Assembly (NCBI GenBank): GCA_963971405.1
Contig: OZ020491.1
Span: 2,982,910-3,046,909 of the forward strand
Direction of reading: 5' to 3'
DNA length: 64,000 nt
Source: Psococerastis gibbosa
Lineage: Eukaryota > Arthropoda > Insecta > Psocodea > Psocidae
This document shows, piece by piece, positions 1 to 64,000 of the stretch. Position numbers and translations under genes: made by a program. The notes under the pieces were generated by a model. It saw only the letters and a program-made list of their open reading frames with translations, ran no database searches and had not been told where the DNA came from. Position 1 is the stretch's first letter; every line of letters begins with the position of its first letter.

Positions 1-590
1 TCGACACTAACGATCATCCCACGACAGGGTTCACTAAACACTTTGTACATGCCGATGACGCAGCTGTTGCAGCACAAGACAAAACGTTCGAGGTGGTTCA
101 GCACGAGTTGGGACTGGCCCTTGGTACCCTTGTAAGTATTATAAGAACAACTTACTGAAATCAAATCCATCTATTTTCATCTCCGCAATAAGCAGTCTGA
201 CAGAGACAAGAACACTGAGAACCTCTGCACTTGGGCTTTGCTTCTCAGAGGGATAATACGCAGTTCCTGCGCGCACAACTCGGTTCATGCCGAAAGAGGT
301 GGATGTAAACGAAACGGTGCGAATCATAACGGGATGTCTCAAACCTACACCGATGAGCAAGATGTACCCAATAGCTGTAATTTGCTGCTATAGAGAGGTC
401 GAAACAGACGATCTGTATGAAGCAAACGTCAAAGCCGTCCAAGCTGCTCGATTTTGGACAACCCACTTAAATACTCGTTTTCATGGACACGCGAATGTAT
501 ATAAAGTTCAGGCTATGAAACGCCTACCCCAAATGCAGGCTGAGTCGGTTGTCGCATCTTAAGCAAACTCGGCAATTAGGTACTACAATG
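1..590 (+). pseudogene. Decayed LINE reverse transcriptase fragment (3' part)
   Basis: Translating the plus strand in broken frames gives a non-LTR retrotransposon RT palm and thumb: a degenerate HADD box (the usual YADD) near position 50, then a stretch like F..V...L..AL..L near 90-125, and from 287 an open stretch with the conserved RIITG motif (residues about 12-16 of a 91-codon frame) that normally follows the palm in insect LINEs. At least two frameshifts separate the parts. The left end is cut by the window. The same RIITG motif recurs in the minus-strand LINE near 9700, so the two may be one family. Not functional. Confidence 0.6.
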
Positions 591-993
591 CCCTGCCCAG
601 CCTTACTAATTGAGTTTTCAAGGAGAAGGAAGGAATGTCCACTCCACAGCTTGGACGAGTTCAGGGAACTAAGTAATAATCTCACATATCAAACATTTAA
701 CAACAGTTATTTGAGACAATCATAGAAATATTTACTATAGCATACTGATAATAGAATTTCGGTTTGCCGACGAGAACTATTCATTTGGTAGTTCCAATAG
801 AATGTTTGGTTATTGTTTTAGGCGCGCGATGTCCCGCCAAGCCCATTCTGGATGCCAGTCACGCAATTACGTGCGACGAGGTGGATGAAGTCTTTCTCGG
901 CATTTTCCAGCCAGCCTAACATTGGGATTACCACATTTCAAACGAAGGCAGCATAAGAATAAGACCCGTTTCAACCTTTTAAAACAAGTCAAT
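591..993. other. No recognised feature
   Basis: Unique-looking sequence after the LINE fragment. No ORF with recognisable content, no clear terminal repeats. It may include the decayed 3' tail of the LINE. Confidence 0.3.
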
Positions 994-1518
994 TTAACAA
1001 AGGCAGGTAGCCTTACGTTGTCTGTAGTGTTAATAGTCATGAGTATGAGACATGGCTCTCATAGTCATGGAATAATTAGGGTAGAGGCCATTGTCAGCGG
1101 GAGGGGGTGACATTTCGGGAGTGGGTGCTACTCCCAGCATCAGGCTAAGTCCTGATGGTTTCAATTGCTCTTGTATTCTACTATGAATTATTAAGTAAAT
1201 CCGACCCCCTTGAGGATTTTCCTCGCCGAGCGCCGTGGTCGAGTGGTTAGAGAACTTGCATTTCGATCGGGAGAACGGTAGTTTGAATTCTTGAGGGGAT
1301 GGGATGTACTCAATAATTCAGAGTAGAATACAAGAGCAAGGAGTCCGTTGGTCAGAAACCCAACCAGTCTTACTAAGGATGATGATGGGAGTAGCACCCA
1401 CTTTCAAATCTTCACCCCCTTCCCCTGACAATGGGCTCCGCTCTAACTATTCGATGACTATCCTCTAATGACTATTAACAGACAGGCAATGTAAGTCCAA
1501 CTAGCCCTTTGTTAAATA
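994..1518. repeat. Inverted pair of a tRNA-headed repeat
   Basis: The arms 994-1195 and 1310-1518 are reverse complements with mismatches (TTTAACAAAGG at 994 against CCTTTGTTAAA near 1508; TGGGTGCTACTCCC against GGGAGTAGCACCCA). Between them lies a tRNA-like head (1226-1300) with an A-box-like GTGGTCGAGTGGTTAGAG and a weak B box. A related single arm is at 49320-49515. Read as two copies of a SINE-like or retrozyme-like repeat, head to head, the left copy lacking its head. Confidence 0.6.
1109..1144 (-). ncRNA. Degenerate hammerhead-ribozyme-like motif (GGGAGT family)
   Basis: Minus strand: CTGATGC (one base off CTGATGA), a 6-bp perfect hairpin GGGAGT...ACTCCC, then GAAATGTC. The hairpin matches stem II and GAA plus GTC match the far side of a hammerhead. 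The A9 equivalent is changed, so this copy is probably inactive. The copy at 49351-49385 keeps CTGATGA. Confidence 0.5.
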
Positions 1519-1790
1519 GTATTACACCATTGCCATCAACCTTTACCAATAGAGAACAAGTCAAGACCCTAACCAGGCTGTAGCGCCACTGAGTAAGGTA
1601 AAATAATTTATTATATGATTAATCTCTAAACTTTTGACTCTATTATAATACTCTACCCTTTCTCATTATAAATAAATTACTTTGTTAAGTTTTACGTTAT
1701 ATCATAGAAAAAACCCAACCGGTTTCGGCAATGTTATGTCAATGTAAGAAAAAAACAGTAGGTAAGTAACGAAAACAATTCTCATGGTGT
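1519..1790. other. AT-rich spacer, nothing recognised
   Basis: AT-rich sequence with no ORF, repeat arm or signal I could identify. Confidence 0.3.
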
Positions 1791-2155
1791 ATTAACGAAG
1801 GCTTTCACGGCCGGAGTCTAACAAGGGGACTGAAGAATCCGGACTAATAGGCCGTGGTCGATTTGAAAGTAGGCTTCCAAACGTTCCATCAACAACTGCG
1901 GTCGACATCTTCAGTGGCACTACGTGCACGTACACTTCTAAGGATGTATCGCGGGGGTACCGTAGCAACTGACAGAAAGACCGGTGCAGGTGTGGTGGGT
2001 AGGCGCTTTCGTTTCTGGTTGGCGTCATTCTCTTTATTGCTGTTTTGTTGAGGGCTGGATACCATATTTACTTTTAATCCTTCTTCCTTTCTGTTAAATG
2101 TTTTGCGGATGTTTATAAATTTCTATGACCTCCCTGTGTAGTCGGGGGTAGTACG
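1791..2155 (-). mobile_element. Penelope-like element 3' end with pseudo-LTR
   Basis: On the minus strand 2155-2040 matches the end of the Penelope-like coding region found intact in the copy at 7600-7740 (the segment after the GIY-YIG domain), and 2040-1791 is the pseudo-LTR that ends with the recurrent GAAAGTAGGCTTCCAAACGTT box. The hammerhead-like segment lies at 1876-1914, but its GAAAC has become GGAAC, losing the A13 equivalent. The upstream RT is missing. Confidence 0.65.
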
Positions 2156-2310
2156 ATCAGAAACGAGAGCACCTGCGCACCGAACCAACCATTCCTGCAT
2201 CCCTGTCCGTCAGTCACTACGGCACCTCCGCGATACAACCGAAACGTTGGAAGCCTACTTTCAAATCGACTACGGCCTGTTAGCCCGGATTCTTCTGTCC
2301 GCTTAATTTT
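2156..2310 (+). mobile_element. Penelope pseudo-LTR fragment, plus orientation
   Basis: Matches the pseudo-LTR at 7780-7975 in the same orientation. The segment from CTGAAGA to the second arm of stem II has been deleted, so ...ATACAACC joins straight to GAAACG near 2247. It abuts the minus-strand copy at about 2155, a head-to-head arrangement also seen at 7235. Confidence 0.6.
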
Positions 2311-2469
2311 CATGGTAATATGTAGGCTAATAAGAATAATCAACACTTCTCGTTGAAGCAAAAATATCGACATGTAAATGCGTAATACAGAAACAGTGGC
2401 GACATACTTATAATTTTTAGAACTTAAACCCCGACAGTGCAAGTTATAGAGAAATCTCATGAAAATTGA

Positions 2470-2640
2470 TGTAACTACAGAGGCTTTCAATGCCGGAGTC
2501 GAATGAAGACCCAGTAGAATCTGGGCTGATTGGCCGTGGTTGAAATGAAAGTGAACTTACAAACGTTTCGTCAACATCTGCGGTTGACGGCTTAAGGTGA
2601 GCAAACTCTGGTATCCGGGCTGAACAAAACCACAACAAAA
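2470..2640 (-). mobile_element. Penelope pseudo-LTR fragment, diverged subfamily
   Basis: Minus-strand copy of the pseudo-LTR with GTCAAC...GTTGAC forming a fully Watson-Crick stem II (2561-2596). In other copies this stem has a G.U pair, so the change keeps the helix. The upstream CTGAAGA has decayed. Reads GGCCGTGGTTGAAATGAAAG at its far end. Confidence 0.6.
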
Positions 2641-2700
2641 AGGATGACGTCGGTCAATTGTGAAAAACAAGGTAATGGAAATTCCCCAGAGGAACATGTT

Positions 2701-2913
2701 AAATAAAATAAATATCGACTTTTATTGTTCTATTACTAAGCTAACCTAGCGGAGTTAGGGCTATAAGCCCTCTCTTACACCCACCTAGGAAAGCCCGGGA
2801 CCGCCTGCTTTACATGCCCTCCGAAGCATGGCCAGAAAATGTAGGAAGTGTGGGACTCGAACTAACACCTTTCGGGTGAAGGTTGGAGTCCGTTCCACTA
2901 CTCTACATGTCCT
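2701..2913 (-). mobile_element. tRNA-derived SINE
   Basis: On the minus strand it starts with a tRNA-like head: an A-box-like region near 2909-2895 and a B box AGTTCGAGTCCC at 2862-2851. The body includes CATTTTCTGGCCATGCTTCG, and it ends in an A/T-rich AATAAATA-like tail at the left. Copies occur at 5966-6110, 49083-49297, 53660-53805 and, in plus orientation, 53893-54085. The head does not fold into a proper tRNA, so this is not a tRNA gene. Confidence 0.75.
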
Positions 2914-2954
2914 GAAAGCGAGCAAATCCCGCTCTCAACACAACAACAACGTCC

Positions 2955-3115
2955 AGGTATAAAGGTCAGTGCGCAGCCCCCTACCCAGTCACTCGCTACG
3001 GAGGCACCGAGCTACAACCTTCGAAGATGTCGACCGCAGATGTTGACGAAACGTTTGTAAGTTCACTTTCATTTCGACCACGGCCCATCAGCCCGGATTC
3101 TACTGGCGCTTCATA
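2955..3115 (+). mobile_element. Penelope pseudo-LTR fragment
   Basis: Plus-strand pseudo-LTR copy. Stem II GTCGAC...GTTGAC and GAAACGTTT are kept (3028-3056), but the core upstream reads TTCGAAGA instead of CTGAAGA. Ends with GACCACGGCCCATCAGCCC, the mirror of the minus-strand copies. Confidence 0.6.
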
Positions 3116-3398
3116 AAAATATAATTTAAGTTGCTCCTCCATTGGTTCATCGGCTCCCTTCGTTTGAGTAGGTCAAAGTGGCATTAATGGCGCCGTCCGA
3201 CAGCTGCGCGATCTCTTGCTGAAACAATAGATGAAAACTTAAGAGTCGTTCGGACACCCCCAGAAAAACAGTTTTATACATTCAAAGCCGTATTATATCA
3301 TAGTGAGATTCTCCAAAGTGATTTCGTGGAACTTCATCAAACTTAAAATTGTAGAAAGAATGAGACGCAACTGACCCACAATAAAATATATTAACAGT

Positions 3399-3428
3399 GG
3401 CCGGTTTCGGTAAGATACTACCATCAGG
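3399..3428 (-). ncRNA. Degenerate hammerhead-like motif (ACCGGT family)
   Basis: Minus strand CCTGATGG, a disturbed stem II, TTACC, then GAAACCGGCC. Compared with the copy at 3646 the A9 equivalent is lost and the final GTC is GCC, so it should be inactive. Confidence 0.45.
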
Positions 3429-3645
3429 CATAAACAAACAAATTAAACACGCCATTATATTACATACCAAGAGGTGGGCGGGGTTGGGAACATAACATGT
3501 GGGGAGCAATTTGGGAAAATGTTGGAAAATTGCTCCCCACTCGTAAGGTCATGTTCCCAACCCCGCCCACCTCCTACCAATTAATATTGTATCCCCCACC
3601 CCCTTGGTATGTACATAATGGCGTGTTTCATTTGTTTGTTTATGT

Positions 3646-3674
3646 CTGATGATGGTATCTTACCGAAACCGGTC
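3646..3674 (+). ncRNA. Hammerhead-ribozyme-like motif (ACCGGT family)
   Basis: CTGATGA (3646-3652), hairpin GGTA-TCT-TACC (stem II), then GAAACCGGTC (3665-3674). All invariant core bases (C3 to A9, G12, A13, A14) are present, and GTC supplies the usual cleavage triplet. The sequence between GAA and the cleavage base is the palindrome ACCGGT, too short to fold alone, which suggests that stem III forms between two molecules or tandem units. Stem I pairing is weak in this copy. Confidence 0.65.
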
Positions 3675-4045
3675 ACTGTTAACATATGTTATTGTGGATC
3701 AGTTCCGCCTAATTCTATCTACAATTTTAAGCCGTATTATATGCCGTAACCAGCTCCGATTTGCACAATTTTTGAGCTCTTTCGACCAGACATTCTCACC
3801 GACAGAATTTTTCTTTTTACAATTTTCTAGTTCAATAACTGTGGCTAATCATATTGTACACAAAAATGTAGAGTAATATATTTCATAAGATATACAGTAC
3901 ATGCATCTTGTGATCTTGTGTGTGGTTGCTATTGATTCCTGTTTTAAAAGTTAAAATATTGCCAGTACCTGAACTTGAACTTTTATCACTTGTGATAACG
4001 GGACAGTGGTGAGAATATCTGACAGCGGCGCGGCTGAGCGACCTC

Positions 4046-5720
4046 AGACTTTTTTTTATTTTTTCCTCGCTTTTATCCCTAGGAGGGGTCAGCGAAACGG
4101 CATGTTCTTTTCCACTCTGCGATTCTGGGCTTCGACTGCGATTGCTCCTACAGTTCTGAGGTCTTGGCGGGCTTTCGCTTTTACCGTCAGCCTGGGCCGT
4201 CCTCGTCTTCTCTTTCCCTCGGCTTCGATACGTTTTATCCGTCTGATAAGCTTATCTGGCCGCCTTCTTTCAACGTGGGCCCACCATGATAGTGGCCGTT
4301 CCCGCGCTTTATGCGACTATGTTTGCGGTCTTCATTTCAGCTCTTATTTCTTCGTTTTGGCGTCTATCAGCTAGTGTGAAGCCCATGGACCGTCGCAGCA
4401 TCCGCATCTCGGCCACATGCAGTCTTTGTTCTTCGGCCTTTCTCAAGGCCCAGCACTCTGAGCCATAAATCAAGGTAGTTCTAACCACTTGCTTGTAGAG
4501 TAGCCCTTTTAGTTTTTGGGCATTTTCCTGTCTGTTAGGATACCACGCATATCTCGCCACTTCAGCCAGCCTATCGAGATTCGACTGCAAGCGTCCTTTT
4601 CACACCCACCTCCCATTTTTAGGGTGGACCATAAGTATTTAAAATTGTTCATTTTTTCGAGCTGAGCGCCTTCTATTTCAACAGTGTGCTCATCAAGTAT
4701 CCCTCCACTTTCCATGTACTTAGTTTTTTTGCGGTCAATTTTTTTTTTCATGGTCAATGAAGGCTAGGTGGAGTGGTTCCTTTTTATCCTGCATGGTCCT
4801 GAGGTGATCGGTGGTCCCTTGCCCTGCAATGAAGCCAAGTTGGTTTTCTGTTATGTCCTTCTCCAGTTTGGATCTTACTCGCGCAGTCCACTTCATCGCA
4901 TGGCTAATCAGTTTTATGGGTCGATATTTTCCGCAGGATTGCACGTCCCCCTTTCTTTTCTTCATTGATTTGGAATTTGCGGGTCGTAGAGGATTTTGTT
5001 GATGAATTTGGTCATTATAGTTACTCCTGTTGCCCCAAGTGCCTTGAAAGCTTCAATGGGGTAGCTGTCAGGCCCGTGGTTTTGCCATTTGCCATGCTCT
5101 TTAGTGCTTCTTTCACTTCTGCCTCTGTGGTATTGTTTCATTATTACGTTCCTCAGCATTTAGGACCTGGGTTCTTGGGTTTCCAACATTCATAATTCCA
5201 CTAAAGTACTCCATCCATTACTAGCTAATGGCCTCCCTTTGGGTAAGGGCTCTTCCTTGCTTGTCTTTAATACATATAACTGTCTGGGCAATGTCCTGTT
5301 TATCGCTCAGCCTTTTCTTAGCTCTTGAATATTTTCTGATCTCCGTCTCGGGTATTCAGTCACTCCTCAGTGGTTGTGTCTCTGGCTTCTGCTCCTGCTC
5401 TTTTCGCTCTTCGTCTAGTGACCGTGTAGCACTCATGGTCGGCCCTTGATTTCGACTTTTGCCATTCCTTGTATGACTTCTTTTTATCTGTCAGTTTGCT
5501 TTGCACATCTTCGTTCCACCACCACGTATCTTTCTGAACTAGCTGGCCACCTTTAGTCTTTCCCAGCACATCCGACCCTGAGGACAGTAGAGCTGCCTCA
5601 ATGTTTTGCCATAGCTTCTTGATAGCTAACGCCTCCTATTGGTCGTTCAAAGTTGGCAGTTTCCTCGTGCCTTCCTGGCTGAAGGAGTCACGTATACCAT
5701 CTCTGGACAGGTCAAACCAC
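4046..5720 (-). pseudogene. Decayed RTE-like LINE
   Basis: Minus-strand fragments in changing frames, 5' to 3': DTWWWNEDVQ with a KK.YKEWQ segment near 5570-5400 (the region between endonuclease and RT in RTE/craniofacial-protein-2-like elements), a finger region near 5159-4965, RT blocks GKYRPIKLISH and FIAGQGTTDHL near 4935-4800, a thumb KMNNFKYLWSTL near 4680, and the C-terminal YGSECWALRKAEEQRL near 4470 with RMLRRSMGFT. The YADD region is lost. A poly(A)-like run at about 4050 marks the 3' end. Plus-strand ORFs here are antisense shadows. Confidence 0.8.
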
Positions 5721-5744
5721 CTTATCTTAGGCTCAAAGGCTTTT

Positions 5745-5965
5745 AAATGAACAGAAGGATCCGGGCTAATAGGCCGTGGTCAATTTGAAAGTAGGCTTCC
5801 AAACGTTTCGTCAACAACTGCGGTCGACATCTTCAGTGACACTACGTACACTTATACTGGTAAAATCGTATCGTGGAGGTACCATAGCAACTGATTGAGT
5901 TGGTGTAGGTATGGTTTGTTGAGCAGGAGTTCTCGTTTCTGATTGCTGTGATTGGCCCACTGACG
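5745..5965 (-). mobile_element. Penelope pseudo-LTR
   Basis: Minus-strand pseudo-LTR of the Penelope-like copy at 6111-7234, now separated from it by a SINE insertion. It ends at the left with GGCCTATTAGCCCGGATCCT, as in other copies. Confidence 0.7.
5801..5836 (-). ncRNA. Hammerhead-ribozyme-like motif in Penelope pseudo-LTR
   Basis: Minus strand: CTGAAGA (5836-5830), stem II GTCGAC...GTTGAC (six pairs including G.U), then GAAACGTTT (5809-5801). Core bases match the hammerhead consensus CUGANGA...GAA; ACGT is a palindromic minimal stem III and the next T would be the cleavage base. Hammerheads in Penelope-like terminal repeats are established in animals. Confidence 0.7.
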
Positions 5966-6110
5966 TATTCTCTTTGTAAATAAATAATAAGGACTTTTTG
6001 TTCTATTACTAAGCCAAACTAGCGGAGTTAGCCCTCTCTTACACTCAACTAGGAAGGCCCGGGACCGCCTGCTTTACATGCCCTTCGAAGCATGGCCAGA
6101 AAATGTAGTT
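5966..6110 (-). mobile_element. 5'-truncated SINE nested in a Penelope-like copy
   Basis: Same SINE body as 2701-2913 but lacking the tRNA head. It interrupts the Penelope-like sequence: the uninterrupted order is visible at 7725-7790 in the plus-strand copy, where the two flanks are contiguous. Confidence 0.65.
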
Positions 6111-7234
6111 GTTTTGTTGAGGGCTGGATACCATATTCTATTTACTTTTAATCCTTTTTCCTTTCTTTTATAGGTTTTCGGATGTTTGTAAATTTCTATG
6201 ACCTCCCTGTGTAGTCGGGGCTAGTACGAAGCCGTGGTAGAGAGTATTGTAGCCTGCTCAAAACGTACAGTACCTATGGCCTGTTTGTATTAGCACATGC
6301 TCTGTAATTGCTGACCTCTCTGGCTGAAGAAGGCCACAGTTACGTTTGTGTTCATCTATCCTTGTTTTCAAGCTTCTTTTTGTGGTACCTACCTATGTAG
6401 AATTCTGTATACGCCTGCTGATGTCAGTGGGTCCCTGGCATCTTTGGCCTATCTGAGTAAGCTGTTTAGTTGTTGTGTAGGTTTGAATATTGTTTTCAAA
6501 TTGTGACGTCGAAAAAGTTTACCTATGCGATCCGTCACATTTTTATTGAAAGGAAGTTGGACCAATCCCATCGTGGCTGCTGGTTCCTGCCGATCGGTTG
6601 CATTACGCGGTGGCCGTATCGTGCTTTTTATTTCTCCCTCTGAGTACCCATTCGATTGTAGTGCAATGTCTAAGTGGTTTAGTTCTTCTTTTAGTGCCCG
6701 GTGTTCACAGATTCTATTGGCGCGGTGAATAATCGTCTTTATCATGGCGCTTTTGGCTCGGATGGTCGTTGGAGTTCTTATTTAGGTACCTATCAGTATG
6801 TGCTGGTTTACGGTATACTGTATGCCCTAGAGTTCCGCCTTCTTTATTACCAACACGTCAAGAAACGACAAATCACAATTAATCTCTTTTCCATCATGAA
6901 TTGTATTTTCGGGTGAATCAGGTTCATATGATTCAGGAAATTGATTAAGTTTTCTTGGCCATGACTCCATATCACAAAAGTATCATCCACATATCGAAAC
7001 CAGCATTTCGGTTGCAGAGGAGCTGAGTTCAATGCCGTTTTTTCGAAGAATTCCATATAGAAATTAGCCACTACCGGACTTATATTACTACCCATTGCCA
7101 TTCCGTCCAATTGTTCATATAAGGCCAAATTCCATTGGAAATACGTCTTCGTCAGCACATGGTGGAACCATTGGGTGATATCGTCAGTGAATTTTTCTTT
7201 TATCAATTCCAATGTTTCCTTGATTGGATCGACA
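6111..7234 (-). mobile_element. Penelope-like retroelement, truncated, frameshifted
   Basis: Minus strand, 5' to 3': RT with DPIKETLELIKEKF, the segment before the palm YEQLDGMAMGSNISPVVANF (about 7110-7050), the active-site box FRYVDDTFVIW (about 7005-6970), then IQFMMEKR. After a frameshift comes the RT-to-endonuclease linker at 6745-6449 (RAL.EEL.HL and a GLVQLPF.KNVTDRIGKLF segment), followed at about 6420-6180 by the GIY-YIG endonuclease region (VGTTKRSLKTRIDEHKRNC) and the downstream EIYKHP-type segment. The N-terminal part is missing. Its 5' end meets an inverted second copy at about 7234. Confidence 0.85.
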
Positions 7235-7985
7235 ACAATCGAATGGGTACTCAGAACGAGAAATAAAACACGCAATACGGCCACCATGTAATACAACCGA
7301 CCGGCAGGAACCAGCAGCCACGATGGGATTGGTCCAACTTCCTTTCATTAAAATGTGACGGATCGCATAGGTAAACTCTTTCGACGTCACAATGTGAAAA
7401 CAATATTCAAACCTATACAACAACTAAACAGCTTACTCAGATCGGCCAAAGATGCCAGGGACCACAAAAAGAAGCTTGAAAACAAGGATAGATGAACCCA
7501 AACGTAACTGTCGCCTTCTTCAGCCAGAGAGGTCTGCAATTGCAGAGCATGCGTTAACACAAACAGACCATACAGCCTTTACTGTACGTTTTGGGCAGGC
7601 TACAATACTCTCTACCACGGCTTCGTACTACCCCCGACTATACAGGGAGGCCATAGAAATTTACAAACATCCGCAAAACTTTAACAGAAAGGAAGAAGGA
7701 TTAAAAGTAAATAGAATATGGTATCCAGCCCTCAACAAAACAACAACAACGAGAATGACGCCAATGGGCCAATCACAAACGAGAACGTATGCGCAACAAA
7801 CCATGCCTGCACCAACTCAATCATTTGCTACGGTAACTCCGCGATACAATCTTAGTAGTATAAGTGTACGTAGTGTCACTGAAGATGTTGACTACAGTTG
7901 TTGACGAAACGTTGGGAAGCATACTTTCAAATCGACCACTGCCTATTTATAAGCCCGGATTCTTCTGTCCACTGCTGCGGAAAGA
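7235..7985 (+). mobile_element. Penelope-like retroelement, 5'-truncated, plus orientation
   Basis: The segment 7235-7450 is the reverse complement of 6660-6425 in the neighbouring copy. The open frame at 7452-7904 gives the GIY-YIG C-terminal part: GTTKRSLKTRIDEPKRNC, then QPERSAIAEHAL, YPRLYREAIEIYKHPQNFNR and NRIWYPALN, followed by the pseudo-LTR. The two copies are head to head with the junction near 7234, a common Penelope configuration. Confidence 0.8.
7879..7912 (+). ncRNA. Hammerhead-ribozyme-like motif in Penelope pseudo-LTR
   Basis: CTGAAGA (7879-7885), stem II GTTGAC...GTTGAC (six pairs with G.U/U.G wobbles), then GAAACGTT (7906-7913). All core bases are present. The stem II sequence differs from the 5801 copy, yet the pairing is kept. 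Confidence 0.65.
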
Positions 7986-8640
7986 CGCAGTTCCCTGGAA
8001 TCACTTTACAGTTCATGCATGCAGGTCTATCTCTGCGCCTCAGCATCTGCGCCTGGTGCGTTCCGCTCTTATAGGTGATTAAGTGCTCTTGTCTCTCCTT
8101 GAACATGGTGTTACATATATTTAGTTACTGCGTCTCAGCCCATTCCAGGATCCTCTCGCCTTCCGTGTTTCTCGCTCCGAAACCTTCCCCACCATGTACT
8201 GTGGAGTAGCCAGTTCTCTCGTGACCAACATGCCTATTTAAGTCGGCTCTTAAAAAACCATTTCAATATCCGGTAGAGTCATCATAAGCTCATCGAAGTT
8301 CAGGTTGACTAGGATTTTCTTCTCGTTGCTACACGTATCCACTTATCACGTTCAGCACTACTGCTTCGTCAGAAAATAGAAACTTACAATGCATCACCCG
8401 GTCGCTCTTCCTGGTCACCTCAACTACTGAATTTTACAGGCTTCCTTCAACAATGACTCCAACTCTGCTTGAACTGTTGCCGGCTTGGCCGTAGTAGATT
8501 ATTTTGTAACCTCTGACTGAAACAAAAAGCAAAGTAAGCAAAAATTCCCCACCTCTAGTTTCAGAGAATACCGATATGAAAAAGGAAGTACTATATTTAT
8601 GCTATATAGAATATACGACGACACAGCATTAGGACAGGGC
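7986..8640. other. No recognised feature
   Basis: 655 bases between the Penelope-like element and a decayed LINE. I see no ORF with recognisable content, terminal repeat or simple repeat. Confidence 0.3.
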
Positions 8641-11290
8641 TGGGCACTCGGGTCGATGTTTTGCGTTCATTTCACCTTTACACAGGGGACAGACGTCCGA
8701 AGCAAAGACCCCGATGCGATGCAGGGGGAAGGAAGGTAGTCGTGGCCGGTGGTGGTCCTGAAAACAGCAACGCTCAATGCCCTAGGCAGGAACCGGAGTA
8801 TTGGCAAGTCTATAAGGGTGGCCCAGTTTTTTCCTGCGCTTGTATGTCTGTGGCGGTTTCTGACCCATGCCCTTACAGCTCTGGCTATGATGGATTTAGC
8901 GGAGGTGTATGACAGTGTACTGGCCGGCTACTCCAATTTTGGCCAGCTCGTCTGCCTTTTCGTTGCCGCCGATTCCTACATGGCTGAGAATCCTCTGCAG
9001 AACGATGTGCCATCCACCCTCTAGCAAATTTGATAGCAGCGTGCGGCAGTTTATTGCTATTTCGCAACCGTGGCACGGTTGCTACTCAGAGCAAGAATCA
9101 ATCAGGAACACTACTTTATTTTTATTGTCTCGTTTCTTACAATTTTTTAGCGGACTCATGCTGCTGCAATATCTCCGTCGTAGTTGGTCAGAGCCCAGAG
9201 GTGCACCTACAGGCACTGCGTCTTGGAAAGCTTCGGACAAAAAACCTGCTCTTTTTTTCCAGATAAAGGATGGAGGGGCCATTGCAGTATATGTGGAGCC
9301 ATTCTTTTGCTGCGTATCTAGTATGAATGGTCTCTAAAGCAGAGCAACATCAGTGGATACGTGTTTTAGCAGATCGTGATTGACTAGGTGCAGCTCAGCA
9401 GCTGGAAGCGAGAGAAAGGCTTATTGTTGGCAGGGGGAAGGCGCTGCTTCACCCAGTAGTATGTCGTATTTTTTTTCTGATGGAGTCTGCCATGATCAGT
9501 AACTTGAGTTTCTTTTCAGCCGGGAAGCAGCTTTTGTATATTGGGTCCTTTTTAGGGGCAGTAAGCGTTTTGTCTTTCTCAAAAGTTAAGTGCGGCTTTT
9601 TCTCTGTGGCATTGCATGGGTTCTATTCCGGTCTGGACTTCCGTGGCAGCTTAGGTGTAGATTTTGGGGCACCAGTGATAATTCGCATTGACGCATTTTG
9701 GGCAACATGCAGTTTTAGCGTAGTATTGGCACTCGCTGTTACAGTGGCTTCACTACCGTGCTCGAGTATGGGGCGAATATAGGTTTTGTACGTGGATGTC
9801 AGCACGTCTTGAGTGGCACCCTATTTTGTAGCTGTTGGACGTTTAAATAGACAGCACCTCTATCAGGCTTTGTCAGCTATGGATTTCCACGTCATTTTCT
9901 TGTCAATCGACAGATATTTCGTTGCATCCTGCTGCTCAAGTTCCGCGTCTTAGAGGGTAAGTTTGACTTCAGGCTGTTTCGTTGACAGGCTGAGTACCTG
10001 GCTGACCGTTTTATCGGAGCTAACGGTGAGACAGAGTTGCTTGTAGCCCCTTTCGCGAGGTTCTCAATGTTTAATTTAGGACAGATTCCTGGCTTTTCAG
10101 GTCGCTGCTGGATGCCCAGATGAGTAAGTCATCAGCATATACCAAAGCTTCAACTCCTGGCATAGCTCGGATGGTGTTCAGAACGTCATTTACCATCAAG
10201 TTGAAGAGTTGACAACTGATGACAGCCCCTTGGCTAGTCCTTGCCGCTGCAAGCGGAGCTTTGATGTTTTGCTGAGGAAAAGTACTCTTCAGTGCCATTA
10301 TCAAGAAAGAATTTATCCAGTAGAAGATTTTACTAGAGATGCCATTTATGGACAAGAACAAGCAGATGCAATGGTTCGGCCACGTCCAAAGGATAGACGA
10401 AAACAGGACCACCCGGAGGTTGGCGGAAGCAAGGCCGCAAGGAAGAAGACCCATCGGCAGACCGAGGACAACTCTCGAGGAAAGGATTGAACAACTCGCT
10501 TGAGCAAGAGGGAAAGCAATGGCCGAGCTCAAGGTGTTAACGTCCGACCAGGGCGATTTCAGGAAATGGGTTCGAGGCGACCCCCCACGGTGCGCACGCG
10601 GCACTAAGGGGGAAGAAGAAGAATCCATTTATGGCCATCTTGAGCAGGATACTCTCCATACGGTGTCACAAGCTGCTTTTAGGTCCACCAAGACTGAGAC
10701 AGTGGACATTTTTCGGTGAAAAGCGTCCTTAACATGTTGCGTGAAGTCCACTACCTGGTCCATAGTGTTCCTGTGTTTTCTGAATCCAGCTTGTGCATTG
10801 TCTAGGCCGCCGAGGTAAATGAATGGAAGGAGCAGCCTGCTTAATACCATTCTCTCTGCGACCTTGCATAAGGAGCTGGTGAGCGAAATGGGTAGATGGC
10901 TGTCTAGCCTCCATGGGTCCTTTCCCTTCTTCAGAGAGGTAGGATCACTTCACTCTTTCTCCATTAGCTGTGAATTCTGGAATTCCACGTCAGGTTTATA
11001 AACTCTAGTAATGTTGCCTTAGCACTATAGCCCAGATTAATAACCATTTCAGGGAAAATGCCGTCGATGCCTGCAGCCTTATTTTTCTTGGTTTGAGCAA
11101 AGGCTGCTTCTACCTCCAAAAATGTAAAATTTTCTAGACAGATGCACGTCATTTTTCTGTCGAGGCACTGAGGCAGGGGGCTCTTAACTAGTTTGGCTTT
11201 TGCCCTTCTGTCAATTTTGAAATTGCTTGCATAAGGCTTCTGCGATTTGCTTGTGAGACGTTAATCTTTGTTTCTCCTCGGAGTGGTAGC
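8641..11290 (-). pseudogene. Decayed RNase H-bearing LINE
   Basis: Minus strand, 5' to 3': a finger segment with KNKAAGIDGIFPE near 11080, RT block AQAGFRKHRNTMDQV near 10780 and VLVDLKAACDTVW near 10690, active-site box VYADDLLIWASSS near 10130, thumb YIRPILEHGSE and RIITGAPKSTP near 9760-9640, then RNase H with GGNEKADELAKIGVAG near 8970-8925. Many frameshifts and stops. Endonuclease is absent or unrecognisable. RNase H after RT points to the I/R1/LOA-type branch. A second LINE fragment is nested at 10352-10624. Confidence 0.7.
10352..10624 (+). mobile_element. Short LINE 3' fragment nested in the decayed LINE
   Basis: Flanked by a perfect 10-bp duplication CCATTTATGG (10342-10351 and 10625-10634). 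The insert encodes MQWFGHVQRIDENRTTRRL and a basic GRRPIGRPRTT tail (10371-10480), typical of the extreme C-terminus of RTE/Jockey-like LINE proteins, and ends in a GAA-rich tail at 10612-10623. A textbook 5'-truncated retrotransposition. Confidence 0.8.
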
Positions 11291-14200
11291 TGTTGTTGCT
11301 TATTATTATTATTCAGACTCGATACAAAACGGGTTGCTTTACTTACGTCTTTTCTAAAATCAAGTTTTCCCAAGAAGTCTTTGAATGCGTCTCTTTTGTT
11401 CGATTTGATGGCTCTGGCAGGCTTGCTCCTTTCGGAGTTCTATGCAGTCCAGCAGAGATTTGGATGCTTCTGCTTTGCGCCTTGAACGATTTCTCCTCGC
11501 CATTTTTAGTAGTTATACACTTAGGAGCAATAAGTTCTGCATAACATACTATACACAGAAAAACCTCTTGACTCCTTGCTTCTGAAATAAGAGTTGAAGC
11601 ACGTTATGCTGGTAAAGGTACAAAGTGCAGTAATTTGTTGATAGTCCTACAAGAAAATTGTTTTGAGGGCGTTTAGGAGTAAGCTTCTACTTAAACTACT
11701 AAGTGCTGGTTCGGTTTTGAAAAGGCCACGCATTTATTAATATTTTACTATTACTTTGTACCTACAGGTATCTGCATGAATTAGTTATTGTTTTGTTTCT
11801 TTAATTTTAATTTAGAATATGGACTCTCATGGAAATGGTGAACGAAACATAGTGGGTTACTGTAGGACATGAAAGGTGTAACTATAATCGAAGACAATTA
11901 GTTTAGCCTGATATTATGCACTTATTTAATTTAATATACTGGCATTAACAGCCCAAAATAGCTGTAATACCAATATTAGAACAGTCCACAATGTAGTAGG
12001 TACGTACCACTAAATATCGTCGATTTCCTAACTACATTAACTAATTTGGCTCTACGTGGCGGGAGCATACATAGCTGACTCTCCGTTTTGTTCCCATATT
12101 TGGAATCCTGTAGAAAGCAAAGTAAATGTGTAAACATTATAACAAATTCATAAACTACAAGCCGACTTGTTACCAATTCCCAGGGACATAAGGCTTAGGA
12201 TCCGGTATGTACCAATGCAGTTTTTAATAGTCTTTAATCAGCAGTAATGTTATTGACGTCAAGGAAAGGAATTTATAACGAGTTAACTTGCATATACTGT
12301 ACTTAATAAATATCCTACGTCTAGTCAATCCTTTCCGTTCCTTTTTGACCAGTTTTCCATTTATAAGCTGGGCTTGGCCTTAACCGTGATACAATGAGTC
12401 AAGCATTTGTAAGGGCGGTCTTACTGAAACACCTTTGTACAGGCTGATTAAGTTTACCTTCAGGAGTTAGGGTAGAGAGAGTTTACAAATCGCGTTATTG
12501 TAGCAGCACCCCTGCAATCTTCTTGGGTGGCTATTTGTATTACTTTGAATCTCACTGCAACTTGTGCAACTGTCGATTCGACTCTGGATGGTCAAGAATC
12601 TGCATAATTGTATTTTTATAAGAGGTTTCATTAAATCGGTATTAATAACATAAGATATAGTTTAACTGGATACATTAAAAATAAAACCTTGCGAACATGC
12701 TTGGCCTAACCCTAACAGGTTGGCGCAAAAATGGCAAATTGCATTTTACTTACCGGAGAAAATAAGCATGGCTCGGGCATTTCGTATTTTTACATCCCAC
12801 ATCTTGCACTCCTTCCACATGGTGGTTATTTAATAAAGAAACTTCAAAGTTAAGACAGAATAATTCAAACATGAAAATACTTTAGATAGCCACCGACACA
12901 ACAAACGTTGCAGCTGCCATATTGTTGATTTTGATTTTTTTTTACATCTTGGTGTCGCCTATAAGTTACATATGGGTAACGGCCCTCTCCATAATAGACC
13001 TTACGGGACAGCCCCGGGATGGGGATGACAACTCCGCCATTTTCATGAAAATGGCGCGAATTCAGTCCGCCATTGCATTGGTGGCCTAAATTCAAATTTA
13101 TTATGTGAGGTCCTATACTTTTTTGGCGATATTATATTGAAAATAATTAGTTTGACGCTTAATTGGTGCAAGCTATCAAAAATATTACTAATTTTGTTTG
13201 TCGTGCATAAAATATAAATCCTCTAAGACTAGTATTTTGCTTGAAATGGCAATAGGAAAAATTCTTTAATATTGCGCGATACTACCCCCAGATAAACGCT
13301 GAGTTTTCATTTATAATTGCTTTTTCTTGGCTTAGTTTGGGTTCCATAATAGAACTGGCCTTCAGGCGTAAGCAGAAATAAAAGCACGGACACATCGTAG
13401 GCAGTAAAGTCGGTAAAAAATGTTGCAATGGACTTGTTCACACCTTACAACACCGATAGTACCTACTCTACCTTAACATCAAATTAATTTTGTTCTATTG
13501 CCGTCCGTCCGTTACTCGATCGACACCATACGTGGGGTCTTTGTAATTGTAGCTACCTAAATGGTAGTTGCTGCTCGCCTATTCCGATGACGACAATAAT
13601 AATGATTATGCAATTTTGTCATAAGATTATAAGGTATACCTACTTTACTATGACTGAAGATAACTATGAATTTAAGATGCTTATCAGACAGGTAACTTAA
13701 TAATCACTAGCAATATTGCAAGTTATTTGCTGAAGTTTGTCATGCCCACCTCGTAGTTAGGCCTAATTATCCCGTTCTGCACCTACGTACACCTAAGTAC
13801 CATTTGTAACCTACCGTAGGTAAATACGCTAAATTCGAAAATAAGGGGCATAATTAACAACAAATTAACTTATGAAATTGAATTTTTTTATAATATATAT
13901 TTTTCCATGTATCAATAATAAACCAGCAATGAATGCAGTAGGGGTGTTCATAATTGCACGCTGAGCGTGTTAGTTAGCGTCCAGTTTCAGCATATGAATT
14001 TCGAGTCAACTTAAACAAATATAGGATACCTGTCTGCTGGGTGTGGAAATAATGTATGCTCGCCTGCGACAAGGTCACAACCTAAAACTAGTAATGCTGC
14101 TATATTTACGTGAACACCATCACATGAGCGGACTTTAATCCCAATATGATGAAGCTGTCATCAATATTCTACTGAGAATAGAGGTGTCTAATTTTTCAAT

Positions 14201-14464
14201 AAGAAAATACGCTTACGGGCATTTGAAAGACATTGACAGAGAGGCAACTGCAAAACAAGGGCCCCTTTTGCGGGTTTACCAATTTCTGAAGCAGCGAAAT
14301 TTCCCAAATCAACATAGCCTCCCATTTTCTTTCTGCCCTTGTCATACAATATTTGGGAACGAATGCTCATAGAATCGATCTCAATAGGCTACCATGATCT
14401 TGTAAATAGGGACGAGAATGTTATTATCAGAAAAATAAGTAAAAAAGGCAACATAATCCCTAGT
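11291..14464. other. Long stretch without recognised genes
   Basis: About 3.2 kb, mostly AT-rich. Short ORFs here (for example near 11976-12176, 12865-13095 and 14184-14372) have no recognisable domains and no supporting splice signals. The 21-base sequence around 13070-13090 matches, in inverse orientation, one at 21388-21408 in the THAP/C2H2 promoter region. Confidence 0.4.
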
Positions 14465-14802
14465 TCAGCATACGCCTCCAACTTGACCTGCAGCAGTTGA
14501 ACTTCCGCTTTCTTTTAAAGACGACGTCTCTTTCAACACGCTCGCCTGGGTCGAGGCACCTTTGCATGGTTTGGCGTCGTTTCTCGCGTCATCCATTAAC
14601 TGAAAGAATATACCAAAACACTATAGGAAAGATGAATTAACATTATAGAAGGTAAACTACAGAACCAGGCCCATCAGGAAATATAAAAGAGGAAGAAATG
14701 GGGTGTGAACGGAAACCGAACCCGCCTCTCCATGCGGCTGACACTACAATCTTTCCAATTTCATAACCCTTAGGGGCTAACCAAGTTGAAACCACGAGGG
14801 CA

Positions 14803-15126
14803 GAGCGTGTTTCAAACTGCGGCAAACTTGGTAGTGTCCACAACGACGGCAGGGGAACATGGTGGGACATGATAACGCGCTTAGACTGTACCCTGCAGTC
14901 TAATTGCGCGTTTCCTAGTCACCTCCGTTTTCATCGTGTGACTTTACTTTACTATAATATTTTCTCCAAATGGCTTGGAATCCACTATAATCAGGAGGTC
15001 AATCTTGTCAGTCGACTCCCCTTCTCCCCGAGGTGAAGAAGTCTCCCCTTAGGGTGCATCGAGATAATAAACCGACTCATTCCCCTCACCAGGCTAACAG
15101 GGTTGCTTAAAGCTGAAATGCTGAAA
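14803..15126. repeat. Dispersed repeat, copy 1
   Basis: Shares about 320 bases with 54140-54457, including GGCAAACTTGGTAGTGT, GCAGGGGAACATGGTGGGAC, CCACTA-AATCAGGAGGT and CCGAGGTGAA-GAGTCT. No ORF. Family unknown, perhaps SINE-like. Confidence 0.65.
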
Positions 15127-15440
15127 ATAAATAAGAAAATAAAATTGATTCTTACTTAATATGAAATATCACGAAGTCAAGAGTAACGATAGACTAATTT
15201 TAATAATAAATAATAAATAAGCTTGTATTGCGTTGCCAACAGACACAGTCCAAATAAGACATCACTTACAATTTAAAACATATAAACAATACCCTAAAAA
15301 CAATCAGTAGGAGAAAAATAAAATAAAAATAGCATCTTAACGATTTGTCAAACAGATAGCACAGTATGAACGTAACACATGCAATTGTTCAATATAAAAT
15401 GTCACAATATTTTTTTGAATGAATGAATGAAAGAATATCG

Positions 15441-18317
15441 TCAATTTAAAAAACCCCGTAAACAAATTTTAAAAAGAGGTAGGCTGCAAAACGGGTCTAG
15501 ATCACCGTGTTCGTTGATTGTTTTTAAAATTCTAGACAGTGGGGCCTTGGATAGAGAGTTAGCCACAAACAGAGTTCTTAATCTTGTGTTCCTCACATTG
15601 ACTCTGAGCTGAACCCTTTCAAGTATAGTGGGGGCATCTAGCATACCGTTTATTAATTTGTGGAAGAATATACAGTCCGCAGACACCCTCCTATTCCTGA
15701 GCGAGCTCATCTCAAACTCAGCAAGAAGTTGGGAAGTTCTAACCGGATGATTGGCGTAGTGGGGATAAATCCCGTGCCGCCTGTAATGGAGATAGCGCAG
15801 AAAGCGCTTTTGGACCTTCTCAATCGAAATTGACAGGGATTCAGCCTCCGGTCGCCACACAACAGATGCATACTCAAGTCTAGATCTAACAAGTGCGTTA
15901 TAAAGGAGCTTATGTGTTGATGAATTTGAGAAATGGTAAGACATCCGAATGACAAAACTAAGAACTCTGTTTGCCGCCTTCACAATTTCCTCTACATGGG
16001 GTTTTAAGGTAAAATTTGATGTAAAAACAACTCCTAAATCTCTAATTGTCGAGCTCCTTTTAAGTGTGCTCCCGTTTAGAACATAAGAATATACAGATTG
16101 TGTACCTGTACAAAAACTCACCAGCTCACATTTACCACTGTGAATAGTCATTTTATTCAACATCGCCCATTCTGCAACTAGATCTATGATGCTTTGCATA
16201 TAATCTACATCACAACTATTTTCGACCGTATTGAAAACCTTTAGGTCATCGGCATACAACAAAACATTGTCAAATGAGAGAAAACCAGGTAAGTCATTTA
16301 AGAAAAGAACAAAGAGAAGAGGGCCAAGGATACTGCCCTGTGGAACACCACTGAGGACGCGAAAAGCGTCGGAAATGGCACCCCCATAGGAAACAAACTG
16401 AGACCTTGACGTTAGGTATGACTTTAGAATTAAAATGAGATTTGGAGGTATGTCAAAATTACTTAAAAGTTTTAAAATTAATAGGGAGTGGTTAACATGG
16501 TCAAAAGCGGATTTAAAATCGAAATACACTGTGTCAACTTGTATCTTCTTAGATAAGGCATCACCAATAAAGTTAGAGAAAGCCACGAGATTGGTTGTGG
16601 TTGATCGACCCTTCAGAAAACCATGCTGTTTAGGTGAAATGGCTCCATTCACGTTAGACATAATTCGATCGTACAGAATGATTTCAAAACATTTCGAAAC
16701 GGCGTCAAGATTGGAAATTGGCCTATAGTTCTCTCCCTTATTCCTATCACCCTTCTTAAAGATAGGACATACCCGAGAAATCTTCCACAAGTCTGGATAA
16801 ATGGAGGACTTAATGCAAAGGTTAAACAGAAAACACAAAGGTTTGGCTAACCAAATGTCACAGGCCTTATAAAGAAAGGATGGAATCAGATCCGGACCAC
16901 AAGAAAGGGAGACTTTAAGTTTTTTAAGAGCAGCGACTACTTCATCCTCAGTAATATAGACACTTACAAATACATTTGAAGTGCTCGGTAAAATGTTATC
17001 AAGAATACAATCAAGACTATTGTCCTCAATATACAAGGAACCAAACATATTAGCAAACTCTGATGCTATGTCACCAGGGTTTGAAAAAACATTACCGTTG
17101 AAAGAAAGGGAGTTAGGAGTACATTTTTTTACGTCCAGTTTGTCCCTGGTGAGATTCCATACTTTCTTGGGATCCTTTGAAATATTAGATTCACAATTTT
17201 GGGAAAAACAGCGGTATGCAGTTTTTATCTGCAATTTAATACTCTTCCTGAGAGACTTGTAGCGGTTACATATGCTTGCTGGTGCATTAGGAATACCCTT
17301 CATTTTATCAAAACATTTCCTTTTTTCTTTAAGGTCAGATATTATTTTTTTTGTATAGTAGGATGGGTATCTTTTGTCCAATGATACTTTAGTTTTAGGA
17401 ACAATTCCATCTAGTTGTGAGTATAAAATATCGTAAAACACTTTACATGCATCATTGGCATCAGCTATAGAAAACAATGTACTAAAATCAGCATATCTTA
17501 TTGCATTTACGAGTTGCAAACTGTCAGCCCTACTAAAATTGTACTTAACCTTACCCGTAGAGTTAAACGATGGACGTGATGTAGTCTTATTAATAAAACA
17601 GCCTAGCGACGGATGGTGTGAATCCTCTATAACCAAAGAAGCAACGCTTCTGTTTACAATGGCTGGGGTTGACCCCAGAATAAGGTCCAGAATGCGTCCC
17701 ATGGCATTCTTGACACAGTTATGTTGGACCAGGCTAAACCGTTCCATAAAATCGAAAAGAAGGGATGCCTTACCACATCCCCTATCTCCACTCAGACTCT
17801 TATAATAAGATGGAATATTAAAATCCCCAAAAATGTATATTGAATAATTTGAGTCCAGGCAGTCAAAAATTGTAGCACAGAAATCATAAAACATAGCATA
17901 CTCAGATGACGGACTATCGGTTAGTATGTAGACGCAGGACATGAGAAATTTCGATCCAAAGATGGATACATATATAAAAATAGCATCGACGTATTTGGTA
18001 TTGTAAGTGATTGGGCTCTTAAGGACATTAAAGTTATTTCTGATGGCGATGAGAACGCCCCCTCCCCTATCCTTATTAGACTTCGACTTATCATTGTCAC
18101 AACGAAAAACTTGATATGAGGTGGGAAAAATTTCGGAACTTTGAAAAGAGGGATTCAGCCACGTTTCAGTCAGAAAAAATACATCAGTCACTGAACAATC
18201 TGTTTGCACAGAATTAAAAATATTCCTGATTTTCGTTCGAAGCCCTCGCACATTTTGGTAATAAAAAGATAGAAGATTACCGACACTGGCACAATTTATT
18301 AGCGGAATTTTTATCAA
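15441..18317 (-). CDS. LINE ORF2: endonuclease and reverse transcriptase
   Basis: About 958 codons open. N-terminal AP-endonuclease-like domain: YYQNVRGLRTK (residues about 19-29), FLTETW with the catalytic Glu (about 48-53), GDFNIPSY (about 165) and the closing DSHHPS (about 229). RT domain: GRSTTTNLV (about 570), VDTVYFDFKSAFDHV with the first catalytic Asp, SGVPQGSILGPLLF, and LLYADDLKVF with the YADD centre (about 690). No RNase H. It nicks target DNA and copies its RNA by target-primed reverse transcription. The frame overlaps the ORF1 stop as TTGA; I find no ATG at the head of the frame, so translation probably depends on reinitiation or a non-ATG start. Confidence 0.9.
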   Translation of the reverse strand: MIKIPLINCASVGNLLSFYYQNVRGLRTKIRNIFNSVQTDCSVTDVFFLTETWLNPSFQSSEIFPTSYQVFRCDNDKSKSNKDRGGGVLIAIRNNFNVLKSPITYNTKYVDAIFIYVSIFGSKFLMSCVYILTDSPSSEYAMFYDFCATIFDCLDSNYSIYIFGDFNIPSYYKSLSGDRGCGKASLLFDFMERFSLVQHNCVKNAMGRILDLILGSTPAIVNRSVASLVIEDSHHPSLGCFINKTTSRPSFNSTGKVKYNFSRADSLQLVNAIRYADFSTLFSIADANDACKVFYDILYSQLDGIVPKTKVSLDKRYPSYYTKKIISDLKEKRKCFDKMKGIPNAPASICNRYKSLRKSIKLQIKTAYRCFSQNCESNISKDPKKVWNLTRDKLDVKKCTPNSLSFNGNVFSNPGDIASEFANMFGSLYIEDNSLDCILDNILPSTSNVFVSVYITEDEVVAALKKLKVSLSCGPDLIPSFLYKACDIWLAKPLCFLFNLCIKSSIYPDLWKISRVCPIFKKGDRNKGENYRPISNLDAVSKCFEIILYDRIMSNVNGAISPKQHGFLKGRSTTTNLVAFSNFIGDALSKKIQVDTVYFDFKSAFDHVNHSLLILKLLSNFDIPPNLILILKSYLTSRSQFVSYGGAISDAFRVLSGVPQGSILGPLLFVLFLNDLPGFLSFDNVLLYADDLKVFNTVENSCDVDYMQSIIDLVAEWAMLNKMTIHSGKCELVSFCTGTQSVYSYVLNGSTLKRSSTIRDLGVVFTSNFTLKPHVEEIVKAANRVLSFVIRMSYHFSNSSTHKLLYNALVRSRLEYASVVWRPEAESLSISIEKVQKRFLRYLHYRRHGIYPHYANHPVRTSQLLAEFEMSSLRNRRVSADCIFFHKLINGMLDAPTILERVQLRVNVRNTRLRTLFVANSLSKAPLSRILKTINEHGDLDPFCSLPLFKICLRGFLN

Positions 18318-19585
18318 GATGTTCTCTTTCTCCCCCGTACTAGTGATAAAAAAGGAGCACGACTCATCTTAGGGAACGAGGGGTTGTATCTTCCGAGACC
18401 CATTATCACTTTAATTGAATTACCTTCACCTTTCGACCAGGTACGGCGGTCTATATGGTTTACATGTAATTCAGCTTTTGAAATAATGCTATTGACAACC
18501 CCGAGTGCGGCTTGTGCAACTTCATCTATGCGGACGGTGGAAACCGGATCATTCAAAAAGGAATCGACGATGGTCTGAGCCAGCACAGATTTGATCCTCT
18601 TTGAAAACTGACTTGCATTTTTATCATAAGCGTTGAGCGGGATATCAACATTTCTGTAGTTTACGCCAAATTCACTACAGTACTTCTTTATAACTTCATT
18701 CACCGTCCATATATCATTATTTAGGTAACGCTTGTGATAACTATATGGAATATTAAGCACAGTTATTTTGCAATTTTTAGTTTTAGACAATGTGTGAATA
18801 GTACGGCGGATGCCTATTGGAAAGCAACTGATACTAGAAATATCATTGCTACCACCCAGAATAAAAATTTCATCATTATTGTTAAAATTTTGACTTAGAC
18901 TCTGTACATTATTAATGACACAAGATAATTTAGCGTAAGGTTTAGTAATGACCAGGGGTTTCACATCGACGCAACATTTTTTAAAACGAGAAGTTAAAAA
19001 GGAACCAAGCCCTTTACTATTTTCATCCCCTAGTACTAGGATGCGACGAGGAATGGAATTATCAGAATTTGAAAATAAAGTTGGGTTGGTTGGGGATGAT
19101 TCGTTCAACGGGGCAGGAAATTGAACCACACTCCTAGCTTTTTCAACCAATACTTCACACGCGGAAGGGGTAACGGATTTGTACACTCTAGGGCGAGGTA
19201 ATGCACAGGGCTCTTGGTCCTTAAGAGACGGTAAACTACAGCAATCTAAGATGCTACTTATGGTCGATCTATCCTTCTCTAGGAGCAATCTCAATTCATT
19301 AATTGTATTTCCCTGATCTTTCATATCCAACAACATACAGTGTTTTTCTTGGCGATACTGCTCACAAAGATGAAGATTGGCCTTATAAGACCGTTCCATA
19401 TCATCATATTGCATATTCCTAACGTTAAGATGAAGCTGAAGCTTACCGAAGTCGAAGATATTGGCGATGTTGGCCACCAAATTATTGAAGCAATCAACAT
19501 CATCAAAATTGACCCGGTTGCATCTCAGTTGATCAAAAACAGTACTTTCCAACTTCTCAATATCATTAGTTAGTCTCTCAGCCAT
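18314..19585 (-). CDS. LINE ORF1 with SGNH-hydrolase-like domain
   Basis: 423 aa from the ATG at 19585 (MAERLTND); the frame stays open upstream to 19645 but this start looks more natural. The N-terminal 120 residues look helical and may form a coiled coil (LRLLLEKDRSTISS at the end). Residues about 190-360 resemble the SGNH/GDSL esterase fold found in ORF1 of CR1-type LINEs: RILVLGDENSKG as block I and FILGGSNDIS as block III. Block I reads GDEN rather than GDS, so the catalytic Ser is not in its usual place and esterase activity is doubtful. The protein is expected to bind the element RNA. It overlaps ORF2 by four bases. Confidence 0.8.
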   Translation of the reverse strand: MAERLTNDIEKLESTVFDQLRCNRVNFDDVDCFNNLVANIANIFDFGKLQLHLNVRNMQYDDMERSYKANLHLCEQYRQEKHCMLLDMKDQGNTINELRLLLEKDRSTISSILDCCSLPSLKDQEPCALPRPRVYKSVTPSACEVLVEKARSVVQFPAPLNESSPTNPTLFSNSDNSIPRRILVLGDENSKGLGSFLTSRFKKCCVDVKPLVITKPYAKLSCVINNVQSLSQNFNNNDEIFILGGSNDISSISCFPIGIRRTIHTLSKTKNCKITVLNIPYSYHKRYLNNDIWTVNEVIKKYCSEFGVNYRNVDIPLNAYDKNASQFSKRIKSVLAQTIVDSFLNDPVSTVRIDEVAQAALGVVNSIISKAELHVNHIDRRTWSKGEGNSIKVIMGLGRYNPSFPKMSRAPFLSLVRGRKRTS

Positions 19586-20045
19586 TTCAAACAGAAAAAT
19601 TAATAAAAAATTGCCTTCAAAACAACCAATCAGTAAAAAGTACAAAAATAATTAAAAATTGGAATTAGTCGAGGACTGCTGATCGCAATTGCCTAACACA
19701 ATTAAAATAAGTTATTTAAAAAAGTTATTAATACACTGACATTGAATTAAAACGGGACGTAAACACAGAATTTAAAAGCGAACACAACGCCAATAGGGGC
19801 TTTAAAACTTAACGCCAAAAGGGCTAAGACTAACATATATCTTTAAAATCACAGGAACTTAACATCTAACGATTGCCAAAAGGGCTAAAACCTACATATT
19901 AGTTAAAAAGACTACAAAAGCTTAAAATCAAAACATTAAGAAGACGGCACAGTAGTAAACAAAAAGCAGAGAATAACGTGGCTGCAGACTGATGAGTCGT
20001 ACCTCCGACAAATGTCGCGCACGTGACCCCTTTAGAGAGGTCACT

Positions 20046-20305
20046 ATACACAGTCGATGACTCCCTCAAGTCGCAGCACCAGCGAAGAGGTCATCCATAG
20101 GTTAAGTATGGGGACACTCTCAAACAGACGGATAATGGTCGTTGAAAATTCCTTCCTTTCAAATGGCCGCTATACACAGTCGAATCACTCCTACGTGTCG
20201 CAACTCGTAGCACTAGCTAAGGCGTCATCCATAAGTTAAGTATAGGAACATTAACGAACTGACGTAAAGACGGTTAATGACCGTTAGAGATTCCTTCCTT
20301 CAGAT
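20046..20305 (-). repeat. Tandem repeats in the LINE 5' leader
   Basis: Two units of about 125 bases start with TATACACAGTCGA (20046 and 20171); each contains GTCATCCATA-GTTAAGTAT and ends with ATTCCTTCCTT (about 20160 and 20300). A shorter repeat, GCCAAAAGGGCTAA, occurs twice near 19812 and 19875. Repeated leader units act as promoter monomers in some mammalian L1 families; whether these do is unknown. Confidence 0.7.
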
Positions 20306-20320
20306 TTAAAAATTACAGTA

Positions 20321-20522
20321 TATATAGTTATCTAGAGAATTCCACTACTCACGAATTGTGGATGCAATGTACTTCCACTTTTCGATATACTTTTCACGTC
20401 ACTACAACCATTCGATAATGTAGATAAAATAAAAAAAATCGAGGAGCACTTTGCAGTGAACTTTATCACTCTGGATTTTGGACAAAGATATCAAAGCATT
20501 TGAAAATAATAATGCTACATAC
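20321..20522. other. THAP intron remnant, nothing recognised
   Basis: About 200 bases between the LINE 5' end and THAP exon 2. No separate feature seen. Confidence 0.3.
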
Positions 20523-21313
20523 CTTTGGAGTTGGATGATCAGATTCAAGTTTTTGTAAATATATCCCCTGTCGAACAATTTCGCGAAGATAAGACTCTTT
20601 CCGCTGCAGCCATTTGGGGAAGTCAAATAATAAAGGCACGGCGTCCGACATTAATAATAATAGCTTTCTGATACTATTTGGTCGCACCAAATAGGAATAT
20701 CCTTCGAAATGCTGGCCACAGATTCGAGACCATTTAGTGGGCATGTACAAATCTCTTCGCACGACAATAAGCATTTCTTTAACAGTTCATTGTTTAAAGG
20801 AAATCTGAAAAAAAAATGCATAAAATAATAGGATGCAAAGCAGGAAGCATTATGATAAAATTAAAGAAATTGCCACCAAATTCTTCAACTTCTTTTTCTT
20901 ACATAAACAACATTATTCTGTAATTAACTTAAAGTTGGACTGAGGCCTATCACCATGTAAAGGCAAGTACACTTTCGAAGTGATACTGAAATAGCAACCC
21001 ACACTCAACAACATTGTGTCATTATTGGCGCACAATGAGTAAATATTTCAAGACCAAGATAACAAATATTTATTGCATTACATACCATTCAGTCGCATCT
21101 TACTAAGAAATGCGCAACAGGTAATCTTAACCTACATAAATTAGTTTAAATGAAAATAAGGCCATGTAAAACAAAAACATGCATTGTTTGAGGCTTCCAC
21201 AAAAACATCTTAAATTTTAGGTTTCCGAGACAAACGCTGACTTACCTGTGTAAAGGTATATTCGAAATAGATGAAGGACGGGTTTCGCATAAAATTCCTG
21301 CACAATAAACCAT

Positions 21314-21703
21314 TTTTTTCTATATAAAATATTATTTAAAATTTGCTAAATTATAATAGGCAACCATGCTTTTTAAGATGGCGTAGGCCACCAATGCAAT
21401 GGCGGCGACCAGCAGAATGATTTTGATCTTAAAACTGATTCCGCTTATTTTTAGCATACGATATTAATAAAAAGTTTCCATCCAGTATTTTATATAAATC
21501 CGTGTCTCTATACGACATGGTGGCTCCATAGTTTTATTAGCTCCATGGTCTCCACTGTTGGAGTGTTGTCAGGTTGTCTTGCTTGCTTGACCTTGACGAA
21601 ATAACAAATTCACAAATTTTTATATTTTTTATTAGGTTATTATTGCATTTTACTATTATTACAGTTTTCTTTTACATTATTTATCCTTAATTGTAATTTC
21701 TAG
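21314..21703. promoter_or_regulatory. Probable shared promoter of divergent THAP and C2H2 genes
   Basis: 390 bases separate the THAP start codon (minus, 21313) from the C2H2 start codon (plus, 21709). It contains CCACCAATGCAATGGCGG (about 21390), which combines a CCAAT-like and an ATGGCGG (YY1-like) element, and a TTTTTAG-like acceptor directly before 21704, hinting at an upstream noncoding exon of the plus-strand gene. No clear TATA box. Confidence 0.45.
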
Positions 21704-21708
21704 TGACC

Positions 21709-24700
21709 ATGGTAAAAAGAAGATGTCGGATTAAATGTCCTCTATGCCAAATTCATTTTATTACTCTTCAAAGACTAGGCTGGCATTTAAAAGATGTCCA
21801 TGGAGAAAACGTCGAGGCGGAGACAGAAACGTTGTCTTTCCCTAGCTTTCAAGGTGAGAAGCTGCAGAAGCAGAATAACAATGCTTTATTTTGTGCTTTA
21901 GGACATTGATAAATCTTATTTGTCACATTTGTGAAAATAACAGAAATATAATTATAGTTGCAAAAATATACAGAAGAGATGGGCCACGCAAAATAATAGC
22001 AATGTAGGAACAGTGAAGAGGAACACCACCGTCCGATTTCTGGGATCCTCCTCAACCAGACTATACCAAGAAGTATGTTAATTGCTTGATACTTCTAAAA
22101 ATGACGAATTTTCTCACATTTAGGAGTGCGTAGATGGTTGTGTAGCTAGTAAGCAAATAGCGAAAACAGTCAATGGTTTTATTGAGGGAACAGCTGGGCC
22201 GGTCAAAATTTCCAGTCGATTGTGTAGTTATAAGGCCATTATTAAACAACAAAAGTGTATTATATGGCGAAAGCACCAGACTCGTAGTTTGTAATCTTAC
22301 GTCTAACTTCTTTTGACACGAATTTACTTATATTAGGTTTGATGTGCCACCCTCCCACGCTTCGGCTTGAGGGGGCACAGCTTGTGATTTTATGACCACC
22401 TATATTTTGTTGAGAAATACACGGTTTTCTATCTATCTAGCCTATCTACATGTCGCCGATGAGATGCGAGAAGGCATTAATTTACATGAAACTAACCGTA
22501 GTAGGCATATGCCATCATGAAATATTGCTCTGGCACCTGACGTCACACTCGGTGGTCCATGAGAACCAGACTAATGGTCCCCGAGCATGCCTGCAGTGAC
22601 TTAATGAAGAGTTTCTATTCTTCTTGAGTTGCAATCTATGGATTGGTTTGCAGCGAATGTTGTATTTTCCTCCTCCACTCTTGTCTGTTTTGTGCGGTCC
22701 TTTTCAGTCCTTTGTAGGTGTCGCACCCTAGGTCCTTCATGACATCCTCTAGGTACTCCTTCTCTGTCATCCTCTTGAGTTGAGGTGCCTTCAACCATAC
22801 CCTCAATTATGTTCTTGAGGAGCCCTTAGGCGGGTATTCCACATCTGTACAACGTCAATGAAAATTTTGAAATTGAAGGACATTTCAATTTTTCATTGGG
22901 GGCCATTCCATATGTTTTTTCAAAAATTGACAATTTTCAATTGAAGCGTATGCGCCAATAAATTTTTGAAATTTGTTTGCATTTGTTTCTTGAAATTGCA
23001 TTTGTTTTCTTCGTCGCCTTATTATTTAATCCTTATTATAATTTTTATACAGAAATGCGTTCTTTTTAAAGAAATCAATTAAAATAGTTGTACTTGTCAT
23101 ATCTCATGACGCCATTTTTTAACTTTGGTTTGTTTGTTTATGATTTTACCAAAGAACTTCTAATATTCTAATATTTTACTCTATGATCAATTGATAATTG
23201 ATCAAGTTTAACAATGGCATAGAGTAAAATTGAAATGTCCTTCAATTTCATAATTTTCATTGGCGATGTACGTATGTGGAATGGGCGCCTTAGTGTCTCT
23301 CTCTTTTCTTGTTGAAATAGTTGCCATAATAGCTAGTTTCCAAGTTTCACATTAACTTTGTCGTACATTAAAATCGTACTGTAACCTAGGGGATATCATT
23401 GAAAGCCTTCTAATTCTTAATAATAATAGATGTCAGGGGTGGTCCGCAGGGAGATGTTGTCGGCCGGACTGGTCCGCAGACCGTCCCTGGTAGGGAACCA
23501 CTCTGGTAGATGAACCCCCGGTGCTTTTAATAAACTTGACTTTGACTAATTTATTTATTCTTTGTTGCTACAGATTTTTTGAAATGGAAGTCTGAAATGG
23601 AAATTAATACGTATACATCGTATGTTACTAGTAATTCAGGTCGACGGCAATTAAAGGGCAATATACAAAAATTTTACTACAATTGCCATAGATCTTCGTT
23701 AAACACCACTCTGGCGCCCGATGATCCGGCCCGGAAGCATAAAATAAAAGCGAATGGCTGCGTCAAAATTGGGGCAACGTGTCCATCGAGAATAAATGCC
23801 ACGCAACGTGTAGATGGGAGTGTGGAGGTACTGTTTATTAAGAAGCATTTGGGCCATGATATCGAAGCCCGAAAGCTATTCCTTCATAAATCCTTTCGTG
23901 ATGAAATTGCTGGTGAGTAGCTGTTGTAGGGGTATTCACTGCATTTCGATTTCCCTAAGGGGAAGTAGGAATAGAATTCCAGTTTTTCTACGATAGAATA
24001 ATAATTCCATAAGGAAATGTATTTCAAAACATTCCCCCACTTTCCCGAACTACTTGGTTGGGTAAACTGAGCTTCGGAAATCGAAAACGCCAAATGGTCA
24101 TATTTGTTGTTGTTTTCCATTTGAGTTTTTTTTTTTTTATATTTAATTTAAAAAAAAAATTAATAATAATAAATTATTTATTATTAATAATATATATTAT
24201 ATATATAATAATAATAATTAATAAATTAATAATAAAAAAAAGGAAACATATGGCAAGAGGTGGGCTACAGCAGATGTTCTGAAGAAGGCAAAGAAACTTT
24301 GGAATTAAGATAGGTTAGGTTGGGTAAAGCCGGAAACGTAGAGGCACACGTTTCCATGGCAATTATTTTTCTGCCCAGAAAAAGTTCTATTCCTACTTTC
24401 CCTTGGGGAAATCGAAACGCAGTGAATACCCTAATTATGGGTATTCACTGTGTTGGTAGAAGAGGGAAATTGGGAAAGTAGAGAAATAGCTCAGTGTGAA
24501 GATACCCTCCGCCAATCATAGAAATAGAAATAGAAAAACCTAACCTAACTTACCTTCAAAGTTTCTATGTCTTTTGCTATCAACTCATAAACATCTGCTT
24601 TAGGTAGTCCACCTCTTGCCACATGTTTCCTCTTGTTGTTTTGTATATTAATTTTTGTCGCTGAGCTCATTTTTTAAATTGAATAACAATTAAAAGCAAA

Positions 24701-27700
24701 ATTCAAATTCAAGACAACAACAAATATGGCCGTTTTCTATTCCCCAAGTGCAGTTCCCCAACCTACCGGTTGGGCAACGTGGTAAGCGTAGTGAAACACG
24801 TTTCCATGGCATTCTTTTTCTACGGAGAAAAAATGAAGTTCTATTTTTCTATTTTCCCTCATTTTTCTACTTTCCCTTAAGGTAAACCAAACACAGTGAA
24901 TATCGCTTTTGAGAACAAGAGACTAGCAAAATTTATCAACATAAATAATCATCTCCATGTAAGTTATCTGACTAAAAAATAATAATGTCCAGAAAGACAT
25001 CTTAGGCGCCCATTCCACCGACCGGCTAGGGCTATTTACAAAAACGGTGACGTGGTAGCAGACATTCAAGACTTAGGTAGCGTTTCCAGCGACCTCGCAT
25101 TGCAGAATGCAAATGACATTGACGGAAATTACAATTTTTCTTTTTATAGAAATCTATGAAAATGTTTGTATTTAACATATCCCATGACGCCATTTTTTAA
25201 TTTTAGTTTGTTTGTGATTTTACTGTATGATCATTGATCAACTTTAACTATGGCATAGAGGAAAATAAACATTTCCGTCAATTCTGCAATGCGAGGTCGG
25301 TGGAAACCCCGCCTAAGTCTTGAATGTCTGCTACCACGTTTTTGTAAATATCCCTAGCCGGTCGGTGGAATGGGCGCCTTATGAGCCTAGGTCTACATAC
25401 GATAGGATGGCACTTGGAACACTTCGTATCTTCGATAACTTGAAGAAGCGGAACTCTGAGTTTATTCGATTTTATACGTGTTCCAAGTATCCTAGCGTGG
25501 TTGGGTAGTGTCATGTGACGTCATGTGACGTCATACTTGCATGTGTGGACTTGTAGTCTACGCCACATTAATCAAGAGATTGGTGAGAACTCATTCCTTC
25601 ATATTTATATATAAGGCGGGGTTTCGACCGACTGGCTAGGGCTAAATACAAATACGGTGACGTGGTAACAGACATTCATGACTTATGTGGGCTTTCCACC
25701 GACCTCGCATTGCAGAATGCAAATGACATTGACGGAAATGTTTGTTTTTCTTTTTATAGAAATCTATTAAAATGTTTGTTATTAACATATCCCATGACGC
25801 CATTTTTTAATTTTAGTTTGTTTGTTTGTGATTTTACTCTATGATCATTGATCAATTTCAACTATGGCAAATGGAAAACAAACATTTCCGTCTATGTCAT
25901 TTGCATTCTGCAATGCGAGGTCGGTGGAAACCCCGCCGAAGTCTTGAATGTCTGCTACCACGTCACCGTTTTTGTATTTAGCTCTAGCCGGTCGGTGGAA
26001 ACCCCGCCTATGGCGCATATTCCACCTACGTCAATAGTAAATGTGGTATTGACGTGGTAGCAGACATTTTTAGACTGTCTTTAATGTCTGCTACCACGTC
26101 CTTCGACCAATGCCAACGACTCCATGAATTTCGGACATTATTTGTCTTGTTTCCGTATGCATTACAACGTCTACAAGTGATAATGGACAAGCTTACCATT
26201 GACGTAATGTAACAGGTGAAAGCATGACTTTGGCGGGGTTTCCACATACGTCAATCGTCAATGAGAAATGTGAAAATGACGTAAATTGACGTGGTAGCAG
26301 AATTTTTAGTATGTATGTATTTAATGTCTGCTAAAACGTCATTTTCACATTCCTCATTGACGATTGACGTATGTGGAAACCCCGACTTAACCCAGTAACG
26401 AGTCAGTACTGTCGTACACGCAAACTACTCTAATCTTAGGAAGTCCCCAATAAGTGGCATTCCGAATTTGAACCCCGGGTGTGTTATTAATAATCATAGT
26501 ACAATACATGTATGTATGTTCAGCAACGTAGATCATTGGGATCCCTCACTAGGTGCGCTTTTTTAGCACGTGGAAGTTAGGAGCACCCAATAATTACAAT
26601 ACGAAGTACAAACAGTCAAAATCTTACATTAGTGCAAATTTACAATAGTATGCTTTGTGCAATAAATGAATATTGATTGGTTGGTACCTACCTAATACCC
26701 ATTGAAATAAATATAGACTAGACTACACGGTAACAACATCCGGGTGTTCAAATAAATGTGATTTGCATTTCCTACTAAATTCAGTCTGGCTTCCTATGTA
26801 GATTAGATCAGGGGGTAGCATATTAAATGTATAAATAAATAAATATATATATTTCTGTTAAATTATACAATAGAAGTAATCAAGAAAGTATAAAGGAAAA
26901 TCGTTAAAATGTCGTCAAAATCAGGCAGTTCTGTCATTGTCATTGTCATTGTGCTAGTGCCTCAGTGACAGTGTAGAAAGTTTTCTCTAAGAGATGGTTT
27001 CTAAGCAATTTAGGGAAGTTACAAGCATTTTTCTTCATCGCTCTCAGTTCAATCAGGAGGTTTTTAAGGTAGGCGAAATCTTGTAGTATAGGATCCAGTC
27101 ACTCACACTTGGCTATGCGTGGCGCTGGTCTTTCAAGGTCTCCCCGTTACTTCGTGTAGGTGTGAAAGTGAAAGAAAAAAAAATTGGAAAGTCTTCTTGA
27201 AGAATTCAACGTACGGTCGGAGATGATGCGCGCTACGTTCTGGCGAGCTCTGCTTTAAGTCGTTCCCTGTAGTCTATTCCCTGATCTCAAAAAGTGTGTT
27301 TGGAGAATTGTGCAAATAAAAAGATTTCAATTATTATTATATTACTTCAGGATAATGTCCCTTAGATGTAATACACTAATAGAATAATAATGGTAAAGTA
27401 ATCGTTTGGACATGTATCTGTGACTACTGAATAAACGCTTTAATAATGCAGGTATTAGGCGGCTATTCTGTCATTTGTGCATTAAAAATTGATGAGATGT
27501 TTGTTTTAAGGAGACTATTATTATACTTAACTTATTTATTATAAATTAAGTTATAATATGGTAGACTTATTATTGATGTCTACTGTACATAATAGTCTCC
27601 TTAAAACAAACATCCCATCAATTTTTAATGCACCAATGACGGATTATTGACAGGAATAGCCGCCTTATAGCATTGTTCATATTACAGGAAAATTGCAACA

Positions 27701-28241
27701 AGGAATTTCGCAAGCAAGAATTCTGGACGATATACGGAATGAGTCTCCACCAAATATTAGAAAATTGATCGTCAATAAGAAAGATTTTCAGAATATTATC
27801 CGAGGCTACCATATCGGTCCTGGCAAGGCACGAACAGACGGGGATGACGTAGCAGGCGATCAGCTGTGTCCAAGTGAAACGGGGGAACTTGTGGAAGAGA
27901 GCTGTTCGCCGGACATTCGTGGCATTAAGAGAACCAAACTGAAGCAAAGCCTCCATTTAGTTATGGGCTTAATTTGCCAAAATTATGTAAGTGATTCGAA
28001 ATGGGATATTATGCAGAAACATATAGATGCACTACTAGCCATTTTAAGGGACTGTCCAAAGATAATTTTCCCTCATCAGAAAAAGAATAATGTAAATGAA
28101 AAAATTGAGAAGATACCTATAGTTATTCGCAAGAGGAAGAGAAGTGTAGATTCCCGTTCAAGTACAGAAGCAGCATACATTTTAGAAGGATTGGCGAAAC
28201 GCTCGAAAAACTCGGAAAACTTCTGTGCCGTCACATTGTGA
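21709..28241 (+). CDS. C2H2 finger plus FLYWCH/MULE-type DNA-binding protein
   Basis: Exons 21709-21853, 23574-23912 and 27688-28241 join in phase (all junctions phase 1, GT-AG) to 345 aa. Start: ACCATGG, a good context. Residues about 7-31 form one C2H2 finger (C-x2-C-x12-H-x4-H, CPLCQIHF...WHLKDVH). Exon 2 gives a module with YYNCHRS, NGCVKIGATCPSRI and KKHLGHD, a C...C...HxxH arrangement as in FLYWCH/WRKY-GCM1 zinc fingers that precede MULE transposases. The exon 2/3 junction reads RDEIAGKLQQGISQARILDD, then NKKDFQNIIRGYHI, also typical of that N-terminal region. The catalytic transposase domain is absent; the C-terminus is a basic tail with RKRKRS, a likely nuclear signal. Probably a domesticated transposase N-terminus acting in the nucleus. 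Role unknown. Confidence 0.75.
21854..22828. other. Intron 1 of the C2H2 gene, left part
   Basis: No ORF or clear repeat ends recognised. A GC-richer patch at 22340-22380 (CCACCCTCCCACGCTTCGGC) and the pyrimidine-rich 22650-22760 are unassigned. Confidence 0.3.
22829..23289. mobile_element. MITE with TTA duplication (GGCG-ATTCCAC family)
   Basis: Flanked by TTA (22826-22828 and 23290-23292). Ends GGCGGGTATTCCACAT and ATGTGGAATGGGCGCC are inverted. The subterminal GTACAACGTCAATGAAAATT block is mirrored near 23250. A 3-bp TWA duplication and short inverted ends fit Harbinger-type MITEs. No coding capacity. Confidence 0.7.
23293..23573. other. Intron 1 right end
   Basis: A GC-rich patch at 23430-23530 (GTCCGCAGGGAGATG and GGTCCGCAGACCGTCC) resembles part of a dispersed repeat but has no second copy here. 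Ends at the acceptor TTGCTACAG. Confidence 0.3.
23930..24431. mobile_element. MITE with GGGTATTCACTG ends, copy 1
   Basis: Inverted ends GGGTATTCACTGCATTTCGA and its complement near 24412-24431. The interior has an AT-rich microsatellite-like core (24130-24240). It begins only 17 bases after the exon 2 donor of the C2H2 gene. Confidence 0.7.
24439..24905. mobile_element. MITE with GGGTATTCACTG ends, copy 2
   Basis: Starts GGGTATTCACTGTGTTGG at 24439 and ends with ACACAGTGAATAT near 24904. Shares the ACACGTTTCCATGGCA block with copy 1 (near 24345 and 24796). Directly next to copy 1. Confidence 0.65.
25005..25378. mobile_element. Long-palindrome MITE (GGCGCCCATTCCA family), copy 1
   Basis: TTA duplicated at 25002-25004 and 25379-25381. 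Ends GGCGCCCATTCCACCGACCG and its complement. Both arms carry GTGGTAGCAGACATTCAAGA, followed by a mirrored ACCTCGCATTGCAGAAT block. About 374 bp, nearly a full hairpin around TGATCATTGATCA. Confidence 0.8.
25615..26008. mobile_element. Long-palindrome MITE, copy 2
   Basis: Same family as 25005-25378 but with GGCGGGGTTTC-type ends; flanks TAA and TAT, so the duplication is imperfect. Subterminal GTGGTAACAGACATTCATGA on the left, TCTTGAATGTCTGCTACCAC on the right. Confidence 0.75.
26012..26101. mobile_element. Short related MITE fragment
   Basis: Begins GGCGCATATTCCACCTACG and contains GACGTGGTAGCAGACATT with its mirror GTCTGCTACCACGTC about 30 bases later. No clear right end or target duplication. 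Confidence 0.5.
26232..26386. mobile_element. Short MITE, GGCGGGGTTTCC ends
   Basis: 155-bp near-perfect hairpin: GGCGGGGTTTCCACATACG and its complement, with GACGTGGTAGCAGA and TCTGCTAAAACGTC flanking the centre. Same subterminal motif as the larger copies. Confidence 0.7.
26486..26716. repeat. Dispersed repeat, copy A
   Basis: About 230 bases shared with 45942-46195 in the same orientation, including GGGATCCCTCACTAGGTG, TTTTTTAGCACGTGGAAGT and AGTCAAAATCTTACATTAG. No ORF or obvious ends. Confidence 0.7.
26717..27454. other. Intron 2 of the C2H2 gene, nothing recognised
   Basis: No recognisable coding or terminal repeats. Contains a short GTCATT triplication (about 26933-26950) and AT-rich stretches. 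Confidence 0.3.
27458..27664. mobile_element. MITE (GGCGGCTATTC subfamily) beside a splice acceptor
   Basis: Flanked by TTA (27455-27457, 27665-27667). Ends GGCGGCTATTCTGTC and GAATAGCCGCC; arms share GTTTGTTTTAAGGAGACTAT with its mirror. Its right end is about 20 bases before exon 3 of the C2H2 gene, so the polypyrimidine/branch region of that intron lies in or next to MITE sequence. Confidence 0.75.
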
Positions 28242-28656
28242 AATATTGTCCAATCCCAGCTACATACAGGCAGACGGAAAAAATACGATGGTTGTGGCTA
28301 GAGTTCTATTTGTAGAAGAGGTGGGACATTCCAGTGGGCAAAAAAAAAAAAAACATTTTTGAACTCTGCTACGTTTTTTCAATGCGATTTCAAAGAAATT
28401 AAAACTTATTTTTTTTGGTGAGAAGCGAATAGAACTCTTGTTGGTAACCACATATCGTGGTTGTTTTTAAGGCCCGGTGCAGAAAGGAAGACCTGCTGTA
28501 TCAGTACTCCTGCGAGAATTTTCAAGTTATAGGTCATATATCATATTATTATTATTATTATTATTATTAGTGTTCATTGGGTGTCCCAAAGGGACCAAAG
28601 ACGTAGGCCACAAATGAGGGCCCATCGAACACCCTAATTAATTTTTACAACACAGT

Positions 28657-29703
28657 TTATCTCTCGAATACGGAACTGTGTCGCATTAGGTCAGCGACGG
28701 CAGAGGGGAATAATTCCACTTGTTCCTCTTCTATATACGGAGCTCCGAAGTACTCTAGACGCTTCCTCCACAGCGCTGGGCATCTGAAGAGCAGATGTGA
28801 CGAGGTCTCTTCCTCCTCTGCGCAGTGCCTGCAAGATGTATTTTCCGCTGTGACAGCGTGAATAGTCAGTAAGTGCTTCTTAAAAGGGCCGTGTCCTGTT
28901 AAGGCTGCTATTACTGATCTAACACTGTTCCTGCTGAGTTGTAGCAGTTTTTTAGTCCAGGAAGGACAAGGTTTTTGTATCAAAAGTTTTGATAGACCCT
29001 TGGCATTTTTACGCCAGAAAGTTGCGAACTTCCTTCTTGTCTCTTCACTTGCCCTTCTCTTCATCAGGGAAAGCGCTATCGGCAGCAAAGGCTCAGGGCC
29101 AACGGGTGCTGTTTCCGAGCCTTCTCTAGCTAGTGAGTCTGCTACCTCGTTGCCTTCGATGCCCTCATGCCCAGGTACCCAAATTAGGTCAACTGAAAGC
29201 CCCAATTGATTAAGCCTTCTCAGAGTTTGCTTACATTGCAGTACTGTTGCAGATCGAGTTACTGGGTTAGCGATTGCGAATAAAGCCGCTTGACTGTCGG
29301 AGCAAATCACAATTTTTTCCATGTGGTAGACTTCATTTTCCAATGTGATCTCCATGGCTTTCATGATTGCAAATACCTCCGCCTGAAAGACTGTCGTATG
29401 CCTCCCCAATGGTATTGCTAATGAGAGAGCTGGGTCAGCGCAATATATTCCGGCTCCTTCCAGTAGGGATCCATCTGTGTACCAGATTCTACCTTCTGGG
29501 ACAAAACTTCCGGACAGCCATTCTTCGCGCGTAGGGAAACATGGAATAGGTACTACATCTAGGATAATACTTTTTGACATGTAATCCTGTGGCATTAATA
29601 CCTCCTCGATATTTATTTGCTTTTCACTTATGATGGATGAGTGACTGGTGTACTGGGTATTGTTTTGCCACAATCCGCTGCAATTCAGCCTTAGAGCCGA
29701 CAT
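28657..29703 (-). CDS. LINE RNase H and C-terminal segment (part of broken ORF2)
   Basis: 348 codons open. RNase H motifs in order: WYTDGSLLEGAG (first Asp), QAEVFAIMKAME (Glu), CSDSQAALF (second Asp), VPGHEGIEGNEVADSLA (third region). A Cys/His cluster follows, CRHCAEEEETSSHLLFRC, common at the end of I/Jockey-type proteins. Separated from the RT frame by stops and frameshifts in the intervening 115 bases. Confidence 0.85.
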   Translation of the reverse strand: MSALRLNCSGLWQNNTQYTSHSSIISEKQINIEEVLMPQDYMSKSIILDVVPIPCFPTREEWLSGSFVPEGRIWYTDGSLLEGAGIYCADPALSLAIPLGRHTTVFQAEVFAIMKAMEITLENEVYHMEKIVICSDSQAALFAIANPVTRSATVLQCKQTLRRLNQLGLSVDLIWVPGHEGIEGNEVADSLAREGSETAPVGPEPLLPIALSLMKRRASEETRRKFATFWRKNAKGLSKLLIQKPCPSWTKKLLQLSRNSVRSVIAALTGHGPFKKHLLTIHAVTAENTSCRHCAEEEETSSHLLFRCPALWRKRLEYFGAPYIEEEQVELFPSAVADLMRHSSVFER

Positions 29704-29818
29704 ACTTACTTACTTACTAGCCAACGCCCACCCTTGGCATCTGAGCCATTTGGTGACGCCGACATAAAGGCCGCCTCTTGAATGGTCAGTTCTAGAGGTG
29801 GAAAGTTTAGAGCTACCA

Positions 29819-31501
29819 TTAAACTAGCTGTAGGGGTTGTCTTAAAGGCCCCAGTTTTGTTCTTGGCCACCAAACCACAGAAGCATAGTTAATTATTGGT
29901 ATGACCATCATCTTGTAGAGCCAGGTCATAATTCGAGGTTTTAGTCCCCAGGTACTACCACAGGTTCTTCTCAAAGTCCACAGAGCACTAGTGGCTTTCT
30001 TAACTATATTTTTAATTTGTAAATTCCATAGTAACTTATTGTCAAAAATTACTCCTAGATACTTTACTTCTTTCTTAAATGCGATATTCTTCCCAAAAAT
30101 TGTTATTTCATTTAATTGTTCACTTCGTATGTGTTTATTGGTAAAGAGCATAGCCTCCGCCTTTTCTGGGTTAACTGTGAGTCCTTGGATTTCACACCAT
30201 CTTTGGACAGCCCTTAATGCTTCTTGGATTCTGTGCAAAATAGTGGGTAGGTGAGATCCTTGTTGCACAATCACAAAATCGTCCGCGTATGCCTGAACGA
30301 AGAATCCAGCATCTAATAGAATGGCCAGTAGTAGGTCAGCAATTAGACACCAAAGTAATGGCGAAATCAAACCGCCTTGGGGGCACCCTTTGGTTATAAA
30401 GACAGATACTTTGCATTTGCCTCTAGTTGCAAAAACTAATCTCTGCTTTAGCATTTTTTCAATCCACATTATTAGATAATGGTCAATCCCTCGATTTTTC
30501 AAAACTGTTACGATTGTATTAAAGCTAGAATGGTCGAAGGCTCCAGCAATGTCTAAAAATACGGCTACAGCCATTTCTTTACCGTATATAGCTTTTTCTA
30601 ACTTGACTGTTAAATGATGAAGGGCAGCATCTGTTGACTTTCCTGACTGGTATGCATACTGCCTTGGATTGATTGCCGTGCTGTTTGCCAACTGATCTCT
30701 GAGATAATGGTCAACCAGCTTTTCCAAAGTTTTAAGTAAAAACGATGACAAGCTTATAGGTCTGAAGGCCTTAGCGTTGGTATAGTCCGTTTTCCCAGGT
30801 TTCGGTATGAATGCCACTCGAACCCGCTTCCATTGCTTAGGGATATAACTTAGACTGAGACATGCTCGAAAAATCTTTACAAGTGGTTCTGTGATATCAT
30901 CTATAGCTTGTTGAAGCATCTTAGGTATAATGCCATCTTCTCCAGGAGATTTGTAAGGCGAAAATTTTCTAATCGCCCACTTAACTTTCTCAACATTAAC
31001 CAGCACATTGCAGCTATCAACCGCTGTCAGATGGGTTTCCCCGCTGTTGTAGCTTTGATAACTTGTAAGTTCATCCTCATCATTGGCAAGTCGAGAGTCA
31101 GGAAAGTGAACAGTGAACAGTTCTTTTAGTTCTTCTTCATGACTAGTAGTAAAAGTTCCGTCCTGTAGTTGCAGTGGGCCCTCAACAATCTTGCTATGCT
31201 TCTTCAGCGATGAGACAAGCCGTGTAGATTGTGGCAACGTTCCTATTTCTTGACAGAAGTCCCGCCATGACTTCCTCTTGGCCCGTTTAATTGTTTGTTT
31301 AAATACTCTTAGGGTTTCCCTGTAGTCTTTAATATCACACTGTTTTTGGCTTCTACGGGCACGATTAGAGAGCATTTTAGTTTTTCTTCTTAATTTTTCT
31401 ATTTCCCCGTTCCACCATCGTACATTAGTCTTGTTCTTAACTGTTCGAAGGGGGCAGGCTTCATGATAGGACTGGTTTATAGCTGTTGACATGGCTTGCA
31501 C
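29819..31501 (-). CDS. LINE reverse transcriptase (part of broken ORF2)
   Basis: 560 codons open. Finger SPYKSPGEDGIIPKM, WKRVRVAFIPKPGK, RPISLSSFLLKTLEKLV, then AVAVFLDIAGAFDHSSF (first catalytic Asp), KGCPQGGLISPLLW, and QAYADDFVIV (YADD). Thumb with EVKYLGVIFDNKL. The upstream endonuclease survives only as a remnant. Confidence 0.9.
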   Translation of the reverse strand: MQAMSTAINQSYHEACPLRTVKNKTNVRWWNGEIEKLRRKTKMLSNRARRSQKQCDIKDYRETLRVFKQTIKRAKRKSWRDFCQEIGTLPQSTRLVSSLKKHSKIVEGPLQLQDGTFTTSHEEELKELFTVHFPDSRLANDEDELTSYQSYNSGETHLTAVDSCNVLVNVEKVKWAIRKFSPYKSPGEDGIIPKMLQQAIDDITEPLVKIFRACLSLSYIPKQWKRVRVAFIPKPGKTDYTNAKAFRPISLSSFLLKTLEKLVDHYLRDQLANSTAINPRQYAYQSGKSTDAALHHLTVKLEKAIYGKEMAVAVFLDIAGAFDHSSFNTIVTVLKNRGIDHYLIMWIEKMLKQRLVFATRGKCKVSVFITKGCPQGGLISPLLWCLIADLLLAILLDAGFFVQAYADDFVIVQQGSHLPTILHRIQEALRAVQRWCEIQGLTVNPEKAEAMLFTNKHIRSEQLNEITIFGKNIAFKKEVKYLGVIFDNKLLWNLQIKNIVKKATSALWTLRRTCGSTWGLKPRIMTWLYKMMVIPIINYASVVWWPRTKLGPLRQPLQLV

Positions 31502-31749
31502 AGTGTTCTCTAATGCCTCACAACTGGATACATCGCAGTTTAAATTTTTATTTTTTCCGATATTGATTTTCTGTACTTACTCCAGTCCGTTTTTCTTGGG
31601 TTTCTAATTTGTTTGCTTTCCTCAACCACTTTTTCGATGGAGAGATCATAGAAGATGTGCCTATGATCAGATAAGGAGTCATCTAAGGATACCCTCCAGT
31701 TTTCCACTCTCTCGAGAATCCCGGTTGTGCAGATAGTCATATATCATAT

Positions 31750-32302
31750 ACAATTTTTAATGATTGTGCCACTCATTTTCCTCAATTTTTGTCAACGGTA
31801 ACTTAATTATCGTTCGTTTCTTTTACAGTTGGTAGAAAGACGCATAAGCTAGTAATTTACAAATAAAGTAATTACATTGAAAAACATTACATATTTTAAT
31901 TACCCGCATTTTCTCAAGCTACCATATCCTCTTAAGGAGTATGAAATAAATCCGTTGATAATGCATTAAAATAGGTTGTCGAAAAATTGTCAAGTTGCCT
32001 TTGGCTATTATGACAAATAAGAATAAAATTATAAATAACATTGCACTTAATTCCACAAAATTAAAAATAATAACAGCTGTTTCGGTGTGACACCATTTTC
32101 AGACTGGCTCCAAGTGCAAATTACAAACATCAGCATTAATTGGTGTAGAGAGGAATGCCTATTATCTTGGCGTAGTAGAAATTAACTTTAAGAAATATTA
32201 CGAGAATGGAACGTAGTAAACAACGTTTTCTTGACTTCTTACTTAATTTGCTATTCAAGGAATGAAATAGCCTATTATAGGCCTACCTGTTATTATAAGC
32301 AA
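31750..32302. other. Intergenic, with one hammerhead-bearing repeat
   Basis: Apart from the motif at 32071-32102 and its flanks (about 32040-32125, related to 53230-53345), no recognisable feature. Confidence 0.35.
32071..32102 (-). ncRNA. Hammerhead-like motif (ACAGCTGT family), core mutated
   Basis: Minus strand CTGAAAA (the G8 equivalent is A), stem II GGTG-TCA-CACC, then GAAACAGCTGTTA. ACAGCTGT is a perfect palindrome. Probably inactive because G8 is essential. The flank TTTTAATTTTGTGGAA matches the copy at 53294. Confidence 0.5.
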
Positions 32303-32395
32303 TATCGGTGGCAAGGTGGTGGCGTGCTTGTACTTGTGCGAGCCTCTACACACCTTGCGATCGGAGACGAGTCGCAACTCGAAACAAGTACCTAT
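32303..32395. repeat. Dispersed repeat (copy of 47529-47626)
   Basis: About 90 bases shared with 47529-47626: AGGTGGTGG, GCTTGTACTTGTGCGAG, CTCTACACACC, GATCGGAGACG. Function unknown. Confidence 0.65.
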
Positions 32396-32811
32396 TAGGG
32401 TGCTTATTGAAGTGCCTGTTTTCTATGTGGATCAGTTGTCCCAGAGGCGTAAAGTTTTAGAATTATGGCGGGGGCAAAATTAAGTAGACCTTATGACGTC
32501 ATCAGGCAGGATAAGAAAATTTCTTAAATATAAGAGCAAAATAGTAGGGTTTTACGCATTTTAATAGTAGTAAAGACATAGCTGTAGCTTTTACGAAGCT
32601 AAAAAAAGGAACGCCTATATTCATTTTGCTCCAAAGGGGATCATGAAGTATGAACCACGTTTTTTACGATGCTCGAGGCTATGAGGGGGGGGGCAACTTG
32701 GACCGTGTCCCCCCCCCCCCTAACTTTTCGCCCCTGAGTGGTCCATTTTTCCCGTAATTTGTGATTAAAAAATGTTGAGATTTTTGTTTTAAGGAGACTT
32801 CTATGCAGATA

Positions 32812-34362
32812 GGGTAAACCACCCGGTAATGGGCACTTTCACACGAATAACGTCATAAAATCTTTATTTTTCGATCTTTTCTTTTGAATTTTGCGCCAAA
32901 TTAGACAAATGCTTTTATAAAATATCGTTATGGCAGAAGAAATAATTATGTTGGCATCTCTGAAGGGGCGGGAACAAACATGGCGACTGGCGCGTAAAAA
33001 GTTTGCCAAGTCTTACACGACGTTAAGGTAAGTAAAATTTTTATCCTTCTTCTACCAGAAAACTTTTAATTTTTTTTTTGCATTGCAAGTCATTCACCAT
33101 ACTCACTAATATGTTAATTTTAACTTGTCCATAACTTAAAGGTCAAGTTTATACAATTTAAGTGTTTATGGGGGGTGCCCATTACTGGAATCTTATTTTA
33201 GCAAATCTGCCAGTAATGGGCACCTGGGTGCCCATTATTGGAAGTGTACAGAAGCTAGAAATGGGCACTCTCTATTAATTTCTCTCTATCAATCTCTATT
33301 AATTTGATTTGCTGTTAATTGTTCGTACATTTTGTCGGTTCCAGGTAATTAAAATGAGCCCAAACAAGAAAAAAAAAACATTTTCTTCATATACGGAGGA
33401 TGCTATGCTGCAGTGCAGCAGGGAATGTCGATGAGTGAGGAACATAATATTATTAAAAAGGGATGAAGAGAATGTAGCTAATAGGGAGAAGAAGGACCGT
33501 GAGGCTGCAAAAGAGAATGAGAAAGGGGAAAGAGAGATTGCAGAAAAGAAAGAGAAAAGGTCCCGAGGAATGGAGGAGGAGTAGGCGAAAATGCAACTAG
33601 GAAAGGGAGAAAAGCCACGAAAAAGAAGTTTGAAATATGCCTCACATACGACGAAGCTGATGACGAGGGTGATTAAGCTATATCATTGCACGATGAGTCC
33701 TCGGATTGTAATTTTGTTAGTGAGGATGACAAAGAGGAAGAAGATAATAGGTACCCAATTAGTCAATGGCAAGGTCACGAATGCCTTCTCAAAGACCAAC
33801 TTATTTAGAGGAATATGAAATTTGAGAAATTATGAAATTCCTTTATTGTAATAAAGGATTGCCTCAGGCAGCCAAACTTGAGTATAAATTGCAGTTTTTA
33901 TTATTCCTTACCATGACCAACACTGGGGTGCCCAATACTAGGACTACGGTCTACGGTGCCCATTACTGGCATTTTTTGAAGAAATATGTATGTTAATTTT
34001 TTAAAAAAAAAGTTTATGCAACAGTCAGTAAACATTCAGTAGAGTATAACTAGTCCATACCCATAGCTTCAACCTACAAACTCCAAACAATTAGGGGGGT
34101 ATTCCATATACGTACAACGTCAACGAAAAATTGAAAAATGACGTTTTAGCAGACATTAAAGACATACTAAAAATTCTGCTACCACGTCAATTTACGTCAT
34201 TTTGACGTCATTTTTCAATTTTTCGTTGACGTTGTACGTATGTGGAATGGGCACCTTAACAGTTGCTGGAAATAAATTAATGAAGTAAAAAATTCGTTAA
34301 GGGTGCCCATTACTGGGCGGTTTACCCCACAGAACAACATAATATATACCCTTTTTTTACCC
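32812..34362 (+). mobile_element. Pogo-like DNA transposon, internally deleted
   Basis: TA duplicated at 32810-32811 and 34363-34364; ends GGGTAAA and TTTACCC. Larger subterminal repeats: GGTAATGGGCAC and GTGCCCATTACTGG occur inverted and several times inside (near 32828, 33173, 33213, 33953, 34298). An ATG at about 33354 opens a basic N-terminus followed by SSYTEDAML and, one frame over, AVQQGMSMSEE, which fits the psq-type helix-turn-helix of pogo/jerky transposases. A Lys/Glu-rich stretch (33480-33590) resembles the C-terminal tail. The catalytic domain is absent. Confidence 0.7.
34094..34255. mobile_element. MITE nested inside the pogo-like element
   Basis: TTA at 34091-34093 and 34256-34258; ends GGGGGGTATTCCATATACG and CGTATGTGGAATGGGCACC. 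A hairpin with ACGTTTTAGCAGACATTAAA and a mirrored half. Same family as 22829-23289. Confidence 0.75.
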
Positions 34363-34571
34363 TACTTAATTTATCTATTATAAATTAAGTTATAACATGG
34401 TAGCAGACTGTTTTTAATCGCAAATGACGGGAAGATTAACCAGTGGAATACGCGTCTTATCAATATTATTTTAGTAATACCAGTATTTTAAATTTGCCGC
34501 GATATTTTAAAGGCTGTGACTAAGTCCGTAAAGAAGTAAAAACTAAAGAATAAAAATAAGCAAACAAGAAA

Positions 34572-37500
34572 ATGGCGATGGCGGGAGGGTTAGCAACCGA
34601 TAATTTTGAGAATAATTTAATTGGAGAAGAAATTAATATAATAGTAAGTAACTAAATTTTTCTATGCGTATACCGGTTTTATTTATATTTAGTCCTCAAA
34701 TCCAAATGGCTAAGATCATTCCCCCCTCCCTCCTAAACGTCATAAATTGGCGAGATTGTTGCACATGCCAAATACATTATTGACAAATAGTTTATCATAA
34801 AACTTTAGAAAGGTGTTAATCCGAAATCAAGCGAAGATGAGACAGACAGATATATTCAGGTTCTTGACCAGCCAGAGCTGAATCAACCGTCTAATAAATT
34901 GCAATGAGATTGCGAGTAACAAAAATATGTCATCCGCGAGGGTGTTATACAATATGACGGGGCTTGTCTTAGGTGCACTAACACCGTCGAATTCCTGGGG
35001 TTAAACGTTTTTTTTTTTTTTTTTTTTCTTTCCTTCGTGGGGCCTACTCGTTTGAGTTCCTATAAGCGTCGACCTAGAAGGTCTTTTGCTTCCACGTTTG
35101 CCGTCTACGCCCATCTTATAACACCAGTCTTTTTGATAAATTCTAGTGTTTTTGTGATGGGATTAGATCGGATGGTTTCCTCTTCAGACCTAGGGTGGCC
35201 AAGAGTTTGGAATCGAGTTTGTCCCAGCGCTTCACATTCAAAGAGAATGTGTTCAGCTGTTTCTTCTTCAACTTCACACAGTCTGCATCTACTGTCGTTT
35301 TTCACGCCAACCCTATGCATGTGTTTGTTGAAGTGGCCGTGGCCCGTAAGCGTGCCAACCACCCTGCTAGCTTGCTCTCTACTTAAAGAGAGAAGCTGAT
35401 CGGTGAGCTTTTTACTAGGACCCGGAATAACCTTCTTAGCAAATCTGCTTTCCGGGACTTTCTTCCATTCCTCTGCAGTTTTTCTCTGCACCCATTTTTG
35501 TACAGAAGTACGGGCCTGGCAATAAGCCATCCCGTACTTAGGTTCTGCACCAATGAATGGCGTTTCTGCACCTTTTCGAGCCAGCTCGTCGGCTCTTTCA
35601 TTCCCATCAAAGTTCGAGTGCACCGGGACCCAAATCAGCGAGACTGAGTTTTCCCAACACACCTTTATTAGGAGGTTGATGCAGTGCCACACCATTTTTG
35701 ATGTGATCTTTATAGCCTCCACAGCCTTAATCGCTGCCTGCGAGTCTGTATAGATAATAATGGTTTTGCCATTGCATTCCATTTCCAACACTCCTCTAGG
35801 CATTTTATAATGGCCCCTACCTCAGCCTGAAAGACTGTAGCATATTTGCCGAGGCTTAGGACTATGGATTTGTCTGCAGTTTCCCCATAGACTCCTCCTC
35901 CAGCCCCATTTTCCATTTTCGACCCATCTGTATACCAGACTAGGTCATTGTCCCCTGTTTGATGTTCTTCAGCATTCCATTCTTCTCTAGCTGGAATTCT
36001 AGTGTTAAATGGTTTGCTGAATGAGAGCAGGGGTGTCATTCGGTCTGACGGCATTAAAAGCGTGTCTTCCGATATGCTTTTGGTAATATTGGAGTGGCCT
36101 GACCTTTTGCTTCTCCAGCAGCCTTCCAGCTCCAATCTATAGGCGCCCATCCTGGCCTGTGCTTCAATGAAGACTCCCAGGGTTGGCAGGTTCAATAAAG
36201 TATTCAGGACATCCCCTGGTGAAGTTGACATTGCTCCTGTGATACAGAGGCAGGCCAGCCTCTGGAGCCCATTCAACTTGGTTGTCACTGTGACCTGTGT
36301 AGTCTTGGTCCACCAAACTACACTTCCGTAGGTAATCACCGGCCTAATGACCATTGTGTAAATCCACATTGCCATTTTGGGCCTGATTCCCCACGTTGTG
36401 CCTATTGCCCGTCTGCAAACATAAATTAATTGTTTAGCTCGGTTAATAGATTTTGTAATATGGGGATTCCAGGTAAGTCCTTTGTCTAGGTTAACCCCTA
36501 GATACTTAACCTCCGTCCCCAGTTTTACAACTTGATTGAAAAGCTTAGGCAGCTTTCCCCCATCAAGATTCCTCTTTCGAGTAAATGGTACCATCGAGAT
36601 TTTGGATGGGTTGATGCTCAGATTTTCAGCCTTGCACCATTTTTCTACATCAGAAAAAGCCATTTGCATTAGCTCGGTTATGACCCTCATGGACTTACCC
36701 CTAATCACAATGGCCAAATCATCCGCATATCCTTGTGCGTACACTCCCACCTCATTGAGTCTGGTGATGATTTTGTCCACCACAAGGTTCCACAACAGGG
36801 GCGAGATAACCCCACCCTGTGCCGTACCCCTGGTGGCCCTTACCATCACCTTCTCATCAGATAGGGATGCTAGAATCCTCCTATTGCTAAGCATGGATCT
36901 GATCCATCTACACACAGTTAAACGGTTAAAGTCAACCAAGCTATGCAGAGTTGTGTCAGTAGGTATTGTCAGTATTTTTATACAGTATGTGACATCCCCA
37001 TTTCGAAGAAAGAACCTTTTCAGGACATGCAGAGTAGTGGTACAGACTCCGACTTTCACTCGAAAGGTTGTTGGTGCGAGTCCTACACATGCTACACATG
37101 CTACGTGGGCTGCGATGTCGGGCTGTCAGCCTAGCTGCTGTGACTGAGAGGTCTCCGGCATGTCTCGTATTGTGGCTGGCGATCCCTATTTACAGGATAC
37201 TCATTTAAGCGCCCTCTATTTTCTGTTTCAGCTTGTTTGTCCAGATAGAGAAGTTTCGAAAGATCTAAAGTCCATTTTCGAAATTGTATTGGCTGAAGAA
37301 AAGCACGTAAATTACAATATTACCCAATGCAATTCTTTAAGTGAAATAATTAAACGAAAAGAAGATAGGATTACCTGGCATGCGGATTTTGTGATTTTTA
37401 TCGCACTGGCCAGCCACAGCGCTTGTTTAGACAATGTAAGTACATCCAATAATTTTCATTCGTTCTTAAGAAACAATTGGAGGGGGAAATGTAGAAATAA

Positions 37501-40500
37501 ATATCAATAATAATGAGACTATTATGTAGATACTTATCTATTGTAAATTGTTGTTGTCTATGATTATAAATAGTGTAGAGACGCTAATTAGTCTTTCCAT
37601 ATATGACTATCTTAATCACAGATTAACTATGTCTATGCACTACGAACTATTTCGCGCTGGGCCAAACGAAAGGCTCCTATTGACTCCATTTCCTTAATAG
37701 CACCGTTTAATTTGTTATACTCCACTAGTCCTTTCTGAAGTAACGAATTTCTCCCTATCTCCAGGGTCCTATGTTGAAGAGTGAAGTCGTTCCTTCCTCT
37801 GGTGTTGTACCCGTGATTGTCCGAGAATCGGTGTAGTTTTAGGTAACTTGGCATCAGTCCTTTTTTGATCTTTTGTATAAACGTTAAGGCGTCGGTCCAG
37901 ACCATATGATCCACTGATTGCCAACCAATTAATTAAGTTATAATATGGTAGAGACTTATTAATGATGTCTGCTACCACGTCAATGTCACGTGCATTATGA
38001 AAAACGAGGTCGTTGGAATTGCCGCCTAAGGCAGTGGACCCTAAACAACCTCATTTTGTGTGTCCAAACCAATCCGTCTAAAATATACGCTGCTTCTTAC
38101 ATTCAGTGCGGCAAAGGGTAATCAATCAATTTTACGCTTGCTATCAACTTTCAGATTGAAAGCGATCTAAACCTGGTGGAAGCCACTTTTCCCAGAAGCA
38201 GGATGTGCCTTGTCTGCATAGACCTTAATTATGCGACTCCCCTTAAACCATTCGACATTTGGAAATTTGCCGGTGTTTATCAGCTACATCTGTTGTTCGG
38301 ATCATTGGAGGTAAGAGTACCAATAATGTAGATAGATAGATAGATATCAGAACAGCCCGTTAAAGGGCAAGAAAGGGTAGAATTAGAAAGAAGAGGATGG
38401 AAGGCAGAACCATTAGTAGAGAGGATAGCAAGAAGGAGATATAGGAGAAGACCAAGTAAGATGGAAAGAACAAGTGCTCGAAGATGTTGTTATAATTTCT
38501 TTCTTTTCTTGTTTTTACTCCTTCTCATAAAGGCCTCCTCTCAATATACACTAGTAACTGGTACCAGTCCCTTCTTGACGGATGGAATGTAATGCCCAGA
38601 CTAACTCTTTAAGCCACTAAGGGGCCAGTCACCAGCGTGCATGAGTAGAATGCATTTTACTAGAGATCTAAGGAGCTAGCTACAAATTTAATGAGGCCAG
38701 ATATTACCTCACACAATAGGCAGCTGAAATCTCCTCTACCCTAGACAAAATACACTCTATCTCTTCTCAGGGGTTTCTTTCCAAATAAAACCAACTATTT
38801 TACCCAGGTAAATGAAATAAAATTCTGTAATGTTACGAAAATAACCGAATAAACAAAATCAAAAGTAACCAGTGTGAAACATTATTTAGGCCTACTTAAC
38901 TGCTGTAAAAGTGTAAATAGAAAGTGCGATCTCTGGTAGTCCTAAAATGTCTCAGATCAGCAATAGGTGGAAAGCGCCAAGGGTTAAGCTATTAGAATTA
39001 AGTCTGAGAAAAGATGGCCAACCAATGTAGGTAAACCCTAACCTACATGTCGAAAACAGGACTACAATGACTACCAGAGACCGCCCTCCCAACAAATCTT
39101 AATCATTAAAAATTCAAGAAAGACATACTACCGTAGATACTGTATATAGATGAATACAAAACTTGAAACCAGCGGATAGATCCTACCTTCCGTGTTGCAT
39201 ACAGAATTGATTATAGGTTAGCGAATCCACATCAATCTCTTATAAAGCCAATTCCTTCCCTGGTGTTCATGGCAGCTCCAAGTCCAATGTTTTTTCAGTG
39301 TAAGGGTACTTAATATCTCATCCCTCTTGGCCCCGGTAAGGCCTTAAAAGCTCTCAGCCTTCCATCATTTCTTTTTAAAAATACAAATCAAAACCAACCT
39401 CTCCTCCTTTGGCCATTTTCCTTATCTCCTGTCCTGACTTGTCTCTTCCTATGGTTCCCTTGATTTTTGTAGATGGCAGCACCTTCCGGCCACTCTTGAT
39501 TTTTCCGCCTTATTTTCAATACATTACAAATCTCCCCTCTTCCAAAAAAAAAATGATTTTAATTCCCTCAAGACATTGAAACATTTTTAAATGAAAACCG
39601 CATATACCACAATTTTAAAGGAACGCAGGCTTCAACTGGCTCACTTCTACCCTGCCAACCTCCACTCCCTTCAACGTCTCCAAGGATATTTGGTTCGTTC
39701 CCAAAATCTCCTTTACTCGGTAAGGCCCCTTGAACCTCGGCTGAAGCTTCGCCGATATGCTGTCCGCCTTGCTGCTGCGGGGAAAGTCTTTCTTCCAGAC
39801 TAACGCCCCTTTCACCAACCTAGACGGGCGTCTTCGAAGGTTGTATACATCCGCTGACTTCGCCTTGTACTTCAGCACATGTTCGACCGCTTGCTCGTGT
39901 AGTATTTTCAATTTGTTGTTAAGGTCCGTCACATGTTCCACTTCGTCCCCCATCTGAGCATCGCCAGTGTGAGTGACTGGATTCGGATCATAGACAGGCC
40001 TGAGATGCCTACCATAAAGTAGTTGTGCCGGCGAAAAACCTGTCGCCGTATGAGGAACTGTTCTAAGGGCTCTCTCAACTATCGGCAGGTACCTGTCCCA
40101 CTGCTTGTGCTTGTTTTTAGCGTAAATCGCTATACAGTTCTTAATTTGCTGGTTGACTCGCTCCACAGATCCATTCGTAAAAGGTGCATATGCTGGGGTT
40201 ATGTGATGGGAAATACTCCTTTCCACACACCACAATTTAAACGCTTTGCAAGCAAACGATGATCCTCCATCTGTGATTATCACCTCCGGACACGAATGCG
40301 CAGGAATTATATCCTTATCCCACACCTGAATGCATGCGGCCGCTGTAGCTGCTCTAATAGGCCTAATGTATACCCACTTCGACATTTGACACACTGCTAC
40401 AAAAATGTACTTGTAACCGTTTGGATGCGTTGTAGGCAGTGGCCCAATTAAATCCGCATTTACCACTTGAAATGGTACACTCGCCTGGCTTCTGACCTTC

Positions 40501-43500
40501 ATTATACCTGTTGGTCCCGATAGATCAGGTTTCTGCTGCTGGCACTTAACGCACATCCTGACATAATGCTTCACTGATTGACGCAACCTTGGCCAATAGT
40601 ATGCCGTTAAAATGGCTTTCGCTGTTTTCAGTGTACCTGGGTGAGAGAAATCATCATGAAATGATCGAATGATTTTGGCTCGTTCATGAGCTTTTGCTAC
40701 CCTTCTCCGGACAATTTCCTTTGTAACCGGATCTGTGATGAGTTTAAATAGAATGCCATTTTCTATGCTAAAGGCAGGATACTCATTAGGAAATTTCGAA
40801 ACTCTATCCCTAAGATCTTCATACCATGAATCCTTCATATCTTCTTGACTCCCAATGACACATACCTCCGGAACTCCACTCTTCTTCCTGGTTGTTTCTT
40901 CTTCTTCTTCATACGGACACCTTGACATGTAATCACAAAGTCCATTCTGCTCACCACTAACAAATCTTACATACATCTGATACGCACTGATCTTTAGTGC
41001 CATTCTATGGAGCATCGGCGTCCCTGATTTTAGATTCTGCAACCACTGTAAACTGCTATGGTCCGTTATAATCTCATTCTGTTTATTTGCTGGTCCGCCC
41101 AGAATGTATATTCTAAATTTTTCCAGTCCAAATATAGCTGATAGACATTCTTTTTGTGTGACACTGTATGAACGCTCACTAGGTTTCAATGCTCTGGATG
41201 CATATGCAATAACTACATTCCCTTCAACTTTCCTTTGAGTAAGTGCCGCTGAAATGGCTACTGCTGAAGCGTCACATCTGACTTGGAAAGGCTCCGAAAA
41301 GTCTGGCGTACCAAGAACCGGAGCTGAGCATAACGCCTCTTTTATCTTTCTAAATGCTACTGACCTTGACTCAGTCCATTGAAACTTTTGGCCTTTCTTG
41401 AGTAACTCATTGATTGGCGCGGCTAATTCTCCTAAATTCTTGATAAATTTTCTCAAAAATTGAACACATCCTAAAAATTGTCTCACTTGACGTGGTGTTT
41501 TCGGCTCTGACCACTTTTTAATCGCTTCCACTTTCTCTGGGTCTGGCGATAGAGTATCATTACAAATGACATATCCTAAGAATTTCAAACGCTCTTGTAG
41601 AAATTTTGACTTTTTATAATTTATGATAAAATTATTTTCTCTTAACTTTGTTAGGACCTTGTCCAGTATTTCCCAATGCTCCTCTACTTTCTTCGTGTAA
41701 ACACAAATATCATCTACAAAAAAAGCAATACCTTTAGTTCCAAGTGGTCTTAACACTTTACTAATGGTTTTGTGCCATTCATGAGGTACTGTACTTATGC
41801 CTAGTGGTGCTCTAGTGTACTCCCACTTTGACGAAATCGTGAAACTTGTATACTTTTGACTGTCCGGATGAATAGGGAGAGAAAAATAAGCTTCTTTTAG
41901 GTCAATCAAACTCAGAATACAAGCTCCTTGTATACCTTCAATTACCTGATTCAGGTCCGGTGAAATACTCGTCTGTGGTCTTATTCTAGCGTTTAACGCT
42001 CTGAAGTCATTAATCAAGCGCTCTTTTTGGCGCGTATGATCAATATACATAAAGGCTGGTGTGTTCCATTCCGAATTACTTTCTACCAGCACTCCTTGAG
42101 CCTGAAGTCTCTTGCATTCCCACTCAGCTTTCTCTTCAAGAGCAGGAGGTAGCCTATACTGTCTTATTTGCACTGGTGGTAACGTTTCATCCACGTAAAT
42201 CCTTAGAACGCCCGCTTCTGTAACTCCTGATGAATTCTTAAACCTCTCTTGCCACTCATTTAATCTGATCGCCGCTGCTTCCTTCATTGCCGGTGTTAGG
42301 CAGGGATGAGTGAAATCTGCTGGCACATACTTTTCCAAAACTTGAGAGCTTTCTGTAAATAACTTTGCCTCTTCTTCTAACTCTGCTAATCCTATCTCGT
42401 CAACTGACAATTCATTCTGCGAGCATAGCGGAATCCTTTCAGGTTCTTCATTGTTATCATCCGAATCTAGCGTAAGGACTCTGTCAGCTACCCGAATCGA
42501 CGCCTTTAACTGAGTTAACGTATCCATCCCAATTATGAATGGGTGCCTCAGACCTTTTATAAGGCAAACAGACTGTTTGACTTTCTTTGATCCAATCTTC
42601 AGCTCGACCCATGCCTTCCCTACTAACTCTGCTGTAGTATTGTCGGCTAATTTCACACTTCCAGTGCCAGGAATAACTCTGTAGCCTTTCGCCAGTAATA
42701 AATCAAACCATTTTGCTTGAATACAACTCTTTGAACAACCCGTATCGATCATTCCCGGGAATCTCGTGCCCCCTATATGAACTGAGATGAACATTCTCGC
42801 CTGCGGGCCTATGCATGACAATACAATACCATCATCCGACGGTGTTATTCTAGGTAACTCCTTAATGTATTCCGCAAAACAATCTTCTGCTGGACATGGT
42901 TCCTTAGCCATGAAGGGTTCTGACAGTGAAGAGGCCAACTCTTCCCTCACTGTCCCCTCTTCCCGTTTCCCTGGTTGGCGTCCAACAACTTATCCACCTT
43001 TTCCGTCAATGCCAATATCGCGTCCTGCATTCGGTTCATCCTTTCTTCCGATGACATAGCTGATCCTCTCATGACATTTCTCCTTCGTCCTACGTCACCA
43101 CAGCCATGACCATACACCACTCCTTTCTTACCACATCGTGTACAAAACACCCCTCTGGGTTTGGGACACTCCCTGAAAAGGTGCGATGGGGATGAGCAAT
43201 TGTGGCACAATAAATTCACTTCGTCTTCTTCTTCTTCATCACTACGTTCCAGAGCAAACATTGACTGACTTGATTGGACAACTTGACTACTTCTGATAGT
43301 AGCCTCTATTGTTGAACACGCATCTTCCAGCTCTTGTAAAGACGAAAATTGCATGAATGCTAATTGGGACTGGTAGACTGGTTGCAGATTTCCTCTCGCT
43401 ATATCAATAACTACTGTAGCATCCACTTTCATGCCAAGCTTTTTGACTGATCGCCTAATATCGCTGATGAAGTCAATTGGTCGCTCTGTGATACCTTGAC

Positions 43501-46366
43501 GTCTGCCTAATATCGCTTGTAAAGTTCTAGCCTCACCCCTGCATGGTATGTAAGCTTGAATCAGCGCCTTCTTAGCCTTTCTCCAACTTCCCCATTGGCG
43601 CAAATGCTGCTCAAAAAACCTATCTACCGGAGCAAGCAGTATGTCACTTATTGCTGGCCAAAATTCATCTAAATCCACTCCATGCAAAACGGCTAGTTTT
43701 TCTATTCGTTCTAAGAAATCTTCAATGTCTCCTGTTCCATCAAAGACCAACTTCCTAGCATGTGCCATGTTCAGAAAACGCATTACTTCCGGTCCCACTT
43801 GTCGTGTTAGGTCCACATTCTTGTGAAATTTCTTTACCCTCTTCTTCACTGCCGTATCACCACTGGCTCTTGATTCATCCCCGGAATCTGTACTAGACTC
43901 CTGACATCTTAGTGACCCCTTCGGTTTAGTATACCTCAAATTACTCTCCTGTTCCACATGACCCGTTTTTTCTTTATTTTTAATACTTTTACCTTTCAGA
44001 AAACGAGTTAAGGGCAAGTCTTCATCCGAAGAGCGATGTTCCCTACTCTCGGTCTGATGAATACCCACTTGTTCGGTATTTCCATTTTTATGTTCACTGT
44101 TACCCTCTATATGCTCTTCCTCATTGTCTTTCAATTTGTTCCTATTGGCTGCTCTTTTCTCCCTTCCGGTGCCTGACTTGTCCGTCATTGTGAGTATGAC
44201 CCTTCGTACTGGGTTAATAGCACTCTATTGCTATGTATATTTCTCAAAGGTACAAAAAAATAAAAAATAAAAAATTCGCTAACCTAATCAATTTCACATT
44301 TTAAAAGGGCTACGAAACACAACAAAATAATAACCCCAAATAGCTTCTTAGATAAAACACTGCTGCACTCCAATCAATAAGTGTCTATTCCTATAATGAA
44401 AGTCCAAAACTGACAATATTCAAAACAAAATATCCAATTAACCAAAGATACCAGCTCTCACACAGTTCGAGCTCACGCTATCCAATCACAAATCGCTAAA
44501 CCTGACTCTATAAATTCATAATTTGGCCTTTCAATCCGGGGCCACAAGTTCGAAATCCAAAGCATTATCCCTTAACTGACTTTTATCCGACACTAATTGT
44601 CCATCTTCGCTAACCCAATCTTAACATAAAGTAGAAATTTTTTTTACTAAGCAATTTAAATCCCCAGATTTGAGACAACTTACTTAATATTCCAATATAA
44701 TTATAATAGTACAGTATGGGACCCAGTTCCCCTCCGCTTATCCTAAAGTTTCCAAATTTAAAACCTGCAAAGGCGAAGACAGATAACCCCATAAAAGAAA
44801 ACTACCCCCACAGTAACATAATAAACCAAACATGTTTATTGACTTACTACAAGATAGACTGGTAAAACAGTTGATATAGTATAGTATGAAAAGCATACAA
44901 TATAATAATAGAAGAAACTACCTCCATAGTATCACAATAAACCAAAAATGTCTATTGACTTACTACTGGGCACATTAGAAAAACAATTAATACCGTACTG
45001 TATTCGACGAACGCATATGATATAATAATAATAAAAAATCTACATAGTGTCATAATAAACCAGAAATGTCTATCGAGTTACTACCTAGCACACTGAAATA
45101 ACAGTTAACATAGTACTGTGTATTTTACTGAAGCATACAATATAATAATAATAATCAAAAGGTAGGTAGGTAGGTACTCCGTGCAATGAAATATATATTA
45201 GGGTGGGTGGGTAAAATAGCTGAAATTCAAAACTTGGGTGCCAGCGGATAGATCCTACCTTCCGTGTTGCATACAGAATTGATTATAGGTTAGCGAATCC
45301 ACATCAATCTCTTATAAAGCCAATTCCTTCCCTGGTGTTCATGGCAGCTCCAAGTCCAATGTTTTTTCAGTGTAAGGGTACTTAATATCTCATCCCTCTT
45401 GGCCCCGGTAAGGCCTTAAAAGCTCTCAGCCTTCCATCATTTCTTTTTAAAAATACAAATCAAAACCAACCTCTCCTCCTTTGGCCATTTTCCTTATCTC
45501 CTGTCCTGACTTGTCTCTTCCTATGGTTCCCTTGATTTTTGTAGATGGCAGCACCTTCCGGCCACTCTTGATTTTTCCGCCTTATTTTCAATACATTACA
45601 ATGTGCACTTCACCGGCACCCGATTTTGGAAGCGAGTGGCGGAAGATCGTCAGAGGTGGCGTGGTGTAGTGGCAGCGGCCAAAAGTCCCCCCGGGCTGGA
45701 CGCGCCAACCTAAGTCAAGTAAGTCAAACCAAGCAAGAGACACAAAAACCAGATTGACGTCGATTTTAGAAGTTGCTGTAAATTATGTTTAAATGCTCCA
45801 CATAAGCCAACAACAATCACAATCAGCGACGATACTTCGTAACGTACCATAATCATGGGCTCTATATTTTGGAATTGACTCACAACAGTTGTTCAATTGA
45901 AACTTCCCTCTTCCAAAGATTAGAACTCTATTGGTAGAAAGTAATAATAATAATAATCATCTAATTCCCAAATGGTACAATACATACAGTATGTTCAGCA
46001 ATGTAGATTGGGATCCCTCACTAGGTGTGCTTTTTTAGCACGTGGAAGTGAGGTGCAGCCAATAATTACAATACAAAGTAGAAACAGTCAAAATCTTACA
46101 TTAGTGGAAATAAACAATATCGCGCTTTGTACAATAAATGAATGTTTGTAGGTAGGTACCTAATATACAATAAAATAAATATAGAGTAAAGCAAGTGTCT
46201 TATGCGGAATGTGACTTTATTTTTGACAGTTTTAATTTTATTTTAGGAAATGGTCGGGGCAGTCAACTTAGCTGACCGGACCATTCGGATCGTGAATAGG
46301 GGCTGTGGTATCACTGGGGTATCTGCGCCTTCTCTTATTGAATCAATCGCTGCGCTTACTCTTTGA
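34572..46366 (+). CDS. CENPM: Centromere protein M (CENP-M) homologue
   Basis: Four exons, all joined in phase 0 with GT-AG borders: 34572-34643, 37232-37435, 38155-38310 and 46247-46366 (stop TGA 46364-46366), 183 aa; vertebrate CENP-M is about 180. The protein reads as a small Ras-like fold: an INIILVCPDREV strand at residues 22-33 where GTPases have the P-loop (no GxxxxGKS here, as in CENP-M), ADFVIFIALASH at about 79-90 (DLIVFVVNLHS in vertebrates, from memory), MCLVCIDLN, YQLHLLFGSLE, and a C-terminus IVNRGCGITGVSAPSLIESI matching the vertebrate VSALNLLSLL-type end. CENP-M is a pseudo-GTPase of the inner-kinetochore CENP-H/I/K/M complex. Start: AAAATGG. Introns 1-3 carry a LINE, a split MITE and a gypsy element. 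Identification is from remembered family sequences, not a search. Confidence 0.75.
34644..34999. other. CENP-M intron 1, left end
   Basis: No recognised repeat or ORF between the exon 1 donor GTAAGT and the LINE tail. Confidence 0.3.
35007..36990 (-). mobile_element. 5'-truncated RNase H LINE in CENP-M intron 1
   Basis: Minus strand with a poly(A) tail (T-run at 35008-35027 on plus). RT starts inside the palm: CRWIRSMLSNRRI, RGTAQGGVISPLLWNL, VYAQGYADDLAIV (about 36745), then thumb EVKYLGVNLDKGL. RNase H follows: VWYTDGSKMENGAG (about 35940) in the RT frame, then after a frameshift near 35760 IIYTDSQAAIKAV and NFDGNERADELA, with a CRLCEVEEETAEHILFEC cluster near 35280. Gene-sense CENP-M transcripts would carry it antisense. 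No target duplication found. Confidence 0.85.
37022..37105 (+). mobile_element. SINE tRNA-like head fragment
   Basis: Matches the head of the tRNA-derived SINE (GAGTAGTGGTACAGACTCCG, then TTGGTGCGAGTCC as B box), in plus orientation like 53893-54085. Body missing. Sits at the 5' side of the LINE in CENP-M intron 1. Confidence 0.6.
37510..38028. mobile_element. MITE in CENP-M intron 2 split by a LINE fragment
   Basis: The left part (37510-37560) reads TGAGACTATTATGTAGATAC and CTTATCTATTGTAAATT; the right part (37928-38028) resumes AATTAAGTTATAATATGGTA, then GTCTGCTACCACGTCAATG, and ends GCCGCCTAA. Together they match the 58800-58960 MITE. Confidence 0.65.
37633..37920 (-). pseudogene. LINE C-terminal fragment nested in the MITE
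   Basis: 93 codons open on the minus strand with HGYNTRGRNDFTLQHRTLEI, SLLQKGLVEYNKLNGAI and FRLAQREIV. This is the usual extreme C-terminus of non-LTR RT proteins (H.YNTR ... YN.LP ... FK). No catalytic part. Both exon-flanking segments of CENP-M intron 2 are intact. Confidence 0.65.
38311..39168. other. CENP-M intron 3, left part
   Basis: Starts with a GATA microsatellite (38330-38344) and a short segment like a LINE C-terminus (RPSKMER-type, about 38440-38480). The rest shows no recognised feature up to the gypsy LTR. Confidence 0.35.
39169..39529 (-). repeat. Gypsy 3' LTR
   Basis: Identical by eye to 45241-45601. Minus strand begins TTGTAATGTATTG and ends ATCCGCTGG. Followed outward by CAAAACTTG, a sequence also found just inside the 5' LTR. 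Confidence 0.85.
39615..42950 (-). CDS. Gypsy pol: protease, RT, RNase H, integrase
   Basis: 1111 codons open. Aspartic protease DTG at residues 69-71 (FPGMIDTGCSKSC). RT with LINDFRALNARI, LSLIDLKEAYFSLP and the catalytic FFVDDICVYTK. RNase H with FQVRCDASAVAIS. Integrase: HHCC zinc finger (H...H...CVKCQQQ), core with VVNADLIGPLP (first Asp), IITDGGSSFACKAF (second Asp) and NGSVERVNQQIKN (Glu). No disrupting stops. The frame overlaps the gag stop by three bases in another phase and begins at GTG, so it is probably made by ribosomal frameshifting from gag. Confidence 0.93.
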   Translation of the reverse strand: MREELASSLSEPFMAKEPCPAEDCFAEYIKELPRITPSDDGIVLSCIGPQARMFISVHIGGTRFPGMIDTGCSKSCIQAKWFDLLLAKGYRVIPGTGSVKLADNTTAELVGKAWVELKIGSKKVKQSVCLIKGLRHPFIIGMDTLTQLKASIRVADRVLTLDSDDNNEEPERIPLCSQNELSVDEIGLAELEEEAKLFTESSQVLEKYVPADFTHPCLTPAMKEAAAIRLNEWQERFKNSSGVTEAGVLRIYVDETLPPVQIRQYRLPPALEEKAEWECKRLQAQGVLVESNSEWNTPAFMYIDHTRQKERLINDFRALNARIRPQTSISPDLNQVIEGIQGACILSLIDLKEAYFSLPIHPDSQKYTSFTISSKWEYTRAPLGISTVPHEWHKTISKVLRPLGTKGIAFFVDDICVYTKKVEEHWEILDKVLTKLRENNFIINYKKSKFLQERLKFLGYVICNDTLSPDPEKVEAIKKWSEPKTPRQVRQFLGCVQFLRKFIKNLGELAAPINELLKKGQKFQWTESRSVAFRKIKEALCSAPVLGTPDFSEPFQVRCDASAVAISAALTQRKVEGNVVIAYASRALKPSERSYSVTQKECLSAIFGLEKFRIYILGGPANKQNEIITDHSSLQWLQNLKSGTPMLHRMALKISAYQMYVRFVSGEQNGLCDYMSRCPYEEEEETTRKKSGVPEVCVIGSQEDMKDSWYEDLRDRVSKFPNEYPAFSIENGILFKLITDPVTKEIVRRRVAKAHERAKIIRSFHDDFSHPGTLKTAKAILTAYYWPRLRQSVKHYVRMCVKCQQQKPDLSGPTGIMKVRSQASVPFQVVNADLIGPLPTTHPNGYKYIFVAVCQMSKWVYIRPIRAATAAACIQVWDKDIIPAHSCPEVIITDGGSSFACKAFKLWCVERSISHHITPAYAPFTNGSVERVNQQIKNCIAIYAKNKHKQWDRYLPIVERALRTVPHTATGFSPAQLLYGRHLRPVYDPNPVTHTGDAQMGDEVEHVTDLNNKLKILHEQAVEHVLKYKAKSADVYNLRRRPSRLVKGALVWKKDFPRSSKADSISAKLQPRFKGPYRVKEILGTNQISLETLKGVEVGRVEVSQLKPAFL
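42947..44188 (-). CDS. Gypsy gag
   Basis: 413 aa from an ATG at 44188. N-terminal third is charged and low complexity (Glu/Lys/Ser-rich). The central region (about residues 130-290) is the capsid-like part, with a QAYIPCRGEARTLQAILGRR segment typical of gypsy gag. One CCHC zinc knuckle near residue 330 (C-x2-C-x4-H-x4-C, CHNCSSPSHLFREC), then a second Cys-rich stretch CTRCGKKGVVYGHGC. It packages the element RNA. Confidence 0.88.
   Translation of the reverse strand: MTDKSGTGREKRAANRNKLKDNEEEHIEGNSEHKNGNTEQVGIHQTESREHRSSDEDLPLTRFLKGKSIKNKEKTGHVEQESNLRYTKPKGSLRCQESSTDSGDESRASGDTAVKKRVKKFHKNVDLTRQVGPEVMRFLNMAHARKLVFDGTGDIEDFLERIEKLAVLHGVDLDEFWPAISDILLAPVDRFFEQHLRQWGSWRKAKKALIQAYIPCRGEARTLQAILGRRQGITERPIDFISDIRRSVKKLGMKVDATVVIDIARGNLQPVYQSQLAFMQFSSLQELEDACSTIEATIRSSQVVQSSQSMFALERSDEEEEDEVNLLCHNCSSPSHLFRECPKPRGVFCTRCGKKGVVYGHGCGDVGRRRNVMRGSAMSSEERMNRMQDAILALTEKVDKLLDANQGNGKRGQ
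44189..45240 (-). other. Gypsy 5' leader
   Basis: Untranslated leader between the 5' LTR and gag. The primer-binding site should lie just inside the LTR, where the minus strand reads CACCCAAGTTTTGAATTT. The middle holds tandem repeats. Confidence 0.6.
44813..45155 (-). repeat. Three tandem units (about 117 bp) in the gypsy leader
   Basis: On the plus strand, units start AACATAATAAACCAAACATG (about 44815), TCACAATAAACCAAAAATGT (about 44931) and TCATAATAAACCAGAAATGT (about 45049). Each continues with TATTGACTTACTAC-like and ACAATATAATAATA segments. Units differ by point changes and small gaps. Confidence 0.75.
45241..45601 (-). repeat. Gypsy 5' LTR
   Basis: Same 361 bases as 39169-39529. Expected to hold the element promoter and polyadenylation signal; on the minus strand an AATAAG-like signal follows the TTGTAATGTATTG start. 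Confidence 0.85.
45602..45941. other. CENP-M intron 3, right of the gypsy element
   Basis: No recognised feature. A short GC-rich stretch at 45620-45700 (GTGGCGTGGTGTAGTGGCAG) looks like a tRNA-type A box and may be a SINE head. Confidence 0.35.
45942..46195. repeat. Dispersed repeat, copy B
   Basis: Same family and orientation as 26486-26716. Ends about 50 bases before CENP-M exon 4. Confidence 0.7.
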
Positions 46367-46439
46367 AAAAAGAACTTTAGGTCCCGTATACATTAGACGT
46401 GGAGCAAATCGGCTTGTTGAGTGGATGGTTTGAAACCAC

Positions 46440-47160
46440 CGAGTCTACTTCGGAAGAATTCTCTGAATTGGCGTGTCGAGAGGAAAACCGTAATATCAAT
46501 ATCACGGTAGCTATCAAGAACGAGGTCGGTGGAATATGCGCCTTAGTCAGGTCGTCACAATAACACTACTTCTACAAGCGACGCATAAACATTCTACGTC
46601 TATGTCAGCAGATATTTCTGAGCTGGGGTGTCGAGAGGAAAACCGTACACCTGCGTGAGGCCAGTATCAAGCCAGCGACTGAAATCTGCTGAAAAGACTC
46701 TGCTCCCATGACCAATTTCTCAGTGTCTGACGCCGGCAATCGAATGGCCGTGTCTGATCTGGCCTGCGTGTAAAGTCAAAGCGTGTTGCTAAGTCAAATC
46801 GTCACAATATCACCACTTCTACAAGCAACGCATAAACAATCTACGTCCATCAGAAGATATTTTTGAGCTGGTGTGTCGAGGGGAAAACAGTAAACCTGCC
46901 TGAGGTCAGCATCAAGCCCGTGACATAAATCTGCTGAAAGACTCTGGAGTTGTGCATCTACCCATTTTGCTACCATGATAAATTTCTCGTCTGACAACGG
47001 CGTTTATGACGCTCGAAAATTGATGCGTGGTACTGAATCATATCATCATATCGTCTGACAACGGCTTTTATGACGTGTTAAAATCGGTGCGTGGTACTGA
47101 ATCATATCATCACGATATCACTAATTCTACAAGCAATAGATAAGCAACCTAACTATATTG
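46440..47160. repeat. Imperfect tandem repeats upstream of annexin
   Basis: A unit of about 240 bases occurs near 46552 and 46798 (TCGTCACAATA-CAC-ACTTCTACAAGC, CATAAACA-TCTACGT, GATATTT-TGAGCTGG-GTGTCGAG, AAATCTGCTGAAA-GACTCTG). A shorter unit with GTCTGACAACGGC-TTTATGACG and GCGTGGTACTGAATCATATC occurs at 46991 and 47054. The last partial copy runs into the putative annexin noncoding exon. Confidence 0.7.
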
Positions 47161-47184
47161 ACGCGAATCCGCAGGTGTAGTTGC

Positions 47185-47389
47185 AATCTAAAATGTCGGC
47201 ATTGTTAGCCTTACTTCTATAGTGTGATTTTGTCATTTTAGATTATATTTGGATTGTGATTTATTGTACTGTTGTTAAGTTTTGGAGTTCAGTTGTTGAT
47301 AGGAGTCCATAGAGTGTGAACCGTTTGACCTACAGCGGCTCATTATCTTTTAGTGCATATCCTACAAATAAGACAGTCAATCAGTCCAG
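47185..47389 (+). promoter_or_regulatory. Probable noncoding first exon and promoter of annexin
   Basis: The segment ends at CAATCAGTCCAG/GTGAGT (donor at 47390), and the next acceptor TTTTCAG/GTCCAG lies at 48374, 23 bases before the annexin ATG. No TATA box is evident and the transcription start is not determinable. A similar sequence occurs at 61840-62093. Confidence 0.5.
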
Positions 47390-47528
47390 GTGAGTTTTAT
47401 ATACCGTACCGTACCTACTTTTTATTGGTTATCACAATTTTTCTTTAGAATCGAAGTAAATCGGAATATATAATATAATATATTGCAATATAATTATATT
47501 GATAATTAAAAAAACAAAAATACAAATG

Positions 47529-47626
47529 TATCGGTTTAGGTGGCCAGGTGGTGGTAGCCTGCTTGTACTTGTGCGAGTCTCTACACACCATGTGATCGGA
47601 GACGTGTCGTAACTCAACACGGGTAC
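47529..47626. repeat. Dispersed repeat (copy of 32303-32395)
   Basis: Located in the putative first annexin intron. Same orientation as the earlier copy. Confidence 0.65.
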
Positions 47627-47838
47627 TAACCCACAGAGGCAACTGCAGAGGCCTTTCGGTTTTTCATATAAATTGTCCTTCTGTTAAGAAAAAAAAAAAT
47701 GATTGGGTCAACGTCAATTACGTCAAAATGTAATTAATGAGTAACTATAAGGTTGTGTCTAAGCACAGTAGTCCTCAGTCAACATACTATGATTGTTATG
47801 CTGCGACGTATCGCACAATACAGCGTAGTTTAAAGCAA

Positions 47839-48126
47839 GCCATTCACGAGGGCTCCAAACGGACTCGCGCCAAGCCAAATGGCGCGTCCTGTTCCATTTG
47901 GCGTTAGCGCCATTAGAGGGGTCATCACTGAACCAGTCGCTCCAAATCTTTCAAATTGTACGGTGTGACGATATGAAAGAGGCACTTTTACACTGTACAA
48001 TTTGAAAGATTTGGAGCGACTGGTTCAGCGTAGTCGTGATGTCCCCTCTAAATGGCGCTAACGCCAAATGGAATAGGACGCGCCATTTGGCTTGGCGCGG
48101 GTCCGTTTGGAGCCCTCGTGAATGGC
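47839..48126. mobile_element. 288-bp palindromic MITE in annexin 5' intron
   Basis: Arms of about 130 bases are almost perfectly complementary, from GCCATTCACGAGGGCTCCAA on the left to TTGGAGCCCTCGTGAATGGC on the right; inner arms GTACAATTTGAAAGATTTGG are also mirrored. The loop is only about 30 bases. No ORF and no second copy here. Confidence 0.8.
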
Positions 48127-48397
48127 CAGCATTACAATAGCTGCCATTTTCACCGGGTATTCCCCGGGCAAAAAGATATAAATAATTAAATCAACTATAA
48201 TATGTGCTATTTTTATTTACAACGTTTACATTACAGTTTGACAATTTTACAGAAAAAATTTCTGCTTATCCAGCAATCTTTGAGCTGAGAAAAAATAGAT
48301 GGTTTATATCTTTATGACTTGAGACTTGACATACCGGTATTAACTTTAATTCTATTATCAATGCAATGTTTTCAGGTCCAGTACATTACACAACGCA

Positions 48398-51300
48398 ATG
48401 AGTTATCCATTTCAAGGGGTAAGTTTCTGAAAATTATGTTTCTTCCTTTCTTATCTTTACGAGGCAACTTTCGTTGACATTGAGCCGATCGAGATCACCC
48501 CAAAATAGATCGGTTTATATTTTTTATTTAAGATAATACTGTATATAATATTTTGTTCATTCGATTGGTGGAGGAATTTTCATACACAATATTTAAGTAA
48601 GGTGTTTTTCATTTTTGATATAATTTTCCATGAATTTGATAATTCGGTAAATTTCTGTTGCTTATCAGTTTCACTGAAAACTCCCGGTATCAAAACTAAA
48701 AAAAAAATCTTTGTAGTACAATGTATGGAATAGTCTTTAGCCAATACAACAGACCAAACTTAAATAAGTTAAGTATTAAATTAAATAAAAAGTGCAAAAA
48801 ACCAATTTTGAGGGGCTCCAGGGCCCAGGGGTGGCCAATGTCAACATGCTTTCTCATAATATCTAATATATTTATCCCGTCGATGAGGCCCTAGATTATG
48901 GAATAATAATAATGCCTTACTACTATTTATGACGATTTTTATTTATACTCATTTATAATATTTATTTAGGCTATGATTTAAACATGTGCACCGTATTAGG
49001 CTAGATTGTATATTTTTGAAACATGGTCCAAGTTCGGTAGTCTATTGGTAAAGGCTAATGGCAATAATCTAACAAAAGGTTAAATAAATAAATAATAAAT
49101 AAGGACTTTTCATGGTTTCTATTACTAAGCCAACGTAGCGGAGTTAGGGCCCTCTCTTACACTCAACTAGGAAGGCCCGGGACCGCCTGCTTTACATGCC
49201 CTCCGAAGCATGGCCAGAAAATGTAGCCAGTGTGAGACTCGAACCAACAACCTTTCGGGTGAAAGTCAGAGTCCGTACCACTATGCTACATGTCGTGACT
49301 TGGAATTGGACCTATCAGGACTAAACAATGAGTCCTTCTCCGGGCTGAGCCTGATGATGGGGATAGTACCCACTCCCGAAGCGTCGCCTCATTTCCCCGA
49401 CAACGGGCTCCGCCCTAATAGTTCGATGACTGTGAGGCCCCTGCCTCTAATGACTAGTAACACAGCATGCAATGCAAGTCCAACTATCCCTTTGCTAAAT
49501 AACCAGTTCGTCAGTATTAAATTCAGAAACACGGTGTCTACTAACAAAACTGGCTAATTACAAAATTGGTGAGGATAAATCATATAAAACAGAAATCCAT
49601 CAATTGAGGAAGCTGATAGGCCATCTGAAACCCATCAGTATGCCCCAAAATTTATCTAATTTTTTTCACATTGCAGGGTGCTAACAATCATCCCTATCCC
49701 CCAACAATGAACTACCCGACAGCTCCGCCCTTACACAACGCATCTGTCCCAGCCTACCCACCGCAACCTGGTCAGGCTGGTTATTACCCTTCTCCCTACC
49801 CTAATTCGGCACCTTATCCCCCTTCAACAGTTCCAGGCTCCTCTCCCTATCCTACCCTACCCTCTACCACGCCTATTTCTACTCCCTATCCTGCATCTAA
49901 TGCTGTCCCTTACCCTATAGGACAACCTAATCCCTATCCATCTTCTACGCCTTATCCTATAGGACCTTCTAATCCCTTACCATCTTATTCGCCGTACCCT
50001 CCCCCTGCTGGCCAATTACCCCACCCCTCTCAAGGTCACCCCGGTCACCCTCCCCACCATTCTTCAGGGATGTCGCATCACGGGGGATCTTTCCACCACC
50101 AACATGGATCACCTGCGCAACCTGCCTTTAATAAGGTAGGATAGCGTTTTTATTTATTTATTTTTAACCTTCGCGCTCCCAGTTTGTTTTAAGAGCAAAT
50201 CTGAGTACCCCGACTACGCGTTTTTTGTACAGTCGATTTCCACAAGAAATGTTGATCGTAGAGCCGTCAAAAATAGCCATTAAATTAGCAGAAATGCTCC
50301 TCTACATTTCGATACATGACACTAACACCATTTGGCCACAGTTCTTTAAGCCCTTCTTCGGGACTACCGCACCAATCGTATTTGGTACAAATAGAATTCA
50401 ATAATTGTGGTCAATGTTTGTTAGAAAGTGGTATAATATATCATATGTCGAAATGCGCTGAAAAATTTCTTCAACCTGTCCTGATATATTTTTGACAACT
50501 CTTTGATTGGTATTTCATGAGATATTTAATTTTTACCCTAATAAGACCCCCTACAATATTCCCTTAGTCTATTAATGTGCATCGACTCCTTGGATGTTTT
50601 TATTTTTATTAATATTTTTTAAATTCTTTTTTGGTTCCTGTGGCTTGTTGTATGTTCGACTTCATGCATCTCTATAATTTTTATTTTTATTTTATATTTT
50701 TGTTTGGTAGCACATGAAGACAAATAAATGCAGCACCAATTTTCGTAATAAAATATATACTGTTTCTTGAAGCCCATGTTGTCCGTTAGTTGCGTTTTGA
50801 AGTCTTGTTTCAACCATTGCAATTAATAGGAAGCCAGCAGGTAGGCAATTTAGGGTCTAACTGCTCGGGTAGCTTATAAACGAGGGCGGATTGAAAGGTT
50901 CTAATAATCGGATATACAGCATATATGAGCATAAGGAAGTTCAACTGCAGTGCCGATGCCAAGAAAAAAAATTCGCGGCAAGCACCTAATAGATGTCTAA
51001 GGTGCCCATTCCATTGACCGGCTAGGGCTATTTCCAACAACGGTGACGTGGTAGCAGACATTCAAGACTTAGGTGGCGTTTCCATCGACCTCGCATTGCA
51101 GAATTGACGGAAATGTTTATTTTCCTCTATGCCATAGTTAAAATTGATCAATGATCATACAATAAAATCACAAACAAACAAACTAAAATTAAAAAATGGC
51201 TTCATGGGATATGTTAATTACAAACATTTTAATAGATTTCTATAAAAAGAAAAACAAACATATCCGTCAATGTCATTTGCATTCTGCAATGCGAGGTCTG

Positions 51301-54300
51301 TGTAAACGTTACCTAAGTCTTCAATGTCTGCTACCACGTCACCGTTTTTGGAAATAGCCCTAACCGGTCAATGGAATGGGCGCCTTAGTGTGACTTTGTA
51401 GTTATGGACCCCTCTTGTCTGTCTTTTGGCGTCAGCATGTTTCGCTCATTTAGTTCTGACGCCTCGGTCGTTGGTATAACAGGCCCGGTGATTTATGCAT
51501 AACTCGTTTTCAGTTCTTAACAGTTTCAGCAAGCCGGAGCACCTTCATATTTCCATTGCAAAAGCCTTTCGATCCCTCAGCTGCCCATTTCTGGTTCAAA
51601 AACTGACAACCTCCTTTCTGCAGCCTCAGCATGCTGCACTACTTTTTTATATTCTTGAGAAAAGTGAGCTGCATTATTTTTTCTGTTACAGGGCAGCCCA
51701 ACTGTGAAGCCAGCGCATCCGTTCAATCCTCAGGCGGATGCCGAAGTTTTGCGTAAGGCAATGAAAGGGTTCGGGACCGATGAGGCAGCCATCATTGCGG
51801 TGCTGAGCAAAAGAACTAATGCGCAAAGGCTGGAAATTTCTGCGCAGTTTAAAACTTTGTACGGCAAGGTGTGTGACTTTTTACTAGACAGTTAAGGTCT
51901 ACCGATTTTTTTTAAATTTATGTTTTTGTGAACGCCGAGTAGTAGTTTTTATTTCAAATGCCAAGACTTTCGGTTCGACCATCTCTTGATAAGTATCTGT
52001 GAGGATTAATATAGGATTCTACCAATGCATGGCGGTGACTTGCAATATTCCTTACCGAGTCTGTTCAAGTGTCGATGAGAACCACCCTTATTGTGTATTG
52101 TTAGCAGTATCGCCAATAGCATTTATGTTCTATGTAGGAGAGATTCCAAGTCAATATTTTTTTATGACCTTCGACCAATCAGAGCTTCGACCACCGTCTT
52201 CTTTCAACCAATCAAAGAAGGCCTTGCAATAGTTGAGCTATAAAAATGTCTAAATCACTTAGACTCTTTTGACTCTTTTCTATTTCAACGATAGAGGCTT
52301 CCATATTTTTTTTCGGGATTTAAGAGTTTTGCCAGTCGGTAGAGGATATTTTCCCAATAATAATAATAATAATAATACCCAATAATACCCACAACTCATT
52401 TTCGATTTTTTTGGAGTTAAGTGGTTTGCTAATTAGGGTATCGATATGCAGTCTTATCATCAATATTGTGTTATCTGTTTGAAAGGTTCTCTAGGCTACC
52501 TTTTGTATCAGTTTTATTTTATCAGCTACGTGGAGCAGTAGGTTCTTCCACGATACTTTATATGCTATGCCCGCTATCTCGTTAGATAATCACGGTAGAC
52601 AACGGTTTGACACCATCAGGGTAAAGCAAGGGGACGTAGGGTATCGACCCTCTGAATTGGCCACTCTTGTGTAGGAAAATGCTTGTGTCCAACCAATCAG
52701 AATATATTTATTTCATGACTATCTTCAAAAACGCCTTGACTGTGTTGGTGTAGCAGCGGAACCTTTTTGGCCTCTCTGCGATACCCGGCCAAGAATGGAC
52801 TAAAACACTTTAAGACGTGCCCTGCTCAAATCAATAGCAATCGTTCACTAGTTATATGTTGAATTGGGTCGCATGAAGCTGATGTTGGAAGCACAATGCT
52901 ATGGCGTAAAGAAAATATTTCTATGGATTTTTATATAAAAGAGGTTGATTAAACTCCTGACTGATTTGAGGCTATGTCCAATGGATTTAATTTATGATAA
53001 AATCCAATCGTAAAGCCAGTTGATAACAGCAGGTGCGCAAGGAAATGGCAAGAGGAATAAATAGAAGGAATACAAGGAAAGGATGCAGAAGCTAACTTGA
53101 GAACGATCTCAGGTAGTAGGACTGGTACCCGGTACCTGGTACTTCCACCTGGAAGTGTTGAATGATCGGAAGGGAAAAGAGAATGTAATTAAATGAAATA
53201 ATTACTTTTTGTTGTATTACTAAAACTAATGTGTAGAGTGGTAAAATTAAATGACTGCATAATTTCCACAAAAATATATATAATTAAAAATTAGTTACAG
53301 CTGTTTCGGTGTTACACCATCATCAGACTAGTTTAGGTTAGAAGGTTAGTTATTAAAGCTAACATAGCGGAGTTAGGGCTATAAACTGTCCTATGGGCCC
53401 ACACCGTGGCCTGGGACCGTGTCCAACCATACTACTACTAGGGCTTCATGAGTAGAGGAAGAAGAACGCAAGAATCCACAGTAAATACTTTAATACTGAC
53501 CGGTTTCGGATAAAATCCATCATCAGACTAACAACACATCAAAAAACGCCAGCTTATATACTACGGGATGGGAGTGGGAGGTGGAGGCGGGGGTCGAGTA
53601 CATAAATTCTTCTTCCTCTACTCATGATGTTCTCCAAGTTCCACGAAGTCACCAAGGACTACTAGGGCTATAAAGCTCTTTCTTTTAGTCCACTAGGAAG
53701 ACCCGGGACCACCTGCTTTACATACCATTCAAAGCCTAGCCAGAAAATATAGCAAGCGAGGGACTTGAACCAAAAACCTTTCGGGTCTGAGTCCTTACCG
53801 CTTTTCTGAGTGGAAGAGGCTCACACCTGACCCCTTATTGACGATGATAATAACAATCAAAGAACTCAGGAAATGATAGGTTCAGAAACGAAAAGCTTTT
53901 TGTAGGGCATTTAGAGTAGTGGCACGAACTCCGACTTTCACTTGAACGGTTATCGATTCGAATACCACACTCGCTATATGCTTCGGAAGACATGTAAAAC
54001 AGGCTGTCCCGGGCTTTCCTAGTCGAATGCAAGGAAGGGCTTTATAGTTCTAACTGCGCTAGGTTGGCTTAGTTATGTAAAAAAAGTAACTATTTATTTG
54101 ATGCGCCAACGGCCTTACCATGTTGAATCCATTAGAACAAAGCATGTTTCAAACTGTGGCAAACTTGGTAGTGTGCACAGCGTTGGCAGGGGAACATGGT
54201 GGGACAGGATAACGCGCTGAGGCTAAACAAGTCAGTCTACGTGCGTGTAGATTCCCTGGTCACCTCCGATTCAATCGTGTGGCTTTACCATGTTCCCCAA

Positions 54301-57300
54301 GTGGTTCGGAATCCACTAAAATCAGGAGGTCCACCCTGTCAGTCATCTGCCCTTTCCCCGAGGTGAAAGAGTCTGCCCTTAGGGTGCCTCAAGCTAACAA
54401 ATAGACTCACTCCCCCCGCCAGGCTGACAGGGCTGCTTAAAGCAAAAATGCTGAAAGCCGGCGTTAGAAACCACTTTTATTTGATGATGATGGTGACGAT
54501 AATGACATTGGTTTCTTATTATTCTTTCAGGACCTTATTAAAGACTTGAAGAGCGAATTAGGTGGCAAATTAGAGCAACTTATTTTGGCGATGATGACAC
54601 CAATTCACGAGTATTACGCGCAAGAAGTTAGACACGCCATCAGCGGGTTGGGGACAAAGGAGAGTACCATCATAGAGGTCCTCTGCACCCTTAGTAATGC
54701 GGAGTTATACGCTGTAAAGACTACCTATGAGAAATGTAAGTAACGTTATATTATATTATTATTATATTATAAGCAAATCATAGTACCCACTACGGGTTTT
54801 AGGATGATTCATCTACCTATTGAGACGGCGACCAATGTTCGACTTCCGGAACATTTCTTCACAACTTTTCATTTCATGACCCCCTGAGCCTAAAACCACC
54901 CTCCGTTCAAAATGTTATATATATATATTTTAGGAAACACTCTAACTTCCGTAAATATTATCCGATTTTGATGAAACTTGGCACAAAAATTGATCATACA
55001 AGTGTCTTAATCGAGTTCATAAACCAGCTAGATCCACTATTTAGTTACAAGATGACGGCCGATTAAAACCTTATATAATTCATACCTCAGTCAATATTGG
55101 TCGCAGAGGAATGAAATAACATCTGATCGAAAGCCCGTCTTATTATCTACGATAATGGTAATGCACACTTTTTACGACAAATCAACCATTTCAAGATGGC
55201 GTCCAGTCAAAGTGAAAATAATTTGATATGTAAAAGTTCATAGTCGTCATTGTGGTTCCCTACACCTGATCGGCCAGAGCCGAAAGGAATTTTTTTATTT
55301 TACTTTGTCCACTTTTCCAAGGCTGTTCGCCCCATCTAACATGGTCCCACAGGTGCAGCTGGCGATTTCTTTCTTCTCTCACCTGCCTTTTTAGCAGTTC
55401 CAGCCTTTTTCGGTGTTGCCAGGACCATGGCAGATGGTACAGTTTTCCCCCGGTTGACTGTAAGCCTTTGCCCGTTATGCTACTGAATCGCCTACAACTG
55501 ACACATTCTGTTCATTTTCCAGTATACAAAAAGCCTATGGAGTCGGATCTAAGGGGCGATACTTCAGGGGCTTTCAAGCGACTCTTAACCTCACTTTCTC
55601 AGTGTAAACGTGATGAAAGTAACGTTGTCGACCCTGCTGCAGCGGAAGCTGACGCCAAGGCTCTACACCTAGCTGGTAAGCACTATCAACCCGACAAATA
55701 TTATTATATATCACTGTATCACAGCAAATTTAACAGTAAATAGTGGCCTAACATAAGCTAAGTATTGCCGATAGAGGGGAAACGAAATTTCAACGGAAAT
55801 GTGACCTATTTGTTGGATTGCAAACATAAAAAAGAAAATATTGTGAAATGATAAACAAATGAACAATTCAGCAGAATCAGAAGTTCTGCGCAATCGACCT
55901 GGGGTTAGAATTGATGACATGCCTGAATTAAGGGGGCATTCTTAATAATCTTCATTGTCTGTATTTGGCTTATGGCGAAAACCACCCTCGTATGCTGGGT
56001 CACAACTGTGGAATCGTTGATTGACTGAGCTGCGGATGGCCATGGTGCTAGCCTGTTAAAAGTAGAGTTCTATATTTGAGATATGGAATATTCACTCCCG
56101 CCAAAAATGTCTGAGGCAACCTGCCACTAGCTCCTGAAATCCAAAAATTAATTGTGGTGGGAAGTGAATGTTATAACCGAAATTAGATGATATCGAAAAA
56201 ACTGGACTGTCTAGCAATACGAATCTTGTTAATAAGGGAACATAAGTAGAAGATTTAGAGGGACTGTACTTGTCGGGGCTTGTGGTCCAGCGGTTAAGAC
56301 GACGCCCGGCTCCCGCCAAGTCCAGTTTTTTTCTACATCTTCTAATTTCGGTTGCAACTAGAGCAGCCAACTTGAAATGGGTAGGGTACGGAAATGGACC
56401 CCACCTCAATTCAGGATGTTGTGGTTTGCAACACACCTAGCAGTTGCGTTTTTTATACCTGTGAAAGTAATGTGGCCACTAGGATGGGTAGAACCTGGCT
56501 CTTCGAAAAAAATTTCCTTTAATGCCGGGTCTCGAACCTCGACCTATCGATCAGTTCTTCATCAACTGGACTGCGCTGGGGGCCACCTATAGATATCTAG
56601 TCTTGAATTTAGGCTCGCAATTCTCTATAGAACTACAATTTGGCTTGCAGGTGAGAAAAAGATGGGAACTGATGAGTCCACGTTCAATGCCATTCTGTGT
56701 TCACGGAACTACGCACAACTGAATGCCATCTTTAGTGCATACCAGCGACTAACTGGCCACGGTTTTGAGAAGGCGGTGAAGGGCGAGTTTTCCGGGGACA
56801 TTGAAGATGGACTTCTAGCTATTGGTAAGATTTTAGGACCTTAAGCACTGTAAAGAAATATGGGAGAATCTTGCTACCTTAGGCAGGGTTTCCACCGACC
56901 TCTCATTGCAGAATGCAAATGACATTGACGGAAATTTGAATTTTTCTTTTTATAGAAATTTATTAAAATGTTTGTTCTTAACATATCCCATGACGCCATT
57001 TTTTAATTTTAGTTTGTTTGTTTGTGATTTCACTCTATGATCATTGATCAATTTCAACTATGGCATAGAGTAAAATAAAAATTTCCGTCAATGTCATTTT
57101 TCATTCTGCAATGAGAGGTCGGTGGAAACCCCGCCTTTATTAATGATATCTGCTACCACGTCAACGTATGTGCATTCTGCAATGAGAGGTCGGTGGAAAC
57201 CCCGCCTTAGGTAGGGATTATCATGAAATGGACCTTGCTACCACTATAAAATAACGTACACATGCATTCAGATTAATATATTATTGGTATATAGTGAATG

Positions 57301-59768
57301 AGGAACGGTCATAACCATCCATGGCGAATAAATTATTAAATATATTTAGGGTATTTGCGGCTATTTTCCCTATCCTAAAGCATAAGTTTGATCAATGGAA
57401 CAATTATTGCATTGTCCAATTTCGGTAATCGAACGTACCCAAGGCCGTACTCAGGAATTTTGAAACGGAGTTTCAGTCCACAGCACAACATTATAGTAAA
57501 ATTATAGGCTATGTATTCAATTTTACGCAATTTTTTAACAGTAAGGTTTAGATTTTACCAACGAAGATTCGTATGACTGCATGTCCTCCCAGTTGAAATT
57601 ATTTGCTTAGAAAAACCATGAAACGGTGGGATTTTACAAATTTTTACGCAGTTTAGGTTTGACAGACCAATTTCGTATATACATAACTGCAAACGGTGTG
57701 TTCAATTATACGCAATTTGATAGCAGTATGGACATGGTTTAGATTTTACCAACGAAGATCATATAACGCAAACAGAGGTTGACTTGAACTTGAATAGACT
57801 CCATCAGATCTCCACTCATAATGGATTCCATCTAATTATTTCATTTATTTTCAGTGGAGTGTGTACAGAACAGACAAGGTTATCTGGCCAAATGTCTGCA
57901 CAAGAGTATGTCCGGCGCGGGAACCAATGATCGAGCTTTAATTCGACTTATCGTAACTCGAAGCGAAATCGATCTCGAGGAAATTAAGAAACAATTTGCT
58001 GCCAAATATGGAAAAACCTTGGAGTCCTTTATAAAGGTAGGTTCATGAAATTGTGTTTGGGTGTATTTGAGTTCTATGCAGGAGATTACTTGATTAGGTC
58101 GGGCTCAGGACTCTTACAATGTGCCAATGGTAAACATTAGAGTTCTATATACGGTACTGTAGGATGGGACCATGGACATATAAACATATGGACTCGTAAC
58201 TGCCTACCAGTCGACAGAATTCCCACGACCATTTGCATATTTTCTAAAATTAAAATTTTCTTCATTATTTCTTATGTACTTTATTAAATTTTGCTTTTTT
58301 ATAACAAATGATGACTTTAAGTATTAACCTGGTATAAATCTTGCTTAAAATTACTATCATTTAAATCTTTAAAAATTATTTTTTAAAAATGAAATCTAAA
58401 ACGGGAAAGGCTATGTAAACATTTTTTAAACAGTATTTTTAAAATGATTTAAAAATTATTAAAAATATTTTTAAAAAAATGAGATCTGTACCGGGAGAGG
58501 CTAAGAAAATATGCAAAGAAGGTATCAATGCAAATGGCTGCTTGAATCCTGAATCTAAAAAATTCTCATCTATGTTTAGCTTACAATAATAGTTCCAAGT
58601 TACGCATCCAGTTTATATAAAACATCCTTGGATGGGACACTCGAGCCCGCTAAAAATGCTTTTTGAATCCTGTGGCCACTTGCTTTGTCTTATCAATGAC
58701 TAGGCATAGGAGACGTGGCGGGTGGCGCCAATAATTTAAATTTTTTTTTTGGCGGGAATTGAATCCCCCATCCCTCCTCCATAGGACTCTCGTAACAATT
58801 TCTGCTATTCCATCAGTCAATAATCCGTCATTTGTGCATCAATAATAAAATTGATGAGATGTTTGTTTTAAGGAGACTATTATGTAGATACCTAACTTAT
58901 CTATTATAAATTAAGTTATAATATGGTAGAGACTTGTTATTGACAGATGTAATAGCCGCCTAATTCAACTGATGTTTATGACGGCTCTACGATTGATATT
59001 ACCTGTGAAAATCGACTTTACAAAAAAGCGTAGGGGGTTACTCCAGTTTAGGCCTGCGGACTGGTAGCTGATACTTGTTCAGACCACTGCTCTAATTGGG
59101 AGTTTTTGGTTGGGAAATTGTCTTTTTCCCCTATCGCTGAATAGTAAAGGCAACGAACGCTCAAAAAAAGGCGTAGAGAGGATTGTTTGGAACACATTTT
59201 TTGACTTCATTACTTTGTTTAGACTAGTTAGGAGATGAACATATCAAATCCGTAGCCCTTGAGCTGGCGGGGAGGGGGCTTTGAAGGTACCGTTTTTTGG
59301 TTTTTCGCTTATATCTCGGAAACTACGCGCCCTAGCAATATTCCTGACTATGCCAAATGAAGTTGATTACATTTGCTACAAGTCATATGGTGTGAAGTTT
59401 TTCGATATCTTACGTAGTTTTCTAGATATCCGCTCGGTAAATTCAGTAATTTTGGTAAAAAATATTTTTTCCTAACATTTTTTAACTCTTCAACAATCCA
59501 ACCAAAAAATAAATGCAGGCTGTAGAACATTAAATTCCCTTCAATAATTTATATTACTTTACTGTTTGATATTGCATCTTCGTTGAAGAGTTATTTAGTC
59601 AAAAACATAAAAAAATGCTAGGAAAAAAATTCGATCTTCCCTTTCTTTGCCCAGTTCTCTGAAGAAAAAAAAACACCAATCCAGTGCGTTCTCGACTAGA
59701 ATTCTTATTCTTTTCAGGGTGATACGTCTGGGGACTACAGAAAACTTTTAATTGCTCTCCAGGAATGA
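48398..59768 (+). CDS. AnxB11: Annexin with tyrosine/proline-rich N-terminus (B11-like)
   Basis: Eight exons in phase with GT-AG borders: 48398-48418, 49677-50135, 51692-51868, 54531-54735, 55523-55675, 56651-56824, 57855-58036, 59718-59768 (stop TGA); 473 aa. Residues 1-160 are a PYP-rich tail starting [16 protein letters not shown], like annexin A7/A11 and insect B11. Four annexin repeats follow, each with a type II calcium loop and its distant acidic residue: GFGTDE/SELGG, GLGTKE/RGDTSG, KKMGTDE/FSGD and GAGTND/GDTSG. Annexins bind acidic membrane phospholipids in a calcium-dependent way in the cytosol; long-tailed ones also recruit partners. All parts look intact. The B11 assignment rests on the tail and could be another long-tailed insect annexin. 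A poly(A) signal AATAAA lies at 59966. Confidence 0.96.
49083..49297 (-). mobile_element. tRNA-derived SINE in annexin intron
   Basis: Full-length copy of the 2701-2913 family: tail AATAAATAAATAATAAAT at left, body CTTTACATGCCCTCCGAAG, and on minus the B box GGTTCGAGTC (49243-49234) and the head ending near 49297. Confidence 0.75.
49320..49515 (+). repeat. Repeat arm carrying a hammerhead-like motif
   Basis: Related to the right arm of 994-1518 (GACAACGGGCTCCGCCCTAA, TAGTTCGATGACT, CAAGTCCAACTA-CCCTTTG). Single copy, not inverted here. Confidence 0.6.
49351..49385 (+). ncRNA. Hammerhead-like motif (GGGAGT family)
   Basis: CTGATGA (49351-49357), stem II GGGGAT...ACTCCC with one mismatch, GAA, then GCGTC. 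The base after GAA is G, which could still pair with the T of GTC as G.U. GTC supplies a cleavage triplet. Core bases are intact. Confidence 0.55.
50136..51000. other. Annexin intron 2, left part
   Basis: No recognised feature; AT-rich, with a T-rich patch at 50600-50710. Confidence 0.35.
51001..51384. mobile_element. Long-palindrome MITE, copy 3
   Basis: Ends GGTGCCCATTCCATTGACCG and CGGTCAATGGAATGGGCGCC, flanks TAA and TTA. Carries GTGGTAGCAGACATTCAAGA and its mirror. Nearly the same as 62198-62582. Confidence 0.8.
51869..53229. other. Annexin intron 3, left part
   Basis: No recognised coding or repeat ends. Contains an AAT microsatellite (about 52358-52376). Confidence 0.35.
53230..53345 (-). 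repeat. Repeat carrying the ACAGCTGT hammerhead-like motif
   Basis: Matches 32040-32125: the flank TTCCACAAAA, an AT-rich spacer, then the motif and AGACT. In both places a short AT-rich spacer separates the motif from the conserved flank. Confidence 0.6.
53294..53326 (-). ncRNA. Hammerhead-ribozyme-like motif (ACAGCTGT family), intact core
   Basis: Minus strand: CTGATGA (53326-53320), stem II GGTGT-AA-CACC, GAAACAGCTGTAAC (53307-53294). All invariant bases are present; ACAGCTGT is an 8-base palindrome in the stem III position, followed by A as the cleavage base. Close relative of 32071-32102, whose core is damaged. Confidence 0.65.
53346..53430 (-). mobile_element. SINE body fragment
   Basis: CTAACATAGCGGAGTTAGGG and CTATAAACTGTCCTATGGGC match the body of the 2701-2913 SINE; both ends are missing. 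Confidence 0.5.
53440..53645 (-). repeat. Repeat carrying the ACCGGT hammerhead-like motif
   Basis: Flanked by CATGAGTAGAGGAAGAAGAA (about 53449) and its near complement TTCTTCTTCCTCTACTCATG (53607-53626), so this is an inverted-end element of about 180 bp. A GGGAGGTGGAGGCGG stretch lies at 53575-53590, as in the foldback at 3282. Confidence 0.6.
53498..53526 (-). ncRNA. Hammerhead-ribozyme-like motif (ACCGGT family), intact core
   Basis: Minus strand: CTGATGA (53526-53520), stem II GGAT-TTT-ATCC, GAAACCGGTC (53507-53498). Compared with 3646 the stem II bases differ (GGTA/TACC against GGAT/ATCC) but still pair, which is covariation. ACCGGT is palindromic and GTC follows. Confidence 0.7.
53660..54085. 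mobile_element. Two SINE copies, tail to tail or head to head
   Basis: 53660-53805 is a minus copy (body CCACCTGCTTTACATACCAT, B box on minus GGTTCAAGTCCC). 53893-54085 is a plus copy (head AGAGTAGTGGCACGAACTCC, B box TCGATTCGAATACC, body ending GGCTTAGTTATG). Heads face each other. Confidence 0.65.
54140..54457. repeat. Dispersed repeat, copy 2 (of 14803-15126)
   Basis: Same orientation as the first copy and co-linear across about 320 bases. Lies just upstream of annexin exon 4. Confidence 0.65.
54736..55522. other. Annexin intron 4, nothing recognised
   Basis: No clear repeat ends or ORF. A patch with TTCCTTTCAAGATGGC-like and TTTTGATGAAACTTGGC text (54970-55200) resembles the GATGAAATTTGGCATG repeat at 60310 and 63060. 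Confidence 0.35.
55676..56394. other. Annexin intron 5, left part
   Basis: Includes a possible SINE head at 56283-56330 (GTGGTCCAGCGGTTAAGACG, an A-box-like string). Otherwise nothing recognised. Confidence 0.35.
56395..56592 (-). mobile_element. Probable tRNA-derived SINE, second family
   Basis: On the minus strand a head begins GTGGCCCCCAGCGCAGTCCA at 56592, with a B-box-like GAGGTTCGAGACCC near 56541-56528. It has no clear tail, and no second full copy is seen. Confidence 0.5.
56882..57206. mobile_element. Long-palindrome MITE, copy with duplicated right end
   Basis: TTA at 56879-56881 and 57207-57209. Left end GGCAGGGTTTCCACCGACCT. The right end CTGCAATGAGAGGTCGGTGG-AAACCCCGCC occurs twice (57108-57136 and 57177-57206), the outer copy separated by a TCTGCTACCACGTCAACG remnant. 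Confidence 0.75.
57210..57854. other. Annexin intron 6, right part
   Basis: No recognised feature. Contains a partly repeated text (AGATTTTACCAACGAAGAT at about 57552 and 57741), suggesting a local duplication. Confidence 0.35.
58037..58799. other. Annexin intron 7, left part
   Basis: No ORF. Two related blocks (GAAATCTAAAACGGGAAAGG at about 58391 and GAGATCTGTACCGGGAGAGG at about 58481) suggest a short duplication. Confidence 0.35.
58800..58960. mobile_element. MITE (GGCGGCTATT subfamily)
   Basis: Left end eroded (TGCTATTCCATCAG), right end AATAGCCGCC followed by TAA. Contains TTTAAGGAGACTATTATGTA and CTATTATAAATTAAGTTATA, giving the uninterrupted reference for the split copies at 32740-34455 and 37510-38028. 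Confidence 0.7.
58961..59717. other. Annexin intron 7, right part
   Basis: Nothing recognised up to the acceptor TCTTTTCAG before the last coding exon. Confidence 0.3.
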
Positions 59769-60183
59769 AAACTACACAACACATTTATTTATTATTATTA
59801 TTTTTTATTTTATTATTTATTTATTAATCAAGAAAAAACGCAATACAATTCATAGATGTCCAAGGGCCACACTAAGTGCACCCTGTGAAGGGGACTTGCG
59901 TCGTGGCCCTGACATGACATTCGATCTTTTTGATGCATATTTTTTCGCTTAGAAAATTCTTTGAAAATAAATTTTATGTAAATGAATGTTGCTTTTTGTA
60001 ATACAAAAAGATTGATATGTTTGCATAATTTAGCATAATCAAGGTAAGTCTCTCTAGACCGAAGAAGGTAAAGGCCGAATATACTGCAAACAAGGGGTTG
60101 AGTGGCTGTTATTATTGCTTTCCAATTTATACGTAGTATAAGGAAAGCTTTGTTACGGTCGAAATTTTCGATTCCGAGATTTC
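59769..60183 (+). other. Annexin 3' UTR and downstream
   Basis: A T/A-rich UTR with an ATT/TTTAT run (59782-59828) and a poly(A) signal AATAAA at 59966-59971. The transcript end is probably near 59990. Confidence 0.45.
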
Positions 60184-60425
60184 AACGGATTTACATGTTT
60201 TGAGGTCTCAGGAACCCAAAAAAGTGGTTTTTATGGAATGTTTGTCTGTCTTTCTGTCTGTCGTTCTGTCTGTCTGTCGTTCTGTCTGTCTGTGCGTCGA
60301 TTTCCGGGCAAACCACTCTGTCGATTGTGATGAAATTTGGCATGTAGGTTCACAAAAATCACACCTCGGGACCATTTTTTTTTTATTTGGGGCTAACTCA
60401 ATTTGGATTTATTCTCAAAAAAACG
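60184..60425 (+). repeat. Dispersed repeat with TCTG microsatellite
   Basis: Contains a TCTG-rich microsatellite (about 60243-60294) followed by AACCACTCTGTCGATTGTGA and GATGAAATTTGGCATGTAGG. A related copy in the opposite orientation lies at 62830-63270. Confidence 0.65.
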
Positions 60426-60710
60426 TCTAAAAAAATTATTTCCCAAAAACGGCTCCAACGATTTCTTTTAAATTTACATATATTGTAGTTGTTATTAATG
60501 TTGACAAAATGCGGGGGGTCGCTTGCCCCTTGATAGGTTGCTTCTGGGGGTAAAAAAATAAAAATAACTAAATTTTAATGAAAAATGACTATAAAATAAT
60601 TTTTCTGCGAAACCTTTCTATCGATGATTTCTACCGTTTTAGGTGTTAAATTGAGTAACGAAACCGGGCAGGTTGCTTTCACAGAAAAGTATTTGGTTTT
60701 GTACAAAAAA

Positions 60711-60743
<33 letters not shown>

Positions 60744-60981
60744 AAAAATGATAAAAAATTCCCGCTCAAATGCATTACGTGCCCTGCCAGTATTGCTGTG
60801 AGGTAATGTGTTGGTCTGACCTATCTAGAATTTACCCCCCCCCCCTCCCCCATCCCCGAGATATCGGAAATTTAACCATAGGAAAATTATTTACCATGAG
60901 TTACTCATTTTCTCTATCTACTAATTTTGATGAATTGGAAAGCACGTTCGAGTAAGCTCGGACCGGTTGTTATAATTGCAG
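60426..60981. other. Low-complexity interval
   Basis: T-run at 60714-60742 and C-run near 60834-60844. No gene recognised. Confidence 0.4.
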
Positions 60982-61177
60982 TGGCGATTGGGTGCAAGTA
61001 GGCCACATATTGAGAAAAAAAAGTTGTGTGATTGTGTCTGCGCGAGAGAAGTGTAACTCCATCAATGAATTGAAGGACCCGGTAGACGAGGGCGTTAAGT
61101 CGCAATTTCAACAATTCGAAGAAGAAGTGAGCAACATGTCCGCTAGCCGAGTTTTTAACCTTTACGATGAAGGTATG
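60982..61177 (+). CDS. Unidentified exon-like ORF
   Basis: After an acceptor-like TATAATTGCAG, an open frame reads GDWVQVGHILRKKSC, then EKCNSINELKDPVDEG, SQFQQFEEEVSNMS and SRVFNLYDEGMV, ending at GGTATG/GTAAGT. The composition is protein-like (amphipathic, charged), unlike the surrounding repeats. I do not recognise a family; a decayed DDE-type transposase (the NLYDEG string) or an exon of a host gene are both possible. A Penelope pseudo-LTR begins directly after it. Confidence 0.35.
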
Positions 61178-61179
61178 GT

Positions 61180-61372
61180 AAGTAACTACAAAGGCTTTCA
61201 CGGTCAGTTAGGTGAAGCTGATCTGAAAGTGAACATCCAAACGTTTCGTCAAATGCTGCCGTCGACATCTTCAGTGGCCCTGCCTAGACATCGAAGGTTG
61301 TACCTCGGTGGCTCCGCAGCTGTTCACTTTCAGATCGACCACATCCCAACAGCATGGATTCTACTATTTCTT
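61180..61372 (-). mobile_element. Solo Penelope pseudo-LTR
   Basis: Minus-strand pseudo-LTR with both ends recognisable (starts ACTACAAAGGCTTTCACGG on plus, as 1795 and 2478). Another inverted GATCTGAAAGTGAAC pair brackets it (61220 and 61323). No coding part attached. Confidence 0.65.
61239..61274 (-). ncRNA. Hammerhead-ribozyme-like motif in Penelope pseudo-LTR
   Basis: Minus strand: CTGAAGA (61274-61268), stem II GTCGAC...TTTGAC (five pairs plus a terminal mismatch), GAAACGTTT (61247-61239). Core bases intact. Confidence 0.65.
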
Positions 61373-61839
61373 TAAGGTATGATAAGGTTTGGGAAATTTT
61401 TCATTTGTCAAATCGCAACCCTTAACCGTCCCTACTTTTTTATTTTTACGTCACTTCTCCTTACTGAGAACTTTCGTTTCGTTTCATAAGCTTGCTTGGT
61501 CTATTTTATCTTTCCGGCAGCCTACATTATAGGCAACGTATTAGAAATTGAAGACAAAAATTATAAATAAGTTTTTACAATGAAGTCCCTCTATTAGCGT
61601 ATTTCTTGCGAAATTGGTTTATCCTTGACTAATGATAGTCGAAAATTTATTAAAAATAGCGCCAAGAAAAGGTTTTAACCGGAATACAATGACTCAAACG
61701 ATCTATATTCTATATATTGAATGAATCTCGGAATCTTGCATAGCAAACGTCATTAAAAGCTAACTCAATCTTCAAAGTAACCACCCACGATACTCCAGGA
61801 ACGAAAGACCGTTCATCTAACAATGAGATCACGCACGAT
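61373..61839. other. No recognised feature
   Basis: AT-rich spacer between the pseudo-LTR and the annexin-like first exon. Confidence 0.3.
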
Positions 61840-62093
61840 GACGTGAATCCACAGGTGGTGTTCCAGTGTAACAAGACTGCGCCGGTCGTTTAAATTTCCG
61901 TAGCTGGCGCGGCATCTTTGGGTTCTTACATGTCTAATTTAATTTGTTTTGTTTTGGTGAGTTTCCGAGTTGGAGTTTAGTGAGAGGAGAGAAGCCAGCT
62001 GTGTGTGGAGCGCTGCCATTTGGTGACGTGTACTACAAATTAACAAGAGAACTGCAACTACTACAATTTTGTACATAATCAGTACATTGCTCT
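61840..62093 (+). promoter_or_regulatory. Possible noncoding first exon of a second annexin-like gene
   Basis: Resembles 47160-47389 at several co-linear points: GACGTGAATCCACAGGTG (against GACGCGAATCCGCAGGTG), GAGTTGGAGTTTAG (against TTTTGGAGTTCAG) and CTACAAATTAAC (against CTACAAATAAG). Like that segment it ends in a donor (GCTCTG/GTAAGC at 62094). No coding exon follows before the window ends. Confidence 0.35.
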
Positions 62094-62197
62094 GGTAAGC
62101 CATGGCTTTTTCTCATAGACTAGGATAGGTACTTTACTGTACTCTTCTGGGTTTTAGATGATTAGGTCCTTGGAGGTTTGCCTAGCAGTGGCGCTTA

Positions 62198-62582
62198 GGT
62201 GCCCATTCCATTGACCGGCTAGGGCTATTTCCAACAACGGTGACGTGGTAGCAGACATTCAAGACTTAGGTGGCGTTTCCACCGACCTCGCATTGCAGAA
62301 TTGACGGAAATGTTTATTTTCCTCTATGCAATAGTTAAAATTGATCAATGATCATACAGTAAAATCACAAAAAAAAAAACCTAAAATTAAAAAATGGCGT
62401 CATGGGATATGTTAAGTACAAACATTTTAATAGATTTCTATAAAAAGAAAAATTCTAATTTCCGTCAATGTCATTTGCATTCTGCAATGCGAGATCGGTG
62501 GAAACGCCACCTAAGTCTTGAATGTCTGCTACCACGTCACAGTTGTTGGAAATAGCCCTAGCCGGTCAATGGAATGGGCGCC
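62198..62582. mobile_element. Long-palindrome MITE, copy 4
   Basis: Ends GGTGCCCATTCCATTGACCG and CCGGTCAATGGAATGGGCGCC-like; flanks TTA and TAA. Subterminal GTGGTAGCAGACATTCAAGA. Very similar to 51001-51384 across its whole length. Confidence 0.8.
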
Positions 62583-62829
62583 TAATAACTAATGTATCGC
62601 TCTTCAGAGTGCGGTATATGATTTTACATGTGTTACACTGTTACATGGCCGGAAGTTTGAAGTATGGTACCGTATACCGTACCTTTTACTTGTATATCTA
62701 CAAATTACTATCGGACACACACTAATTCCGTTTTTGTAGTGTAACTTTTAAGCTTTAAATCAATTAGTCTTGTCTATGACCCACCAAGGTGTGATTGAAG
62801 GCGTCCAACCGCAAATCCAAGTTTCATGC

Positions 62830-63270
62830 GAAAGCACCCGTTTAACGGGCAGGGCAGAGGGGTTTATGTGTACTTATGTATGTTTAGTTCCCTAAACTCG
62901 TCCATATTGTAGACTTTTACAGTCCCTTGAAGTTGTAGTCGTTTTTGAGAAAACAGTTTTTAGTTGTTTTTTGAGTTTTTGAAGGGCGAAACTCGCCCAA
63001 AATTTAGTTAGCCCAATATAAAAAAAAAATGGTCGGGAGACGATTTTGTGAACCTACTCGTAGTCTACATGCCAAATTTCATCCAAATCCACTTAAATCT
63101 CAAAATTGAAAATTTCGACTATAACTAAGCTTTCCTTATTCTACGTAAAAATATGAAAGCAATAAAATCGTCCCGAGATATGATTTTTGTGAAGCAACAT
63201 GCCAAATCTCATCCAAATCCACGAGTAGTTTGCCCACAAATCGACAAACAGACTGGCATTTCGTAAAAAC
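62830..63270 (-). repeat. Dispersed repeat (opposite orientation to 60184-60425)
   Basis: Contains CATGCCAAAT-TCATCCAAAT twice (63070 and 63200), GAAAATTTCGAC and AAGCTTTCCTTAT, which are the complement of AAGGAAAGCTT and CGAAATTTTCGAT near 60140-60170. No ORF. Confidence 0.6.
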
Positions 63271-63279
63271 TACTTTTTT

Positions 63280-63580
63280 GGGGTACCAGCAGCCTGATCA
63301 TGGCGATTATAATACCGGTATTTATTTAATCCCCTGGTATTAAAAATGTAAACAAGATATTTTTTTTATAATGGAAAGTGCTATTCGAAATTTGTTTGTT
63401 TACATTTTTAATACCAGGGGATTAAATAAATACGTAATAAACATGTAAACAAGATAATTTTATAATGGAAAGTGCTATTCAAAATTTGTTTGTTAACAGT
63501 TATAATCCTAGGGTATTTATTTTAACTCCGGTATTATAATCGCCTTGATCAGGCTGCTGGTACCTCAAACCTGGTACCCC
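63280..63580. mobile_element. Foldback MITE with GGGGTACCAG ends
   Basis: Inverted ends GGGGTACCAGCAGCCTGATC and GATCAGGCTGCTGGTACC (with a second CTGGTACCCC at 63571). Inside, ATGTAAACAAGATA-TTTTATAATGGAAAGTGCTATTC occurs twice in tandem (63347 and 63443) and ATTTTTAATACCAGGGGATT is mirrored. Confidence 0.7.
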
Positions 63581-64000
63581 GAAATCTCGAAAGTGAAAAT
63601 TGCAATCATCATACTGTACGCATAAATAGGAAAACAATAATTATAATTGTTGTTCTTCTATTTAGTTTATGTTAGTTTATAAACGTTTGACTAAACAGAA
63701 ACACAATCACATGGGCGATGAGTCAACACGGCCCCTGCCAAAACTGATTGTAGTTGGTGATGACGTAATTCGACTGGAAGACCTTGCTATAAAAACAATG
63801 CACTAGTCGGTCCAGTAGGGAGCTGTGACGTCGTACGATTCATTATGATGAGAAGTGACGAATCGGAAGCAATAGTGGTCAAGTGACTCACAGTCACAAT
63901 CGGTAGTATTCATGAATTGAAGTAAACCCTTTTACTTCGCAATTGTGTTTTAATTCGCAAAAACAAAGTTTTTCTCCAACGGTCAAATCGGATGCATTCA
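63581..64000. other. Right edge of window
   Basis: Contains CTATAAAAACA (63787-63797) about 25 bases before TCGGTCCAGTAGGG, a possible core promoter or start of an LTR cut by the window. Nothing else recognised. Confidence 0.3.

Follow-up and report, generated by a model that had tools for sequence, protein, structure and literature searches.

Minimal hammerhead ribozymes at the ends of Penelope-like insertions in Psococerastis gibbosa, with arm ends near a TATA-like element and at the predicted cleavage site

The hammerhead motifs in a 64,000-nucleotide stretch of the Psococerastis gibbosa genome (contig OZ020491.1, positions 2,982,910–3,046,909; hereafter the window) probably belong to 5′-truncated Penelope-like copies, which carry a minimal type I hammerhead in the pseudo-LTR where promoter and ORF meet and of which a minority would have been copied from hammerhead-cut RNA. 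The two intact ribozyme copies of the window are ends of Penelope elements, an already known kind of jumping gene, and no new family. On the basis of the core pattern and the paired stems I and II, the motif is classed as a minimal type I hammerhead with predicted self-cleavage.

Two intact motifs had been reported in the window by the first-pass annotation, with stem II sequences that differ and yet pair fully, and both statements held. CTGATGA and GAAACCGGTC are intact at 3646–3674 (plus strand) and at 53498–53526 (minus strand), and stem II reads GGTA/TACC in the former and GGAT/ATCC in the latter (53526–53498). Throughout the 409-Mb genome, the pattern CTGATGA...GAAACCGGTC gave 675 exact matches and the reversed-pattern control gave none. 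CTGATGA...GAAA alone matched four times in the 64 kb against an expected 1.55, which was not significant, as 8 of 100 shuffles reached four.

The second motif lies in a complete mini-insertion of the A subfamily (53446–53657, delimited by blastn to arm A). Its short-tail arm (53446–53607, minus strand; A coordinates 520–682) stands head-to-head with another arm (53607–53657, plus strand; A 662–713) that is shorter than the usual long end, and a 12-bp target-site duplication, ACTACTAGGGCT, flanks the insertion at 53434–53445 and 53658–53669 (both plus strand). The core CTGATGATGGATTTTATCCGAAACCGGTC occupies 53498–53526 on the minus strand, with predicted cleavage after its last C; stem I of this copy has a mismatch, AGT facing AGT where the usual partner is ACT. 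The first motif lies in a B-subfamily insertion with head-to-head arms (3299–3728, some boundary bases being common to insertion and duplication), bounded by a 14-bp duplication, AAGCCGTATTATAT, at 3285–3298 and 3729–3742 (both plus strand; the same insertion is present in locus L062). The core CTGATGATGGTATCTTACCGAAACCGGTC (3646–3674, plus strand) sits in the short-tail arm (about 3515–3731, plus strand), and the long-tail arm (about 3298–3520, minus strand) holds a decayed second hammerhead with an altered core, GAAACCGGCC, at 3399–3408 (minus strand). The setting had been described as foldback or inverted-end repeats free of reverse transcriptase (RT); this was correct in that both motifs lie within inverted-repeat insertions and neither copy has an RT domain, but the 3.3-kb copy matches both ends of the Penelope ORF and holds codons from each.

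A third hammerhead-like motif, unmentioned in the first-pass annotation, was noted at 53291–53326 (minus strand; 53326–53304 in a narrower delimitation), 120 bp from the A insertion. It has stem II GGTG/CACC, stem I AGT/ACT, the cleavage triplet GTA and a stem III, ACAGCTGT, that is self-complementary and unlike ACCGGT. By eye, the sequence after it looks like the tails of A and B, and the motif probably represents another Penelope subfamily.

For the analysis of structure and arm ends, positions were numbered on an arm of locus L009 for subfamily A (stem II GGAT/ATCC) and on an arm of L016 for subfamily B (GGTA/TACC). The hammerhead then occupies 601–629, with cleavage predicted after C629. 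Rather than being unpaired in most genomic copies, stem II was paired in 86.2% of its cells over 29 distinct variants, taken from 100 of the 675 pattern places and all 18 of a second list with three length variants left out. The covariation score of stem II in these variants was 0.415 compared with 0.134 for shuffled data, and none of 500 shuffles scored as high; at the third pair alone we counted AU nine times, CG seven, UA six and GU three, with four variants unpaired. Stem I covaries in part, more weakly than stem II. Among 43 distinct 37-mers (identical sequences merged), its first pair was formed in 35 (UA in 27 and CG in eight; shuffled mean 29.5, with one of 2000 shuffles as high), and no significant covariation was detected at its remaining pairs in the same set. 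Inspected by eye, the two sides of stem I are AGU/ACU for A, AUGU/ACGU for B, AGC/GCU for group C (stem II GGC/GCC) and UAU/AUA for group E, the fourth. The core was required by the search pattern and these figures are therefore no measure of its conservation. Taken on its sequence, the motif looks like a hammerhead under constraint.

One extra U is present between A9 and stem II, and an extra residue occurs at the same place in a viroid hammerhead. Stem III is the self-complementary ACCGGU (ACAGCUGU in the third window motif), which is consistent with two ribozymes pairing with each other, as has been published for variants of Penelope. A search of Rfam 15 gave no hammerhead family match at either window place with E-values up to 10, probably because stem III is not closed, and the isolated monomer motifs folded no better than shuffled sequence.

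What had been called 'foldbacks' are insertions made up of two cDNA arms in inverted orientation, with their tails outward. Tail-bearing copies numbered 471 for A and 146 for B genome-wide, and 34 inverted pairs were found in the scanned loci and the window, after exclusion of L001–L008, which overlap later loci. In 30 of these 34 pairs the outer ends were one LONG (about 724–730) and one SHORT (about 680–692), so that one tail was ~42 nt longer than the other. SHORT/SHORT pairs were absent, the single LONG/LONG pair was the inner junction of locus L058, which has a LONG and a SHORT outer end, and the remaining three had another end, including the 53.5-kb window copy (SHORT and 713). Seven loci with one common flank, including the 3.3-kb window copy, were counted as one insertion, leaving 28 distinct insertions. 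Exact target duplications of 9–15 bp were found in 19 of the 28, with L058 as one more by eye, and no convincing duplication was seen in eight (L009, L014, L015, L020, L023, L031, L053 and L059).

Where the arms begin was read in two samples. The A sample was chosen by tail sequence and not by the ribozyme, and comprised 93 arms read of 100 listed, all on contigs 1–3; removal of nine open-ended arms and seven starting at or upstream of 520 left 77 resolved ends. For B, we used all 13 compact pairs (26 arms) among the first 100 of 146 listed places: nine arms began at 597–598, eight at 630, directly 3′ of the predicted cleavage site, and nine elsewhere. The eight arms at 630 come from four of the 13 compact insertions (L156–L159), in each of which both arms begin exactly there with ACGT common at the joint. 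Four of 13 at one given position has P = 1e-4 under uniformity, even if all joins are taken as symmetric, and all eight arms lie in concordant pairs (chance 5e-4). The palindrome of this joint occurs at exactly four places in the genome, the same four insertions; since the four are flanked by different target duplications and each combines a LONG with a SHORT tail, they are separate events. The A sample, which was tested first, showed no significant peak at the cleavage site (4 of 77 ends at 629–631; P = 0.13 versus uniform and 0.27 versus local background), and two of these four ends are both arms of one insertion, L160, which has both arms at 630 and a duplication with one mismatch. The five insertions ending at 630, four B and L160, all have different target duplications.

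These sequences hint that the ends at 630 are footprints of hammerhead self-cleavage in vivo, but joining of cDNA ends guided by the palindrome ACGT is a serious rival, which we regard as possible though rather doubtful. ACGT at 630–633 is a palindrome in B and the common centre of the four B insertions, symmetric joins at another palindrome, ACCGGT, do occur in A (L104 and L108), and A shows no significant excess at 630. However, B contains longer palindromes close by, ACCGGT at 623 and AATATATT at 636, and neither was the centre of any of the 13 compact pairs as compared with four for ACGT. Furthermore, L159 (B) has extra tandem units of about 10 nt, every one restarting at 630, and short units restart at 630 in L160 as well, an A insertion in which no palindrome of at least 4 nt starts at 630. 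Such restarts are what repeated copying of an RNA end predicts, and we read them as probable run-off and re-copying by RT at the 5′ end of the hammerhead product. The concordance of the arms fits one RNA serving both cDNAs, but palindromic joining would produce it too.

Another class of ends lies just upstream of the ribozyme. In the A sample, 17 of 77 ends fell at 596–599, with 12 exactly at 598 (P = 6e-10 versus uniform for the 17), and 58 of the 93 tail-bearing arms were stubs, starting at or after 596. A ribozyme-selected sample with identical sequences merged agreed for A, with 19 of 59 arms at 598, and gave 3 of 15 at 597–598 for B. Position 598 is the A of TTAGT; TATATAA begins 31 nt upstream of it, at 567 in arm A and in arm B. 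From this geometry, that of a TATA/initiator start, we infer that the 597/598 peak marks a transcription start; with 5′ ends clustered there, the RNA seems to have the ribozyme as its first structure. It is unlikely that the peak instead reflects pausing of RT at an RNA structure. The ribozyme does lie directly downstream in the RNA, and a second cluster of ends at A 611–617, inside stem II (13 of the 93 tail-bearing A arms, often opposite an arm ending near 598), could be taken for such pausing. But RT moves 3′ to 5′ and should stop where it runs into the structure, at about 618–633, not past it, and in A and B alike the peak lies 30–31 nt beyond the point where TATATAA begins. A G directly before 598 in 11 of 20 arms (identical sequences merged; P = 0.011 among non-T bases, a post hoc value) is a further weak hint against pausing, as a possible signature of cap copying.

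The motifs had been proposed to form a non-autonomous retrozyme-like family separate from the Penelope elements, and this part of the proposal did not survive. Upstream of the ribozyme, the sequence of both subfamilies continues into the GIY-YIG-coding end of a Penelope ORF (PF01541 in A, 23.3 bits, above the cut-off of 22.6). One near-full-length Penelope copy, L058 (contig 1, minus strand), carries the motif in both of its pseudo-LTRs, which are in direct orientation; its order is an inverted long-tail arm, a pseudo-LTR with ribozyme, ORF, RT, GIY-YIG, and a pseudo-LTR with ribozyme and a short tail. Two long frames of L058 overlap in different reading frames and were searched apart: the RT frame matched RVT_1 at 4.9e-11, and GIY-YIG scored 18.5 bits, below the cut-off. 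Among 7988 scored sequences, 1439 were homologues of the RT, and the organisms named for the best 120 of these were all insects (butterflies, moths and Diabrotica beetles). An ATG in the ribozyme lies upstream of, and in frame with, MMKFHEVT, which stands where the short tail ends. Which start codon is used is ambiguous, as many longer homologues among the best 120 are annotated to begin near a motif like MxFHxVT and not at the ribozyme ATG. The absence of RT from the short copies is ordinary 5′ truncation.

A separate retrozyme-like family is thus very improbable. Many copies do have the ribozyme and no RT, but Penelope ORF sequence flanks the ribozyme on both sides, and the arrangement is not that of a retrozyme. 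Among 200 listed places, the first 100 for each tail, neighbours within 5 kb formed 52 head-to-head pairs, four direct pairs and no tail-to-tail pair. Three direct pairs were spaced at 2.6–3.5 kb, and 1 of the 56 close pairs was direct at a retrozyme spacing of 246 bp; the retrozyme was rejected for want of short (about 150–400 bp) direct tandem arrays among these places. Scarcely credible is a DNA transposon of the foldback or MITE type, bounded by terminal inverted repeats; it would account for the inverted arms and target duplications but was rejected because equal terminal inverted repeats are absent (the outer ends are systematically LONG and SHORT), inner junctions vary among copies, and single-arm and full-length retroelement forms exist, L058 among them.

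The truncated Penelope copies probably arose as follows. Pol II would start at the A 31 nt downstream of TATATAA, placing the ribozyme first in the RNA, and RT would begin internally, near the ORF start codon, using each of the two strands of the cut target. From a monomer transcript, RT would then copy only about 90–130 nt, giving a stub that runs from the RNA start to the tail with a ribozyme but no RT, which would explain the ribozymes without RT, since an internally starting RT copies only a stub from monomer RNA. Full-length copies would need read-through or tandem RNA. For a minority of stubs, the template RNA would already have been cut by the hammerhead, so that the arms begin exactly 3′ of the cleavage site. 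As a tentative extension, which may be right but to which we would not commit, stubs would record the 5′ ends of their template RNAs, in an intact-start class and a class cut by the hammerhead in vivo, and both cDNAs of an insertion would come from one RNA holding two RT subunits about 42 nt apart. If true, one RNA with two RT subunits would explain both the one long and one short tail and the agreement of the arms in class.

The two-arm layout is the published layout of Penelope elements; a one-long-one-short rule was not found as a count in PMC11167929 or in the accessible part of PMC3846280. In common with members of the Penelope/Poseidon group such as PAc of Anolis (PMC11167929) and the bdelloid rotifer Penelopes (PMC3846280), the present elements have RT and GIY-YIG, direct and inverted head-to-head pseudo-LTRs, a 30–40 nt tail on one end, target duplications and a TATA/Inr-like promoter. 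Unlike these elements as described, they have a near-strict tail asymmetry, an inferred RNA start that abuts the ribozyme and, in 58 of the 93 sampled A arms, stubs. In PAc, the hammerhead lies at the pLTR–ORF junction with the ORF starting at stem II, two internal RT start sites bound the tail, and cleavage is protein-assisted (PMC11167929). Mutating the PAc ribozyme left insertion in vitro unaffected, and RNA-seq showed no ends at the cleavage site (PMC11167929), whereas some arms here end exactly at that site. In the titles and abstract openings of literature on Penelope hammerheads together with transcription starts or insertions, we found nothing on insertion ends at the cleavage site beyond PMC11167929, which does not establish absence from print.

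For Penelope-like elements, minimal variants of the type I hammerhead were described by Cervera and de la Pena (2014) and Lunse et al. (2017), as cited in PMC7761336 and PMC10085705, and cleavage as dimers is a reading published, to go by its title, by Lunse et al. (2017; cited in PMC10085705 and PMC7761336). According to these citing papers, the published variants are like the present motif in their CUGAUGA...GAAA core, short stem II and a stem III that is too short to close within a single molecule; the extra U between A9 and stem II is a possible difference. Metazoan retrozymes, as described in PMC7229834, likewise have a type I hammerhead and many copies without RT. They differ from the present copies, which lack short direct tandem units (with the one possible case at 246 bp) and have Penelope coding sequence on both sides. 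The exact break points of the stubs hint that Penelope RNA is cut in vivo by its own hammerhead. Such break points in an assembled genome could serve as a tally of intact versus self-cleaved templates, through which this cutting becomes testable without an active element, and the dispersed ribozyme motifs would have a simple origin as short Penelope insertions that run from the RNA start to the internal RT start.

Several other observations were made along the way. The 246-bp direct pair consists of two B tails on contig 14 (35994719 and 35994965). The flank of the 3.3-kb insertion is common to six fetched loci (L021, L026, L048, L057, L060 and L062), and a diverged Penelope RT relic at window 6750–7224 is also present in L048 and L057, so a larger duplicated block (window about 3300–7230) seems to carry both the insertion and the relic. 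Long hairpins at 26238–26380, 25712–25911 and 62244–62536 matched plant microRNA models below the gathering score; by eye they are palindromic elements, probably MITEs. Two long open frames resemble, by eye, a Gypsy-type LTR retrotransposon (39615–44224) and a non-LTR retrotransposon (15441–19651).
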